A stretch of 64,000 nucleotides of DNA from Candida dubliniensis CD36 (taxonomy: Eukaryota > Ascomycota > Pichiomycetes > Serinales > Debaryomycetaceae). The stretch is taken from assembly GCF_000026945.1 (NCBI RefSeq), contig NC_012863.1, positions 186,001 through 250,000 of the forward strand. Direction: 5' to 3'. The notes under the pieces are model-generated. The model was not told the origin of the DNA. It saw nothing but the letters and a program-made list of their open reading frames with translations, and made no database searches. Positions 1 through 64,000 of the stretch are shown here, piece after piece. The position numbers were made by a program, and so were the translations under genes. Each line of letters starts with the position of its first letter. Within the stretch, counting starts at the first letter, position 1.

Positions 1-3000
1 AATCCAGTACCATCATGTAAATTATTATTATCATCTTTTTGTTCATTTGGTGCCTCTGGAGTACAAAACCCTTTCGTTGCCAATGTATAAAGTGATGACG
101 ATAAGATAAATGTCGCTTTTGAAAGATCATAATAATTTAATCTAACTTTACCAAATATTTTCAAACATAATTGGTAATAATGATTCAATATGGGGAAGGT
201 GAATGAAGTTAATGCTGATATCAATTTTGATGATTGTTGATTATGTTCCACTAATGATATATTTTCAATACATTTTTGTAATTTATTACCAATGGTTAAT
301 AAATGAAGATTTTTCATGTAATTGGTGATTTTATGTTGTGATAAAATTAACCAATCATCATCATCTCGACTAATTTCTTGATTCTTTTCTTGAATTTCCA
401 TGATTTTTTGAACAGCTACTAAAATTGATGTTGTGAAAATTCTAAATTCTTTTTCAACATTTTCAATAGTTTCCACACATGTTAAAGAAGTTGAAGATTC
501 AATATTACCATTAGCATGTGAATTATTAGTTATCCAATTCAATATGGTATCTGCAACAAATGCAAGTTGTTTATGTTCTGATTTCCATTTTTCCAATGTT
601 ATTATCAATTCATTAACGAATTTAGAAAAATTTTCAACATTTCCAATTGTAATACTAGTGGATTGAACAACATTACTTTCATCATTAATGGAATACACAA
701 GCTCATTTAATTTATTCTTTAACATATAAAACATGGCAACATTTGTATCATTAAATCCAAATTTTGTAATTGATTCCAAAGTCGTTATACCATAATCCAA
801 TAATTTAGGTAACCACATCTTAATAATTCTAATATTATCAACATTCAATTTAATGGAATCTTTTACACTAATAGGTGTCAATGTAGCTGATAAATTATTA
901 AGATTAGCCACAGTATGGAATCCATTATACCAAGAATTAAATGTAGCAATATTATCTGCTAATTTCTTAATTGGGACTCGATTAACAATTAATGAATGAA
1001 TCAAATTTTCAGTAGCAGAAAGTCCCTTTTCTTTATCAACTTGAGGAACTTCATCAGCATGAGCAGAAGTAGAACTACTAACTGCAGCTCTAAGTCTTGG
1101 TAATAAATCCAATATTTTAAAGAAATAACAGTCAGATCCTTGAGCAATAGTATTTTGGAAACTAACGGAATTGGCAATTATAAGATTGACTGATTTTTGT
1201 GTAGCAAGGATATCAGAACGGGAACTTGTTTTCAATCCTGATCGTCTAATTTCACGTAATGTGTCACTCAATAATTTTCTTTTCTGGGTTTTCAATGCTG
1301 CAATCAATTTTTTATTTGATTCTTTAAATTCTGATGGAGTTTCTTTTCTTAATCTTTCCATATCAGATACAACTTCATGAGCAAAGTCTAAGAAATTTGG
1401 CAATTGTTCTTGGGAAATCCTCTCAACATACACTTTCATATTGTTTTCAATGACATTTAGATTTTGAAGTCTCTTTGGTCTTTCAATCCAACTAGGAATC
1501 TCTTTAACAATTTGTATTTCATTACCTGTAACAATAGATTGAATTTGTGGTAATTTAACCAGATCTAATGTACCAGCTGATTCGGTGATCCCTTGTTCAA
1601 TAATTGGTTGTACAGGAGTACCCAATACAGCACGATACTTTCTAACAATCTTATACAAATTATTATGTGAACGACGAGCACTTTGTTTCAATGCATCAAT
1701 ATTGACATCTTTCCAACTAGCCAATAAAATAACTTCAGTAATATCTTTTTCCAATCTCTTTTTAGAATCTTCAATAGTTGATAAAACCGTTGGTTGAAAT
1801 TGATCATAAAATGTAACAAAATTACACAAGGCATCAACAATTGGATGATTTTTATTAATTTCAAACGCATGATTTTTAAATGCCTTTAATAATTTCAATC
1901 GAATTGTAAATTCACCACATGTGACTTTACTCATAAATACATTCAATGCTGATAATAATTTGACTGCTGGTTCTTCTTCATTATCTCCAAGCATTGGAAT
2001 GATGATAATTTCCAATAAATAAAACCACCATTTACCAATGTTCTTCTCCACTGATTTTTCTTCAAATTCAAATAATGATTTCCAAGTAGATAATTCTAAC
2101 TTCCTCCATGAAACAATCAAATTTGTCAAAATATCAAACTGTTCCTTCATTGAAACTTGACTAGAAGCATATTTTTGCCATTCAGCAATAAAAGTATAGA
2201 TTTGTTCCAACTTCTGTAAATATCTTCCTAATGGCAATCCAATCGGATATGAAAGAAATTCATTGGTTGCAAATACAATATTTTTCAATGTTGCATGTTC
2301 AGGCCATTGATCCAATAATTTTTGCGACATGTTATATACTGTTGTCATGATTGTAACGGCACGTTTAACTTCAGTTGGATTCAGATCTTGATAAAAATTG
2401 AAATCAGAAACCGTTTGATTGAATTTGGTATGAGTCTTCGCTAATTCATTAACTAATGAAGTCATCACTGAAGCATTGTTAGTGTTCTTGTGTAAACTAT
2501 CTTGATATTGATTCAATTGTGTTATCAATTCACTACCTTGATGAACAATATCAATCACATTGTCTTTATCTTGTAACAAATATTCCTTGATATAATCAGA
2601 GGCAATTGATTCATAAATCGATTCAAAGCTTGCATTATTTTTCTTCAAAGTATTGGCAGTTGTTGTTCCATCAATATCCAATACATCTTCATAATCAGGA
2701 AACAACTTTTTGAAATCTCCTTCAATATCTTCATTCGGATCACTGTATTTGTATAAACTTCCTTGTTGTAAGTTTTCCTTTTCTTCTTTAATACGACGAA
2801 GTGACCATCTATAATACAATGATTGCAATGACTGAATCAATATGCCTTGTGCTTGTGGTTGCTGTTGCTCATTTGTAGCAGATCTATGAGCAAATCCAAG
2901 CTTAATGAAATAAGCCATAACAAATTCAGCTGCCAGTGAATCAATACTAACAGTTTTGGTAAAATCTTGAACCGAGGGGAAAATCTTTTCAATGGAAGTT

Positions 3001-6000
3001 AAACTTGTGAAATCACATACATCAATTGACCAAGTTTGTGGATACAAATGCTTTCCTTGATTCTTATCAATAGTTATCATTTCAAATCCAAGTTTCATAC
3101 CATATATATAACCACATAAAATATCATTCAAATCAGAATAAAGCAAATAATTCTTCTTTAATCTCATAATGAATTGTGAGGTATTATTTTGAAACATTTC
3201 TACCATATTTATGCCTTGTTCAGAAGAACTCAAGACAGTTTTCAATAATGATTCCACTGGTCCCATATCTATTGTTGATTCCATAATGGAATTCCATTCA
3301 TCAAATAACCCATCTATAGATTTCGAATCACGGTATACCTTGGGATTATTTGGTGCTTCTAAATCAATCAAATGCTTCAAAGTGGATTCCAAATACGTTT
3401 CTTTATCACCACTGAAAACTCCTCGAGCTGATTCCCAACTGGAAATAAGGTTTTCACCGAAAACTTTTCGATCTTCAAACACTTTATAAAGGACATATTC
3501 TTTAATTGCTGGATCATAAGGAGAATCTGGAACATACAATAAAATTAATCCCAAAGCAAATGATACCCAAGCTTCACCTAATTTGCCCAAGCTCAATTCA
3601 GAAGCATTAACAACAGAATTTACTGAATCAACTAATAATTTAACAGCAACAAATGAATGGCTGTCTGAACCAAAAGACAAAGAAACTTTATCAAGAACTA
3701 ACTCAGGATTATTTAATAGCTCATCTTCATATAAACCAAGTGCATTCAAAATTATCTCAAACCAAGAAAGTAACAAATTGCTGAAGGCTCCCTTGACATC
3801 ATTCAAAACTTCAAATGAATGTTCAATAACACATTTCGAGACAGACTTCAAATCAAAACTTGTTTGTTCGAGTGATTTCCCAGAAGTATTGTTAAATTGA
3901 ACTGCTTTGGTCAACATTGATAACATCAACTCACTAGTGAACAATGGAGAAACTCTTGATTTCCTGTCCTTCCATAAGCTATCAAATATCTTTGGATATG
4001 GCTTAAATTTATCTTGCTTGATCAATGAAAACATGGATCTATTTGAACAATTATAAAATTTCATCAAATCTTGATCATCGTTACCAGAAATTTCAACTAA
4101 ATTGGCTATATTTGTGAAATCATCAACAAAAATATTAACTCTTGGATTAACAAACGATTCAGAAACAGTAGATAATTGTTCAATACCTTGTTCAAGTTTC
4201 TCAAGTATGGACAGTAATTCATCTCTTTCATATTCACCCAGGATAATTGATTTATACAAATCTGCAATCAGATAGCCAAAGCTAGTCACTATATCAGAAG
4301 ATTCTGGAAATTGCAACTTCGATACTGTATCAAAATCCGCAATAACTTTATATAATCGTTGTAAATCTTCCCAAGCGTTGAAATCTTGAGGGTATAAACC
4401 TCTACAGTATTCCCAAATCTCATTGATTGCTGCCCCTTTATTCAATGCAAACTGTGAATTGAAAATTGATATAGCCGTTTGATATTGTTTAGAAAGTTCT
4501 GCACGGTCTTGAGTAGATAAATACTTATCTGACCATTTGACAATCAATTCTTGATATACTTTTAGCCTAGACTCATTCTTTTCGTGGCCAGCTTTAATCA
4601 TACCAATCAAAACCAATAAAAGTTCATGTAATGGTTGGTAAATGACCCCTGTGAACAAATCGGTCTTGAAACTATCCAAAAAGCAAGATATAATAAAACC
4701 TTGCAACAGTTTAACAAATCTAAACAATTCCAATTTGGGTGGTGATTTGATTTGTCTACCCAAAGCTGATGCAGCAGATTTTTCAATGAATGATAACTCA
4801 TGAACTTTCTTATCCATAGCATTCAGTTCAATCTTGGATACAATATCTTTTAGTTCTACTATTTCTCGCAAAACTTCAAATATCATGGTGGATTCAGAAG
4901 TTGTTATTGCTGGATGACTTTTCAAAATACTAGCAACAATGTAAATATTTGTCAAAAAATGGAAGCCTTGCGATTCAGTGAATGCAATATTTTTCTGGAC
5001 AATATTATTTGCAACCACATCAACTGGAGAATAAACTGACAATGATATATCAACCAAAGAAGTTTGCTCGACATATTCTAATGTGTCACGCAACTGTTCA
5101 GCATAACGTTTGCTAGATTGTGCAAATTCTGAGCTTGAGAAAACAACATTTGCCCAATCCTTGAGCAATGGGAAATTGTTCAACTGAATGAAACTCCATA
5201 AAGCACTAGGACTAACATTTCCCAGAGAAAATGCATCATCAATTAAACTGAATTGCTTTAGTGTAGATTCTTTGTTGAAATTGAAACCTGAAGTAGGAAC
5301 CACTTTTTTATCACTAATATCTAATTCCTCAATTTTAATTTGCAATGATTCATCAGTTGTGCTTGAGCCAAGATAGCAAAGGCCAAGGATTTGACGATCA
5401 AACTCAGTAGCCCTTTGTTCCAAGGAATCCATAAACAATTCTATTCCTCTATTCCTCATTGCTCGTGAAAGTTCACCATATTTTGGATCCATTGTTAAAA
5501 ACAATCTAAAGTTAGCATGAGGTTTAAGAATTCTTGGCTGACCATCTTCCAAACTGCATTCATTAATAATCAAACTTCCATTACTTTCCAATAATGAATT
5601 CAACCTGTCCAAAACTGATGGACTACATAAATTGGCATTGTCAAGAACCAACCAGTTACCTTTTTCAACAGCTTGAACTAGTAAACCATCAAACCATTCA
5701 AATCTTACGCTAGCCGTTTCATTTAATTTGTGGGCCAAATTTTCGGCTGTATTAACCAAATCTTTGATTTCTGGAATGGAATGATAATTAGAAAAACCTG
5801 AAAGGATTGCATAAAATTGTTCAAAAGAAGAACCATTAGAATTATGTTTTTCAATAAATTCAAGTAATTCTAATGCTTTAGCCAATATATCAGCATTACT
5901 CTCTTGATATCTAAGATTCATTACAATCAATTCATTGATGAGCTTGTGCGTTTTTTCAAACAAAGCATTAGTTTCTCGAGAAAGATCAACTTGTTCGTAT

Positions 6001-9000
6001 CCTCCCAATATATCCATTGAATCAACATCACTATTCATGGAGAATTCATCAAGTTTAGCGCCTACCAAATTTGCCAAGTACCTCACTAAATCAGTTTTAC
6101 CTGCATTTGTTGGACCAGTAAGAATCAATGGTATGTTATTGCTAATGCATCTAAAAGCTGTTTCCATAAATTTAAAATTACATTGCAATGGCAACAAATT
6201 ACCACCATTGACATATTGAATTAAATCATTTTTACCAATCAATGCTCCACCAGCTTGCACAAATGATTCGGAAGAATTAAAATAGTTATCACGTTCAATG
6301 ATCTCCCCAAATATAGATTTAAACAACTTTTGTGCATGAAGACGATCATCCTCATTCCGGAATCTTTGACAAATAATCATATCAATAAAGTCAGATAATT
6401 GGATATCTTGACTGATATTACCAGAAGTATAAAGACTCAACCAACGCAAGGAATCACGTAAGTTAAATTCCCAAGGTCCGCCTTGAGCCCCCCATAATTT
6501 TTTGATGACAACTTGCTCTTCCAATTGTGACATGAATTCTATCAATCTAGAGCAATCATTTTTATTAACAGAAGGGAAAAGATGATAAGAAATCATATTA
6601 AGATCCTCAGCTTTAAGTGTATCAACATAGACAACAGTGAAACGATTGACAAATGATTTTGGCAAACCTTTTCTACCGCCTCCTTGATATTGTGGATTCT
6701 GTGCAGCAAATACAGTAAAATTAGGATGACGCTTGAAAGATTTATCTAATTCGGGAATGTATGCTTCACCACGATGATCCAAACAAGCATTCAACCCTTC
6801 CAAAACAGATTGTGATGCCAAATTCATTTCATCTAATAAAACCCATTCCCCTCTTTGCATGGCCCTTAAAAAGGGTGCATCACGCCAGACAAATTCTCCA
6901 GCTTTCCCACCTTCAGCTGGTGCATCAGAACCGAAAAGATCAACTAAATCTGTTTGTTCCGATAAATTGATACGAACCAAGGGATTCCCCGTAGCACTAG
7001 CTAATGCTGTAATTAAACTTGTTTTACCAACACCAGGACTACCTTCTAATAATATTGGTTTCTTAACTTGCATTGCTCTAATCACCCTCATGGCATTTGC
7101 AGCAGTAGTTGGAGCTTCCAAATTGAAAGATTTGTTGTGTTGTGAACCTTCAAGTATAGGTATAGAAAACAAGCCAGCAACAAGATCATGCAAACCGACA
7201 TTAACTTGGATCTGGTTTGCCAAAAATTCAGTTAAATCATAATCTGCAAATGATGAAAGCTTGAATACACATTCTTGCTTGATATTTTGCAATCTTGATT
7301 CATTTTCGGCCAAGTAGGCAGTATTATTAGTACCCAAAGCATCAATAAAAACCATAGATGCACCATGATACAATGCGGCCATTGGATTTAAATTGTCAGG
7401 ACAAGAGTTTATAAATTCAATCCATGCTAATATATCACGCAATGAGATGACCCCATTATTTGTATGACCGCCTCCAAACTGCTTGGCAAACCATTCTGAA
7501 AACTTCACAATTGATGTGGTGAGTTGCTTGTGCTTGAGTCTGGATTCAACAATTTGAGAAACGTCATCAAAGTCTTCCATAGAAGGCACCCAGATTTCTG
7601 TAAATCTATTCCTTAAAGCCGGCGAAAGTTCCTTTTTACCATAGTCACCACCAGGGTTCATTGTAGCCAAAAATTCAAAACTCTCTGAAGCAGTGATAAA
7701 TGCATCGTCAGTCCCCTTTTCTGCTAACAATAAACTTCTTTCTGGTTCCAACACTGAATTCAATCTTTCTAAAACAGAATCATCAGCCAATGAAATTTCA
7801 TCCAACAAAAAGAAATCTCCCAGTTTCATAGCTCTCACTAATGGACCATCGCTCCATTCAAACAACAATGACACATTTTTTGTCTCAGCTTCAATTTGTT
7901 CAACAAGTTCTTGGTGTTCTTCTGGAATTGTGATTTTTCTGTATTGGCCAAGTAAATTATCTAATGTTAGACTCGAATCAGTGGTTTCAATACCCAATTT
8001 AGCAAATAATTCAATCAAATGATTAAATAAACTACTTTGAGTTTCATATTTGTTTCTAACTGGTCTTTGTGCACCTAACAAATCCCCAGTTTCGGTATTT
8101 TGATGAGCATTAACAGTAATTAATTCTTTACCTAAAAATTTGGCAACAACTTGACAAACAGTAGTTTTACCACACCCAGTTTCACCAACTAGCAATAATG
8201 GCTCTTTATATTTGATTGATGTAGAAACCAATACTGCTAATCTGCGCATTGCCTTAGTCCATACTATAGAAGAATCACTTTTGAATATTGCTTCAACTTC
8301 CAAGCTCTTGTAATATTCATCCATGTCTAATTTCACTTTCATAACTTTTTCAATGGTTTTCTTGACAACTTCTTTTTCATCTTCCTTTCTGACTCTTTCA
8401 GCTAAAAGCATGTAACCGTTGGCAGCCAATTCCTCATACCCTACAGCATCTCTCATAGCCCATCTAAATAAATCTCTCAATGTGGCAAATGAGTTCTTTT
8501 GCTCAAACAATCTGGTAGATTGTCTTTGTACGGATAATTGACGATAAACTTCGACAATCTTCTTCCCGTAAGAAGGAGCTATTTGACATCTCTCTCTTAG
8601 AATGATTTCTAATTCATCTTGTGGTATATCATCAAAATGTAATTCCAAAAATCTATTTCTAAAAGCTCTTGATAATACTTTTCTACCACCATATAATCCA
8701 GGTGGATTTTGGGTGGCAAATAACATGAAATCTGGATGCGGATGTATCACTTCTTGAGTTTCTGGAATGAATAATTCTCTATTATCATCTAACAAACGAT
8801 TCAATGCTTCAAGTACATCAGTTGGTGCAAGATTCAATTCATCCAAAACAATCCAATGACCTTTTCTTAATGCTTCTACTAAAACACCTTCTTTGAACAC
8901 CAACTTCCCGGTGGAATCAGAAATGTAAGTACCCAAATATTCTTGCAAATCAGTATGTTCATGATTATTGATACGGACAAACTTGTGTCCTGTGATATTT

Positions 9001-12000
9001 GCCAAATAATTAATCATGGAAGTTTTACCAGCTGAAGTTGGACCTTGAATCAACACCGGGAATCTTCTTCCTGCAGTTGCTCTGACTAGGTTAAGCATAT
9101 TTTTCTCCACAAATGGAGTTATAATATAGTGTGGTTGGGGAACAATCTCTTGTGGACCATGTTTCATCCAATAATGTTTAAACTGGACATAGTCATCGGG
9201 ATTTGATGATGGAACTGGAGGAATTTGATTCATTACCGATTTTGAATTCTTGAGACGATCAACAGTATGCTTGAGGATTTCTGGTTTTAATATATCTTCA
9301 GATTTCCTGTCTAATAAAGTTAGGAATGACATGGAAAACCCTTCATAAAGTGCTCTTCTTAATCCATATATTGAAACAATATCACAAACATAAATTAATG
9401 TTCTTGTCAACGTACGGATACTGAAATGTGGTCTTTGATTGGCACCATCGACAATTTTATTGGTTTCAGATAGCTGTTTTGCCTTCAAGTACAATTCAGC
9501 AATATCATTACCGACCCATTCATCACCAACGGCAAACCTGCCAATATACTTGTCTATAATGGCTAAAAGATCTTGGATATCTCTATCAGGTGAATGAACG
9601 TAAATTTCGGTAAATCTGGACCTAATACTCAATGGCAAATCTTTTTTACCCACATCAGTAGAAGGATTCATACAACCAAATATTCTGAATTCCGGATGTG
9701 CTTTAATTGATTCAACATCACCTCTTTCAGATAATAAAATCGATCTTTGATTTACTGTGTCGGCCAATAAATCAGCGATACTCTCTAATGTATCAGAAGT
9801 TGCCAAATTCAACTCATCTAGTAATAGCCATTCTCCATTTCTCACTGCTTTCACCAAAGACCCTTCAACAAAATTAAACACAAATGAATTATCCAATGTT
9901 GATGATTGAATTTCAAATTCTTTGATTTTTTTCTCAAATTCAATCCATTTTTCAAGTAAAACTGATTTTTCAAATGATTTCAATTTTCTTTTCTTTCTTG
10001 GTCCACCATCTTCTTCTTGTTCAGATTCTGGTTCCGATAATATATCTTTGGCCATCTTTAATGCTTCTCTCCATAACTTGACAACATTTTTCCATTGGGA
10101 TTTATTGAAACATTTACTCAATATTTTAGAAAATTTGGCATTTTTCTTTTCTGAAAATGTACCAATAAAAAGATTTTCAAACATTTCTTGGATTGGAACG
10201 GCAACTGTTTTTGTATTGACAGGCTTGTACCCACCAAGCAAATCACCAGTTTCTGTTTGTTGAGAAACATTGATAACAGTTAATTTTTTGTTCATCAACT
10301 TGGCCACTTGTTGAACAACAGTTGTTTTACCAGTACCAGTTTCACCGACTAACAACACTGGTTCCACCATTTCAATGGCAACAGCAATTTGTTCCATCAA
10401 ACGAAGTGAATGATTGGTTCTGGCAAACGAAGTGTTGTTATTGCTCAGACGCTTATTGTATAAAGCCTTGTCTTGTGCAGTTTTCTTAAGAACGGCTCTT
10501 CCAATTTTAAGTTTTTCTTCATCGTTAATAAATAATGGAACATGTTTCGATAAGAATAAATTGATTCTAGATGTTGGGATTTCTAATGCTTCACCGATAA
10601 CATTTATCAATGGTGTTAATGCTTGTGGTTCTGTGATTGCACTTCCAAAGCAATCTACAGCTTCAGCAAATATGTTATCAAAAATAGACGATTCAAGTAA
10701 CTGATCAGGTTTCAGTATTCCTTCCACCATCAACATATTGTTACATCTACTGCAAAATTTCATCAAATCTCTGAACGAAATAACTCTTGGATGTGAACCC
10801 TTGTTTAAGGTAACAAATGATGAAAGTGAGTATATTCTAATAATTTCATTGTAACATTTGATAAATGGACCGATTAAATTGATCAATAAAGGGAACTTGG
10901 TCACCAATATATTCTTCAAATCAACTTCATTGGGGACTTCAACTTTAATCAACTCCCATAATCGAATACCAATTAAATCAGGAATGGAATCTTTTCTTGA
11001 ATCATTGGAAGTTCTAATGGTAGAAAATAATTGAAATCCATTTTTGGCTTTGATCACTTCACCTCTTGAAGGAATACTCAATTCACGTTTTTCTAATAAA
11101 GTTAACAAAACTGATAACACTTCAGTGGGTGCCTTATCTATGTCTTCAATTAATACCCATTTACCTTCTTGAACAGCAGATGTCAACACACCGGTTCTCC
11201 ACTCAAAAGTACCTGGTTTCTCGCCTGATGCATATGTACCAAGCAATAATTTGGCATCGGTTTGTTCTCCAAGATGAATCTTGACAATTGAGTCGGAATA
11301 TGACATGTAATTGGCCAATTGATTAATTAAGAAAGTTTTACCAGATCCAGCTTTCCCATAAAGCATTACCGGTTTATTGAACTGAACACTAGATGCCAAT
11401 TTCCTTAATACTTCAACAGCACTATTTGTCGGGACAAATTTGGTTTCTTCTTGTTGCAGGGACACAGATTGTGATTTTGAGATATTCAAATGTGGCACCA
11501 AGACACCACAGACAGAAGTCACAGTGGAAGACAATGATTCTGGCGGTATTTGTATGCTGTTAGTTTTTGATGGGTTAGAATTATATTCTACTTCAGGTAA
11601 GGTTAAAAAGTTTGAGGTTCTTTTCGCCTCTAACAATGCAATAAAATAATAATCCACTATTTCACCTTCATAATTAGATTTCAAATCCTTATCTTTTGGA
11701 AGATGAGTGTCAATCATTTTATTTTTGGAGATTTCTGATGCTTGTAAATATATGGATAAGATTTGAATCGCTAAAAATTTAGAAACTTGAAATTCATTTC
11801 CTGATTTGTTGATGATTTGATATAATGCTTTTGGTTTGATGAATGCTTTGAATCTATTGGTATCAAATTTTAATAGTCTATAAAATGCAAGTAAAATGCT
11901 CTCTAATTCATATCTTTCAATGTCAATATTATCCCAAAATGCATTTTGTGACAAAAATAATTCAAACAAGTTCAAATATTCAGTGGAGATTTGTAATAAT

Positions 12001-12317
12001 CGTGATAATGCAAGTAATACTACTGAACCGGGGACTTTTCTTGTTTCTAACTTTGATTTAGTATATTTGTTTTCAAATTCAACAGTTTTATTAACCCAAC
12101 GGGCAATCAATTCTAAAAATATAGGTTTATAGCAATAATATGTTGGTAAAGAATGGTCTAATGCTAATAATGATAATTGATTTAAATTCTCATCTAATGA
12201 TACTGATTTATTGAATGTAAACAATTGAGTTGGTAATTTCTTCAAAGTATAAAAGGATTTATATGTTGAGTATAACTCCTCAACTTGATTGAAACTGATA
12301 GTGATATGATTATTCAT
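1..12317 (-). CDS. MDN1: Midasin, dynein-like AAA ATPase for 60S ribosome maturation (partial, C-terminus outside window)
   Basis: Midasin (Mdn1/Rea1) is the very large nuclear AAA+ machine that strips assembly factors such as Ytm1 and Rsa4 from pre-60S particles. The minus-strand frame opens with ATG at 12317 and stays open to the window edge, giving about 4105 residues. The yeast protein is about 4900 residues, so the acidic region and C-terminal MIDAS domain should lie beyond base 1. Six P-loops are in the same frame: GKAGSGKT (residue 321), GETGTGKT (658), GPTSAGKT (1092), GETGCGKT (1378), GSPGVGKT (1759) and GPTNAGKT (2068), the midasin hexamer in a single chain. A Walker B-type IEDID follows the first P-loop. 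The region after AAA6 (roughly residues 2450 onward, positions 1-5000) is the long helical linker. No frameshift is apparent in the AAA region. Confidence 0.95.
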   Translation of the reverse strand, partial: MNNHITISFNQVEELYSTYKSFYTLKKLPTQLFTFNKSVSLDENLNQLSLLALDHSLPTYYCYKPIFLELIARWVNKTVEFENKYTKSKLETRKVPGSVVLLALSRLLQISTEYLNLFELFLSQNAFWDNIDIERYELESILLAFYRLLKFDTNRFKAFIKPKALYQIINKSGNEFQVSKFLAIQILSIYLQASEISKNKMIDTHLPKDKDLKSNYEGEIVDYYFIALLEAKRTSNFLTLPEVEYNSNPSKTNSIQIPPESLSSTVTSVCGVLVPHLNISKSQSVSLQQEETKFVPTNSAVEVLRKLASSVQFNKPVMLYGKAGSGKTFLINQLANYMSYSDSIVKIHLGEQTDAKLLLGTYASGEKPGTFEWRTGVLTSAVQEGKWVLIEDIDKAPTEVLSVLLTLLEKRELSIPSRGEVIKAKNGFQLFSTIRTSNDSRKDSIPDLIGIRLWELIKVEVPNEVDLKNILVTKFPLLINLIGPFIKCYNEIIRIYSLSSFVTLNKGSHPRVISFRDLMKFCSRCNNMLMVEGILKPDQLLESSIFDNIFAEAVDCFGSAITEPQALTPLINVIGEALEIPTSRINLFLSKHVPLFINDEEKLKIGRAVLKKTAQDKALYNKRLSNNNTSFARTNHSLRLMEQIAVAIEMVEPVLLVGETGTGKTTVVQQVAKLMNKKLTVINVSQQTETGDLLGGYKPVNTKTVAVPIQEMFENLFIGTFSEKKNAKFSKILSKCFNKSQWKNVVKLWREALKMAKDILSEPESEQEEDGGPRKKRKLKSFEKSVLLEKWIEFEKKIKEFEIQSSTLDNSFVFNFVEGSLVKAVRNGEWLLLDELNLATSDTLESIADLLADTVNQRSILLSERGDVESIKAHPEFRIFGCMNPSTDVGKKDLPLSIRSRFTEIYVHSPDRDIQDLLAIIDKYIGRFAVGDEWVGNDIAELYLKAKQLSETNKIVDGANQRPHFSIRTLTRTLIYVCDIVSIYGLRRALYEGFSMSFLTLLDRKSEDILKPEILKHTVDRLKNSKSVMNQIPPVPSSNPDDYVQFKHYWMKHGPQEIVPQPHYIITPFVEKNMLNLVRATAGRRFPVLIQGPTSAGKTSMINYLANITGHKFVRINNHEHTDLQEYLGTYISDSTGKLVFKEGVLVEALRKGHWIVLDELNLAPTDVLEALNRLLDDNRELFIPETQEVIHPHPDFMLFATQNPPGLYGGRKVLSRAFRNRFLELHFDDIPQDELEIILRERCQIAPSYGKKIVEVYRQLSVQRQSTRLFEQKNSFATLRDLFRWAMRDAVGYEELAANGYMLLAERVRKEDEKEVVKKTIEKVMKVKLDMDEYYKSLEVEAIFKSDSSIVWTKAMRRLAVLVSTSIKYKEPLLLVGETGCGKTTVCQVVAKFLGKELITVNAHQNTETGDLLGAQRPVRNKYETQSSLFNHLIELFAKLGIETTDSSLTLDNLLGQYRKITIPEEHQELVEQIEAETKNVSLLFEWSDGPLVRAMKLGDFFLLDEISLADDSVLERLNSVLEPERSLLLAEKGTDDAFITASESFEFLATMNPGGDYGKKELSPALRNRFTEIWVPSMEDFDDVSQIVESRLKHKQLTTSIVKFSEWFAKQFGGGHTNNGVISLRDILAWIEFINSCPDNLNPMAALYHGASMVFIDALGTNNTAYLAENESRLQNIKQECVFKLSSFADYDLTEFLANQIQVNVGLHDLVAGLFSIPILEGSQHNKSFNLEAPTTAANAMRVIRAMQVKKPILLEGSPGVGKTSLITALASATGNPLVRINLSEQTDLVDLFGSDAPAEGGKAGEFVWRDAPFLRAMQRGEWVLLDEMNLASQSVLEGLNACLDHRGEAYIPELDKSFKRHPNFTVFAAQNPQYQGGGRKGLPKSFVNRFTVVYVDTLKAEDLNMISYHLFPSVNKNDCSRLIEFMSQLEEQVVIKKLWGAQGGPWEFNLRDSLRWLSLYTSGNISQDIQLSDFIDMIICQRFRNEDDRLHAQKLFKSIFGEIIERDNYFNSSESFVQAGGALIGKNDLIQYVNGGNLLPLQCNFKFMETAFRCISNNIPLILTGPTNAGKTDLVRYLANLVGAKLDEFSMNSDVDSMDILGGYEQVDLSRETNALFEKTHKLINELIVMNLRYQESNADILAKALELLEFIEKHNSNGSSFEQFYAILSGFSNYHSIPEIKDLVNTAENLAHKLNETASVRFEWFDGLLVQAVEKGNWLVLDNANLCSPSVLDRLNSLLESNGSLIINECSLEDGQPRILKPHANFRLFLTMDPKYGELSRAMRNRGIELFMDSLEQRATEFDRQILGLCYLGSSTTDESLQIKIEELDISDKKVVPTSGFNFNKESTLKQFSLIDDAFSLGNVSPSALWSFIQLNNFPLLKDWANVVFSSSEFAQSSKRYAEQLRDTLEYVEQTSLVDISLSVYSPVDVVANNIVQKNIAFTESQGFHFLTNIYIVASILKSHPAITTSESTMIFEVLREIVELKDIVSKIELNAMDKKVHELSFIEKSAASALGRQIKSPPKLELFRFVKLLQGFIISCFLDSFKTDLFTGVIYQPLHELLLVLIGMIKAGHEKNESRLKVYQELIVKWSDKYLSTQDRAELSKQYQTAISIFNSQFALNKGAAINEIWEYCRGLYPQDFNAWEDLQRLYKVIADFDTVSKLQFPESSDIVTSFGYLIADLYKSIILGEYERDELLSILEKLEQGIEQLSTVSESFVNPRVNIFVDDFTNIANLVEISGNDDQDLMKFYNCSNRSMFSLIKQDKFKPYPKIFDSLWKDRKSRVSPLFTSELMLSMLTKAVQFNNTSGKSLEQTSFDLKSVSKCVIEHSFEVLNDVKGAFSNLLLSWFEIILNALGLYEDELLNNPELVLDKVSLSFGSDSHSFVAVKLLVDSVNSVVNASELSLGKLGEAWVSFALGLILLYVPDSPYDPAIKEYVLYKVFEDRKVFGENLISSWESARGVFSGDKETYLESTLKHLIDLEAPNNPKVYRDSKSIDGLFDEWNSIMESTIDMGPVESLLKTVLSSSEQGINMVEMFQNNTSQFIMRLKKNYLLYSDLNDILCGYIYGMKLGFEMITIDKNQGKHLYPQTWSIDVCDFTSLTSIEKIFPSVQDFTKTVSIDSLAAEFVMAYFIKLGFAHRSATNEQQQPQAQGILIQSLQSLYYRWSLRRIKEEKENLQQGSLYKYSDPNEDIEGDFKKLFPDYEDVLDIDGTTTANTLKKNNASFESIYESIASDYIKEYLLQDKDNVIDIVHQGSELITQLNQYQDSLHKNTNNASVMTSLVNELAKTHTKFNQTVSDFNFYQDLNPTEVKRAVTIMTTVYNMSQKLLDQWPEHATLKNIVFATNEFLSYPIGLPLGRYLQKLEQIYTFIAEWQKYASSQVSMKEQFDILTNLIVSWRKLELSTWKSLFEFEEKSVEKNIGKWWFYLLEIIIIPMLGDNEEEPAVKLLSALNVFMSKVTCGEFTIRLKLLKAFKNHAFEINKNHPIVDALCNFVTFYDQFQPTVLSTIEDSKKRLEKDITEVILLASWKDVNIDALKQSARRSHNNLYKIVRKYRAVLGTPVQPIIEQGITESAGTLDLVKLPQIQSIVTGNEIQIVKEIPSWIERPKRLQNLNVIENNMKVYVERISQEQLPNFLDFAHEVVSDMERLRKETPSEFKESNKKLIAALKTQKRKLLSDTLREIRRSGLKTSSRSDILATQKSVNLIIANSVSFQNTIAQGSDCYFFKILDLLPRLRAAVSSSTSAHADEVPQVDKEKGLSATENLIHSLIVNRVPIKKLADNIATFNSWYNGFHTVANLNNLSATLTPISVKDSIKLNVDNIRIIKMWLPKLLDYGITTLESITKFGFNDTNVAMFYMLKNKLNELVYSINDESNVVQSTSITIGNVENFSKFVNELIITLEKWKSEHKQLAFVADTILNWITNNSHANGNIESSTSLTCVETIENVEKEFRIFTTSILVAVQKIMEIQEKNQEISRDDDDWLILSQHKITNYMKNLHLLTIGNKLQKCIENISLVEHNQQSSKLISALTSFTFPILNHYYQLCLKIFGKVRLNYYDLSKATFILSSSLYTLATKGFCTPEAPNEQKDDNNNLHDGTG

Positions 12318-13929
12318 TATCAGTAATGTTGGTATATCAATTAGTTTAGTTCTATATCAATGGAGTATAACTAACTTGTTTGGTTTTTTATTTTATAGGA
12401 AGAGAAGAGAAAAAAAAAAAAAAATTACGCAAGAATTTTCTTTAAGTGATGAGATGGAGAGGATTGTATGCAGTCCATTGAAAACTTACACTTTCTTCGT
12501 GCTAGAGTTACTGTTTGGAGGGAAATGTTTCTAACAGTAGTTTAACCTGACACTTTTGGGCCAAAGTATCAAATAAATTGACCAGACAGTAAATAATAAA
12601 AGTAGTGAGACGGTTGGTATAAATTTTCTTGTAATTATTTTTTTAAAATCAGAAATGCCCAATTATGTTATACAATCAAGATAAGTACAACAGTTTAGCG
12701 AAAAGAGATGCCATTGATAAATTAGTGCCTCACCTTAACATTCTATAGGAATAATATCCCAAAGTGCTTGAAATTCTGTTTTTATGATAAACTTCTGGAA
12801 TTGACCGATCACGGCTTTTAAAAGCCACTCATATAATCTTGTTTTAGTGATGGATAAGTTGATTATTGAGTTAGTTAATCAATAATATCATTTCAATTCA
12901 TTTAAGAAGTTATGACAAGTTTTGTTGAATGAGTCCAGAGTATGAGCTTTATTAATAGTACTGCTAAAAATCCACATACACGAAACCCACCCTACACAAA
13001 TTTCCTGTATTTTCCTCTTTTAATGAGCAATATTATATTACTCCTTTTGGCTTTTTGTCTTTATCATTTGAGATCTTAACATTATCGCTAAACGAATGTG
13101 GTCATACAATTTATAAAATAAGGGATGTCGAACTTATATTTTTATTTGCACCAACAGAAATGTTCTCTCAAGTATCTACGCTTTCAAAGGGGGGGGGAAT
13201 AGATGATATCATATATATTTCCAAATAGTGAGTAAATGTTAAATAATATTGCCCAATCATATACCTCATGATCATTTTAAAAAAGTGGCTTTTTTTTTGT
13301 TTCCCATTTTGCAACACTTTAAAATTTGAAGAAAAACTTTTTCTCGGTCTTTTTGTGACACATCCTCGGCGAAGCATCAAAATTTTTCCGACAATAGTTA
13401 TATGATGATAAGAATCAGATCTGATGATATAATTGAATACCTGAATCTAGATTCAAACAAACACAGTTGTTTAGCATGGTATTAGATATGGTTAACATAA
13501 TCTGATAGATTTTTACCAACAATAGGAAGCAATGCCTCTTCACATCCCCTATTTACCTCAATTATACTTCTAAACGAAGCCTTCAAATGAGTGTGTGCAG
13601 ATTAATCTAATGTACACTACTTTTTCATTATTCCGATTTTCACAGCCATTTAAATTTTAGAAGGCTTTAATATTCATGCAAGCATCAGATGTTTTCTGTC
13701 CAATTAGAGTCTGGCTTCAATTCTAGAGTTTTAGTTTGATTGATCTTATCTGTTGTATCTTCTATTATAAATGAGGGATTTTTCTACAACTCTTGTAGGC
13801 TTTGAATTATCAGATATTTTGATCCTTATGAGATATTGTAGATAGTATATAAGTTCGTGGATTTGGCATGAATATGGAATATTTCCCAAAAAAAAAAAAA
13901 AAAATGAAGCATTAAACCCAGAGTTACCA
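12318..13929. other. Intergenic region between divergent MDN1 and SMF3-like genes
   Basis: About 1.6 kb between two genes transcribed away from each other, so it should hold both promoters. It is AT-rich, with an A-run near 12411-12424, a G10 run near 13188-13197 and an A-run at about 13888-13904 just upstream of the SMF3-like ATG. Short open frames here have no recognisable protein character. I see no tRNA or other RNA gene. Confidence 0.6.
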
Positions 13930-15657
13930 ATGATGGAAAACAAACTGTCTGAATCGTCAGAGATGACAACCGAAAAGAGCTTAAATCATGAAACTACATT
14001 TGATAAGTATACAACAACAACAACAACAACGAATAAAATCCAAAAAAAATCAACGGAAACAACCACGCAATCAATCAGTCTAAATGGTGACGACTCAAAG
14101 ATCGATTCCAAGTTTTCAAGAGTTGTAAAAGTATCAAGAAGAGCACTTACAACTTATGCTTCATTTATTGGTCCTGGTTTACTTGTTAGTGTTGCTTATA
14201 TGGATCCTGGGAATTATGCCACCGGTATAACTGCAGGTGCCTCAAACAAATATTCTTTATTGTTTATTGTATTATTAGCCGATATTATCGCTATTTTTTT
14301 ACAAGTTCTTTGTATAAAATTAGGTTGTGTCACTGGTTATGACTTAGCTCGATGTTGTCGTGAATACTTGCCTAAAAAATTGAATTGGGCATTATGGATC
14401 TTAGCTGAATGTGCAATTATATCTACTGATGTTGCTGAAGTTATTGGATCAGCCACGGCATTGAATATTTTATTGAAAATTCCATTACCTGCTGGTGTTG
14501 TTATTACCGTTGTTGATGTTATATTTGTACTTACTGCCTATCGTACTGATACTTCACTGTTGAAATTTGTTAAAATTTTTGAATATGCAGTAGGGTGTTT
14601 GGTGATGGTTGTTGTTATATGTTTTGCCGTTGAATTATCTCAAATTACTGCTAATGTGGGACAAGTATTCCGAGGATTTGTTCCTTCTAAAGAAATGTTT
14701 GATGGTAATGGTATGACAGTGGCAACCTCTGTTATTGGATCTACAGTTATGATACATTCATTGTTTTTGGGTTCAGGTTTAGTACAACCTAGAATGCGGG
14801 ATTATGATGTTAAACATGGTTATGTCAATTTATATGAAATTGCTAAAGAAGAACAAGAAAAAAAACAAGCCCAAGTAGAAGTAGGGGCTGAAGAAATTTC
14901 ACCAGTAGTTTCTTCAGAATCTTCCCAAAACAATATTGCTCCAACTTATGAACAAGAGGCAAAATTTTTCCGTACAAAGTATAAACCATCTTATAAATCC
15001 ATTTGTTATTGTTTGAAATATTCAAAAATTGAATTAATTGTGACTTTAGCAACAATTGCCCTTTTCGTAAATGCAGCAATTGTTATTATTGCTGGGGCAA
15101 CTTTATACGGTACTTCAGAGGCCATGAATGCTGATCTTTACACAATTCATAACTTGTTAAGTAAAAGTTTATCACCTGTTGTTGGTACCATTTTCATGGT
15201 TGCATTATTGTCAAGTGGTCAAAGTGCTGGTGTTGTATGTACGATTGCTGGTCAAATGGTGGGGGAAGGTCATATTAATTGGACTTTAAAACCATGGATG
15301 AGAAGAATATTAACTCGAGCCATTTCTATTATTCCTTGCTTGACTATTTCGGTCTTTATTGGGAAAAATGGGTTAGGAGTGGCATTGAATATATCTCAAA
15401 TTATAATATCAATATTGTTACCACCATTAACTGCACCTTTAATATATTTTACATGTTGTAAAAAAATCATGAAAGTTGAGTTAGGTGATGAAGATGAAGT
15501 TGAAGGAATTGAAGATGCAGATTCTGGTAAGAGATATAAATATATGACTAATAGTTGGATAACTACGATTATTGTTGTCATAATTTGGCTTTTGGTGGCA
15601 ATATTGAATGTTTATGCTATTTATCAAATGGCAGTAAGTGGTGTGACAGGGTCTTAA
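13930..15657 (+). CDS. SMF3: Nramp-family divalent metal (Mn/Fe) transporter
   Basis: 575 residues, the size of yeast Smf1, with a hydrophilic Thr-rich N-terminus of about 70 residues and then 11-12 membrane segments. Nramp proteins couple uptake of Mn2+ or Fe2+ to protons. The TM1 metal-site motif DPGN is present at residues 92-95. The TM6 motif reads GSTVMIHSLFLGSGLVQPR around residue 274: the metal-binding Met is kept, but the Pro normally following it (MPH) is Ile. A cytosolic acidic loop lies at about residues 303-345, and GQSAGVVCTIAGQMVGEGHINW is the usual Smf segment. The start could be Met1 or Met2. The symbol follows remembered C. albicans gene order (SMF3 beside PGA57 and DAG7); by sequence it resembles Smf1/Smf2 as much as Smf3. 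It converges on the PGA57-like gene, with 225 bp between the stops. Confidence 0.85.
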   Translation: MMENKLSESSEMTTEKSLNHETTFDKYTTTTTTTNKIQKKSTETTTQSISLNGDDSKIDSKFSRVVKVSRRALTTYASFIGPGLLVSVAYMDPGNYATGITAGASNKYSLLFIVLLADIIAIFLQVLCIKLGCVTGYDLARCCREYLPKKLNWALWILAECAIISTDVAEVIGSATALNILLKIPLPAGVVITVVDVIFVLTAYRTDTSLLKFVKIFEYAVGCLVMVVVICFAVELSQITANVGQVFRGFVPSKEMFDGNGMTVATSVIGSTVMIHSLFLGSGLVQPRMRDYDVKHGYVNLYEIAKEEQEKKQAQVEVGAEEISPVVSSESSQNNIAPTYEQEAKFFRTKYKPSYKSICYCLKYSKIELIVTLATIALFVNAAIVIIAGATLYGTSEAMNADLYTIHNLLSKSLSPVVGTIFMVALLSSGQSAGVVCTIAGQMVGEGHINWTLKPWMRRILTRAISIIPCLTISVFIGKNGLGVALNISQIIISILLPPLTAPLIYFTCCKKIMKVELGDEDEVEGIEDADSGKRYKYMTNSWITTIIVVIIWLLVAILNVYAIYQMAVSGVTGS

Positions 15658-15882
15658 AAGTTGGTACAAATAGATGTTCAACACCTTTGTGATAATCTCA
15701 AGATTGTTTCAATTATCTGAAACTGCATTAATATTATAAAATCATTAAACTACAATTTATTTTTCTGAAAGTTTCAACTCTAAAATAAAATAGTACATTT
15801 TCTAATAAAAATATTTGACACCGTCTAATCAAATAATATATAATCATGAATCGTATCGTAAAAATTCATTAAATTATTAAAA

Positions 15883-16596
15883 TTATAATACAATTGAATA
15901 TGCAACAGCTAACCCAACCACATAAAAATGAGTGCAAGGAATATTTAGTGATACACCAAAAGAAGTTTTGGTTGAGTTATATCCAGCTGCCGCTGCAGGA
16001 GATGATGCATAGTAATTACCGTATCCACAAGTACTTCCTGAGCAATGATATTGATTATCCCCCCAATTAGTACTTCCTGTGTAATGACCAGTACCGAACC
16101 CTACTGCTGCTGCTGCTGCTGATGGGGCAAAATAATTACCATATCCACAAGTGCTTCCAGTACAATGATATTGATTGTTTCCAAATTGAGTGCCTCCAGT
16201 ATAACGACCAGTACCATATCCTACTGCTGCTGCTGCAGCTGATGGTGCATAGTAATTACCGTATCCACAGGAACTTCCAGTACAATGATATTGATTATTC
16301 CCCCAGTTTTTAGTACCAGATGAACTGCCACTACTTGAGCCACCTTTACTTCCACTTGAACTTCCACCTTTTCTTCCACTTGAACTTCCACCTTTGCTTC
16401 CACTTGAACTGCCACCTTTGCTTCCACTACTTGAGTGGCCACCACCACTAGAATGACCACCGCCACTAGAATGACCACCACTGCTACCTTTTCGTTTGGT
16501 GAATTGAACCAAAATATTATTATTGAAGTCTCTAATGGAAACAGATAAAACTTGAGAAACAAATGTAAATAAAATTATTAGTTGAGTAAATAGCAT
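15883..16596 (-). CDS. PGA57: Secreted glycine/serine-rich tandem-repeat protein, probable GPI-anchored wall protein
   Basis: 237 residues. An N-terminal hydrophobic signal (1-18) is followed by a possible Kex2 site, Lys-Arg at 34-35. Next come a Gly/Ser/His-rich low-complexity stretch (GGGHSSGG and GSKGGSSS units, about 36-95) and three copies of a roughly 40-residue repeat carrying YHC.GS.CGYGNYYA followed by an alanine run (AAAAAVG). The C-terminus is a short hydrophobic segment (VVGLAVAYSIVL), as expected for a GPI-attachment signal, with possible omega sites in the preceding Asn/Ser region. Each repeat holds two cysteines, which could form intramolecular disulphides. I do not recognise a catalytic domain. 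The symbol rests on remembered C. albicans order, in which PGA57 lies between SMF3 and DAG7. The repeat DNA is conserved enough to allow unequal recombination. Confidence 0.7.
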   Translation of the reverse strand: MLFTQLIILFTFVSQVLSVSIRDFNNNILVQFTKRKGSSGGHSSGGGHSSGGGHSSSGSKGGSSSGSKGGSSSGRKGGSSSGSKGGSSSGSSSGTKNWGNNQYHCTGSSCGYGNYYAPSAAAAAVGYGTGRYTGGTQFGNNQYHCTGSTCGYGNYFAPSAAAAAVGFGTGHYTGSTNWGDNQYHCSGSTCGYGNYYASSPAAAAGYNSTKTSFGVSLNIPCTHFYVVGLAVAYSIVL

Positions 16597-16670
16597 GTTG
16601 TTGTTGTTGTTGTTTTATTTTTTGGGAAAAATGAAAAGAATAGAAAATTTTTGAATGTTCTTCAAAGGTT

Positions 16671-16678
16671 TATTTATA
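16671..16678 (-). promoter_or_regulatory. TATA-like element of the PGA57-like gene
   Basis: TATAAATA read on the minus strand, about 75 bp upstream of the ATG at 16596. The distance suits a yeast TATA box for a regulated surface-protein gene. No other evidence. Confidence 0.35.
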
Positions 16679-16981
16679 CTTTGTTGAAAATTATTTATTT
16701 AAATTTAATTTAGTTTAGTTGACTGATGATGATGATGATTTAGTTTAGACAAAAACAAAAGAAGACGTAGAAGTAAAAGTAGGAGTTCGTAAATTAAATT
16801 ATGAAGCCTAATCAAGACTAAGTCAATTTTGAGGCTTATAAAAGAAATTCTTTTTTTTAAGAGTGACGAAGATGATGATGACTACCGATTTACATTTTGT
16901 ACCATTTTTTAATTCAACTGACATTTGGAAATGTTCATTTATTGGCTACACAAACCAACATTTATTACAATCATAAACAAT

Positions 16982-17014
<33 letters not shown>

Positions 17015-17634
17015 TATTCATTTTATGCATATACTGTGGCTATAGCAACCAATCAGTCTTAGCTTGTTCAATCAGATAACTAAATCTACTTTAAAGGAAT
17101 TATTGCCGTCTTTATCTCTTTATCGGGTTTATACATCAAGCACCAAGAATTTTTTTTTTTTGCTTTTTTTTGGTCTGACAAGAAAATGCTTAGGTAGTGG
17201 TGGCCCCTTAAAATTATTTCCTACTGATATAATAATTGATATGATTTGTGGCTTCAGTTGCAAAATTAAGGAATTGATTTATAATCATCTACCGCTAGTC
17301 GATATAAACCCCATTGACATTAAACTTGAAGTTTTAGTATGGCCTTATTAAATCAACTCTTGAATTGATTATTTTATCAATTTGAATTATTGTCACATTG
17401 TTCGTAACAGGCATGATCAAATACAATATGTCATAACAATGACATGATCACATTTAAATGTGGAGGAAGGATCAGTTGGTTGTGTTTTTCGATAATCTTT
17501 ATTGTTTTTTGTAGGAAGAATTGTTGTTAAAATTGATTGAAAAAAAAAAAAAAAAATTTCATGATAACCTGCATATAACGCTTTTGTGGTTCATTGAATT
17601 TCCGCAAACTAAACTAAACTAAAAATGTTATAAT

Positions 17635-17642
17635 CCACGTGA
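17635..17642. promoter_or_regulatory. CACGTG E-box (possible Cbf1 site)
   Basis: CCACGTGA, a CACGTG core of the type bound by Cbf1 and other bHLH factors. It is about 1 kb upstream of the PGA57-like ATG. Function is inferred from the motif alone. Confidence 0.3.
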
Positions 17643-18219
17643 CAAAGAGGTGGCTGTACACTACACTAATACACCAATGTCATGTTTTCGGACCGATATT
17701 ACTCAAATGGTCGATAATCGGCAATATAATTTATCTAACCCCCCAAAATCGTAAAAAATAAAAATTGAATCGGTATAAGATATAAATTTTTATCGACTGA
17801 TTTAGGATTCACAGCAGTTTATCAACAGTCAGTTGTTGTTGCAAAAAGAAAAAAGTATCCGCAGTCAAGCAGTATGCAATCTACAAATAGATAGAAGGAG
17901 AGGAAATTTCACAGCTTCTTTTATTAAATGTCATACCATCAAATGAATGACAGCAATAGAAGTTGGTTGCAGGATTGGAGTAATTTAATTGCAAACCAAC
18001 TTGTCAAACTGTAAGGTGATTTTTTATAGTTATTTTATGATCCTTGAAAGAGGAGATATGTAAATTGTAGTTCTTTTATATATTTTTTTTTTTGGTATTT
18101 ATGTATATAGTTAACCGTATATAAACTTAAAAGGTATTGTTATACTTTCCATCGCCTCCACCACCTCCGGGGGAGTGAAAATGAAAGGAAAAAAAAAAAA
18201 AAAGAAAGCCAATTTATAT

Positions 18220-18972
18220 CTAATCAAGCCATTCCCAAGTAATATCAATTCTTCCTAAAGATTCATCAGCCAATTTATCAAATGCGGCCGGTGAGAAATC
18301 TAAATCATTATAAGCACAACCTTCACAACGATCAACAACGGTAACATCAACGGATTTACCTTCATAAGAAGCCCTGATTTTCTTGTTACACAATGGATTA
18401 TGGTTTGGATTATTACCAACAGCTTTAGAATCGTATAATTCATGAGAAATAGCAACAATGAAATCAGAATCAGTACTGGTGATACCACATGAACCTAAAC
18501 CAGTAGAGTAAAAAGTACCTTCACCAGAAAATTCTGATCCACTTGGTTGTGCAGAAGAAGAAGAAGAAGAGCTTGTTGAAGATGGAGATGAAGTTGATGA
18601 TGATGTAGTTTGAGTTGATAAGGTAGTTGGTATGTTATTTGTGGTAGAGGGTTGAGTAAGTTCACTTGTAACTGGTTGAACAATAGAAGTTTCAACAGAA
18701 CTTGGAGCACTAGCCCAGTTATTGTTGTTGTTATTATAAGATGTAGAAGTAGTAGATGGGGTATTATCTTCTTGTGCAGCATCTGTAATAGCAGCAGCAG
18801 CATTACCACTACCAATAGTAGCAGTGGCAGTAGCAGCTTCAGTTTGAACTTTAGTGTTGCCTTGACTATCTACTAAAACAGTAGTGAAAGCAGTGACAAT
18901 AACAGTTTTAATTGGAGCAGAAGCAACCAAATTAGCTAATAAAGCAGATAAGACAACTGATGAGAATTTCAT
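18220..18972 (-). CDS. DAG7: Secreted double-psi beta-barrel (expansin/barwin-like) protein
   Basis: 250 residues: a clear signal peptide (1-18, ending VASA), a Thr/Ala-rich segment, a Ser/Thr-rich and Asn-rich linker (about 70-145, probably O-mannosylated), then an RlpA-like double-psi beta-barrel domain (about 148-250). Family hallmarks are the G-G-T-F-Y-type opening (GEGTFYSTGLGSCG), the VTVVDRCEGC strand with its conserved Asp, and the DLDFSPAAFDKLA...GRIDITW ending. Fungal relatives are small secreted, cell-wall-associated proteins whose activity is mostly unknown. Four cysteines in the domain (GSCG, PLCNK, RCEGC) suit two disulphides. The symbol is a recollection that this position in C. 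albicans is DAG7, a secretory protein. There is no C-terminal hydrophobic tail, so it is probably soluble rather than GPI-anchored. Confidence 0.8.
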   Translation of the reverse strand: MKFSSVVLSALLANLVASAPIKTVIVTAFTTVLVDSQGNTKVQTEAATATATIGSGNAAAAITDAAQEDNTPSTTSTSYNNNNNNWASAPSSVETSIVQPVTSELTQPSTTNNIPTTLSTQTTSSSTSSPSSTSSSSSSSAQPSGSEFSGEGTFYSTGLGSCGITSTDSDFIVAISHELYDSKAVGNNPNHNPLCNKKIRASYEGKSVDVTVVDRCEGCAYNDLDFSPAAFDKLADESLGRIDITWEWLD

Positions 18973-20989
18973 ATTGCTAATATTTTATTTAAGGAACGTA
19001 ATGAAGTAGGTAACTTTTAATAAGGAGTGGACTGGGGTGGGAAAATGCTAATAAAAGCAGTTGATTTTTTTGGATAAAGGAATGTAAAGGTTTTTTTATT
19101 AAAGAAAGTAAATATCAAAAACAATATAAATTGATATTGGAAAACCTGGACTAATTAGGATAAAAGTTGAACGTTGAAGATGAAGTTGAAAAATAAGAGA
19201 TCTTGAAAAGAAGAAGAAGAGGAAGAAGAAGAATTCTTGTATTACTTATATATATACAAATTTTTTTTTTTACTGTTTTAAGGTAGTGAAGAATATGTAT
19301 GGGTGTGATACGTAGCACAAAAATAAACAAGTGCAAATTTTTCACAACCAAACAAGAAGAAAAATTCTGTTTACATTTTTCGCTACTTCTCCTTCTTTAC
19401 TCCTTTACTCCTTTTACTCCTTTCCCCTAATTAACTAATTAATTTTTTTTTTTTTACCCCTTTACCAATATAATAAGAATAATAAGAATAAAATACTTTA
19501 ATGATGATGTAATCGGTATTAATTAACCCATTTTGTTAAGTCTAGAACAATACACAGCCAGTATTAACTAACAACAATAAAGCTCTAAATGAATACAAAG
19601 AAAAGAATGGAATGATAATAGACACATCATCCATAGTCCACAATAATTATATGGTAATGTTTGTTCGGAATTGGAGGAGAAGGAGTAATAGGTGCATTGA
19701 AAAAAAAAAACTGGACCATTGTCCTAAAGTAGAAAAAAAAAATGAAGAATTTCATTTCCCATTCTGCACGACTCAGCCTACCACAATTAAACTTTAACGC
19801 AAAAACGTTATTGCAAGTAAACACCACACAACTTACACCAACACAAATCTATTAATCAAAAATCAAACCCCCCCCCCTATACACTGTCCCCATTCTATAC
19901 CAACAAAATGACTAATATATCCTTTTATTATATGTACCTGACATAATAAACAGTCTAGAAATGACCACCCCTCCAATAACTAAAAGATGAAATTGATATC
20001 TATACTAAAGTAGATAGACGAACCAGCAATGATGGCAACAATCTCCTCTTTCTTTAGATCTAAGTAATTATACACCCATCTTCTCTCTCATCATCGTCTA
20101 CAATATACAAAATCTGAAACAGCCAAAAAAAAAAAAAAAAAAAAGAAATAATATTGTAGGTGTAGGTAGGTAAGTAGTTGCTTCATTTCCAGGGCAACTA
20201 AGGTTCCAAGATACGTATAATAATATGTAGTTAATTAATGTATTTGACACACAATACGCTAAACTACAAAGATGATACATCATTAAGCGATGAGAAACAT
20301 CAATTTGAACGAATAAAACAGAAAGTGTGTATTTAGCAAGGCTTTATTAACTATTTTAACGGTATTTTACTCGTTCGTTATGTATAATAATATCATCCAC
20401 TATTAGTTTTTTTTTTGAAAGGAGTAACTTCCATTCAATTTAGATAATATATACCAGTTGATTATGTCTCCCCCCTTTCTAGTTTTGTTTTTGTTTGTGT
20501 TTGCGCTAATTTTTTTTTTTGCACTTGCGTCGATCTGTCTCATTGGTTGATATCTAATTTCTACTACTACGCCTGGTATCGCGTCCGCGCCCATCAGTTT
20601 TATACTTATTATATATTCACGTATATAACTTACATGTTGTAGTTAAGTAGAGATGTGTCAGGTGGTGGCGGTGATAGTTGGTTGGTTGGTTACCAACCAC
20701 TTTTTTTTTTTTTTCTTGATGGATTTCTCTTTTCATGTGTTCCCCCTTTTTATTATTTCTTTACAAGGAAGGGGTTGATTGATAATATCTGAAAAATGCT
20801 TTCCTATTATTAAAGTGGGTTGTTTATGAAAATGACTATTATTATACACATGTATAAAGATGCATTATAAAAAGTTTATTTATATATAATATAAATTCTT
20901 GATTTTTTTTGTATATATGCGTGTGTGCTTTGGTATGTGAATTCAATCCACAATAATTCTTTATTAGAAAAAAAAAAAATGTCTCTTTT
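18973..20989. other. Long intergenic region upstream of the DAG7-like gene
   Basis: 2.0 kb. The promoter of the DAG7-like gene lies at the left, and the 3' flank of the EST1-like gene at the right. It holds many homopolymers (C10 near 19868-19877, an A-run near 20126-20145, a T-run at 20701-20714), GAA-type repeats near 19210-19232 and no convincing gene. The open frames at 19612-19827 and 20403-20594 are low-complexity and unsupported. Confidence 0.55.
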
Positions 20990-23900
20990 CTAATCAATAC
21001 ACTTGTCGGAAAATACTGTCTCTAATTGACCAAACAACCATTTACTTTGAAATGAAGTTAACCCAATGGTTTTAGCTCTTAACCTCATATTTCTATCATC
21101 AGTTATCAAGATACAATATTTGAATGTCTTTGCCATACGTGAATTTAACACTGGTGGATCTCGTTTATTGAAATCCTCTTTTGTACTAGAAGATAATCGT
21201 AAATTTAACCCTTTCATCAATCTTTTACCCATTTCATCATGCTCATTGACTGCATGAAGAATTGTTTCATCAACATTTGATCTCCACGTAGAATTATTTT
21301 CAAATTCTGTAGTTTCATTTATATCAGATGCAACCGTGCCATCGAATCTCAATGGGACAACTTCTCTTGTCAAATATAATTCACGAATTATAATTACTGA
21401 TCTGGTGGCAGCATCAGCTATAGTGGCTTCTGGTGATTTTCTTAATGCTCGCAACTCTTGGAATACAATCAATGGAATCAGAACTTTTATAACCCCATTT
21501 CTAACACATTTATAAATTCTACCACAATGCTTCAACCAAATGTTAGTATCCAATGTTATATGAGTTACATTACTATCTATTTTATCACCAAAATTCCCTT
21601 CATAATCTTCATCACTACTCCCACCTAATGATAATGGATCTGTTGGAGTTCCAATAAAACTATCACCGTAAATGTCATGGTGACTACTACCACCACCAAC
21701 AGCAGTAGAAGCTCGGCCATATTCATTGGCATATACTTCAATATCTTCTTCACAATCAATTATATCTTCACCTAATTCAATGTTTTCATCATCATACAAA
21801 TGACTATCAAATCCACCAAACCATACTTCATCTTTTTGAATAGATGATAATTCATGATTAGTTTCAAAAGTTAAATTTTCTCGAGATATTGGTTGCATGA
21901 AATTATTTTGCAGAAATCTACTATCCAAAATAAATTCTTCAGCAAATGCATCATTGACTTCTCGATGATACAAATTTTCATCAAATTTAAATTCATCACT
22001 AGTACGAACTAATCCAAATCCATAATTATCAGCAATGGTTCTTGCCAATAATATAATACGAACAATTCGTTCATCATTATCATTCTCCATTTGGTTTTTC
22101 GATTTCAAATCAAAATTATCTCCTGACATATTGATTACAGGGTAAGTTCCACAAATTGGTAAATCAAATAGATTGTTATTTTTAACTCCAGCTGTTTCCA
22201 GATCAATGTAATCATTCTTTTCACTAATTAAATCAAACCAAAGAGTACCCCAACATTTCCATACTTCTGGTAAAAATTCATTTTCATTGAAAAATTGAAT
22301 ATAATTAACTTGAAGATAATGAGTATACATTGCACATAATTTTGGACTATTTTTCACAAATGATAATAATGAATTCAAATAATTAATCAAGGATTCCCAG
22401 GGAAAAATTTTCTTAAATAACCAATTGATCATGGTTTGACTGGAAGGATATTTCTGTACACTTTCACCAATACTAATTAAGAAATATAACCACACTATTA
22501 TATGAGCAGTAGATGCTTGTTTGGGACCAATTAAATAATGGTTCAATATTCTCATGGATAATTCAAGTACCGATTTGTTAATGAATTGAAGACAATAAAA
22601 CCAATCATTAGTAGTTAAGTCTCCAGCAATAACTGATTGGCCATCTACTCCACCACTTCCAATAGTGGCCAAGTTGGCATCTTCTGTTTGTGAAGCACTT
22701 CTTGATTTTCTTTTACGATCTTTTTTGTCTTTCCGTTCTTTTAATGCTTCTGGTAATTGAAATAATTTGGCAAACGGGTTTTTTGCATCACCAAATCCAA
22801 CAAGATGGTTGATATTTGAAATGGCGAATAACGAGCCCTTATTAAACCAAAAATTCATCTTTTCAATAGTATTTGTAGCACTAGGTTGTTGTATTTGCTG
22901 TATATGGTGCTGCGGAGGTGGCGGGTGTTGTTGTTGTTGTTGTTGTTGTAATTGCATTTGTTGCATTTGTTGTTGTTGTTGTTGTTGTTGCTGATAATAT
23001 TGCTGTTGCTGCAGGTCATTGACTGAATTGGCACCATTGCCAGCAGCGTATAATTCACGGGTGAAAAAATTATACCCATTTGAATCAGAACCAAAGGTTA
23101 ATCCATATCTTGTAACCAAATCAATTCCGTATTGCAATTGAGAATCTTGTATACTCTCTGAAGAATTTCCGTCGCTGCTTCTACCATTATGAATACTAAG
23201 TAAAACTTTATGAATTTTAATGAAATCAATAATAGGTAATTCTAACAATGACAAAATGTTTCTTTGTGTGCATATGTTTTCCACCACTAATCTTAAATAA
23301 TGCTGTGTAGGAACAAAAGGATCACGGCAAATCACAGATTTACCAATGTTGACCAAAGCATCTAAATTATCCTGTTGTACAGTACACATGTGATAGTAAA
23401 TTTTCCCATGACCATAAAGTGTTTTCATTGCAACAGAATACCAGCACTCAGCACTGATTTTCCAGTCAATGAATTTGGATGCATAAAGGGCAATGGCCAT
23501 TCTTGATAAGTCGCCCAATTTTTCCAGCCACCACCCTTCCATTTCTAAAATTGGATCTGCTAAATTGGAAATAATATTAAAGCAATATGATATGAAGCAC
23601 AGACAAATCTCATGGTCTTGAAAAATGCTCATTATGTTTTTCAAAACTTCAAGAAACCCCACTATTCCATAAACCCACATTCTTCTAGGAATCTTGTATA
23701 ATTCAACAATGTTTTTCCCGGTTTTATATTGAGTTTGGTTTGAGGATGGCTTTAAAGATGTAACTAAAAAATCGTAATAGTTATCCAATAAGGTTACATT
23801 TTGGTGATATACAGTCCATAAATCATTCAGTAATTCGGATGTTCTAGTTGCACTCGAAACTACTGATGAATTTGAAGTTAATGAACTTGACAAATTTTGA

Positions 23901-24652
23901 GATGCCATAGGTGATCCATATACCAAATTTGTATTGTTCGTTGAAGTTATTTGGTTTATCTTTAAGGTTACTTCAATACAATTTTTTTGAACAATTTCTT
24001 CATAGTTGACAATATTTTTGTAAGTTTCTTTAAGTTTTGCTGCAAGTTGCTGTTCTTCTTCCGACATAGCTCGTTGTTGCTGTTGCTGTTGTTGTTGCAG
24101 AGATGGTGGCGGTGCTGAGGTCTGCGGCGTGGGCTGCTGCTGTTGTTGTTGTTGTTGTTGTTGATAATTTTGTGGATGTGTCAGGTGAGAATATGATTGT
24201 TGCTGTGAATAAGAACGGGATGCCAGTTTAGTGTCCATTGCCTCTTGAGTATTATCCAACATAGCATTGGAATCAGACAGATCAGAATGATTATGATTTG
24301 ATAAATGTGATAAATGATTAATATTAGGACTGGATGGAACTTCATAAGCTGACGGTGTGGGGGTTTTCATGTGTTGGATCACATTTTTTCTAGATCGAAC
24401 ATTGTACCGTGGTGATGACACTTGTGGTACAGTTGTAGGTGAATTCAAAGTCAGGTTGTTATTGTTGTTGTGGTGGTTGACAGTGAATGGATATTCTTGG
24501 GCGCTTTGCATTCCCAAGGGGGTTTGAAGTGGATTAGGGGTTCGTTTGTTGGAAGTATGAACCATTTGTGATGATAAACTATTCTGTCTCTTTTGTGGTG
24601 TGCCTGAGTAATTATCAAATGAATGTAGCCTCAGATCAAATGTGTTGTTCAT
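20990..24652 (-). CDS. EST1-like protein with C-terminal PIN nuclease domain (ESL1/ESL2, SMG6-type)
   Basis: 1220 residues. The N-terminal 220 residues are disordered, with Gln and Pro tracts. The middle (about 200-780) is helical and matches the Est1/SMG5-7 type RNA/DNA-binding region, for example DLWTVYHQNVTLLDNYYDFL and the IVGFLEVLKNIM segment, interrupted by a second poly-Q block (about 550-600). The last 190 residues are a PIN domain with the acidic residues in place: LDTN Asp1035, QEL Glu1066, Asp1128 and TDD 1185-1186. Yeast Esl1 and Esl2 have this layout, and metazoan SMG6 cuts nonsense-containing mRNA with the same domain. A role in mRNA surveillance or telomere biology is inferred. 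The clade typically has one such gene. A TATA-like element lies about 70 bp upstream. The poly-Q tracts are likely length-polymorphic. Confidence 0.88.
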   Translation of the reverse strand: MNNTFDLRLHSFDNYSGTPQKRQNSLSSQMVHTSNKRTPNPLQTPLGMQSAQEYPFTVNHHNNNNNLTLNSPTTVPQVSSPRYNVRSRKNVIQHMKTPTPSAYEVPSSPNINHLSHLSNHNHSDLSDSNAMLDNTQEAMDTKLASRSYSQQQSYSHLTHPQNYQQQQQQQQQQPTPQTSAPPPSLQQQQQQQQRAMSEEEQQLAAKLKETYKNIVNYEEIVQKNCIEVTLKINQITSTNNTNLVYGSPMASQNLSSSLTSNSSVVSSATRTSELLNDLWTVYHQNVTLLDNYYDFLVTSLKPSSNQTQYKTGKNIVELYKIPRRMWVYGIVGFLEVLKNIMSIFQDHEICLCFISYCFNIISNLADPILEMEGWWLEKLGDLSRMAIALYASKFIDWKISAECWYSVAMKTLYGHGKIYYHMCTVQQDNLDALVNIGKSVICRDPFVPTQHYLRLVVENICTQRNILSLLELPIIDFIKIHKVLLSIHNGRSSDGNSSESIQDSQLQYGIDLVTRYGLTFGSDSNGYNFFTRELYAAGNGANSVNDLQQQQYYQQQQQQQQQMQQMQLQQQQQQQHPPPPQHHIQQIQQPSATNTIEKMNFWFNKGSLFAISNINHLVGFGDAKNPFAKLFQLPEALKERKDKKDRKRKSRSASQTEDANLATIGSGGVDGQSVIAGDLTTNDWFYCLQFINKSVLELSMRILNHYLIGPKQASTAHIIVWLYFLISIGESVQKYPSSQTMINWLFKKIFPWESLINYLNSLLSFVKNSPKLCAMYTHYLQVNYIQFFNENEFLPEVWKCWGTLWFDLISEKNDYIDLETAGVKNNNLFDLPICGTYPVINMSGDNFDLKSKNQMENDNDERIVRIILLARTIADNYGFGLVRTSDEFKFDENLYHREVNDAFAEEFILDSRFLQNNFMQPISRENLTFETNHELSSIQKDEVWFGGFDSHLYDDENIELGEDIIDCEEDIEVYANEYGRASTAVGGGSSHHDIYGDSFIGTPTDPLSLGGSSDEDYEGNFGDKIDSNVTHITLDTNIWLKHCGRIYKCVRNGVIKVLIPLIVFQELRALRKSPEATIADAATRSVIIIRELYLTREVVPLRFDGTVASDINETTEFENNSTWRSNVDETILHAVNEHDEMGKRLMKGLNLRLSSSTKEDFNKRDPPVLNSRMAKTFKYCILITDDRNMRLRAKTIGLTSFQSKWLFGQLETVFSDKCID

Positions 24653-24722
24653 GGGAGGTGAAGGGGAAGGGAGTGCAAATGATGGATTGCTAAAGTGAAA
24701 TTAAATACCGCTGACAAAAATG

Positions 24723-24730
24723 ATTTATAT
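24723..24730 (-). promoter_or_regulatory. TATA-like element of the EST1-like gene
   Basis: TATATAAA on the minus strand, about 70 bp upstream of the ATG at 24652. Motif and distance only. Confidence 0.3.
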
Positions 24731-26285
24731 AGAGTGTTGTCAAATAGCAAAACCAAATCAAATCAATTCAATTCAATAAAAAAAAAAAAAAAAAACAACT
24801 CAACCTTTTGGTGATAGGAAGAAAAACAAAAGAAGCAAAATAAACTAAAGAGTGATAGAATATAAAAAATTATTGATTGATTGATTAGTTTGATTCAATT
24901 AATATAAAAGAGACACTTTTTGATTTGAATTGAATCTGGGATTGGTGGTAGAGGCAGAGTTTTTCTTCTTTTAATAAGCAAAAAAAAAAAAGGAGAGTGA
25001 GATCCCAATTTACATTTTTGTTGTTCAACTTTAGAATGAACAAACAGAGCAAGAAGAGAGAGAGAAAAAAAAAAGGCTGATGTTTCTAATTAGCAAAAGA
25101 AATCAACAATTAAATATCAGCTGTCACAAACTCTCTCTCTATAGTTAAATTCTAATTATACACAACAAACAGCACATTCTGTCTATTCTATTTGTATTCC
25201 CTCATACACATACACACAGACACAGTGGTATAATTCCGGTTCTCTTTATTCCCACCTTCACCACCTTGTGTTGAGTATGGTGTATCTTTCATTGCTTACA
25301 TAACTTCTACTTTTACGCCTCCCTCCTCCTATTGTTTAGTATAGTTTTTGTACCTTCTACAAGTTTTATACATAAAATAATAATAAGGGAGAAAAGCAAT
25401 AGAAACAGAGAATATGTAACAACTGAGCCTTCATACAAAGGAAATGGAAGCAAAGGAAAGCAAACATAAGATTCAAGATTTAATTCAGGAAATTATTAAT
25501 TAAAAAAGAAAAAAGAAAAGCACTGAGATTTCTATTTGTAAATTTACAAAAAAAGAATGAAAGAATAAATCGTAAATATCATATAACAACTCCCCTAATC
25601 TTTATGTCCAATCTGATACTTGCATGGAAACTGGTGCTTGTGTAAATTGAACAATGGAACACCCAAGACAATACCAAGACTGTATCTAGTAAAATGCAAA
25701 GTAATTTTGCTTTTATTCTTCCTTTTTGTTTGCCCATTTAGAAGAAAATCATAGATTATTATTAGTGTCACTTATATCTAACAATGCAATACATATATCG
25801 ACGGGTCAAGTAATAAGCTAACTTTAGTTTTGACTAGCCTATAATGAAAAAAAAAAAATACCTAACAATTTTCAATATCTATTTGATTAGTTTACGAATG
25901 TTTGTCCTATAAGATGTGCCAGTCGTATCAACAGTTCATGTTTGGATGTTGCATTGAAATCGGTAGTAAAATCTTAGTGCATATTCCGAAATCTTGCAAA
26001 TCCGTAAACTAAATCTTTGCTTGTCATCATAGATCAATATTTTTTAATGTCAAAAGAGACAATTTCTGTGCACGTGAGAAAAAAAAAAGGAAAAAATAGA
26101 AAATAATAATACTTGATGGGTTGCTGATGTTGCCCTACAATTCACAACTCAATGGTTATCAGTATGGAATCACAAGGACATATCGGCATATCTGCAATAA
26201 CCATCTGGTTGGTACAACTTTTGTTGTGGTGAACTGGCTTCCACCAAATAAACAATATCTGCCGTACAAACTGACAATGCTTGTG

Positions 26286-26293
26286 TCACGTGA
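26286..26293. promoter_or_regulatory. Palindromic TCACGTGA E-box (Cbf1-type)
   Basis: A perfect TCACGTGA palindrome, the preferred Cbf1 octamer. It lies about 1.6 kb from the EST1-like ATG and 0.65 kb beyond the eL40 stop, so its target is unclear. Confidence 0.35.
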
Positions 26294-26943
26294 CTTTTGA
26301 AAGATGTGAACCTGGGAAATGACTTCCTGTTTATAATAATCATATCCTAATCACTGCAAGCTTGTATGGTTACAAGATCATTCAAGATAAGACCTTTATA
26401 CTCCAATCCTACTGCATTAACCATGGAGAGTGAAAGTGTTAGAGAAAATCACTATTCAGTATAGAGAAAATTTTTGAACATTCATTCGATCTACAGTACC
26501 AAGATATTTCCTCACATATTTGAACCAGACTTATTCTAAATATTGATGAATTTGGTGACTCAATATTGGAAATATCTCAAGACATCTTTCTCTAAACGTG
26601 AAACCTTTTTTTTATTAAACATACAAACAAAAATAATAAATTATCGTAATTTTTTATTCTTATATATAAATTGCCATTGGAAAAACTCCCTCCGTTATCA
26701 TTCTTATGATTGTAATTCAAAAAACAATTAAAAATTATTGAGCTTGAAACCTGATATCCCATATGAAACAAATATAATTAAAATTAAATCTCTGACTATT
26801 GACAAAAAAATGGTAATCATTTAAAAAATGGAATGAGTTGGGCATCTAAAACAATAATCTCTCTTCTTTCTTTCTTTAAACATTCAATAAATAACAAATA
26901 CTGGATAAAGTAATCTTCCAAATATGAATGACAAACAGTACGA

Positions 26944-27108
<165 letters not shown>

Positions 27109-27316
27109 TTACTTTAATCTATTGTAGTAATCAAAAAGGGATTTCGATATACACAAGTTTGAAATTTTTTTTTTTTTTTCTTCGAATCGTTGTGAGGTTT
27201 GCAAGTTTGCTAAGGTGGCGAGAGTTAACCTCATAGATTTGTGCGTCAACTACTGTAAGGAAAAACTTGAATAGTATGCGACTGCACAAAATTATTCTTT
27301 CGTTCTCAAAAACATA

Positions 27317-27324
27317 TCACGTGA
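27317..27324. promoter_or_regulatory. Cbf1 E-box in the eL40/MLP1 promoter
   Basis: Perfect palindrome TCACGTGA, 9 bp from the Tbf1-type site. Cbf1 together with Tbf1 is reported to drive ribosomal protein genes in C. albicans, and this pairing upstream of eL40 fits. Confidence 0.6.
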
Positions 27325-27332
27325 AATAGGTT

Positions 27333-27343
27333 TATAGCCCTAA
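27333..27343. promoter_or_regulatory. Tbf1-type site in the eL40/MLP1 promoter
   Basis: TATAGCCCTAA matches half of the palindromic Tbf1 motif (TTAGGG repeat core with a central CTATAG) described for Candida ribosomal protein promoters. It is adjacent to the E-box. Binding is inferred. Confidence 0.6.
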
Positions 27344-27548
27344 CTTAAAGTCGCAAACCTACGACATAGCAGTTGTATGCGACATTATGTACTCACAATT
27401 CTCACAAAAAAAAAAAACAATCTACCTCAAATGACCGAGACACGAACCAAAACAATGTTGAAAGCATCAGATTAAATCCAGCCGAATCTATCTATCAATC
27501 AATCATATAAGCTCATCTGTTTTCCTTTAGTGGATAAATTCATCAATC

Positions 27549-30500
27549 ATGAGTGAGGATATACCGCCAAAAGAAATAATTCAAGAAGAAAACAGCAATC
27601 ATGAAGAGAATCAGAATGTTGAGCAAGAAGAAGTAGCAGCCAGCCAGCAACCAGCTCCAACAGAAGAAGAAGAAGAAGCAAATAAAGCTGAACCAATTGA
27701 GGAAGATAAAGAAGAGTTGCAAGACAAAGAGGAGTTGCCACGTCAAGAAATAAATGTACAAGAAGTAGGTAATGACCTGGTTCAAGAGGAACCACATACT
27801 TCGTTTCTACAACCTCCTTCCGATAAACAACAATTTGCTACACCATCTAAAGATTTGCCAGCACTAAAAGATATCGAAACCATAACAACCCCTAAAACAT
27901 TTGATGTTGCTAAAGATAACGAGGATGATGCAACGAAGGGGTTAGCTGATATTGTTGCAAGTTCCCCAATAAAACATAGCATTTTGGCTGAGCTTCAACA
28001 ACCCGAAGAATCTATAAATGAGGATACATTACGAATCATATCAGGGTACTTGTCATTAGATGAATCTAGTATCAAATCAATTGGTGATACAGATGTTCTT
28101 AAGGCATTGGTATCTAAATCTGCTGAATTTCTGAATTTATCATCGGAAAATGAATTTCTCAAGTTGAAAATGGAACAAAATGCTCAAAATATTACTAAGC
28201 AATTGCAAGAATTGCAAGAAAAATATTCAAATGCCGATAATTTATCAACATCTTTACAAGAATCAAAAGATAAATTGGAGTATGAAAATAGACGCCAAGT
28301 GGAAAAGATTCAAGAGTTGGAAGCAGCTAATGATCGCATCCAAAGAGAACTTGGTGATCTTAAGCAATCAGATATTGCCAAAGATGAAGAACTCAACAAG
28401 TTTAGAGAAGGCCAAACACATCAATTATTGGAATTTGAACAGCAAATCAATCAACTCTCTTCAACTAACGTTACTCAAAGCAAAAAATTGAATGAATTGA
28501 CCAAAGAGATCAATGAGACTAGGAATGATAAATTTTCCTTGCAATTGGAATTGACAAAATCAAAAAATGAAGCTTCGTATCTTAGAGATCAAAAGGATTG
28601 GTATGATAATGAATTGAAATCTGCTCAAGCTAGATTTACTGAGTTGATTAAAAAACACGAATCTGAATTTTTGGGAACTAGCACCAAAGTTTCTAATTTA
28701 ACTGCTAAGAATGAGACGCTTGAGACATTGAATAAACAACATGAAGCAACAATTGCTTCTCTCAAGTCTAAGTTGGAACAACAGATTACCAAAGCTTCTA
28801 AAACTGAAACTGAGTTTGAATTAGAAAAATCACGTTTCCTAAAAGAGATTGATTCTAAGGAAGAATTGATTGAATTGACTAAACTTCAAGCACAACAAAG
28901 AGCCACTAGAATTGAACAATTGGAATCTTATAGTGAAGAAATTAAGCAATCCATGTCTGAAACCATCACTTCTCTTGAAACTGCATTGTCAGAAATAAAT
29001 GAAAAATTGTTAGAAACACAAGAAAGATTAAAGAGAACTGAAGAAGCATTAGACGCTGAATTACACAAAGAAACTGATTTACCAAAATTAAGTGAGTCCT
29101 CAGCAATGATAGCTGCCAATGGCAATGGTATTTCTTTATCGACATTATACTCAGAATATAACCATTTGAAGAAACAATTGGTGGTAGAAAGATCTCAAAA
29201 ACAAAAAATGGAAATGCAATTAGAATCCTTTATTACTGAATTGGATGCTAGAAAACCAGTTATTGCCAATTATCGTGAACAAATTCAGTTTTATGAAAAT
29301 TCCATGAAGGAAATGCTCGGTAAAGTTGAAACCATAAGATCAGAGAAAGGTGAAGTTGAAAAAGATGCCAAACGATTAAGGTCAAGAGTTGCAGAAAATG
29401 AAAATGAGTTGGTCAGTATGAAGAGATTACTTAAAGATTTGGGTCGTCAATTATGTTTCTATTTGATTCATTCCAAGATTCGAGACAATAGTGAGAATCC
29501 ATTAACAGCTAGTGAAAAGAAATCAATTGAAAAAATTTTGAGTCAGACTGGTAATTTTGATGAAGAAAATGAAACTGATTCAGATAAATTGATATCAGAA
29601 AGATTGCTTGAGTTTAAGAGTATTATTGAATTACAACAAAGAAATGAAGAATTGTTAGTTGCAATAAGGCAATTGTCCAAGAAATTAGAAGCTCGTGAAG
29701 AGGAAAATAACAATATAGAAAGCGTGGCTATAGAAGAAGCTAAAGATGCCATTTTGACTTTGGAGAGTGAATTGGATAGTTTGAATATTAAATTGGATGC
29801 TGTGACAAAAGAACGAGATGCCCTTCGTTCGATAAATGTGAAAAATCCAACATCAACACAGGATTCCGATTACCTTTCTCAAACAAATGCAGATTTGAGA
29901 AAGAGGCTTAGTGATTCTGAAAAAATCATAAGTGAAATTAGAGAGCAATCAGCAAAATCAGTTTATGAATTGAATGAAAAAATAAGAGAAATCACTGATA
30001 AAAAGAATGAGTTTGCGTTACAAGTTTCAGTTTCTAGTAAGTCTACTGAATTAGCAGAAACCAGATTATCAATAGCTCAGAAATCACTTAGTGATTGTCG
30101 TGAAGAGTTGGCACTGGTTAGAAAAGAGCTTGAATTTTGGAGAGACCAAACTAGTAAATTTGAAACTCAATTGGTGTCAAAAACACATCAATTGCATGAG
30201 TTTGAGGAAACTATTTCTCAAAACAAGGTCACAATTGTTTCATTGCAACGTGAAAAGGAATTCCAAATTTCTATGAATACAACTTTGGAAAGCAAAATTG
30301 AAGCATTGAAAAACGATAAAATTAAGCTTAATGAATTTGTATTGAATTTGCAAACAATGTTGAAAGATAGAGAAGAATCAGCAAGAGATATTTCCAGTAA
30401 ACTTTCTGCTTCCATTGAAAATTATCAAAATTTGCAACAGAAACTTTCAGAAAAGGAAGAACGTATATTTATTTTATCAAATCAATCAGAATTATCACTC

Positions 30501-32999
30501 AAAGCTCAAAACACTAAATTGGAACAAGTCAATGAAATAAGTAGACAATTACTTGAAACTAAGAACAAGCTTATAGAAAAGGAAAATGTTGTGGAAGAAT
30601 TGAAGAGAAAATTAGCAACACGAAGAGAATCTATTTTACAACCCACCATAGCTGCCAATGCTGTTTCCAGTGGTGGTGGTGTTACTGGTGTTTCTTCTTC
30701 CACTACCTCAGATTCAAACAATTTTGAAATTCAACAATTGAAAGAAGATTTGAGAATTGCTGAATCTCAAGTTGAAGAATTATCAAATCTTGCTAAAGCT
30801 AGTGAAGCTACATTAACTGACGCAACAAATTCATTTGAACAATATAAAACCGATTCCGAAACCAAATATCAATCCTTGCTTAAGGAGAAGGAACTTGTTG
30901 ATGATGAAGTGAAGAGATTGGCTGACTTGTACAATATAACTTACAAGGATTTGGAAAGTGCTAAAACTATGCATATTGAAGAAGTTAATGATTTGAAGCT
31001 GAAATTGAATGAATTTAAATATAAAGCAGATCAATATGATACTATGGAGAGTGATTATCAAGAAAAAATCGAATCAATTCGTCATGATCTTGAAGATCAA
31101 ACTAACCTTTATAATGATTGTCATACCAAGTACCAAGCTGAGTTAGTCAAGACAGGAACATTAACAGAACATATTAGTGCATTGAAAACACAGCTTGAAG
31201 AAAAAGGTGAACAAATCAATTCTTTGCAAGAAGAAGTTAGAACTGTTCAAAATTCCATCAAGGAACAACAAGATCAATTAGTGGCTGAAAAATCTCAAAT
31301 TGAAACTGATTTATCTCTTTCCAAGAATAGAATTGCTGAGTTGAAGGAACAAAATGATATATTGTTGAATCAATTAGAATTAACCAAGAATTCGCTTACA
31401 AATGGTGATGGTTACGATGTTTCATCTGCTGAATCGGGAGATGATTTTCGACAAGTGGTTAATTATCTTCGTCGGGAAAAGGAAAGTAGTGATGCCAAGT
31501 TGCTAGTTGCTACTGAAGAGAATCAAGAATTGACTATCAAATTGAGACAAATACAAAATGAATTAGCTACCACCAAATCTGTATTTAACACTACTACTCA
31601 TATAGATTTGGATGCAGTATCTAAGGAACAAAAGAATTTATCTGCTCAATTAGAACAATTAAATCTTCTTAGAGAAAGCAATTCAAGCTTACGTCAAGAA
31701 AATGTGAAATTCTCAGGGGAGATTAAGAAGTTGAAAGAACAGATTATTACACTTGGCAATGAATTGAATCCGCTTAAGGAACACATTAATGAATTAACCA
31801 CTAATCTTGAATTTGAACAACAAAAGGCTAAATTGCTTAGTGAAGAAAATGAAAGAATTAAACTGGCTGCTCTTAGTACTGAGGAACAAAAATCGGATGC
31901 TAATAAACATACTAGTGAAGCTATTGCCAGGATGCAAGAACAAATGGATAAATTGAAAACTAAAGCAAATGAAAGGATTAGGTCTATGAATGAAACCATT
32001 GCTTCCAAAGATGAAACTATTAAGCAGTTGAATGAAAAAGTGGATCAATTAACTAATGCTGCCACAAATGAAGATAAATCAAAGGAACAAATTGAGCAAT
32101 TGAACACCAAGTTGACCAGTCTTCAAAGTGAAGTTGAGAATGCTAAGAATGAAAAGGATGAATTGTTCAAGAAATTGAATGAGCTTGAATCTAATTTACG
32201 TGCTGAATTTGACAAGGAGAAACAAGAAATTATCAAATCATTGGAATTAGCAAAACAAGCAAATGCATCAGATGAACAATTACAAAAGAAATATAAGGAG
32301 CTTGAAGAAACATTAGCGAAAAGCAAACAAGAGTTCGAAACAAAATTAGAAGCTGAAAGGAAAAAGACTAGAGAAGAGGTTGAAAAGAAGTATGATATTA
32401 AATTGAAAATGATGAATAGAAAAATTGAAAAATATGAAAAAGCCAACAATTCTATTCCTACAACAACAACAGCTGCACCAACTGCAGCAACTTCCAAACC
32501 GAACATCCCGGCAAAACCCGATATTCCAGTTGCCAATACTGCCCCTTCTACACAATCTGTTTTTCCTATAGTTTCTACAACTATACCAGCAGAACAACAA
32601 CAGCAATCTACCAATCATGTTGGTTCTACTCCCGTTATCGGTTCTAGTGTTTCGGCAAGTGCTACCCCTCCTCCTGTGGCATCATCTAATAGTGGGGTTG
32701 GTGTGTCTGCTTCTGTTCCGGATCAAGATACTAAATCACAATCAAAAGCTTCAGTTGCAGCTGCAGTAAATAGACCAGTGGGGCATCCGGGGAATGAGTC
32801 TACATTAAGAATTCATAGACCTGGTGGGCATCCAGGTAATGAGTCCACGTTGACAGTACATAAACCAATTGTTACTAATAGAAATGAAAATCGCAAATTC
32901 AGTCCTGTTCCCAACCCCACTCCACAAGATAATTCTAAGAAAAGAGCAAATGAAGGTCAACATCAACGACCTCAAGTTAAAAAGCCTAAAGATAATTAA
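27549..32999 (+). CDS. MLP1: Nuclear-basket coiled-coil protein, Mlp1/Mlp2/TPR family
   Basis: 1816 residues, close to yeast Mlp1 (about 1875). The first 100 residues are Glu-rich and disordered. About 130-1580 is almost continuous heptad coiled coil (repeated E/K/Q/L-rich segments), broken by short loops such as VSSGGGVTGVSSS near 1040. The C-terminal 230 residues are Pro/Thr/Ser-rich and basic, with KKRANEGQHQRPQVKKPKD as a possible nuclear signal. This matches the TPR/Mlp basket filaments that anchor at the nuclear pore and retain faulty mRNA. The start is the first ATG, after stops, and about 205 bp from the E-box/Tbf1 pair shared with eL40. The tail carries two copies of a roughly 17-residue unit containing GHPGNESTL. 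Another long coiled-coil protein such as Uso1 is possible but less likely given the tail and size. Confidence 0.8.
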   Translation: MSEDIPPKEIIQEENSNHEENQNVEQEEVAASQQPAPTEEEEEANKAEPIEEDKEELQDKEELPRQEINVQEVGNDLVQEEPHTSFLQPPSDKQQFATPSKDLPALKDIETITTPKTFDVAKDNEDDATKGLADIVASSPIKHSILAELQQPEESINEDTLRIISGYLSLDESSIKSIGDTDVLKALVSKSAEFLNLSSENEFLKLKMEQNAQNITKQLQELQEKYSNADNLSTSLQESKDKLEYENRRQVEKIQELEAANDRIQRELGDLKQSDIAKDEELNKFREGQTHQLLEFEQQINQLSSTNVTQSKKLNELTKEINETRNDKFSLQLELTKSKNEASYLRDQKDWYDNELKSAQARFTELIKKHESEFLGTSTKVSNLTAKNETLETLNKQHEATIASLKSKLEQQITKASKTETEFELEKSRFLKEIDSKEELIELTKLQAQQRATRIEQLESYSEEIKQSMSETITSLETALSEINEKLLETQERLKRTEEALDAELHKETDLPKLSESSAMIAANGNGISLSTLYSEYNHLKKQLVVERSQKQKMEMQLESFITELDARKPVIANYREQIQFYENSMKEMLGKVETIRSEKGEVEKDAKRLRSRVAENENELVSMKRLLKDLGRQLCFYLIHSKIRDNSENPLTASEKKSIEKILSQTGNFDEENETDSDKLISERLLEFKSIIELQQRNEELLVAIRQLSKKLEAREEENNNIESVAIEEAKDAILTLESELDSLNIKLDAVTKERDALRSINVKNPTSTQDSDYLSQTNADLRKRLSDSEKIISEIREQSAKSVYELNEKIREITDKKNEFALQVSVSSKSTELAETRLSIAQKSLSDCREELALVRKELEFWRDQTSKFETQLVSKTHQLHEFEETISQNKVTIVSLQREKEFQISMNTTLESKIEALKNDKIKLNEFVLNLQTMLKDREESARDISSKLSASIENYQNLQQKLSEKEERIFILSNQSELSLKAQNTKLEQVNEISRQLLETKNKLIEKENVVEELKRKLATRRESILQPTIAANAVSSGGGVTGVSSSTTSDSNNFEIQQLKEDLRIAESQVEELSNLAKASEATLTDATNSFEQYKTDSETKYQSLLKEKELVDDEVKRLADLYNITYKDLESAKTMHIEEVNDLKLKLNEFKYKADQYDTMESDYQEKIESIRHDLEDQTNLYNDCHTKYQAELVKTGTLTEHISALKTQLEEKGEQINSLQEEVRTVQNSIKEQQDQLVAEKSQIETDLSLSKNRIAELKEQNDILLNQLELTKNSLTNGDGYDVSSAESGDDFRQVVNYLRREKESSDAKLLVATEENQELTIKLRQIQNELATTKSVFNTTTHIDLDAVSKEQKNLSAQLEQLNLLRESNSSLRQENVKFSGEIKKLKEQIITLGNELNPLKEHINELTTNLEFEQQKAKLLSEENERIKLAALSTEEQKSDANKHTSEAIARMQEQMDKLKTKANERIRSMNETIASKDETIKQLNEKVDQLTNAATNEDKSKEQIEQLNTKLTSLQSEVENAKNEKDELFKKLNELESNLRAEFDKEKQEIIKSLELAKQANASDEQLQKKYKELEETLAKSKQEFETKLEAERKKTREEVEKKYDIKLKMMNRKIEKYEKANNSIPTTTTAAPTAATSKPNIPAKPDIPVANTAPSTQSVFPIVSTTIPAEQQQQSTNHVGSTPVIGSSVSASATPPPVASSNSGVGVSASVPDQDTKSQSKASVAAAVNRPVGHPGNESTLRIHRPGGHPGNESTLTVHKPIVTNRNENRKFSPVPNPTPQDNSKKRANEGQHQRPQVKKPKDN

Positions 33000-35342
33000 A
33001 TTGGGTTAATTCAACAAGCTGTTCATAACCATCGCCAAGAACTAGTCATTATTATTACTATGTTTGCTTTTATATACTATTGATTGTAAAAGTTTATATT
33101 TCTTTTCCTTATTGTATAATACTAATAATACGAGCATATATATACATTAAAGTTTTAAGGTTTTATTACCAACCAGCCAAAAAAAAAAAAAATAATGATC
33201 ATCGTCATCATCAATATAGTATTCGTTTCTTTATTTCATATTCATTTTAATTCGTACTCATGTTATGTGTGTACGCATTTGGTTACCGAGTGAACCTTAG
33301 TTTATAATATTGAAAAGGTGGGAGAGAAAGAACAATGTATGATGCAATTAAACATATGGTATTATGAAAGTTTTCCGCTGTACATATATTAGAGATAATC
33401 AAGTTCTATTTTTTGTTGGCTAGTTAGTGTATTTTTTGACAATCCCGGAGTTACTGTCTTTTCCCCTCTTTCTCTTACTTGTCATTTTTATATTTGGTGG
33501 AATTTAATTACCTCCATACTTATCATGACATGAATAAAAAAAATGAAGAAGGATTCTTTTGGCAGGAGGTATGAGAATTGTTGTTATGTTAAATATTGGG
33601 TCTGGATCGATCGTGTGTTTTTGTACGTTTTTCGTACTTGTAAATTTTAAAATTGACCAATAAAGATTCAATAAAGTCGTAATCAGTTGATATCAAAGAG
33701 TAATGTTATTGTTGTTGTTGTTGTTGTTACTGTTCCAGATGAATACAATGTAAGTATTTCCCCCCAACAATGTAATGCCGTAGTATATATGATTTGTGTT
33801 CTCAAATCTAACATGTTTGTTTTTAGTTGAGTTGCATATGTTATGTGGCTTTCCATATTTATTCCTTATTGTTCCGGAGTGGGGAAAAAAAATTAAATTT
33901 AACTTCATTCCTTCAATATTGAAATTTAATGCTGACTAAACTAACAACAACAACAACAAGTAAGGAGGGTTATGAATTCACCTTCCCAACAAAAATAAAC
34001 AAAGTTCCGTAGTATTCAAATAAACAACAATGGAAGAATAGATAAATTCAGATGTTTTAACAATACCATTAAACTTGATCTCTCGGTTGATTTTAATTTT
34101 TATCTATTTTATGAATGGAGAAAGTCTGGGGTAAAAGCTACAACAACAATTAACCAAATCTATCCTGGATTTTTTGTGTTTTCGTAATTAAATTTCATTA
34201 ATATTGTTCTCATATTAAAGTCTTGTTGTTGTTGTTAATGTTTACTCTCTATTATTCAAAATAAGTTTTAAAGAAATTAAATTTTTGGCAGTTGTAAGGT
34301 TTAAAATTAAATCCCTGAAATTGATAGATAACGTATAAGCCTTGGGGGAGTGGTGGTGGTTTATTATAGCGGCTTTAGAGTAAAATAAATTTCTAAGGCA
34401 ACGGTGGATGAAATGCTGAATTCTTTTTCCCCACTTTTATTTTTTGGTTTATTCCGACATATACAAGACTATTCTTTTTTTGTGGGAGGGAAGCACGGTT
34501 TGATATTAATTCATTTTTGTCACTCATTATGATAAGCTCATTTTTGATACTAATAATTATTATTAAATCCATTTTAATTGGACAAATTGATATTAGTGTC
34601 GAAAAATATTATGAAACTTATCCCCCAAATTCTTCTTGTTTGGCTTTTTAGTTGCTTCTTGTTTGATTTTAACTCATTCTGCTTTAAATATTATTTAGAC
34701 GATGCAGCATATTGTGTTTGTTCTTGCTTTTCGTTTTTCCATTTTTTTTTTTTGCAATCTGGTTACAACAACAACAACAACAACACGTCCATCCTAATGC
34801 CTTATAACTGTACTAATAATTAACTTACTCCGCCCAAAAAAGTTTCAAAAATGCAGTAACCTTTTTTTATTTTAGTTTTCACTTTTGACTTTCTTCATTC
34901 ACCCCCACACACTTTTGGTATATAAAACCTTGTCATGAATTTAATGTTTTGTCATACGTTTTAAGTTTTACCTAAATACTACTCTTTACATCATGTTTGT
35001 GATACCAGTTGTACTAATCGTATTCAAGACACTGTTCTTACCTTCCCCTCCCCCCCCCCCCTCCCCCCTCTATCTATCTCCTCCGGGGAGGGCTTTGTTT
35101 GTTAAAGTAAAACATGAAAAAAATTGAGCTGTAAAACAATGTACTACAAGATATTACACATTGATACATTCTAATAATCACCTAACTATATAAACAAGCC
35201 TATTTTCAGGAAATTTTTTTGGTTCCAACTAAATATTTTTATTTCTAGATAGTTTTCTTTATTTTATTTTAATTTTATTTTTTGACTATTAAGGGCCTTA
35301 TTTTCTCTTGCCAAGAAAACACATTAAGATCTCTTTAAGAAT
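33000..35342. other. Long intergenic region upstream of the HGT17-like transporter
   Basis: 2.3 kb without a supported gene. It holds GTT/AAC microsatellites (33709-33728, 33944-33958, 34225-34236), an interrupted C-tract at about 35044-35069 and a TATA-like element at 35187-35194. An open frame at 34578-34823 is Phe/Cys/Asn-rich and unconvincing. The length suits the promoter of a nutrient-regulated transporter. Confidence 0.55.
35187..35194 (+). promoter_or_regulatory. TATA-like element of the HGT17-like gene
   Basis: TATATAAA about 150 bp upstream of the ATG at 35343, following the C-tract. Motif and distance only. Confidence 0.4.
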
Positions 35343-37187
35343 ATGACAGGTACAACCCAAGAAAAAAATCAAGAGACATATAGTGTCGATTCTTTGGAAC
35401 ATAAATATAACTCCTCACCATCAGCTTCTATTGATCATGAAGAGAAAACTTTAAAGAAGAACAAGTCTAAATTCAGATGGAGTGTTGATCTTAGTGATCA
35501 TCCTCCAGAAATATTCAATGTTACTTTATATTTATCCATTTTTGTCTTTGGAGTACTTGGAGCTGCAAGAGGACTTGAAGAAGGTAATTCTGGGCTGAAT
35601 ACAACTTTAGGTTCATTTAAAAAACAATTTGGATTGGCAGATAAAACTAAAACTAAAGATCAATTGGCCAATTTGAAATCAAATATTACCCTGATGGTTA
35701 TGTTGGGTTCTATTGGTGGGTCTCTTATTGCTATGAAAACAGTTGATTTTTTTGGAAGAATTAGGGCTCTTCAAATTGTTTGTGTGGTATTGATTGTTGG
35801 AGTTATTATTCAAATCACTTCAACTTCAATTGGTCAACTTTATGCTGGTAAAATTATTGAAGGACTCGCAGTGGGCCATACTACTTCTATTGGTCCTGTT
35901 TATTTATCTGAAGTAGCTCCTAGTCCCATTAGAGGTTTAGCTACTTGTATTTTCTCAGGGGCAGTTTATTTAGGGAGTATGATTTCCTATTTCACAAATT
36001 ATGGTGTTGCTTTACATGTTCCTGCAGAAAAAAACGGCCACCTTAATAATAATCAATGGAGAATTACTTTAGCACCAAAATTGATACTTGCAGGTTTAAT
36101 TTTTATTATGTCATTTATCTTTTGTGTTGAATCACCAAGATGGTTATTAAAGACAAATAAACCAGATAAAGCTGCTGGAAACTTGTCTAAATTGAGACGA
36201 TTACCAGCTGATCATCCATATATTATTGCTGAAATCAGTGATATCAATGAACAAGTGATTGCCGAAAAGGAAGCTACTCATCATTCTAGTTTATTATCAA
36301 ATTTCAAGGCTTTGGTTTCAAACAAAAGTATTGCTTACAGATTTTTCGTTATTTCTTGTGGATGTCAAATTATCGGTCAATGGACGGGTGCCAATGCCGT
36401 TACTATTTATGCGTCAGAATTGTTCTCACTTATTGGTGTTACTGGTACAGGGACTTTAAAAATGTCAGCTGTTTTAGGGGTGGTTAAATTTATTTCGGCA
36501 TATTTGTCTGCTTTCTTCCTTATTGATGTCATTGGTAGGAAAAGAGCTTTATACACTGGTCTTTCCCTTCAAATGGCATGTATTTTGTATTATGCCATCT
36601 TTTTGACTATAGTTCCACAAGCTGCGGAAGATAATGCTAATTTGAGTGGATCGAACAAGAGAGCTGCTCAAGGTGCTTTGGCTGCTATTTTCTTGTCGGG
36701 TACCGGTTGGACTATGGGGTTCAATTCAGTTCAATATCTTATTGGTGCAGAAATCTTCCCATTGGGTATTCGTTCGTTTGCACAATCATTGGTGATGGTG
36801 TTACATTTTGCTAATCAATATGGTAATTCTAAGGCATTACCTAAAATGATGATTGCTATGAATCCTTACGGGGCCTTTTATTTTTTTGTCGGGGTCATGA
36901 TTATTGGTCTTGTTTACGCATTCTTCTTGCCCGAATTGAAAGGTCGTAGTTTGGAATCAATTGAAGAAGTTTTCACATTACCTTGGTATAAATTGAGACA
37001 CTGTAATAGACTTGTTCCTGATCATTCTCAAATCCATAAAATTAAATATAATCAAGACGAGCAAGGTAATACTGATTTCAACCATATTCAATATGAACTT
37101 GATAGCGGTAAACCAACAGATCAATTTGTTGAAAATTTAATGGAAAGTGATTCAATTAATAAAGAAAATGTTGAACATAAAGTTTAG
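35343..37187 (+). CDS. HGT17: MFS sugar/polyol transporter, HGT family
   Basis: 614 residues with about 12 membrane segments starting near residue 60. Sugar-porter signatures: DFFGRIRA in loop 2-3 (135-142), YLSEVAPSPIRG (187-198), VESPRWLL in the half-way loop (262-269), QIIGQWTGANAVTIYASELF, IDVIGRKRALYTG in loop 8-9, and PELKGRSLESIEEVF after TM12. The last is a PExKGR variant of PESKGR. Within the family it resembles the quinate/galactose-permease-like branch rather than yeast Hxt hexose carriers, so the substrate is uncertain. Long cytosolic N- and C-terminal tails are hydrophilic. The symbol follows remembered C. albicans order, in which HGT17 neighbours RAT1. It lies 446 bp upstream of RAT1 on the same strand. 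Confidence 0.82.
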   Translation: MTGTTQEKNQETYSVDSLEHKYNSSPSASIDHEEKTLKKNKSKFRWSVDLSDHPPEIFNVTLYLSIFVFGVLGAARGLEEGNSGLNTTLGSFKKQFGLADKTKTKDQLANLKSNITLMVMLGSIGGSLIAMKTVDFFGRIRALQIVCVVLIVGVIIQITSTSIGQLYAGKIIEGLAVGHTTSIGPVYLSEVAPSPIRGLATCIFSGAVYLGSMISYFTNYGVALHVPAEKNGHLNNNQWRITLAPKLILAGLIFIMSFIFCVESPRWLLKTNKPDKAAGNLSKLRRLPADHPYIIAEISDINEQVIAEKEATHHSSLLSNFKALVSNKSIAYRFFVISCGCQIIGQWTGANAVTIYASELFSLIGVTGTGTLKMSAVLGVVKFISAYLSAFFLIDVIGRKRALYTGLSLQMACILYYAIFLTIVPQAAEDNANLSGSNKRAAQGALAAIFLSGTGWTMGFNSVQYLIGAEIFPLGIRSFAQSLVMVLHFANQYGNSKALPKMMIAMNPYGAFYFFVGVMIIGLVYAFFLPELKGRSLESIEEVFTLPWYKLRHCNRLVPDHSQIHKIKYNQDEQGNTDFNHIQYELDSGKPTDQFVENLMESDSINKENVEHKV

Positions 37188-37633
37188 GTTTTATTTTTAT
37201 TTTATTTCTTAGATAGTAGACTACTTTTAAATGACTTTTGTTATGATTGTTAGTTTTTTAATGCAAGTGATGTTTTCTTTTTTTTTTCTTAGTGTTGTAG
37301 TTTTCTTCAATAAAATAGAAGATTATCTGCATTCATGTTAACTCAGACATCTAATAAGTCTATTCTGGTGTTGTTGTCTGGTTAAGGAATTGCTTTTCTT
37401 GCACCAAAACCAGAAGCTCGGACCAATATGGTAGTTTCCAGAACGAGGCAATAATTGCATAGACGGGCGGGGCGCGCAGACCTCGAAGGACACAGCAAGA
37501 GAGAAGAAAAAATCTTCGGAAGCTCATCATCAACATCATCAACAAAAAAAAAAAACCAAATACCACAGAAAATCTAATCATCTCTTGCTTGTTATTTAAC
37601 CTGACCAACTAAAATACTCAACTAACCATTATC
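37188..37633. other. Intergenic region between HGT17-like and RAT1
   Basis: 446 bp with the HGT17-like terminator region and the RAT1 promoter. It contains T-runs near 37277-37289 and an A-run near 37541-37554. The region 37465-37500 is locally GC-rich. No gene seen. Confidence 0.6.
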
Positions 37634-40570
37634 ATGGGTGTTCCAGCATTATTTAGATGGCTATCTCGGAAATATCCCAAGATCATTTCCCCTGTAGTAG
37701 AGGAAGAAGACCATGAAATTGGTGGTGCCAAATATGAAAACCCAAACCCCAATGGAGAAACTGATAATTTATATTTAGATATGAATGGTATTGTTCATCC
37801 ATGTTCTCATCCTGAACATAAAAAGCCACCAGAAACTGAAGATGAAATGTTTTTAGATATTTTTAAATATACTGATAGAGTACTAATGATGGCTAGACCA
37901 AGAAAAGTTTTAATGATTGCTGTTGATGGGGTTGCTCCAAGAGCGAAAATGAATCAACAAAGAGCAAGAAGATTCCGTGCTGCCAAGGATGCAGAATTGA
38001 AGGCAAAACAACTTGAAATAGAAGTTAAAGAAAGAGAATTACGTGGTGAAATTATAAATGATGCCATTAAGGGGAAAAAACAATGGGATTCTAATGCCAT
38101 TACTCCTGGGACTCCATTTATGGATAGATTAGCAGAAGCTTTAAGATATTGGGTGGCTTATAAATTAAGTAGTGATCCCGGTTGGGCTAATTTACAAGTT
38201 ATTATTAGTGATGCAACAGTTCCTGGTGAAGGTGAACATAAATTGATGAGTTTTATTCGACTGCAAAGATCTGATCCACAATATGATCCAAACACAAAGC
38301 ATTGCATATATGGATTAGATGCTGATTTGATTTTTTTGGGATTGGCAACTCATGAACCACATTTTAGAGTTTTGAGAGAAGATGTTTTCGCTACCCAAGA
38401 TAAAAAGTTTACTATTAAAGATCAAATTGCTGAAGCAAATTCTAATGATGGTGACGTAGTGGCAAAAGATGATAGAAAACCTTTCCTTTGGTTGCACGTT
38501 AATGTATTGCGTGAATATCTTCAAGTTGAATTATTTACGCCAAGAATGTCTTTCCCGTTTGAATTAGAGCGGGCAATTGATGATTGGGTGTTTCTTTGTT
38601 TCTTTGCTGGTAATGATTTTTTGCCTCATTTACCAAGTTTGGATGTTAGAGATAATGGTATTGACACTCTTGTACAATGCTGGAAAAGAAGCTTACCAAT
38701 TTTAAAAGATTATGTTACGTGTGATGGGAAATTGAATTTAAAGAGTGTTGAGGTTTTAATGTCTAATTTGGCCTACAAGGAAAGTGAGATATTCAAGAAT
38801 AAACATGCAGCTGAACAAAGAAGAGAGGAAAACAACAAGAGAAGAAAATTGGCTCAAGAACAGGACCGAGCTCTTAAACGGATTTATCTGTCACAAGTGT
38901 CAAAAGGTAAAGATAAAGCACCTTTAACCGCCGATGTCAATATGCCATTGATGGATACACTGGGTCAAATTGTGGAAGGGTATGCCAATTTATCCAATAG
39001 TGATATTGTTCAAAATAGAGCTATTTTAACTAAAGCAAATTTGGCTAATAGTGATGCTGCAGCTGAATTGAAAAAATTGATTGATTCGAAAAAGACTCAA
39101 GTGACTGTTGTTCAAGATCAAATAGCTACAGATTCTTCTGCCAATTCAGAAACAACTACTTCAGAATCAGAATTGGAAGAGAATCAAAGTGATAATTCTC
39201 TCAAAAGAAAATTGGAATCTGAAGAAAAAGACAACAAACAAACTCAAAGCGATGATATTAAATTATGGGAACCAGGGTATAATAAACGGTATTATGAAGC
39301 CAAATTTCATTGTCAATCCGATGAAGAAATAGAACAAACGAAAAGAGATGTTGTTAGACATTATGTGGAAGGGATTGCATGGGTGGCATTATATTATTAT
39401 CAAGGATGTCCATCATGGAACTGGTATTTCCCCTATCATTATGCACCTTTTGCCGCAGATTTCACCAATTTAGAAGAATTATTCCCTGAAGGTGTCAAGT
39501 TTAAATTAGGTGAACCATTTAGACCATTTGAACAATTGATGTCTGTTTTACCAGCTGCATCTGGACATACTTTACCTCAAGTTTTCCGTGATTTAATGTC
39601 AAATCCCGATAGTGAAATTATTGATTTTTATCCTGAAGAATTTGAAATTGATATGAATGGGAAAAAAATGAGTTGGCAAGGTATACCATTATTACCATTT
39701 ATCGATGAAAAACGATTATTAGATGCGGTCCAGAAAAAATATGAATTGTTAACTCCAGATGAAATATCAAGAAATACTAATAAGGAAGCAGAATTGTTTA
39801 TATCTCCGGCGAATAAGAATTTTTCCAAATTTTCAGAAACATTATACAAAGAAAATGCAAATGAAGTGGTATTTAAATATGCTAAAAGTGGGTTATCGGG
39901 GAAAATTTTCAAATTGGCAACTTTCAATCCGGAAGGGGTGTTTAATTTCCCCTTGAATGAAGGTCATATGCCCAATGTCAATAGTAGTGATTATTTCCAA
40001 GCTATTTATCATTTCCCGAAAACCAAGACGGGTAAATCAATGATATTGAATGGACATATAGCACCATTGCCTGCCTTGACAACTGCTGATAAGAATGATC
40101 TTGTATATCAATTGGACAAGTTTAATAACAACCGAAGAAATGGTGGAAGATTTAATTCTACTCAAGATAATAGTGATTATATCAATAAAGGTCCCGCTGG
40201 GAAAGAATTATACAAGACTTATTCCATGAGAAGAGGTGGGTATAGATCGTATTTGCAATTTTTAACTAGTGGTCATCATCCTGACCATCATCAACTGCGA
40301 AATAATAGTCAATATCTGTCATATGGTCAACAAAAATCATACAATGCACAAGGGTCATATAATCAGCAAGGTTATTATAATCAACAGGGGAATTACAATC
40401 AGCAAGGTCGTTATAATCAACAGGGGAATTACAATCAGCAAGGTCGTTATAATCAACAAGGTCAGTATAATCAATATCGATCAAACACACAAAGATTCAA
40501 TAATCAAAACTACAATCAATCATCAAACAATACAAGATCTGGTTATCTTCCTCCTAGACCCCCACGCTAG
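37634..40570 (+). CDS. RAT1: Nuclear 5'-3' exoribonuclease Rat1 (Xrn2)
   Basis: 978 residues, near the 1006 of yeast Rat1. Rat1 degrades 5'-monophosphate RNA in the nucleus, trims rRNA and snoRNA ends and releases RNA polymerase II at terminators. The N-terminal XRN domain is complete: GVPALFRWLSRKYP, NLYLDMNGIVHPCSHP, AVDGVAPRAKMNQQRARRFR, DATVPGEGEHK and YGLDADLIFLGLATHEP supply the metal-binding acidic residues. AIDDWVFLCFFAGNDFLPHLP follows. Residue 210 is a CTG codon where I recall S. cerevisiae Rat1 having Ser. The C-terminal 110 residues are an Asn/Gln/Tyr-rich tail with repeated YNQQG units. It converges on the DAGK-like gene with 35 bp between the stops. Confidence 0.96.
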   Translation: MGVPALFRWLSRKYPKIISPVVEEEDHEIGGAKYENPNPNGETDNLYLDMNGIVHPCSHPEHKKPPETEDEMFLDIFKYTDRVLMMARPRKVLMIAVDGVAPRAKMNQQRARRFRAAKDAELKAKQLEIEVKERELRGEIINDAIKGKKQWDSNAITPGTPFMDRLAEALRYWVAYKLSSDPGWANLQVIISDATVPGEGEHKLMSFIRLQRSDPQYDPNTKHCIYGLDADLIFLGLATHEPHFRVLREDVFATQDKKFTIKDQIAEANSNDGDVVAKDDRKPFLWLHVNVLREYLQVELFTPRMSFPFELERAIDDWVFLCFFAGNDFLPHLPSLDVRDNGIDTLVQCWKRSLPILKDYVTCDGKLNLKSVEVLMSNLAYKESEIFKNKHAAEQRREENNKRRKLAQEQDRALKRIYLSQVSKGKDKAPLTADVNMPLMDTLGQIVEGYANLSNSDIVQNRAILTKANLANSDAAAELKKLIDSKKTQVTVVQDQIATDSSANSETTTSESELEENQSDNSLKRKLESEEKDNKQTQSDDIKLWEPGYNKRYYEAKFHCQSDEEIEQTKRDVVRHYVEGIAWVALYYYQGCPSWNWYFPYHYAPFAADFTNLEELFPEGVKFKLGEPFRPFEQLMSVLPAASGHTLPQVFRDLMSNPDSEIIDFYPEEFEIDMNGKKMSWQGIPLLPFIDEKRLLDAVQKKYELLTPDEISRNTNKEAELFISPANKNFSKFSETLYKENANEVVFKYAKSGLSGKIFKLATFNPEGVFNFPLNEGHMPNVNSSDYFQAIYHFPKTKTGKSMILNGHIAPLPALTTADKNDLVYQLDKFNNNRRNGGRFNSTQDNSDYINKGPAGKELYKTYSMRRGGYRSYLQFLTSGHHPDHHQLRNNSQYLSYGQQKSYNAQGSYNQQGYYNQQGNYNQQGRYNQQGNYNQQGRYNQQGQYNQYRSNTQRFNNQNYNQSSNNTRSGYLPPRPPR

Positions 40571-40605
40571 TATTTAACGGCTGTATTATATCAAAATAAA
40601 TAGTC

Positions 40606-41799
40606 TCAATGTATTATATATAACTTCCATGAATGTTGAGAATTATCTCTAACATGAATATAAATTTCATGACTCTCAGTTTCAGGTAAGGCAACAATAC
40701 TACCATCTACACAAAATCTTCTTTGTAGTAAAGGTTTTGAATTTTTTGTTTTTAATAATATTTTATCGTTTTTCTGGAGTTTTTCATAAATCACATTCGG
40801 ATTTCTTATATGACTACCCTTATCATACACCTGTTTCATTATATCCATAATATAATCTTCAGTATTTTGTGTATTAAATGCAACCGCGTACAATCCATCT
40901 TTCAAAATATCACCTTCAGGAGATATTTCAAATGTCGGTTCAAACCTTTGTGATGCTGTCACTAACCAATAAGCAAATGGTCCATTCAATTCAATATCAT
41001 TAATGTAAAAATCACCTTCATATTTTTGTTCACGATTTAAATTTTGATGAGCAGCAATTTGAAATCGTTTAATACCATGGGATCTTAATTCAGGAGTATC
41101 ACTATCGGCAACTAAAGATGCATGGAACCCCCATGAAACAACTATTAAAAATTTCAAATGTGAAGAAACTTGAGATCCTAATTCATTGGCAATTAAATAA
41201 CGTGACCCTTGTGGGAAATCTATTTCATAAAGATTTAATGGCAGGATTTTTGTTGAGGAAAATAATCTAATAATTGCATCTAATGGATTGGTGATATTTA
41301 ATGAAAGTGATAAACTATTTCCTGTTCCTCCTGGTATTGGGAAAATTGTTATTTCCCCAATTTCAGATTTATTTAATGAGTTAATAAATTCGTTAATTGA
41401 AGTGTCTCCGCTAATAAATAATATAGTGGCTTCATGATCTTGTAAATTCTGTGCTAATTCAGAAATTGATGTTGCCGATTTAGTGGCATGATATTCGTGT
41501 TTGATAGAAAGTTGTTTAAATAAGGGATTAATAATATCTAAATATATATCTTTCCCAGGTGTTCTTCCAGTGCCTGATTTAATTGAATCTATCACAATGA
41601 CTTTTTTATCTATAAGATATGAGGGAAGAGTAGATAAATGAAGAGTTTTTCCGGTTGCTGAAGGATGGCCCAGTCGAAGAAAGTATTTCCCATCATTCTC
41701 ACCAAATTCCAATGCTATATTCTTGGGTTGGTATGATAAGTTGTAGCTTGTCATTGAAGTAAAAGATATAGAGAAGTCTTTCGTAACCAAAAAAAACAA
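40606..41799 (-). CDS. Diacylglycerol/sphingoid-base kinase-like protein with altered GDG loop
   Basis: 397 residues. The DAGK catalytic fold shows VIDSIKSGTGRTPGKDIYLDIINPLF (about 70-94), the phosphate loop SGDTSINEFINSL (130-142) and PIPGGTGNSLSLSL (155-167), followed by a beta-sandwich half containing VVSWGFHASLV. Kinases of this class phosphorylate diacylglycerol, ceramide or sphingoid bases. The usual SGDG sequence is SGDT here, so the second glycine is lost. The PGGTGNS element is intact. The substrate cannot be told from the sequence, and a redirected activity or loss of activity is possible. The first 15 residues come from a T-rich stretch, so Met16 (ATG at 41754) may be the real start. 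I do not recognise a gene name. Confidence 0.75.
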   Translation of the reverse strand: MFFLVTKDFSISFTSMTSYNLSYQPKNIALEFGENDGKYFLRLGHPSATGKTLHLSTLPSYLIDKKVIVIDSIKSGTGRTPGKDIYLDIINPLFKQLSIKHEYHATKSATSISELAQNLQDHEATILFISGDTSINEFINSLNKSEIGEITIFPIPGGTGNSLSLSLNITNPLDAIIRLFSSTKILPLNLYEIDFPQGSRYLIANELGSQVSSHLKFLIVVSWGFHASLVADSDTPELRSHGIKRFQIAAHQNLNREQKYEGDFYINDIELNGPFAYWLVTASQRFEPTFEISPEGDILKDGLYAVAFNTQNTEDYIMDIMKQVYDKGSHIRNPNVIYEKLQKNDKILLKTKNSKPLLQRRFCVDGSIVALPETESHEIYIHVRDNSQHSWKLYIIH

Positions 41800-42064
41800 A
41801 AAAATAAGAGAGGAAGAATAAACTTACTTTGTTATAAATGAATTGAATTGAATGTGGTGGAGAGTTAGAAAAAAAAAAAAAAAGAAAGCCACAATATAGA
41901 TAAGCTGCTCGGATATAAGTATTTTCACGTGACTTTACTTATCTACAGTTCCATAGTTCCTTCCCCTACTAAAAACGATCAATGATGATGATTAATTACA
42001 TTACAGTATATTTATTGAGATCTAAACAACGATTTATGCTATATTGTTGTATTTCTCATGGATC
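41800..42064. promoter_or_regulatory. Promoter region of the DAGK-like gene
   Basis: 265 bp between the permease stop and the DAGK-like start. It contains an A-run (about 41871-41884) and a perfect TCACGTGA E-box at 41925-41932, about 125-170 bp upstream of the start codon. Cbf1 control is inferred from the site. Confidence 0.45.
41925..41932. promoter_or_regulatory. Palindromic TCACGTGA E-box (Cbf1-type)
   Basis: Perfect octamer at a typical promoter distance from the DAGK-like start codon. It is in the 3' flank of the permease gene. Confidence 0.45.
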
Positions 42065-43810
42065 TTAGAATATCCAATGTAAAATACTCTGGAATTTATT
42101 AACTGGCTTGTGACTAGATTGTTCCAATTGTTCATAATATTCATATTCGTGTCTTTCTATTTCTTCCAATCCAGTTTTTAGATCAGCATCAATTGGTCTA
42201 ATGAATTTTGTTCTTTTGAAAAGTTTCCAAGCAATGAAAACTGCTAATGAAACAAACACCATGATATAGTTGTATAAGAATGTGTCAACCGACCATTTTC
42301 CAGGCATGAACACATCGTAACCTAAAATCCCGACAAGACAGCAATACATAAAACAAACAAAGTAAATGGAATATGGTTGGAACCAAGCTCTGTAAGTAAA
42401 CTCATGACGGTCAATGTTCTGAGCCTTACATGCATGGTAGAACCCAATATAAGTGATTGACATAAATGCATAATTCAAGATTTGAGCACCAGTACACAAG
42501 TTGACCATATAGTTTAAAACTTTACTACCAGAATCTCCTAATTGCATCAATGATAATAATGAGAAACAAATGGAAAGACCAACACAAAAGATAGGAACCC
42601 CGTGACTAGAACATTTCTTAAATAATCTGGGGACAAAACCTTTCTTGGCCAAATTATACAAACAACGCGAAGAAGTATAGGTGTACAGGCACCCTGCTGA
42701 GAATGCTGATGTAAGAATAACAGCGTTGACAATGTGTGGCAATACCTTAATCCCCAAGTTCTGCATAGCCACAACATATGGTGAAGAAGCAGCATTGGAT
42801 GTGTCTGAGGTTAATTCAAGGTATCTTGGATCATTATAGGCAACTAAAATGGAAACAGATAAGGCACCACCAATGTAAAACAAAACCAATCTATACAACA
42901 CGGTTCTGAATGCAATAGGTAAGTTGTGACGAGGGTTGATACATTCACCAGCAGTCATACCAAGATATTCTGACCCCACACATGTGAAGGATGAACTCCA
43001 TCTAAAGGAACCAAGGAATCCTTGGAATCTTCCTAATGACCCAGTGGTATATAACGTGGCTATGGGGCCACCAGCCGCATGCCAGTTACGGAAACCAAAG
43101 GCGTCGTGTTTAGGGTTACCGCCGCACATTGTGATCAAAGTGAAAAACAACAATCCAACACAAAGTATTAATTTAGCCAATGAAAACCAGAATTCACATT
43201 CACCAAATATACGTACAGCATACAAGTTGATAGCAGCATAGATGGCAATTTGGATACAAAAAGTGATTGCTGGAGAATAATCTTCACGCCAAAAATGAAT
43301 CATACCGTTGACAGCTGTGATTTCGAATGGGATATATAAACTTTGCATCACCCAGAAATTGACAGATGCGGCTGCTTCGAATGCAGGATCAATAACACGG
43401 CCGGCCATGTTCAAAAACGGGGAGTCAACCGGCATATAAGAAACCATCTCCCCAACAGCCGAAGTAAGTAATAATGTGAGCAAAGTGGAAAGACAATACG
43501 AAAGAAGAAGACCTAAAGGTCCCCCTACTGTCAACCCAGTGGTACCAATAGTGACAAAAAGACCAGTACCAATACTACCACCAATAGCGATTAACTGCAA
43601 ATGTCTATTGTAAAGTTTTCTTTGGGTATGACCAACATCAACCGAGGAGTTATCTTGGGATAAGGATGATTCAGACGTTACCGAGGTCTGGCGATCTACC
43701 TTAGTGTCGAATAACTCCTCTTCTTGGATTTTACTTCTTTCAGCTTCAGCCTCAGCTTCCTTGGTTTTCTCGTTGTTCCAAATCTTGTTCTGTAATGTTG
43801 ACTTAAACAT
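42065..43810 (-). CDS. AGP2: Amino-acid/polyamine permease (APC family, AGP2-like)
   Basis: 581 residues with 12 predicted membrane segments after a hydrophilic 65-residue N-terminus. The TM1 motif IAIGGSIGTGLFVTIG (76-90) identifies the yeast amino-acid transporter family. The segment PFEITAVNGMIHFWREDYSPAI resembles the Agp2 branch, which in yeast affects carnitine and polyamine uptake and nutrient signalling. SSFTCVGSEYLGMTAGE and the FSAGCLYTYTSSRCLYNLAKKG TM8 region are typical of the family. The start is supported by a TATA-like element about 140 bp upstream. The symbol combines this resemblance with remembered C. albicans order near RAT1. Substrate uncertain. A general amino-acid permease is the alternative. 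Confidence 0.8.
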   Translation of the reverse strand: MFKSTLQNKIWNNEKTKEAEAEAERSKIQEEELFDTKVDRQTSVTSESSLSQDNSSVDVGHTQRKLYNRHLQLIAIGGSIGTGLFVTIGTTGLTVGGPLGLLLSYCLSTLLTLLLTSAVGEMVSYMPVDSPFLNMAGRVIDPAFEAAASVNFWVMQSLYIPFEITAVNGMIHFWREDYSPAITFCIQIAIYAAINLYAVRIFGECEFWFSLAKLILCVGLLFFTLITMCGGNPKHDAFGFRNWHAAGGPIATLYTTGSLGRFQGFLGSFRWSSSFTCVGSEYLGMTAGECINPRHNLPIAFRTVLYRLVLFYIGGALSVSILVAYNDPRYLELTSDTSNAASSPYVVAMQNLGIKVLPHIVNAVILTSAFSAGCLYTYTSSRCLYNLAKKGFVPRLFKKCSSHGVPIFCVGLSICFSLLSLMQLGDSGSKVLNYMVNLCTGAQILNYAFMSITYIGFYHACKAQNIDRHEFTYRAWFQPYSIYFVCFMYCCLVGILGYDVFMPGKWSVDTFLYNYIMVFVSLAVFIAWKLFKRTKFIRPIDADLKTGLEEIERHEYEYYEQLEQSSHKPVNKFQSILHWIF

Positions 43811-45944
43811 ATTGGGAAAAATGCATGAATCAAAATAAAAAAAAACAAAACAAATAGAAAGTGAAAAGAAAATATTTAAAAATTCTCTTGAATCCTTTTC
43901 TTTAAACTAAATGATTGATATCTGGAATAGTCCTAAGACTCCCCATATATATAAATTAGAAAACCAAAAAAAAAAAAAAAAAAAAATTTTAACAATCGAA
44001 TGAAGCACTAAATTAGCGAAGGTACATTCCATGTTTTCTAACAGCCAAGTAAGAAATGAATAAAAAAGAAATCTTTTTTGATGCAAAGTAATTGATTGTT
44101 AAAATAGATTTTTTGACTAAATAAAGAAATCTAGCTTCTTCACAGTAATAGTAATAATGATAGTAGTATTCTTGTTACAAATAAGACGTGGCAAATGAAC
44201 AAAAAATATTAATGAAAATGACACAAACAGCCATCAATTTATGTATGACGTAATAAAATATATAAGAAAAGGTCGTATCATTTATTGTTATGATTGCTGT
44301 ACTGTTTTACTTTTTGTTTGTTTGTGTGACCAAAAAAATATGCAATAGACAATAATATATATAATAATGAATACTAAAAGAAAAAGCTATGAACCCAGTT
44401 TCTTTGATAATATGCAAGTATTCATTTATAGAATTGTTTTTTGTTTGCAGTCTAATATATTTTGCAACAAAATGGAGTGGAAGGTCAAAGTGGAGGGGAA
44501 GAGAAAGAAAAAAAAAAAAAATTTACCTTAGATTTGAGAAACATCACACGACCCTAAAAAGAAAGAAAGAAAAAAAAAAGAATTTTGTGTGACAAAACGA
44601 TGCATATTAATTAATACAAGAAAAAAAAAAAAAAAAAAAAAAAAAGAGACAACTTTTCTTGAGGCTATTGACCATGGTACACTACCTTCTGATAATTTTT
44701 CTTTGTAAGACAATGTGATCGTGGCGTGCGTTAAAATGCCCCCTTTTTTTTTTCGTAACCTAACAAATTTCCGTCATTACCCAAATTTTACACTTGCATA
44801 TTGCTTGGAATGTAGGGAATATGAGGATGATGAGTGCTCCAATAGCAGTTGATTATTTTTTAAAGGGGACTGAAAACGCCATGACAACGTATTCCCAACA
44901 ACAACAGCTGATATTTGTAAAAGCTTATTTGAAAATAGGGGAAGAAGCAGAAGTAGAAGATGACGAAGAAGAAGAACTCAAACAATTTTTTTTTTTTTTG
45001 CCAACAAATTCTTGCTGAAATTATGCAAAAAAAAGAGAAAACGAATCAACTACTATCGAATAGTCAACAAATTCTGAAATGATTTGAGTAGATATAATGT
45101 AGATAGTAACAATATAGTTTACAGAATCCAACACTAATAAATTGATGAGCATCTTATGTGGGGTTAAGTGATTTACGTAGATTGTTTCCCAAATATAGAG
45201 ATTCCTGCCCTTTGCTATTTCTTTTTTTATCTCTCCAAAAGAAACACTAAAATATATAGACCTAAATTTAACTAAAATCCATCGAATTTCATCAATTATG
45301 TTTGTCGAAAAAATTTAATCTATTGCTATCTTTACGAGCTAATTAAAAGTGTTGGATTTGCTAACAACAACCAAACGTTTGTCGTCAATAGACCAACCAA
45401 ACATACATACATACATATACTTGGTTGAAGATTCTCTCACAAGTCTAAAAACCAAGATTTACAGATAGTAGCATTTCTCTTTTTTTATATAAATATCTAA
45501 AATTTAAAGATGGGATCTGGTATTGATCAGCTTCTATTGACTTAATGGAAGCGATAATGTATGGAATCCAAGAGGGTCTTTTTCTCTCGAATACCAGAAT
45601 TATAATATAGAAACCGCCAGAGAAGGAAGCTCCGGAGATATCCGACATTCTATCACATAGTGTTTAGTTGCAGACAATAAAAAATATAATAAATTGTTTC
45701 AATTATTATTTCTGAACCCCCCTGTTGCCTATACAATGTGTTTTACAAATAAGGGATTTATTGAATTGACAACACTTAATAAAAATTGAACTTTATTTGT
45801 ATATGGTTGTCAATATCCATTAATTAGTAAATTATAAATCATACATCGATTGTTAAATGGTTTAAATTCATTATCAGGGTTGAAAAGTATATAAAAGCCA
45901 GAAAATTATTTACCAACAAGTCAGCTGATTAGCTCAGTTGGAAT
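43811..45944. other. Long intergenic region upstream of the AGP2-like gene
   Basis: 2.1 kb. Near the left end is a TATA-like element (TATATATAAA type, about 43945-43956), with A-runs at about 43970-43986 and 44621-44645. Short open frames at 44389-44592, 44794-45018 and 45445-45648 have no recognisable domain; the first two are low-complexity. The last part (45885-45944) is the upstream flank of tRNA-Asp, with a tRNA-like fragment. I see no protein gene I can defend. Confidence 0.5.
45923..45941 (+). pseudogene. Truncated tRNA 5' fragment (acceptor and A-box remnant)
   Basis: The 19 bases preceding tRNA-Asp form a tRNA-like 5' end: a 7-base acceptor strand (AGCTGAT) followed by TAGCTCAGTTGG, a good match to the tRNA D-arm and RNA polymerase III A-box. 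It then stops and runs into tRNA-Asp three bases later. No anticodon arm or T arm follows, so it looks like the remnant of an upstream tRNA in a once-dimeric gene. Yeast has a known dimeric Arg-Asp tRNA gene. The identity of the lost tRNA cannot be told from the fragment. Confidence 0.55.
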
Positions 45945-46016
45945 TCTCTTGTAGTTTAACGGTCAGAATACGCGCTTGTCACGCGCGTGATCGGGGTTCG
46001 ATTCCCCGCAAGAGAG
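45945..46016 (+). tRNA. tRNA-Asp (anticodon GUC)
   Basis: 72 bases fold as a full cloverleaf. The acceptor stem is TCTCTTG with CAAGAGA, the anticodon stem CGCGC with GCGCG encloses loop TTGTCAC (anticodon GTC, Asp), and the T arm is CGGGG-TTCGATT-CCCCG. The discriminator base is G and there is no intron. A run of five T at 46020-46024 supplies the RNA polymerase III terminator. It lies 110 bp from the lipase stop codon. Confidence 0.97.
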
Positions 46017-46019
46017 TAA

Positions 46020-46024
46020 TTTTT
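46020..46024 (+). terminator. RNA polymerase III terminator of tRNA-Asp
   Basis: T5 four bases after the mature 3' end, backed up by a longer T-run shortly after. Confidence 0.6.
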
Positions 46025-46126
46025 GATTTTTTTTTTTGTTCATTAAATTTTTTTGCAATAATTTGCCCTCTAAAATCAAATTGTAAAACTAATACTACAA
46101 ACAAATACAAACAACCGCTGTCAAAC

Positions 46127-47212
46127 CTAATCTTCATCTCTACAACTAGTGATTCTTCTAAAATAATGTGTATGTTCGTATTTCCCCAAATTATCAGGCC
46201 AAAAAGTCGATGGTCGTATTCCTAAACTTCTTTTCCATAATAATCCGGAATATTCCATACCTCGTCTATCTATATCACATTCTTCATGAGGTAATTGTTT
46301 TTTATCAATAAAATATTCGTATCCTGCATGAGTAAACATTGGTGGTAATAAAGGTATTATATCATGTCTATGAACTACTCTAATAAACCCTCGAGAAAAA
46401 TCATTATCCATGGTAATACAATTACTAACATCTTCTGTATCAAATAATCTATCGGTGAAATCAGCAAATTCTTGATTCCCCACTTTTGGTCCACCATAAG
46501 TGACTACTAATGGATCATAACCTAATAATTGAAATTCAATCCCACTTAAAATGGTAAAAGCTGCACCTAATGAATGACCAATAATTAAAAATTGATAATC
46601 AGGATAAATTTTTTTCAATTTAATTCCAAGACTTATAATTGCCCCGGAATTATCTTTTAAAAAATTATAAAATCCTCGATGAACTTTACAATTAATACAT
46701 TCTTGTTGAATAAATACTTCACATTCATTAAAATTATCATCATGAACAATTGGTTTATATTTCGTGGGGATAAAATCAATATCAGTGGCCCAATCACGTC
46801 TTGATACTGATCCTCTAAATACTAATATTATTGTCTTTCGTTTATTATCCAAGGCATAATATCCAGTACCAACTTCATTAAGTCTACTGAAATCAAATAT
46901 TTTCACAATTTCAACATCTTTAAGAATATCATTTTTACAGGCTGCTAAATGACAACCAGAACCTTTATCTCCTAAACGTCCTTTAGATAATCCTCTACCA
47001 ACACAATAGGCAACTGCAGCCAAATTGGAAAATTGTACTAACTTCTTGTAATCTTGGGCAACAGGTTCATTATCAACCTTATATTCTTGAGCAAATGATA
47101 GACAATATAATACAATGATGATCAATATAAACATCAATAGTAAATAATAGCCAGATGAAAACAAACAAACAAACAAACAACCAACCAAAACAAAAAAAAA
47201 CAAAAAAAACAA
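46127..47212 (-). CDS. Class-3 (triacylglycerol) lipase with secretory signal
   Basis: 361 residues from the first ATG. The alpha/beta-hydrolase lipase-3 domain (about 58-345) has the nucleophile elbow GHSLGAA (Ser214), the loop Asp in RVVHRHDIIPLLPP and a C-terminal His in HTHYF, so the Ser-Asp-His triad is complete. FRGS marks the oxyanion strand and TYGGPKVGN is typical of the family. Cysteines in the domain suggest disulphides and a secretory location. The first 26 residues are encoded by a T-rich tract (mostly Phe/Val/Leu/Cys). Met27 (ATG at 47134) begins a conventional signal peptide and is the more likely start. This family is separate from the LIP1-10 secreted lipases of C. albicans and closer to the YJR107W type. 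Substrate unknown. Confidence 0.85.
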   Translation of the reverse strand: MFFLFFFVLVGCLFVCLFSSGYYLLLMFILIIIVLYCLSFAQEYKVDNEPVAQDYKKLVQFSNLAAVAYCVGRGLSKGRLGDKGSGCHLAACKNDILKDVEIVKIFDFSRLNEVGTGYYALDNKRKTIILVFRGSVSRRDWATDIDFIPTKYKPIVHDDNFNECEVFIQQECINCKVHRGFYNFLKDNSGAIISLGIKLKKIYPDYQFLIIGHSLGAAFTILSGIEFQLLGYDPLVVTYGGPKVGNQEFADFTDRLFDTEDVSNCITMDNDFSRGFIRVVHRHDIIPLLPPMFTHAGYEYFIDKKQLPHEECDIDRRGMEYSGLLWKRSLGIRPSTFWPDNLGKYEHTHYFRRITSCRDED

Positions 47213-47369
47213 AAAAAAAAACGGAAGGTTTCCCTTTATTCTGCTGAAGGAAAAAATAATGGGTATTTTTAATAGTAGTTTGGAACTTCTTTGCTTTAAA
47301 GTAAGGAAAAAGTATTTTCAATCTTATATTAACTTTTGAATTCAATCCTTATATAAAATGATTTCTCTG

Positions 47370-48071
47370 TTATGCACATCTCAGTTCTTGATGTAAATTA
47401 TTACATTTCACACTACAATAATAAAGTCCACAAGATGAACATCTCAGATAATTTGATTTATTACCACAAATACAACAAAGTCTAATTTTCGGTTTAACAT
47501 TTTCCAATTTTCTTCGTTTATTAGTAGTGGTACTAATCGATTTATCATTAATATCGGTGAAATCAACAAATTGATAATTTATTCCAAGTATAGTATTAAC
47601 AGAAATCAAATTTCGTTCTTCTTCAAAATACAGATTCAAATTTCTTCTTGCTGCCAATATTTTCTTTGTCGTTGGAGTATTACCTAATCTTGATTTATGT
47701 GATGTTATAGTATTATCTCCACCACCAGTGGAATGAATACCAGTATAAACAAAATTTTTCGGTAATTCAAATCCTTTAATTGATGTTTCTTGATTTAATT
47801 CAACAAGTCTTTTTAAAACTAATCTTTCTAATTGAATTTGTTGTGATGATTTTAAAGGTCCTGTGTTTGATGGTTCATTGGATTGGGTTTGAGCATTCAT
47901 TAATTGAGTTAAATTATAATTGACTTTAGCTCTTCCCTTGTTAGAACTTGAAATCGATTCACCAGTATTGGAGGATTTACCCAACAGTCGAGCAGTTAGA
48001 TTAATTGATGAGCTGAAATAAATGGTTGATGTCTTGGCATTGGTTGATTTTGGAACTTCTTCGACCAACAT
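47370..48071 (-). CDS. VPS71: HIT zinc-finger protein, SWR1 complex subunit Vps71/Swc6-like
   Basis: 233 residues. The C-terminal 35 residues are a zf-HIT module in C-x2-C, C-x2-C, C-x3-C, H-x3-C order (CCICGNKSNYLRCSSCGLYY, then CSVKC...H...C), ending the protein as in yeast Vps71. A central segment with ILAARRNLNLYFEEERNL is like the linker preceding the finger in Vps71/ZNHIT1. Vps71 helps the SWR1 remodeler load H2A.Z. The N-terminus is Ser/Thr/Asn-rich and disordered. Another HIT-finger protein (Hit1, Bcd1) is the alternative, but their fingers are N-terminal. It is a neighbour of the lipase on the same strand. Confidence 0.75.
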   Translation of the reverse strand: MLVEEVPKSTNAKTSTIYFSSSINLTARLLGKSSNTGESISSSNKGRAKVNYNLTQLMNAQTQSNEPSNTGPLKSSQQIQLERLVLKRLVELNQETSIKGFELPKNFVYTGIHSTGGGDNTITSHKSRLGNTPTTKKILAARRNLNLYFEEERNLISVNTILGINYQFVDFTDINDKSISTTTNKRRKLENVKPKIRLCCICGNKSNYLRCSSCGLYYCSVKCNNLHQELRCA

Positions 48072-48720
48072 TTTTATTGGAGTTAAGCTGAAGTGGGGGG
48101 GTAGGGGAAAGAGTTTATTGATTATGTTTTGAAAATCTTCTTTTTTTTTTTTGTGGTTTATATTATAATTTTGTTTGCCACAGAATTCTTTGTTCTATGT
48201 TCTTCCTTACAATGCACAACGAAAGAATTAGTATAGTAGTATCTCTGGGGAGAGTTAACTGAACATGGATGAAACAAACATCTTAGACAGTCAAATTCTT
48301 ATTTTGAAATACTTTTCTGAGACAAAGTGAAATTGAAGAAAAAGTACCAAAAACAACTTAGAGACTGTCCAATCTGGATAGAATTATGGAGACAGTTTCT
48401 GCATAAATAACAAATTACTTATCTTAATCTATTCCCATGTATAATTCCTGTGCTTTGGAAGAGTATGATAGGACTAGAAGTCGGTATTTATTTTCCAACT
48501 TTTCAATATTTCTATGTTATAAAATAATAAATATATTTACAAGACATTTACAGGTATCTAACATTCCTCTTTTCTTCCTTTCAATAATAAATACAGATAA
48601 AGATCAAGACCAAGACCAAGACCAAGACCTAGACCTAGACCAATTCTAATAACATAATCCAACAAGCTTGACCTGTCTTTACTTTTTTCCTTGATCTTTC
48701 AAAAACCAAATCCTTAAAAA
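48072..48720. other. Intergenic region between VPS71 and MDM35
   Basis: 650 bp. Contains a T-run near 48140-48151 and a GACCAA-type hexamer repeat at about 48605-48640 (AAGACC units). The open frame at 48437-48649 runs into this repeat and is unlikely to be a gene. Confidence 0.55.
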
Positions 48721-48990
48721 TCATTTCTTTTCATTATTTAAACTTTCTTTAATTTCTTCATGATCAAATGGTTGATCTTCTCTAGCTTTATCTAACATTG
48801 GTTTAATTCCTTGTTTTGCTAAATTTGTATTTATACAAGTGATATAAGTATCCCAAAATTCTGTACATTCATTTTCCATTGATTTACCTTTCAAGAATTT
48901 TTCGGTATACCATTTATTAAAACAATCATCATAAGCTTTTTTAGCTGGAGTACATTCTGGAGCAAATGAAACCGACATTATATTTCCCAT
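48721..48990 (-). CDS. MDM35: Mdm35, twin-CX9C intermembrane-space chaperone of Ups proteins
   Basis: 89 residues from ATG at 48990. A longer open frame starts at 49071, but its extra 27 residues are Lys/Phe-rich and come from an A/T homopolymer. The start MGNIMS matches the yeast protein. Two exact CX9C motifs ([11 protein letters not shown] and [11 protein letters not shown]) form the helical hairpin of this small import family (TRIAP1 in animals). Mdm35 binds Ups1 and Ups2 and carries phosphatidic acid or phosphatidylserine between mitochondrial membranes. [11 protein letters not shown] and [17 protein letters not shown] are family-typical. It is divergent from ASK1 with 342 bp between starts. 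Confidence 0.93.
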
Positions 48991-49332
48991 ATCTATAAAA
49001 ATGAATTTTATGAATGTTAGTAGGTTTGCATTTGATTTTGTTCTTTTTTTTTTTTTTTTTTTTTTTTCCAACTACGCCCAGAAACTTCTGGGGTGGTGGA
49101 TGGATGGCGGTGATGATGGATGGATGGTGGGATCTCTTTTCCCGTACTTCGCACAATTCTTTAAAATATGGGACTGCATATAAAACGATACACGCTTTTT
49201 GAAAAAGAAAAAAAAAAAAAACACACTCACCCACAACAAATGGAAAAAACAACAACAACAACAACAACAACGACAACATCCTCATTAACCAAATCTCTAT
49301 TTCTGGGTCAAGATTAAATTATTATATCAAAT
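48991..49332. promoter_or_regulatory. Divergent promoter between MDM35 and ASK1
   Basis: 342 bp shared by two divergent genes. Contains a T-run of about 23 (49045-49067), a TGGATGG-type repeat near 49098-49130, an A-run near 49203-49220 and an AAC microsatellite (49249-49277). Poly-dA/dT tracts on both sides suit a nucleosome-depleted bidirectional promoter. Confidence 0.5.
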
Positions 49333-51138
49333 ATGAAGAGATATTCAATTGCTCCAACTTCATCACGAAGGAAATCTGCTATTGATGCAACATTACCTGA
49401 AACTAATTTACCAGCAAGACAAATATTAGAACAATTAGATCAAGATACTACTTTTGTTCTTCAAGAAATTGATAAAAATATTTCTCGAGCAAATACTGTG
49501 ATTAATGATAAGATTAAACCTATGATACAAGAATATGCATTACAAAGTTGGAAAGTTTGGGAAAATACTGGATTTTGGAAACATTTTTTTGAACAATCAG
49601 CTAATGTTGAATTAGATAGTTATGTTGAACCAATTAATGAAGTGAATCCACAAAATAATTTTTTATTACTTAATGAAATTGAAAAAAATAAACAAAATGG
49701 AAGGTTTGATGATAGTGGTATGACCAATAAAACCAATCAAGGCAATAATGAGAATAATGATATCGAGGATGATCTTGAGGATAAGGAAGAACCAGAAATA
49801 GCATTTAAAAAACCAAATCTTCGACAATTAGTTGCTGATGGGAATACTCCTACATGGTCAACAGAACATACCAAACCATCAATGAAATCAATTCAATTAT
49901 CACCACCGAAAAGAATGAATCCAAATAATTTTACTGGTGGACAAGTTCGAGAAAATACAAAATTGACTGATAGTATAACATTAGAACCACCAGCATTATC
50001 TGCTGAAACTCGAGCTATCACATCACTGCCTCATAATCGTCATAACCAACATCGACTACAATCTAGAGAATCACCAATTAAAATACATACTATTCGACAA
50101 TCTTTAGATACTTATCATCGAGTTTCCATATCACCAAAGAAATTGAAAACACCTATACGCTCGACAAGAACTAGTAGAATTGAAAGTATACTTAATTCAT
50201 CACCCATATTACCAGAACCACCAATTTTACAATCAGAAATAGGTAGTGAAACTCCAAAATATATGTCATCTTCATCACCTAGGAAAGAGCAACAACAACA
50301 ACAACAACAAAAACAGAAAAAAAGAGAATCATTAAATCTCCATTCAGATAATGATCAACAACAACAACAACTTCAAAGATTTCCAAATACTCCTAAATAT
50401 TCTCGATTAAGTGGATCATCAGTGAATAGTTTATTAAGTAATAAATCAAATTTATCAGATGATGATGAAGATGATCATATTAATCCACCACCACAATTAG
50501 ATTCTCATAATCATGGAGTTGTAATTGATAATAGTGATAATAATCATGGAGGTGATGCGGAAGATAGTTCCGATGATCTTGAATCATTACCAGTACCAGA
50601 ATTGAATACTATTGATTTGAAAGATAAGAATAATAATAATAATAATAATAATAAAAGATCAATTCAATCAACACCAAGATCGAATGAAAAAAAGAGAAGA
50701 ACAACAAATAATAACAATAACAATAGCAATGATGATGATGATGATATGGAAAATGTCTTTTTAGATCATTCTAATAAGAAAACTCCAGATAATCAACCAT
50801 CAAATAATTCAACAACAAGATATTTTTCAACTGGAGGTAATAATAATTCTGATAATAATGCTGATAATGATAATGATAATCATACTGAAACTCAAGATAA
50901 TTCAAAATCATTTAGTCAAATTTATGATGAAGCCATTTCTAAAATACGAGGTAAAAAATCAACAATTAAAAATGATGGAAATAGAGATGAAGATATGATA
51001 ATGTCTCTTGATATGACCATGACTAAAGATTTAACTTCTGGTGAATATACCAAAGATTTATCAAAAGATTTAACGGAAAATTCTACTACTGATTTAGGTC
51101 CATTTAAAGAAAGATGGAAAAAATTGACCAGAAAGTAG
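49333..51138 (+). CDS. ASK1: DASH/Dam1 complex subunit Ask1
   Basis: 601 residues. The conserved region is residues 24-100: [20 protein letters not shown], then an Asn/Ile-rich helix and [20 protein letters not shown], matching the Ask1 domain of the DASH ring that couples kinetochores to microtubules. The rest is disordered and much longer than in S. cerevisiae (292 residues), with poly-N, poly-Q, poly-D and a C-terminal basic end. Many minimal CDK sites (SPPKR, SPIK, SPKK, TPIR, SPRK, TPKY, TPRS) fit the known control of Ask1 by Cdk1. The start codon is the first ATG after a stop. Confidence 0.82.
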
Positions 51139-51908
51139 AAATATGATTATATATAAGTTGATAGGTGTTAATAATTGATAATAATGTAATAATAATAATA
51201 ATATTAATAATAATATTAATAACAAAATAGTATTTGTAATGTTTAGTTTCACAAATACATAATACATAATACATAATACATTATATCTTATTCGTTGAAA
51301 CAAAGAAACGTTTCACAACTGAATAAAATCAAAATCAAAATCAAAGTCAAAATCTTGAAATAATTGAAAGAAGAAGTTCAACTAATTAAGAAATTACTAA
51401 TTTGGGTGCAAAAATGAAAAAAAAAAAAGAGAAATAGAATTTTAATATTAAAATCTTCTGGTGTAAGATAGATAAATAGATAGTGCTTTCTTTTTTTTTT
51501 TTTTTCAAGTATTAGTATAATGTATCACGTGACAAACAGTAAGCATGACAAATAAATGAAATTTGATTGGTCCAAGAAAAAAAAGAAAAAAAAAAGAAAA
51601 AAAGAAAAGAGATGATCTCATTACACAAAAGACGGAAATTGATAAATTGATTTATTAAGTTGCAAACAACAACAAACAACAAATAACTAACAACTTGAAT
51701 CACAAAGATATTGCAACAATTTCAATTTCTTAAAAAAAAAAAAAAAAGAATATAAATATCTAATCAAATTTCCTTCATTTCCCCCAAAAATATAAAAAAA
51801 AAAGATTTAATTCCTTCTTTCTTTCATTCTTTTTTTTATTATTATTATTATTATCCTTCAATTTTCATATTCCAATAACTATTTAACTATTTATAATAAC
51901 TATCAATA
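51139..51908. other. Intergenic region upstream of CRD2
   Basis: 770 bp with the ASK1 3' flank and the CRD2 promoter. Holds an ATA/ATT microsatellite (about 51186-51222), repeated ATACATA units near 51255-51280, AAAATC repeats near 51325-51350, A- and T-runs, and a TCACGTGA E-box at 51525-51532. I cannot identify a copper-response (Ace1/Cup2-type) element by eye. Just before the gene is a TTATTA repeat (51837-51855). Confidence 0.55.
51525..51532. promoter_or_regulatory. Palindromic TCACGTGA E-box (Cbf1-type)
   Basis: Perfect octamer about 380 bp upstream of the CRD2 ATG. Cbf1 has roles in sulphur-amino-acid control, plausible for a cysteine-rich metallothionein, but this is inference. Confidence 0.4.
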
Positions 51909-52139
51909 ATGGCTTGTTCTGCTACTCAATGTGTATGTGCTCAAAAATCAACTTGTTCATGTGGTAAACAACCAGCATTAAAATGTAATTGTTCTAAAGC
52001 TTCAATAGAAAATATTATCCCATTATCAAATGATGCTTGTGCTTGTGGTAAAAGAAATAAATCAAATTGTACTTGTGGTGTTAATTCTATTTGTGATGGT
52101 AATAGAGATGGAGAAATTGATTTCACTAATTTGAAGTAA
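51909..52139 (+). CDS. CRD2: Copper metallothionein
   Basis: 76 residues with 12 cysteines, arranged as five CXC pairs (8-10, 16-18, 26-28, 44-46, 54-56) plus single Cys at 3 and 62, in two clusters separated by a Cys-free spacer (29-43). There are no aromatic residues in the cysteine clusters; the only Phe is in the C-terminal tail DFTNLK. Length and layout match C. albicans CRD2, a cytosolic metallothionein needed for growth at high copper. A yeast Cup1-type sequence is not similar in detail. The start is the first ATG, about 10 bp after a TAT-rich leader. It is adjacent to the BMT-family gene with convergent transcription. Confidence 0.9.
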   Translation: MACSATQCVCAQKSTCSCGKQPALKCNCSKASIENIIPLSNDACACGKRNKSNCTCGVNSICDGNRDGEIDFTNLK

Positions 52140-52788
52140 ATAAATGAAAAAGGTTTAATGATGAGAATCTTTGGGTTATGTTTCAAAAAAAGAAGTGCAT
52201 TTAATTTTTTGGTTTCGATTTTTATTTATTTATGTAAAAAAAAAAGTATAATAACAAATTTAATAAAGATTGGGTTTTTTTTTGGTTTTAGTTTTTTAAA
52301 ATTATCTCTATTTTGTAATTTAATTATCAATTGGATCAAAAAGAATGAATGAGGAGAGGGAGGGAACAAAAGGGAAGAAAGGAAACGTGGGATTAGTTTA
52401 TTTATTCTCTAGTAGCAAGAGCCAATCAAAACCCAAGCAAAAGCCAAGCAAGCAATAATAACAATAAAAGTTTATCAATGTTGCCCTTTCCGAGTAAATT
52501 AACTATGAATACAAAGAACAACTATTCAATAAGATTCTTAATTTTGAGGAGGTTGTTATTGTTGTTGATAAATTGGTTGAATAGCAACAACCATCCAAAA
52601 AAAAAAAAAAAAAAAAAAATAATTGTATACAACTGTATATCTAATCTAATCTAATCTAATCTAATCTAAATTATCAAAATATAATAAATAAGGGGGAAGG
52701 AGGGAGGGGAAGGAAATTCAATTAACAATTATTACCCCACCCCTCTTTCCTCTCTTTCTCTCTCTCTTTCTTTCTCCCTTACTTGGAA
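52140..52788. other. Convergent intergenic region between CRD2 and BMT-family gene, with TCTAA array and purine/pyrimidine tracts
   Basis: 650 bp between two stop codons. It contains an A-run at about 52598-52618, six tandem TCTAA units (52640-52669), a purine-rich block (about 52689-52717) and a pyrimidine-rich block (52735-52780). No gene is evident. Confidence 0.6.
52640..52669. repeat. Tandem pentanucleotide repeat (TCTAA)6
   Basis: Six copies of TCTAA in perfect tandem. A shorter degenerate version is seen near 56396-56415. Such arrays are common slippage products. Confidence 0.85.
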
Positions 52789-53025
52789 TCATTCTGACCC
52801 TTTATCTTTTTCTTTCTGTTTTTCTTTATTTTGAAATTCATCTTCAATTTTTAATGTCTCTCCATATATTTGACAATATTTATGAGAATATTGTAAAGCA
52901 CAATCAATATTTTTATTAATATTACTATCATCATCATCATTTATTAAATTACCATGGAAAAAAATTGAACTTTTAAAAATACTTGATTTCCCAATACCAT
53001 CACCATCACCACCACCATTAATTTG

Positions 53026-53058
<33 letters not shown>

Positions 53059-55290
53059 GTGGTTTGGGTTTAATGATAATAATGCATTTAATAATCCTTT
53101 TATATATACAAGATCAATAGTTGCATCACGTCGAGTAATTGTTAATATCAAATAATCCATTAAATTATTTACTTTTAATTTTGATTTTGATTTTAATTTT
53201 GATTCAATTTCATTTTCATTTTCATTTTCAATTGTCCAACTTGATATCCCATTAGGTATTACAACATTATTTCCTTTACATAATCCTTGATCTTCCCACC
53301 ATGGTAATATTTCAATACCTAAATCCATAAATGATGAAACATGAGTTAATTTATATTTTGATTCACCAAAACCAAAACCAGAATCGGTGGTGGAGGTGGT
53401 AGTGGTAGTAGTAGTAGTAGTAGTAGTATCTTTAATTAATATTACCATATTTGGTCGATACATTTTTTCTCCACAACCACAATTTTTCATTGCTGCTCGA
53501 GCAAATCCAATCCATAATTGACGATTTGAAGGTAATTTATCTTTAATTGAATTTATTAATTGTTTACCATTACCAAAAATTGAACTTGAACTTGAACTTG
53601 ATGATATTGTTGATGTTGATGATAAATAATTTTCTAATATTTCATTGATATTAATTAATTCAGTACCACCATGTAAATATCCTGAATCAAATTTATTATC
53701 ATCATGAATTTGATATTCCCATTGACAACCATTATCATTATCATTATCATTATCATTTTCTTTGTTATTGTTGGTTGTGGTGGTGGTGATTGGACATTTC
53801 AAAATTTTTAAATTTTTAAATTGATAAATAAAATAAATAAATGAATGATAACCATCAATTAATTTTTCTTGATGATTTAAAAATAATGACCAATTTTTTT
53901 CTATTAAATTCTGTTGATTATTAGGTCGAGTTAATTGTTTAATTTTAATATATTCATTCTTTTTACTATAATCAATATCTGATAATTGTTCAAGATTAAA
54001 TTTTCCAATTTGAGTTTGCCATAACCAACCAATAAATAATGACCGATAATTTTTAAAATTAATTTTCCCTTCTTGATCATTATCATGATTATTATCATGA
54101 TCGATTTTCAGAATTTTCCTATGATGAGAATTATAAATTATAATTGGTTCTTCATAACCAAATTCATTTTGAATTAATATAATTCTTGGATCTTCAACTC
54201 CATAAAATTGTCGTCCATTATTTTTTTTTAATTGTTTAATATTATGATAAATTGGTATTGGAGCAAAATAAGGATAAATTATTGATTTATATTTTAATTG
54301 TTTATCATTATTTTCCTTATTATTATTATTATCCTTATTATAATTTGGTTTTGAATTTGATTTTGGATCTGGGATAATCAATTCAACATCATTTAATTCA
54401 TTCCAATTTCTATCAAATAATTGTAAATAAGCTAAAGATATTATTGGTAATCCTTGATCTTTTTCAGTATAAATAATTCTTGAAATCATTAAATGAACTC
54501 CATATTGTTGTAACCATACTGTTGATCCAATAAATTGATACCAATGTTTTTTAATTATATCATCATTATCATCATCATTGTTATCATTATTATTACTCAA
54601 TTGTAATTGTTCTTTTAAATTAGGGAAAAATGGTGAAAATTCTTGGAAATATGGACCATCATCTTGTAAAAATCGAGTTAATATTTGTCTTAAATTACCA
54701 TTTTTATTAATTGCTCGACTTGTTTTAATATTAATTTGATTTGATAATTTCAGGCATTGTGAAGATGATTGTTCATTATTATTATTTATATCATCACTAA
54801 ATAATTCAAATTGTTGAGTTGAATAACTAAATTGAGGAATTTTATAATCAAATCGATTACGATAAATTAAATCTTGAGGATTTAATGCTTGATTCATAAT
54901 TTCAGTATAATATTTAACTAATTGATCATCTTTAATTAAAGGGAAATTATTGGGGAAAATAATTATACGTTTATCTTTCTTCTTGTTGCCTTTGTTGTTG
55001 TTGTTGTTGTCCAATTGATGTTGATCAATTTCTTGTTGTAATTTATCTTGTTGCTTTGGTGATGATGGTTTAAATGGTTTAAATGGTTTATTGGAAGTTG
55101 TACTAATAGTGGTAGTGAAGGGGGTAAACTTTTCTAAATCATATTTTACTGTTATAGTGGTGGTTAATATTATTAAGATTAAGGAAATTATGAAAAGAAT
55201 ACTAATTATTGATTTATAATGTTTAATTGAGATTTTTCGAGAAGATGATAAGGATAATAATGATGTGGTAGATTTAATAAGTTTCTCCAT
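52789..55290 (-). CDS. Beta-1,2-mannosyltransferase family protein (BMT/WRY), type II membrane protein
   Basis: 833 residues. A short cytosolic N-terminus, one membrane anchor (about 27-48, ISILFIISLILIILTTTITV) and a lumenal domain fit a Golgi type II glycosyltransferase. Conserved family blocks include WYQFIGSTVWLQQYGVHLMISRI, RQFYGVEDPRIILI, RSLFIGWLWQTQIGKF, SGYLHGGTELI, LWIGFARAAMKNCGCGEKMYRPNM and LPWWEDQGLCKGNNVVIPNGI. BMT enzymes add beta-1,2-mannose to wall mannan or phospholipomannan and are typical of the Candida clade. The protein is swollen by Asn/Asp, Thr and Ser tracts. The closing residues are Lys/Glu-rich. Which of the nine C. albicans BMT genes it matches cannot be told. It starts 15-30 bp from a TA repeat. 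Confidence 0.85.
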
Positions 55291-55321
55291 TATAGGACAA
55301 GAAGATATATATATATATTTG

Positions 55322-55346
55322 CGGGTGTGTGTGTGTGTGTGTGTGT
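55322..55346. repeat. GT dinucleotide microsatellite
   Basis: About 11 GT units following a TA repeat (55304-55318), just upstream of the BMT-family start codon, so it lies in its leader or proximal promoter. Confidence 0.85.
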
Positions 55347-55542
55347 ATAAACGAATGGAAGGAATAATTGGAACTACTCTTTCAGAAGTTAAGGAGGAGG
55401 TCAGTAGTATATATATATATGTAGAAGTGTAGAATATTTTTAGGGGTTGGAAAGAATATCAACAACATCAACAACAATTTACAAACTCAAACTAAACCAA
55501 ACATTGGAACTTACGAAGAATTACACAAAATGAAAAAAATAT

Positions 55543-55590
55543 AGTAGTAGTAGTAGTAGTAATAGTAGTAATAGTAGTAGTAGTAGTAGT
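55543..55590. repeat. TAG/AAT trinucleotide microsatellite
   Basis: Repeated TAG units with two TAA interruptions. A second trinucleotide repeat (AAC)11 lies at 55747-55779. Confidence 0.8.
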
Positions 55591-55746
55591 TTTTTTTTTA
55601 CTTTTTCAACTTTCGGCGTTATCGTATTTATATTAAATCATAGTAGACGATCTAATAAAAGATTTATAATCATCATCGATTAATTGGATGTACATATAGA
55701 CATTGAATTAATGTTAGTTGATGATTGTAATCATTGTTAAAAAAAT

Positions 55747-55778
<32 letters not shown>

Positions 55779-56506
55779 GAAAGTATCAGCTATAGATCAT
55801 AAAAAGATTGAAATGTTTTGAAAAAATAAATTAAGTTCCTTCCTCCCTCCCTTTCTTCCCTCCCCCTTGAAGATGAAGAGGACAATTTCGAATTTTCGGA
55901 ATTGCAAAAAAAAAAAAAGAAATGTTTTCTCTTTTCTTTCCTTTAGTACACACATCATATTAACAACTAATTAACAGTCAACTATTATTATCATCATCAT
56001 CATAGATCATTACCACTAAATTATAGATTTATTAGTTTAAGATTTTAAATTGTTATAAATTGTTTTAAATTGTTTGTTTTTTTTAGTCTGTTTAAAAGAT
56101 TTAGTAATTTATTGAGTTCTACTTTTATTCAACAATTGTCCAAATTTAGAACAACCGCCTTAGATATATTAAATAGTGAAATTAATCCTCCTCCTCCCCA
56201 TTACACAAAGAAAGTCCGGTAATATCTCTTTTCAGATACTCATGTAGAGTTATATATGTTGAATCATAAAGAGATTATTTAGACTATAGATTGATATTTT
56301 AGTATCACCATTAAACTTAGTCATTTTTCTTTGTTTAGTCTAATTAATCGAACGATACAATATCATTTTTTATTGGTTTCCGTTACTAAACTTCAATCTA
56401 ATCTAATGTAATCTAAAAAAGAAGGCAAACTAAAATTAGTGTTCTTATTTTTTTTATTTTTTATAGATGATTAAATCGTAATCAAAAAAAAAAAAAATGT
56501 TTTTAT

Positions 56507-56532
56507 GGGGGTGGGGGTAGGGGGTGGGGGGG
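56507..56532 (+). other. G-quadruplex-type motif (G5-T-G5-TA-G5-T-G7)
   Basis: Four guanine runs of five or more with loops of one or two bases, meeting the strict quadruplex pattern with very short loops. It sits in a gene-free region. Confidence 0.75.
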
Positions 56533-57163
56533 AGAGAGTTAAGAGAAAAAAAAAAAACAAGTGACTAACCATTTGTCACAATGTAGCGCTATTTAATTTA
56601 AATGACAATGATATTTACGGTACTGATTCACGTACAATGTGAATACTCACGCAGTTTCTGGTGGTTGGCTAAAAAGTAGTAAATCAATGCTATTGGATGT
56701 ATGGGGAATAATGGACACAGTGACTAAGTGTAAGTCTTCGGGATACCTCTATTCCGTACGAGTGTAATATATGTGGATTGTATGTATTTGTATATTCCTG
56801 GATCTCAGCCTAAGCTTGCATAAGGTCCATTCTAACTAAATAATTAATTTTCTAGATTTTCTTTACTTAAATAGAATTCAACCTTTTCGTGCGTGTGTGC
56901 ACCAATTATTCTATTCACTCACACACTCACACTTAAATCCTTTTTAACTAATTCAACACTTTCTCTCTAATAACAATTCTCTTCTTTATGTGCGATTTAC
57001 CAACAAACGTAATTATTCTTTCAAATGATTCTCTCTGTCGTGTGATAGTACCAAATATAGCATATTTAAAAGATTACTATCCACTACACGACACCATTCA
57101 TTGTTTAATTTTTTTTTGGCAATTTAACAATTTAACAATTTAACAATTTAGTGGTTTAGTGGT

Positions 57164-57419
57164 TGTTGTAAAACAGGATCTGCAATATTTTATGTGCAGT
57201 CCTTTTTGAATTCAACTCCAGGGAGTTCGACGAATCCTTTATAATTGCTATTTTATTATTCTCTATTATATACTACTTCTCTTTGTAAAAAAACAATTCA
57301 TATTTTTTTATTACTTTCAATTTATTACATACTGATAATTAGCTTCGAATCTATAGAAAGTTAGAGCAACATATATTGTCCGTCGTAATATCTAATTAAT
57401 AAAACCTAGGAATACTTCA
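57164..57419 (+). repeat. Left LTR, inverted relative to the element
   Basis: 256 bp in plus orientation, starting TGTTGTAAAAC and ending AATACTTCA. A normal minus-strand element would carry this LTR in the opposite orientation. By eye it differs from the right copy at about five bases and three single- or two-base indels (about 97% identical). Confidence 0.9.
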
Positions 57420-60400
57420 GAAGCTTGTACCAATTGATCACGATAATTGCTCAGTTGAGTAGAAATTCCCATGGCTAAGAAGTAAAAAAGGGGCATGGAC
57501 CATGAATGGTGGGAGTACTATTATAAATCTGGACAGCTTTGTAAAGAACAGAATCCCAAAATTTGGTAACAGTGGACCAAATTAATCCACGAAGTATGCG
57601 TTTTATGTGAGCCCATTGGTTGGCACGTTCCACCCGGCCATTACTGACAGGATGAATAATTTGATGTATGAATAAGCTTCACAAAATGATGTTTGTCACC
57701 ACAGTTGAAACATCACTAGCAATGAATTGACGACCATTATCACAAATAACTTTGTTGGGGGTAACTGTGAATTTGAGAAATAAGTTGGAGTAAGCTCACT
57801 ACGGTGGCACTGGTTTGGTGCAATGTTGGAACGGCATAAAGTAAACCAGTAGTATATTCCACAGTGACAAGAATGTAAGAAGCATTAGGTGAACCTTGAA
57901 GAGGACCAACATAATCAAATGCTCAACGGGGTGAAAGCTGGAACAGGTTCTAAGGGGATAATTTCACGCCGAGCCAGTGTGATGGGGGGGGGGCTGTTTG
58001 TTGGCAGATAGAGCAGTGTCGTACGGTGTTGATAGTGATAGGTGGGCTGTCGGGATGCCATGCAATCTGAGTGGCAAAATAATGAGTAATCCTGATGGAT
58101 GGATGGGTGGTAGTGGTGGTGGTGGACAGATTGCACGAGCTTTGGTGAAGTTGTCCCGCAGAAACACTGGTAGTACTTGGTTTTGAAGAATCACCTCAAG
58201 TTCATCGTTGATAACAGTAAAGTGATGTAATGGTAAGTCATCATTGGTTGTGAGCAGTGGTAGAATCCGAAAAATCTGAAGAATTGGTGGCAAGGGATGT
58301 TGGATCCAGAAGTTGATCCTTAATGGCTTGAAGATGATTGTCGTTGAGGTCGGACAATTGGAGTGAAGCGACTGCAGAAGGTTTGGGGAACCGTTAAAAC
58401 ATTATGGGGGGGGGGGTTGAGAATTTCATCTTCGTTAACTACCTCAGTTATCGAATCCGTTTGGTAACGGCTACGGAAATCCGCTAGGATATTTTGCTTC
58501 CCAGCCAAGTAAAATATACGTGGCTGGTAGGACGTGAGGACATCCAAGAAACAGTGAACTCTTAAATTTGGTTGAGCAGCAGAATTCAACATTACCAGTA
58601 GGGAATAGTGGTCGGTATAGATGTACAACGGACCACCAGTTAAATGACGATTCTTTACAATCGTAGCCACAATGGGCTAACAACTCACGTTCCATAGTTG
58701 AGTATCGCAGTTGTGTCGGTGTCAATTTAGCACTAAAAAAATGAAATTGGAACAAGTGTGGTAGATCCCTTGTGGTTATGTGATTGACAGATGACAACAC
58801 CAACAGCCAATGTGGAGGCATCAGTAAAAATATGGGTAACTTTACTGGGGGGGGGTTATAATGCCCGAGTGGGGGGAGATGGTAGTGAGGCAAGATTTGA
58901 GATCGTTGAAAGCCTTGATTGACTCGTCAGTATGAGTTATTGGACCTTTTCGAGATGACCCACCTTTCAATAATTCAGACAACGGATGAAGAAGAGTTGC
59001 CACACACGAGGAATATAAGATCGAATAAAGCTAACAAATGAAATAAGACTTCTAACTTCCGACTTGGTGGATGGGAGTTGCCAATGTGAAATAGATGCAA
59101 TTTTATCTGGGTCTACCTTAGTACCTTCTTCGGAGATAATAAAGCCTAAAAATTTAACAGATTTTTCTGTAACAATTTGGTTTTGTCAATGTTAATTTGG
59201 AGACCAGCATTATTAAGTGCTTCACATACTTGTTTCACAATGCGAGCATTATCTTCAACAGTCTTGGCATAGATTAATACATCATCGAGATATAAAAAAG
59301 ATTCCCTCAATGTCTTTTAGCACGGTACTTATAAAGTTACAAAAAAAAACGCATATGGTGAATTTGTAGCCCCGAAGGGTAACGTTTGGTAGACATAGTT
59401 ACCGAGATGGGTAACGATGCCAAAAGCGTGGGAGGTACGTGGCGTAACGCTTATCTGATGATAAGCCGCCTTTAAATCGATGGTACTAAACCATTTAGCC
59501 TGGTGGACCAAGGGAGCCAAATCACGAAGATTCGGAACATAATATGGGATGTTTTTTTTTTTTGGTTATGGCATTGAGACGCCTAAAATCAATGACCACT
59601 CTGGCTTTATTAGCTGTACGAACAACAAAAACAGCTGATAATGAGATTTGGTACATTATCAGGAGCATGCAGTAGGATACCAGCCTCCAAGTTTTGTTTG
59701 TTTAATAAATAATTCAATAACTTCCTTGTATTGTGCATTACAAAAATAAGGTTTGGAAATTACCGGTTGGTCATTCGTGAGTACAATGTGATATTTGAAC
59801 TGGCGATTTTTAGGTTTTGCGAGTGGTTTGGTCGGTGAGTTGAGGATAATTTTGTTTGATGTTAGCTATCAAGGAGAGTCGTGGTTGAGTGTGGACAGCT
59901 TTGGACACTGAAAGCTTTAGATTATTAACAAACCGTTCAAGAGTACAATTATATATATCTGTGGCCGGCAATAGTTTTATAAACTCGTGGGTTGGAGTTA
60001 GTTGGTAATGAAGTTTTTTTGAGAGTCGGACGACCAAAAAATAATCTTTCTTAGGCCTGGCAACACATAGGCCTGAAATTGGAGTTTAAATGGTTTGGTA
60101 ATAGTGAAGTTAACACTATGAGTAATCTGATGATGCTTGTTGGTTGTCGTAGTGGCCATAATTAATTGGTTGATCAAGTTTAGTGAGTCGACCCATCTTA
60201 GCAATAGCGGGCGGTAGGAAATTTGAATCGCCCCCCCCAGAATCCAATAACACCGGGGGAAAACCCATTTCCAATATCAATAGCGGCAACATGTTTAGGC
60301 GTAACGAGGCCTCGCTGAATCGTCAGAATAAGTTGAGTCGGGGTTAGATTCGTTGCCCGAGTCATAAGGAGCCTCGGAGACAGCATCAGAACCATCCAGA

Positions 60401-60479
60401 TCATCAGCCTCTTGGTCAGCCACATCCAATTCATAAAGTTATTTACCTTGGTGTTGAGCACGCGAGTAGTCGCCTCGGA
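57420..60479 (-). pseudogene. Broken pol (protease, RT, RNase H, integrase) of the retrotransposon
   Basis: On the minus strand: protease LDSG motif at about 60236-60250. RT follows, with FSTIDLKAAYHQI and PFGATNSPYAF at 59500-59345 and the catalytic YLDD at 59282-59293, followed by VLIYAK. RNase H comes next, with FFSAKLTPTQLRYSTMEREL near 58735-58680 and the YLAGKQNILADFRSRY connector at about 58510-58460. The integrase finger has HCSIC near 58020, and the integrase core has FDYVGPLQGSP (about 57910), VICDNGRQF (about 57735) and NGRVERAN (about 57635). Frames shift repeatedly, often in homopolymers (C9 at 60230, A9 at 59341, G8-G12 at 58851, 58406, 57986). The integrase C-terminus and any polypurine tract are absent: the coding sequence ends at the left LTR. 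Confidence 0.8.
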
Positions 60480-61963
60480 ATTTGGTGTAACGAGATTTAG
60501 GTTGAAAATTGTTCGACTGGTATGTAAGAAGAACGCTGGTTGGAACGACGATAATTGTTACGGGCGATAATTGTTACGGCGATAATTGTTACCATAAGAC
60601 TTGGACTTATAACGGGGGGGGGGGTTAGAATTTTGATCCCGATATTGCGGTTGGTAATTGTTGTTTCTAACATAGTTGACTTGAAAATCGTTGGTGGGCA
60701 AATCCTCGGGGAAATTGATGTTATGAAAAAATGTGATTCAACCGTTTGTAAAAAAAAAAAAGATCAGGTGGGTTGACATAATCAAGCGAGTGAAGAGAAA
60801 GGAGGACAGCAAAGTGATCTTCCAATTTTCTGCAAAATAAGCGATCTTTCTTGTGATGAATCTATTCCGGTAAGGAATAAGATTGTTGGCAAGTTGTCTA
60901 AAAACGAGCAATGAACAGGGTAACTGGCTCGCCAGGGGGTTGGCAGCAACAGATACATTTGGGTTACAGTTTTTTTCTGTCCAATAATTCCCAGTTACGA
61001 ATCAAATAAATATGGTAATCAATATCTAACCAAAGAAATTTGTGGTCCAAATCGGGTATTGAAGTGCTGTTTGGAAAGCATTAATCAAATCATCTTTAAG
61101 ATAGGGTGCAGCAGCATGAGCCCAAAATTTGGTAATCCAAATTCATACTAACAAAGTAACTTTGCAATTGTTGGAACTTTGAAAACAAGATGGTCGTCAT
61201 CAGAATTGGTAATCAGAAAAGCATCAACAATAGGGGGGAGGGGGGGGGGGAGGTTTTGTTGTTCAGGGAGCCATTGCATTTGAGGAGCTTCTTGGACCAT
61301 TCATGAACGTTGGCATAACCCTCCGAATTTTGGGCAGCAATTTCACGTGGGGAAACTGGGGGAAGGGTTCGTCCTCATAAGGTTCAAATCCAAACTCATT
61401 AAAGAGGTGCACCATAAGCCTGAGGTGGCGGTGGACCAAAAAGCATGGTCAGCAGTTGGAGGAACAACATCCCATTGACCTGGAGGAGCATCATTATCAT
61501 GACCAAAGGTTGGATTGGAACGTTGTTTTCTCCATTTTTTGGCAGCCAATTCATCAACCTTTTTGAGCAGTGGCTTGAATAAATTCAGCGTGAGCGTCAA
61601 CATGCTCATCAAACATGGTCAAATTTTTTTTTTTTCCTGGGCTCCCTCGACAATACGTTTGGCTTGGTTATCCAAAACGTCTTCTCTCTCACGGTTGACG
61701 GCAATAGCTTCAGCTTGAGCAGCATTGGTCTCATTGATAACCTTATAGATTTGGTTAGTGATAGTTTCGCCTTGTTGTTTGAACATTTCCATCATTTGTT
61801 GACGAAATTCCCGCAAATTGGTTTCAGCAGTAACAAACATTTGGGCTTCAGGACCTGGATCAGTAGTTTGTCCAGCAGCTTCTTCAGCAGCATGATGAAG
61901 TGGTAGCTGGGGTTTCAGGAACAGATTCCTGTGTTCTTGTTCTTCTTTCTGGTTTCTAGCCAT
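60480..61963 (-). pseudogene. Broken gag of the retrotransposon
   Basis: The gag frame opens with ATG at 61963, 79 bp inside the right LTR, and shows a helical N-terminal segment (residues 1-114, rich in Glu, Gln, Ala). It breaks at a T-run (61623-61635; poly-A on the coding strand). A second frame (61612-61343) continues with KPLLKKVDELAAKKWRKQRS and a Pro/Trp-rich stretch. Later parts are in other frames after G-runs (about 61231-61251, 60605-60615) and an A-run (60750-60760). The gag end is Asn/Tyr/Arg-rich (NNYRR units), a basic nucleic-acid-binding tail rather than a CCHC zinc knuckle that I can see. Not translatable as it stands. Confidence 0.7.
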
Positions 61964-62042
61964 GACGAAAGGTTGCAGAAATTCGCTTAAAGTTTAAAGT
62001 TTTGCTTAAAGTTGATAATAAAGTTCCAGAAAATTAATTTTA

Positions 62043-62298
62043 TGAAGTATTCCTAGGTTTTATTAATTAGATATTACGACGGATAATATAGGTTGCTCTA
62101 ACTTTCTATAGATTCGAAGCTAATTATCAGTATGTAATAATTGAAAGTAATAAAAAAATATGAATTGTTTTTTTTTACAAAGAGAAGTAGTATATAATAG
62201 AGAATAATAAAATAACAATTATAAAGGATTCGTTCAACTCCCTGGAGTTGAATTCAAAAGGACTGCACATAAAATATTGCAGATCCTGTTTTACAACA
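62043..62298 (-). repeat. Right LTR (5' LTR of the minus-strand element)
   Basis: 256 bp whose reverse complement starts TGTTGTAAAAC and ends AATACTTCA, immediately upstream of the gag leader. It is correctly oriented to transcribe gag-pol leftward. It contains an inverted repeat TTCAACTCC-AG-GGAGTTGAA. Confidence 0.92.
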
Positions 62299-64000
62299 TG
62301 GTTTAGTGGTTTAGTGGTTTAGTGGTGGTGATGGTGATGGTGATAAGAAAAGTTTTCATTGTTAATAGAATAAAGAGATCGACCATTTTATCCATTCTCT
62401 CTAACAAAAAGGAATGATTAATCTATTCATACATGTACATACATACATACATACATACATAAATATCAAACCTCCACAATTTAGGAATTCAAGTGTATAT
62501 ATATTCATTGTTGATCGTTGATAAGAAACTATCTATATGGGTAAAACTATTCCATATTCCAAGCAGTTTAATGAAATCTATAATATAAATTCATATAAAT
62601 TCAATTCTAATTATGTCTTAATTCTTAATTCTTATAATCAGTGCTGCCAGATTCACCTTTTAAATACTTATTAGTTAACTCAACCAAAGAATATAAATTT
62701 TTCTTTGAGTTATTATTCTCTACTCTTCCTCCTTTTATTATTATTATTGTTAATCATTAATTATTGATAAATTTCATCTATAATAATACAATGGAACTTA
62801 ACTCATTATATTCACTTTATCAACTTTATCAACTATATCAAAAATACCTACATGTATTAGTATTAGTATTAGTATTATTATAGCATTCTTGATCATTAAG
62901 GTCACGTGCAAGCAAGTTTTTTGGAAATTTCCTTGAACTTTCCTTGAACTTTCCCTACTAAAACAAAAGATCTCTCTTTCTCTCTCTCTCTCACTCTCTC
63001 TCAAAAAAAAAAAAAGCAAAACTATACCCCATTTACCACTTATCTTGTAAATAGAATTTTTGTATAATAAAGCATTATCACCAATATTATTTCATTAAAC
63101 CAAAAAAAGCCAAAAAAAAAAGGCTTAATTGCAATTGCAATTGCAAATGAATCTTTATTCAAGATATAAAGTTGTTGTTGTTGACGACCGTTATTTTGTT
63201 TTTTTTTTTTTTTCTTTTCTTTTCTTTTTTCTTTATGGGAAGTAAGTAATTACAAACCTTCCTTCCTTCCCCCTCCCCGCAGTCACGTGACATGATGACA
63301 ATATCTATTCAATTTTAAATGCCGATAAATAATTATTATTAATGTATTGCATGTATGTATAAATGGGGGGGATTAGATGGAATTATGTTTCAAAGAGCTG
63401 TGGTGGTGCGGGTAGAGAGAGAGAGAGAGAAACATGAAATTTGCCAATGTTTTTGAGACGCGTCTCGAAACAAACAAAGATCGACACAAGAAAAGAAATT
63501 GTTCTAGACCTTTACTCTACCGAGGAATATATTGTATTGTATGGTGAACTTCTTCATATGAGTTGATAAATCCGCCTTTAGTACATATAGGGGCGGCAAA
63601 TGAAAATTTAGCCAAAAAAAAAAAAAAAAAAACTAAAGATTATATACAAGAAACCGCTAATACAATTACAATTACTACTATTACTACTACTTCTATAAAT
63701 ATCGGGTATTGTTCTATATTTAGTTACTCCTATTGTTATTATTGTTGTTGTTGTTGTTGCTGTGGTGGTGGTGATTAGTTGCAGTTTTAACTTCTTCGTC
63801 TTCTTCTTCTCCTTTAATCCGCGTGATCTGATAATGTCTTGTCTTGTGTTTGGTACACGACATTTGCCTATTGGGTAGAGAGAAAGAAACTGGGCTGAGT
63901 TTGTTAATAGATCAGAATAATCCATTAATTCTTTCTTTTTCTTAGTTGAGAATATTCTCTCTTTTTTTTTCTTTCTTTTTTTTTTACCTAATTAGGTTAA
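62299..64000. other. Gene-free right end of the window
   Basis: 1.7 kb from the retrotransposon to the window edge. Starts with TTTAGTGG units and GGTGAT repeats (62320-62343). It holds an ATAC repeat (62437-62460), TCTCTC repeats (62971-63000), a TCACGTGC site (62902-62909), a perfect TCACGTGA at 63283-63290, a GAGA tract (63416-63430), an A-run near 63615-63632 and a GTT repeat (63741-63760). The open frames at 63563-63778 and 63608-63925 overlap on opposite strands, are low-complexity and are not supported. It is probably promoter for a gene beyond the edge. Confidence 0.5.
63283..63290. promoter_or_regulatory. Palindromic TCACGTGA E-box (Cbf1-type)
   Basis: Perfect octamer in the right-hand gene-free region. 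Its target gene would lie outside the window. Confidence 0.35.

What the first reader, a model, noticed from the sequence alone, without database searches (positions are those of the whole stretch)
57164..62298. Ty3/gypsy retrotransposon bounded by inverted, not direct, LTRs
The two 256-bp LTR copies share the same ends (TGTTGTAAAAC and AATACTTCA) and are about 97% identical by eye, but the left copy is the reverse complement of what a minus-strand element should have. LTR retrotransposons normally have direct repeats. Inverted terminal repeats belong to DIRS-type elements, yet this internal region encodes protease, RT, RNase H and a D,D,E-type integrase. Either the element was rearranged, a second LTR was captured in reverse, or an unusual reverse-transcription product integrated.
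Basis: seen in the sequence. Interest (0 to 1): 0.8.

Follow-up and report, generated by a model that had tools for sequence, protein, structure and literature searches.

The report
Yeast retrotransposon with flipped LTR
A dead copy of a known kind of yeast jumping gene carries one of its two end repeats back to front, in a layout that matches what would form if its DNA copy had attacked itself before settling in the chromosome; it is an unusual dead end, not a new kind of element, and reads across the junctions still have to confirm it.

Summary
Confirmed in the assembly: two 256-bp LTRs (57164-57419 on +, 62043-62298 on -), 96% identical, in opposite orientation around a broken gag-pol on the minus strand. 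Host: Candida dubliniensis (name). The element is Tca3-like Ty3/gypsy, not DIRS. New: (1) it lacks the integrase C-terminus and polypurine tract that three short sister copies keep; the flipped LTR is joined by its U5 terminus to antisense integrase sequence. (2) Both outer ends are U3 termini flanked by TGGT/TGGT, a 4-bp duplication as in 9 of 11 other independent insertions tested; removing it restores a perfect 8-bp array (chance 1 in 8). (3) The flipped LTR has no duplication of its own. (4) The three other LTR-bounded copies found have direct LTRs. Best reading: a rearranged cDNA (inversion-type autointegration layout, minus the segment between the two U3 ends) inserted in one step. Main rival: assembly error, favoured by the break lying within a few bases of the short copies' deletion joint. 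Unasked but odd: this and several other dead retroelements here are broken almost only by small, mostly tandem insertions (34:0 frame-breaking in the parts of this copy that could be compared).

The parts
57164..57419 (+). Left LTR, 256 bp, flipped: U3 terminus TGTTG outward, U5 terminus CTTCA inward
57420..62042 (-). Internal region: broken gag, protease, RT, integrase; ends inside integrase; lacks integrase C-terminus and polypurine tract
57420..57425 (.). Inner joint: LTR end CTTCA followed by GAAGCTTGTACC; antisense integrase sequence agrees with relatives from AAGCTTGTACC on, the G before it does not
57422..57642 (-). Integrase end still present, aligned to P0003 (87% over 69 codons; 6 frame-breaking insertions, 0 deletions)
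59164..59556 (-). Reverse transcriptase core (RVT_1)
   Evidence: G000:C5:245164-245556, 69.4 bits; piece 59332-59565, E 7.9e-9
59964..60253 (-). Protease region, aligned to the N-terminal part of P0003 (85% over 93 codons; 4 frame-breaking insertions, 0 deletions)
   Evidence: P0003 RVP 19.3 bits, below cut-off 20.7
60298..61963 (-). gag, aligned to the 538-aa relative P0002 (86.6% over 529 codons; 24 frame-breaking insertions, 0 deletions)
62043..62298 (-). Right LTR = normal 5' LTR, 256 bp, U3 terminus outward
57160..57163 (.). Target duplication, left copy TGGT
62299..62302 (.). Target duplication, right copy TGGT
57120..57163 (.). Left part of the period-8 array (CAATTTAA, then TTTAGTGG) in which the element sits
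62299..62326 (.). Right part of the same array, (TGGTTTAG)n

Best explanation
A Tca3-like LTR retrotransposon made a faulty linear DNA copy before insertion: the U5 end of an LTR was joined to the antisense strand inside the integrase gene of the same or a sister copy, as in inversion-type autointegration ('retrotransposon suicide'), and the stretch from that joint to the polypurine tract was lost. The product, LTR(U3 to U5) / antisense integrase-to-gag / reversed LTR(U5 to U3), has a U3 terminus at each end and was inserted into a TTTAGTGG array in one step with the family's usual 4-bp duplication. Shown: the layout, exact U3 termini outside, a U5 terminus at the inner joint (one base unexplained), the missing 3' segment, the 4-bp match. 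Inferred: that integrase made the inner joint (end joining of an LTR fragment would look the same), that it used two U3 ends on the chromosome, and that the loss came before insertion. The element is dead.
For: Layout and exact termini. Outer flanks TGGT/TGGT; exact 4-bp matches at 12 of 14 other copies tested, 9 of 11 independent insertions (four degenerate or partial copies, L030-L033, left out before the count). Taking out the insert and one TGGT restores a perfect 41-base period-8 run; removing any other number of bases from 0 to 8 gives 21 to 29. The left LTR alone has no duplication, against a nested solo LTR. Integrase C-terminal and polypurine-side sequence is present in the three short copies and absent here; a search with it found it only in those three (best candidates scored). 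An autointegration circle with two inverted LTRs is described in PMC4751563 (passages); the present structure equals it without the segment that lies between the two U3 termini (my derivation).
Against: One case only. The duplication match has a 1-in-8 chance in this array. One base between the U5 terminus and the agreeing integrase sequence differs from relatives (G for A). The two LTRs differ by 5 substitutions and 3 indels, while the LTR pairs of the short copies differ by 0, 0 and 1 (my count), so either the insertion is old or the LTRs came from two RNAs. The break lies within about 5 bases of the integrase joint of the short copies, a coincidence that this model does not explain. PMC4751563 itself reports no sign of autointegration among Ty circles of S. 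cerevisiae but for a single read fitting the truncated-circle form, none fitting the inverted form (passages), so the route is rare at best there. A search for a protein crossing the inner joint found no candidate, a weak test.
Confidence: 0.55

Rival explanations
1. Assembly or finishing error: the real copy is an ordinary direct-LTR element; the segment shared with the short copies was lost and the left LTR was placed backwards.
For: The inner break coincides, within about 5 bases, with the point where sequence shared with the three short copies begins; contigs tend to break at repeat borders (general knowledge). The element, and the solo LTR beside it, carry an excess of small insertions, which could mean poor consensus in this stretch. 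No reads could be examined.
Against: The left LTR equals none of the other LTRs found: it has its own combination of differences, so reads longer than the LTR (Sanger reads of several hundred bases, recalled) should have crossed a joint. Both of its ends would have to be misjoined exactly at LTR termini. The insertions are mostly tandem duplications, 14 of 17 in the compared LTR plus gag, and reach 24 bp in L056; 5 are shared between two loci on different contigs (L057 and L060), so simple base-calling errors do not explain them all.
Confidence: 0.22
2. Rearrangement after insertion: a second plus-strand element or solo LTR nested in integrase recombined with another plus-strand LTR at the left border, deleting everything between.
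For: LTR-LTR recombination is common: of the 23 matches, 15 are single LTRs or fragments and 8 belong to four LTR-bounded copies. It would keep both termini exact.
Against: Needs two insertions into the same short 8-bp array, in phase, plus a nested one. The outer 4-bp match would be accidental.
Confidence: 0.15
3. The inverted LTRs are a functional trait of the lineage, as in DIRS-type elements.
For: Orientation only.
Against: The three other LTR-bounded copies found have direct LTRs; the copy has integrase-like sequence and a 4-bp target duplication; reading frames are broken; three pol pieces match nothing else in the genome.
Confidence: 0.02

Closest known systems
Tca3 of Candida albicans (placed in the Ylt1 lineage of Gypsy elements by PMC2864245, one passage)
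   Same: Gag, protease, RT, integrase in this order; 85-87% identity to proteins P0002 and P0003 from unnamed read assemblies. That these are Tca3, and that this element is its counterpart, is my inference; no Tca3 sequence was named by any search
   Different: Inverted LTRs; integrase C-terminus and polypurine tract missing
Inversion-type autointegration product, 2-LTR-inverted circle (PMC4751563, passages; the original papers it cites were not read)
   Same: LTR U5 end joined to antisense internal sequence, second LTR reversed, both U3 termini facing the omitted segment (my derivation)
   Different: Here chromosomal, with that segment missing and a 4-bp target duplication; the passages describe extrachromosomal circles
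DIRS-1-like retrotransposons (recalled)
   Same: Inverted terminal repeats
   Different: DIRS elements use a tyrosine recombinase and make no target duplication (recalled); here integrase-like sequence and a 4-bp duplication
Internally deleted direct-LTR sister copies L016, L017, L018
   Same: Same family, deletion border at the same place in integrase, LTRs 91-93% identical to those of this copy
   Different: Direct LTRs, polypurine side kept, one intact 395-aa frame

Membership tests
Ty3/gypsy LTR retrotransposon (Tca3-like) | Reverse transcriptase domain | tested here: met
   RVT_1, piece 59332-59565, E 7.9e-9, over cut-off
Ty3/gypsy LTR retrotransposon (Tca3-like) | Integrase downstream of RT | tested here: met
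   Alignment to P0003 at 57422-57642; the overlapping relative P0004 matches PFV and Ty3 integrases (E 0.00095 and 0.0038); its Pfam integrase matches are below cut-off and window pieces gave none
Ty3/gypsy LTR retrotransposon (Tca3-like) | Direct LTRs | tested here: not met
   met in the sister copies
Ty3/gypsy LTR retrotransposon (Tca3-like) | Polypurine tract next to 3' LTR | tested here: not met
   Present in L016-L018, absent here
Ty3/gypsy LTR retrotransposon (Tca3-like) | Short target duplication | tested here: met
   TGGT/TGGT, in a repeat array
DIRS-type element | Inverted terminal repeats | tested here: met
DIRS-type element | Tyrosine recombinase in place of integrase (recalled) | tested here: not met
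   Integrase-like sequence present; no recombinase among the Pfam matches of the window pieces tried
DIRS-type element | No target duplication (recalled) | tested here: not met
   4-bp match, 1-in-8 chance
Autointegration product | LTR end joined to internal site in antisense | tested here: met
   CTTCA joined to antisense integrase, one base unexplained
Autointegration product | Duplication of the internal target at the other LTR end | not testable with these tools
   The segment that would carry it is missing
Autointegration product | Integrase dependence | not testable with these tools
   Needs an experiment

The most novel reading that the evidence does not exclude
Autointegration of a yeast LTR retrotransposon is not always a dead end: a self-attacked cDNA with two U3 termini can still be inserted into the chromosome by integrase with a normal target duplication, leaving a head-to-head 'inverted-LTR' fossil.
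Probability: 0.33. Interest if true: 0.6.

Novelty: new variant of a known kind. Interest (0 to 1): 0.42.

Why it matters
If the junctions are real, this is a chromosomal record of an aberrant reverse-transcription or self-integration product of a kind described as extrachromosomal circles in the passages read, and suggests that integrase can insert a DNA with two U3 ends. It gives a concrete signature (U5 terminus in antisense internal sequence, both outer ends U3, normal duplication, missing polypurine side) that can be searched for in other genomes. LTR finders that require direct repeats would miss such copies.

Tried and rejected
DIRS membership: rejected (integrase-like sequence, duplication, direct-LTR sisters). 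Nested solo LTR in integrase: rejected as a simple account, since the left LTR has no duplication of its own. Inversion between the left LTR and the related solo LTR L023 (C5:1469689-1469964), which lacks a duplication too: swapping U5 neighbours does not give matching duplications (reasoned). Pure sequencing error for the many insertions: first favoured, then weakened by insertions shared by two loci and by multi-base tandem duplications; not excluded. Inverted pieces in L050, L057 and L060 first looked like further inverted-LTR elements; they belong to LINE-like elements (judged by eye from the 1151-aa frame of their relative L062; the name Zorro is recalled) and were dropped as LTR controls. 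Search for a protein crossing the inner joint in independent data: no candidate.

Papers. In the listings (20 of 71 shown; 15 of 297; 12 of 40; 1 of 1; 4 of 4) I saw no title or abstract start describing a chromosomal inverted-LTR copy of this kind; passages were read in PMC4751563, PMC6189423, PMC2151762 and PMC5065131, the last three not to the point; PMC5633606 was seen in the listing only. No paper holds C. dubliniensis, retrotransposon and Tca3 together (0 papers); others (19; 4; 12 of 15,773 shown) were read as listings; PMC2864245 and PMC7175516 as passages. On insertion-biased decay only a listing (12 of 46 shown). The library misses most subscription papers; Goodwin and Poulter 2000, the C. 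dubliniensis genome paper (its DOI recalled) and Garfinkel 2006 are not held.

Full report
What is there. The window lies in an 8-contig, 14.6-Mb genome. A 395-aa protein identical to that encoded by the sister copies of the element is named 'transposon polyprotein (fragment), putative [Candida dubliniensis CD36]' by a source, on a contig of the same length as C2, so the host is taken to be that yeast. At 57164-62298 two 256-bp LTRs stand in opposite orientation around coding remains on the minus strand. Identity of the two LTRs is 96.2%.

Comparison within the genome. The left LTR has 23 matches (counts are lower bounds). Eight of them form four pairs: the window copy and three further copies (C2:2041974/2043480, C4:306943/308450, C4:750951/752458); those three are direct and bound elements of about 1.76 kb that join the first 213 codons of gag to the integrase C-terminus, followed by a purine-rich tract and the 3' LTR. 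Four pieces of the internal region were searched: the gag piece matches the three short copies and itself, the three pol pieces match only the window. In three other LTR families seven pairs that lie within 7 kb are direct (520-bp family two; L065 family two; L072 family three, one of them interrupted). One pair in opposite orientation was seen, C8:888668 and C8:895435, but the second is only 72% like the query and the first already has a direct partner at C8:882603; I take them as separate insertions.

What is missing. Relatives P0003 and P0004 continue ...YRDQLVQAFPP... through the integrase C-terminus to the end of the frame. The window copy follows them to ...YRDQLVQA and then runs into the reversed LTR. 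The short copies' deletion joins gag ...VQA to integrase FPP..., at a shared GTNCAAG, so both breaks fall at the same few bases. This coincidence is the best argument for an assembly fault at a repeat border; a natural hot spot for strand switching is the alternative.

Ends. The family makes 4-bp duplications: 12 of 14 copies tested, or 9 of 11 if four copies with the same flanks are counted once. L023 and L024 lack one; L030-L033, old or partial, were left out. The window element has TGGT on both outer sides. The site is an 8-bp array, so the chance match is 1 in 8; removing exactly 4 bases is the only choice from 0 to 8 that restores the array (41 bases in perfect period against 21-29). The left LTR by itself has no duplication.

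Mechanism. In inversion-type autointegration, cDNA ends attack an internal site so that the U5 end of the 3' LTR is joined to antisense internal sequence that runs back to the reversed 5' LTR, whose U3 end is joined to the rest (PMC4751563 names the inverted 2-LTR circle in passages read; the detailed order is my derivation). The plus strand of the window reads LTR U3-U5, antisense integrase to gag, LTR U5-U3: the same order, without the segment from the joint to the polypurine tract. That segment would lie exactly between the two U3 termini. Loss of it before insertion would leave a linear DNA with two U3 ends, and the 4-bp duplication suggests that integrase inserted it. Whether integrase or end joining made the inner joint cannot be told. 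The differences between the LTRs, partly shared with the solo LTR L023, leave room for two parent molecules. Against this route: the same paper found no sign of autointegration in S. cerevisiae Ty circles beyond one read of the truncated-circle type.

State of the copy. Against relatives, gag has 24, protease 4 and the integrase end 6 frame-breaking insertions and no frame-breaking deletion; RT, RNase H and the rest of integrase had no close relative at hand and were not counted. Against the short copies, LTR plus gag shows 17 insertions and no deletion. Substitutions in 213 gag codons are 19 changing and 7 silent (27% silent against 21% expected at random); with P0002 as outgroup 13 residue differences fall on the window copy and 4 on the short copies. 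The copy is dead and shows no sign of selection since it parted from the short copies.

Verdict. It is a dead, rearranged member of a known kind, most likely a fossil of a self-damaged cDNA. Without reads the assembly rival stays at about one in five.

Noticed in passing
window 57164-62298; L056 (C8:883500-889000); L057 (C1:83500-89000); L060 (C5:981000-985500); L050 (C4:263000-270000): Dead retroelements of several unrelated families are broken almost only by small insertions. Frame-breaking insertions to deletions in the parts aligned: window 34:0, L057 34:0, L060 9:0, L050 5:0. DNA level: L056 40 private insertions to 1 deletion with 55 derived substitutions, its sister L068 1 to 2 with 110; L057 39 to 2 over three blocks; 36 of 40 in L056 are tandem duplications or slippage, sizes 1-24 bp. 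Five insertions are shared by L057 and L060 on different contigs. Against a general rule: L058, L066, L067, L071 and L072 differ by 0-11 extra stretches per side without clear bias, and four diverged solo LTRs L083-L086 show 7 insertions to 5 deletions. Cause unknown: local insertion-biased mutation or poor consensus.
   Followed up: partly
window 56574-57096: Solo LTR of another family beside the element. Aligned with 10 near-identical copies it has 4 private insertions and those 10 have 1 between them (2 if four diverged copies are added), so the insertion excess may be a trait of the place rather than of the element.
   Followed up: partly
L016 743-1930 (-), L017 828-2015, L018 828-2015: Three short direct-LTR copies keep one intact, identical 395-aa frame that fuses the N-terminal part of Gag to the integrase C-terminus: non-autonomous copies with an unbroken frame.
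   Followed up: partly
L057 1992-3022: LINE-like element with an internal 1-kb segment inverted in place; twin priming is a possible cause (recalled).
   Followed up: no
L050 241-1355 and 4487-5601: LINE-like locus with 1.1-kb inverted arms, 97% complementary, 3.1 kb apart.
   Followed up: no
L019 (C6:1232114), L020 (C4:1854554), L021 (C4:10697), L022 (C7:13162): Four solo LTRs with the same flanks, all within about 14 kb of a contig end: probably a shared subtelomeric block.
   Followed up: no
window 44000-64000: 38 of 51 tandem-repeat rows lie in the last 20 kb of the window, where GC falls to 25-26% at 50-56 kb.
   Followed up: no
L023 = C5:1469189-1470464: Solo LTR sharing odd insertions with both window LTRs, with private insertions including a 10-base block, and no target duplication.
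   Followed up: partly
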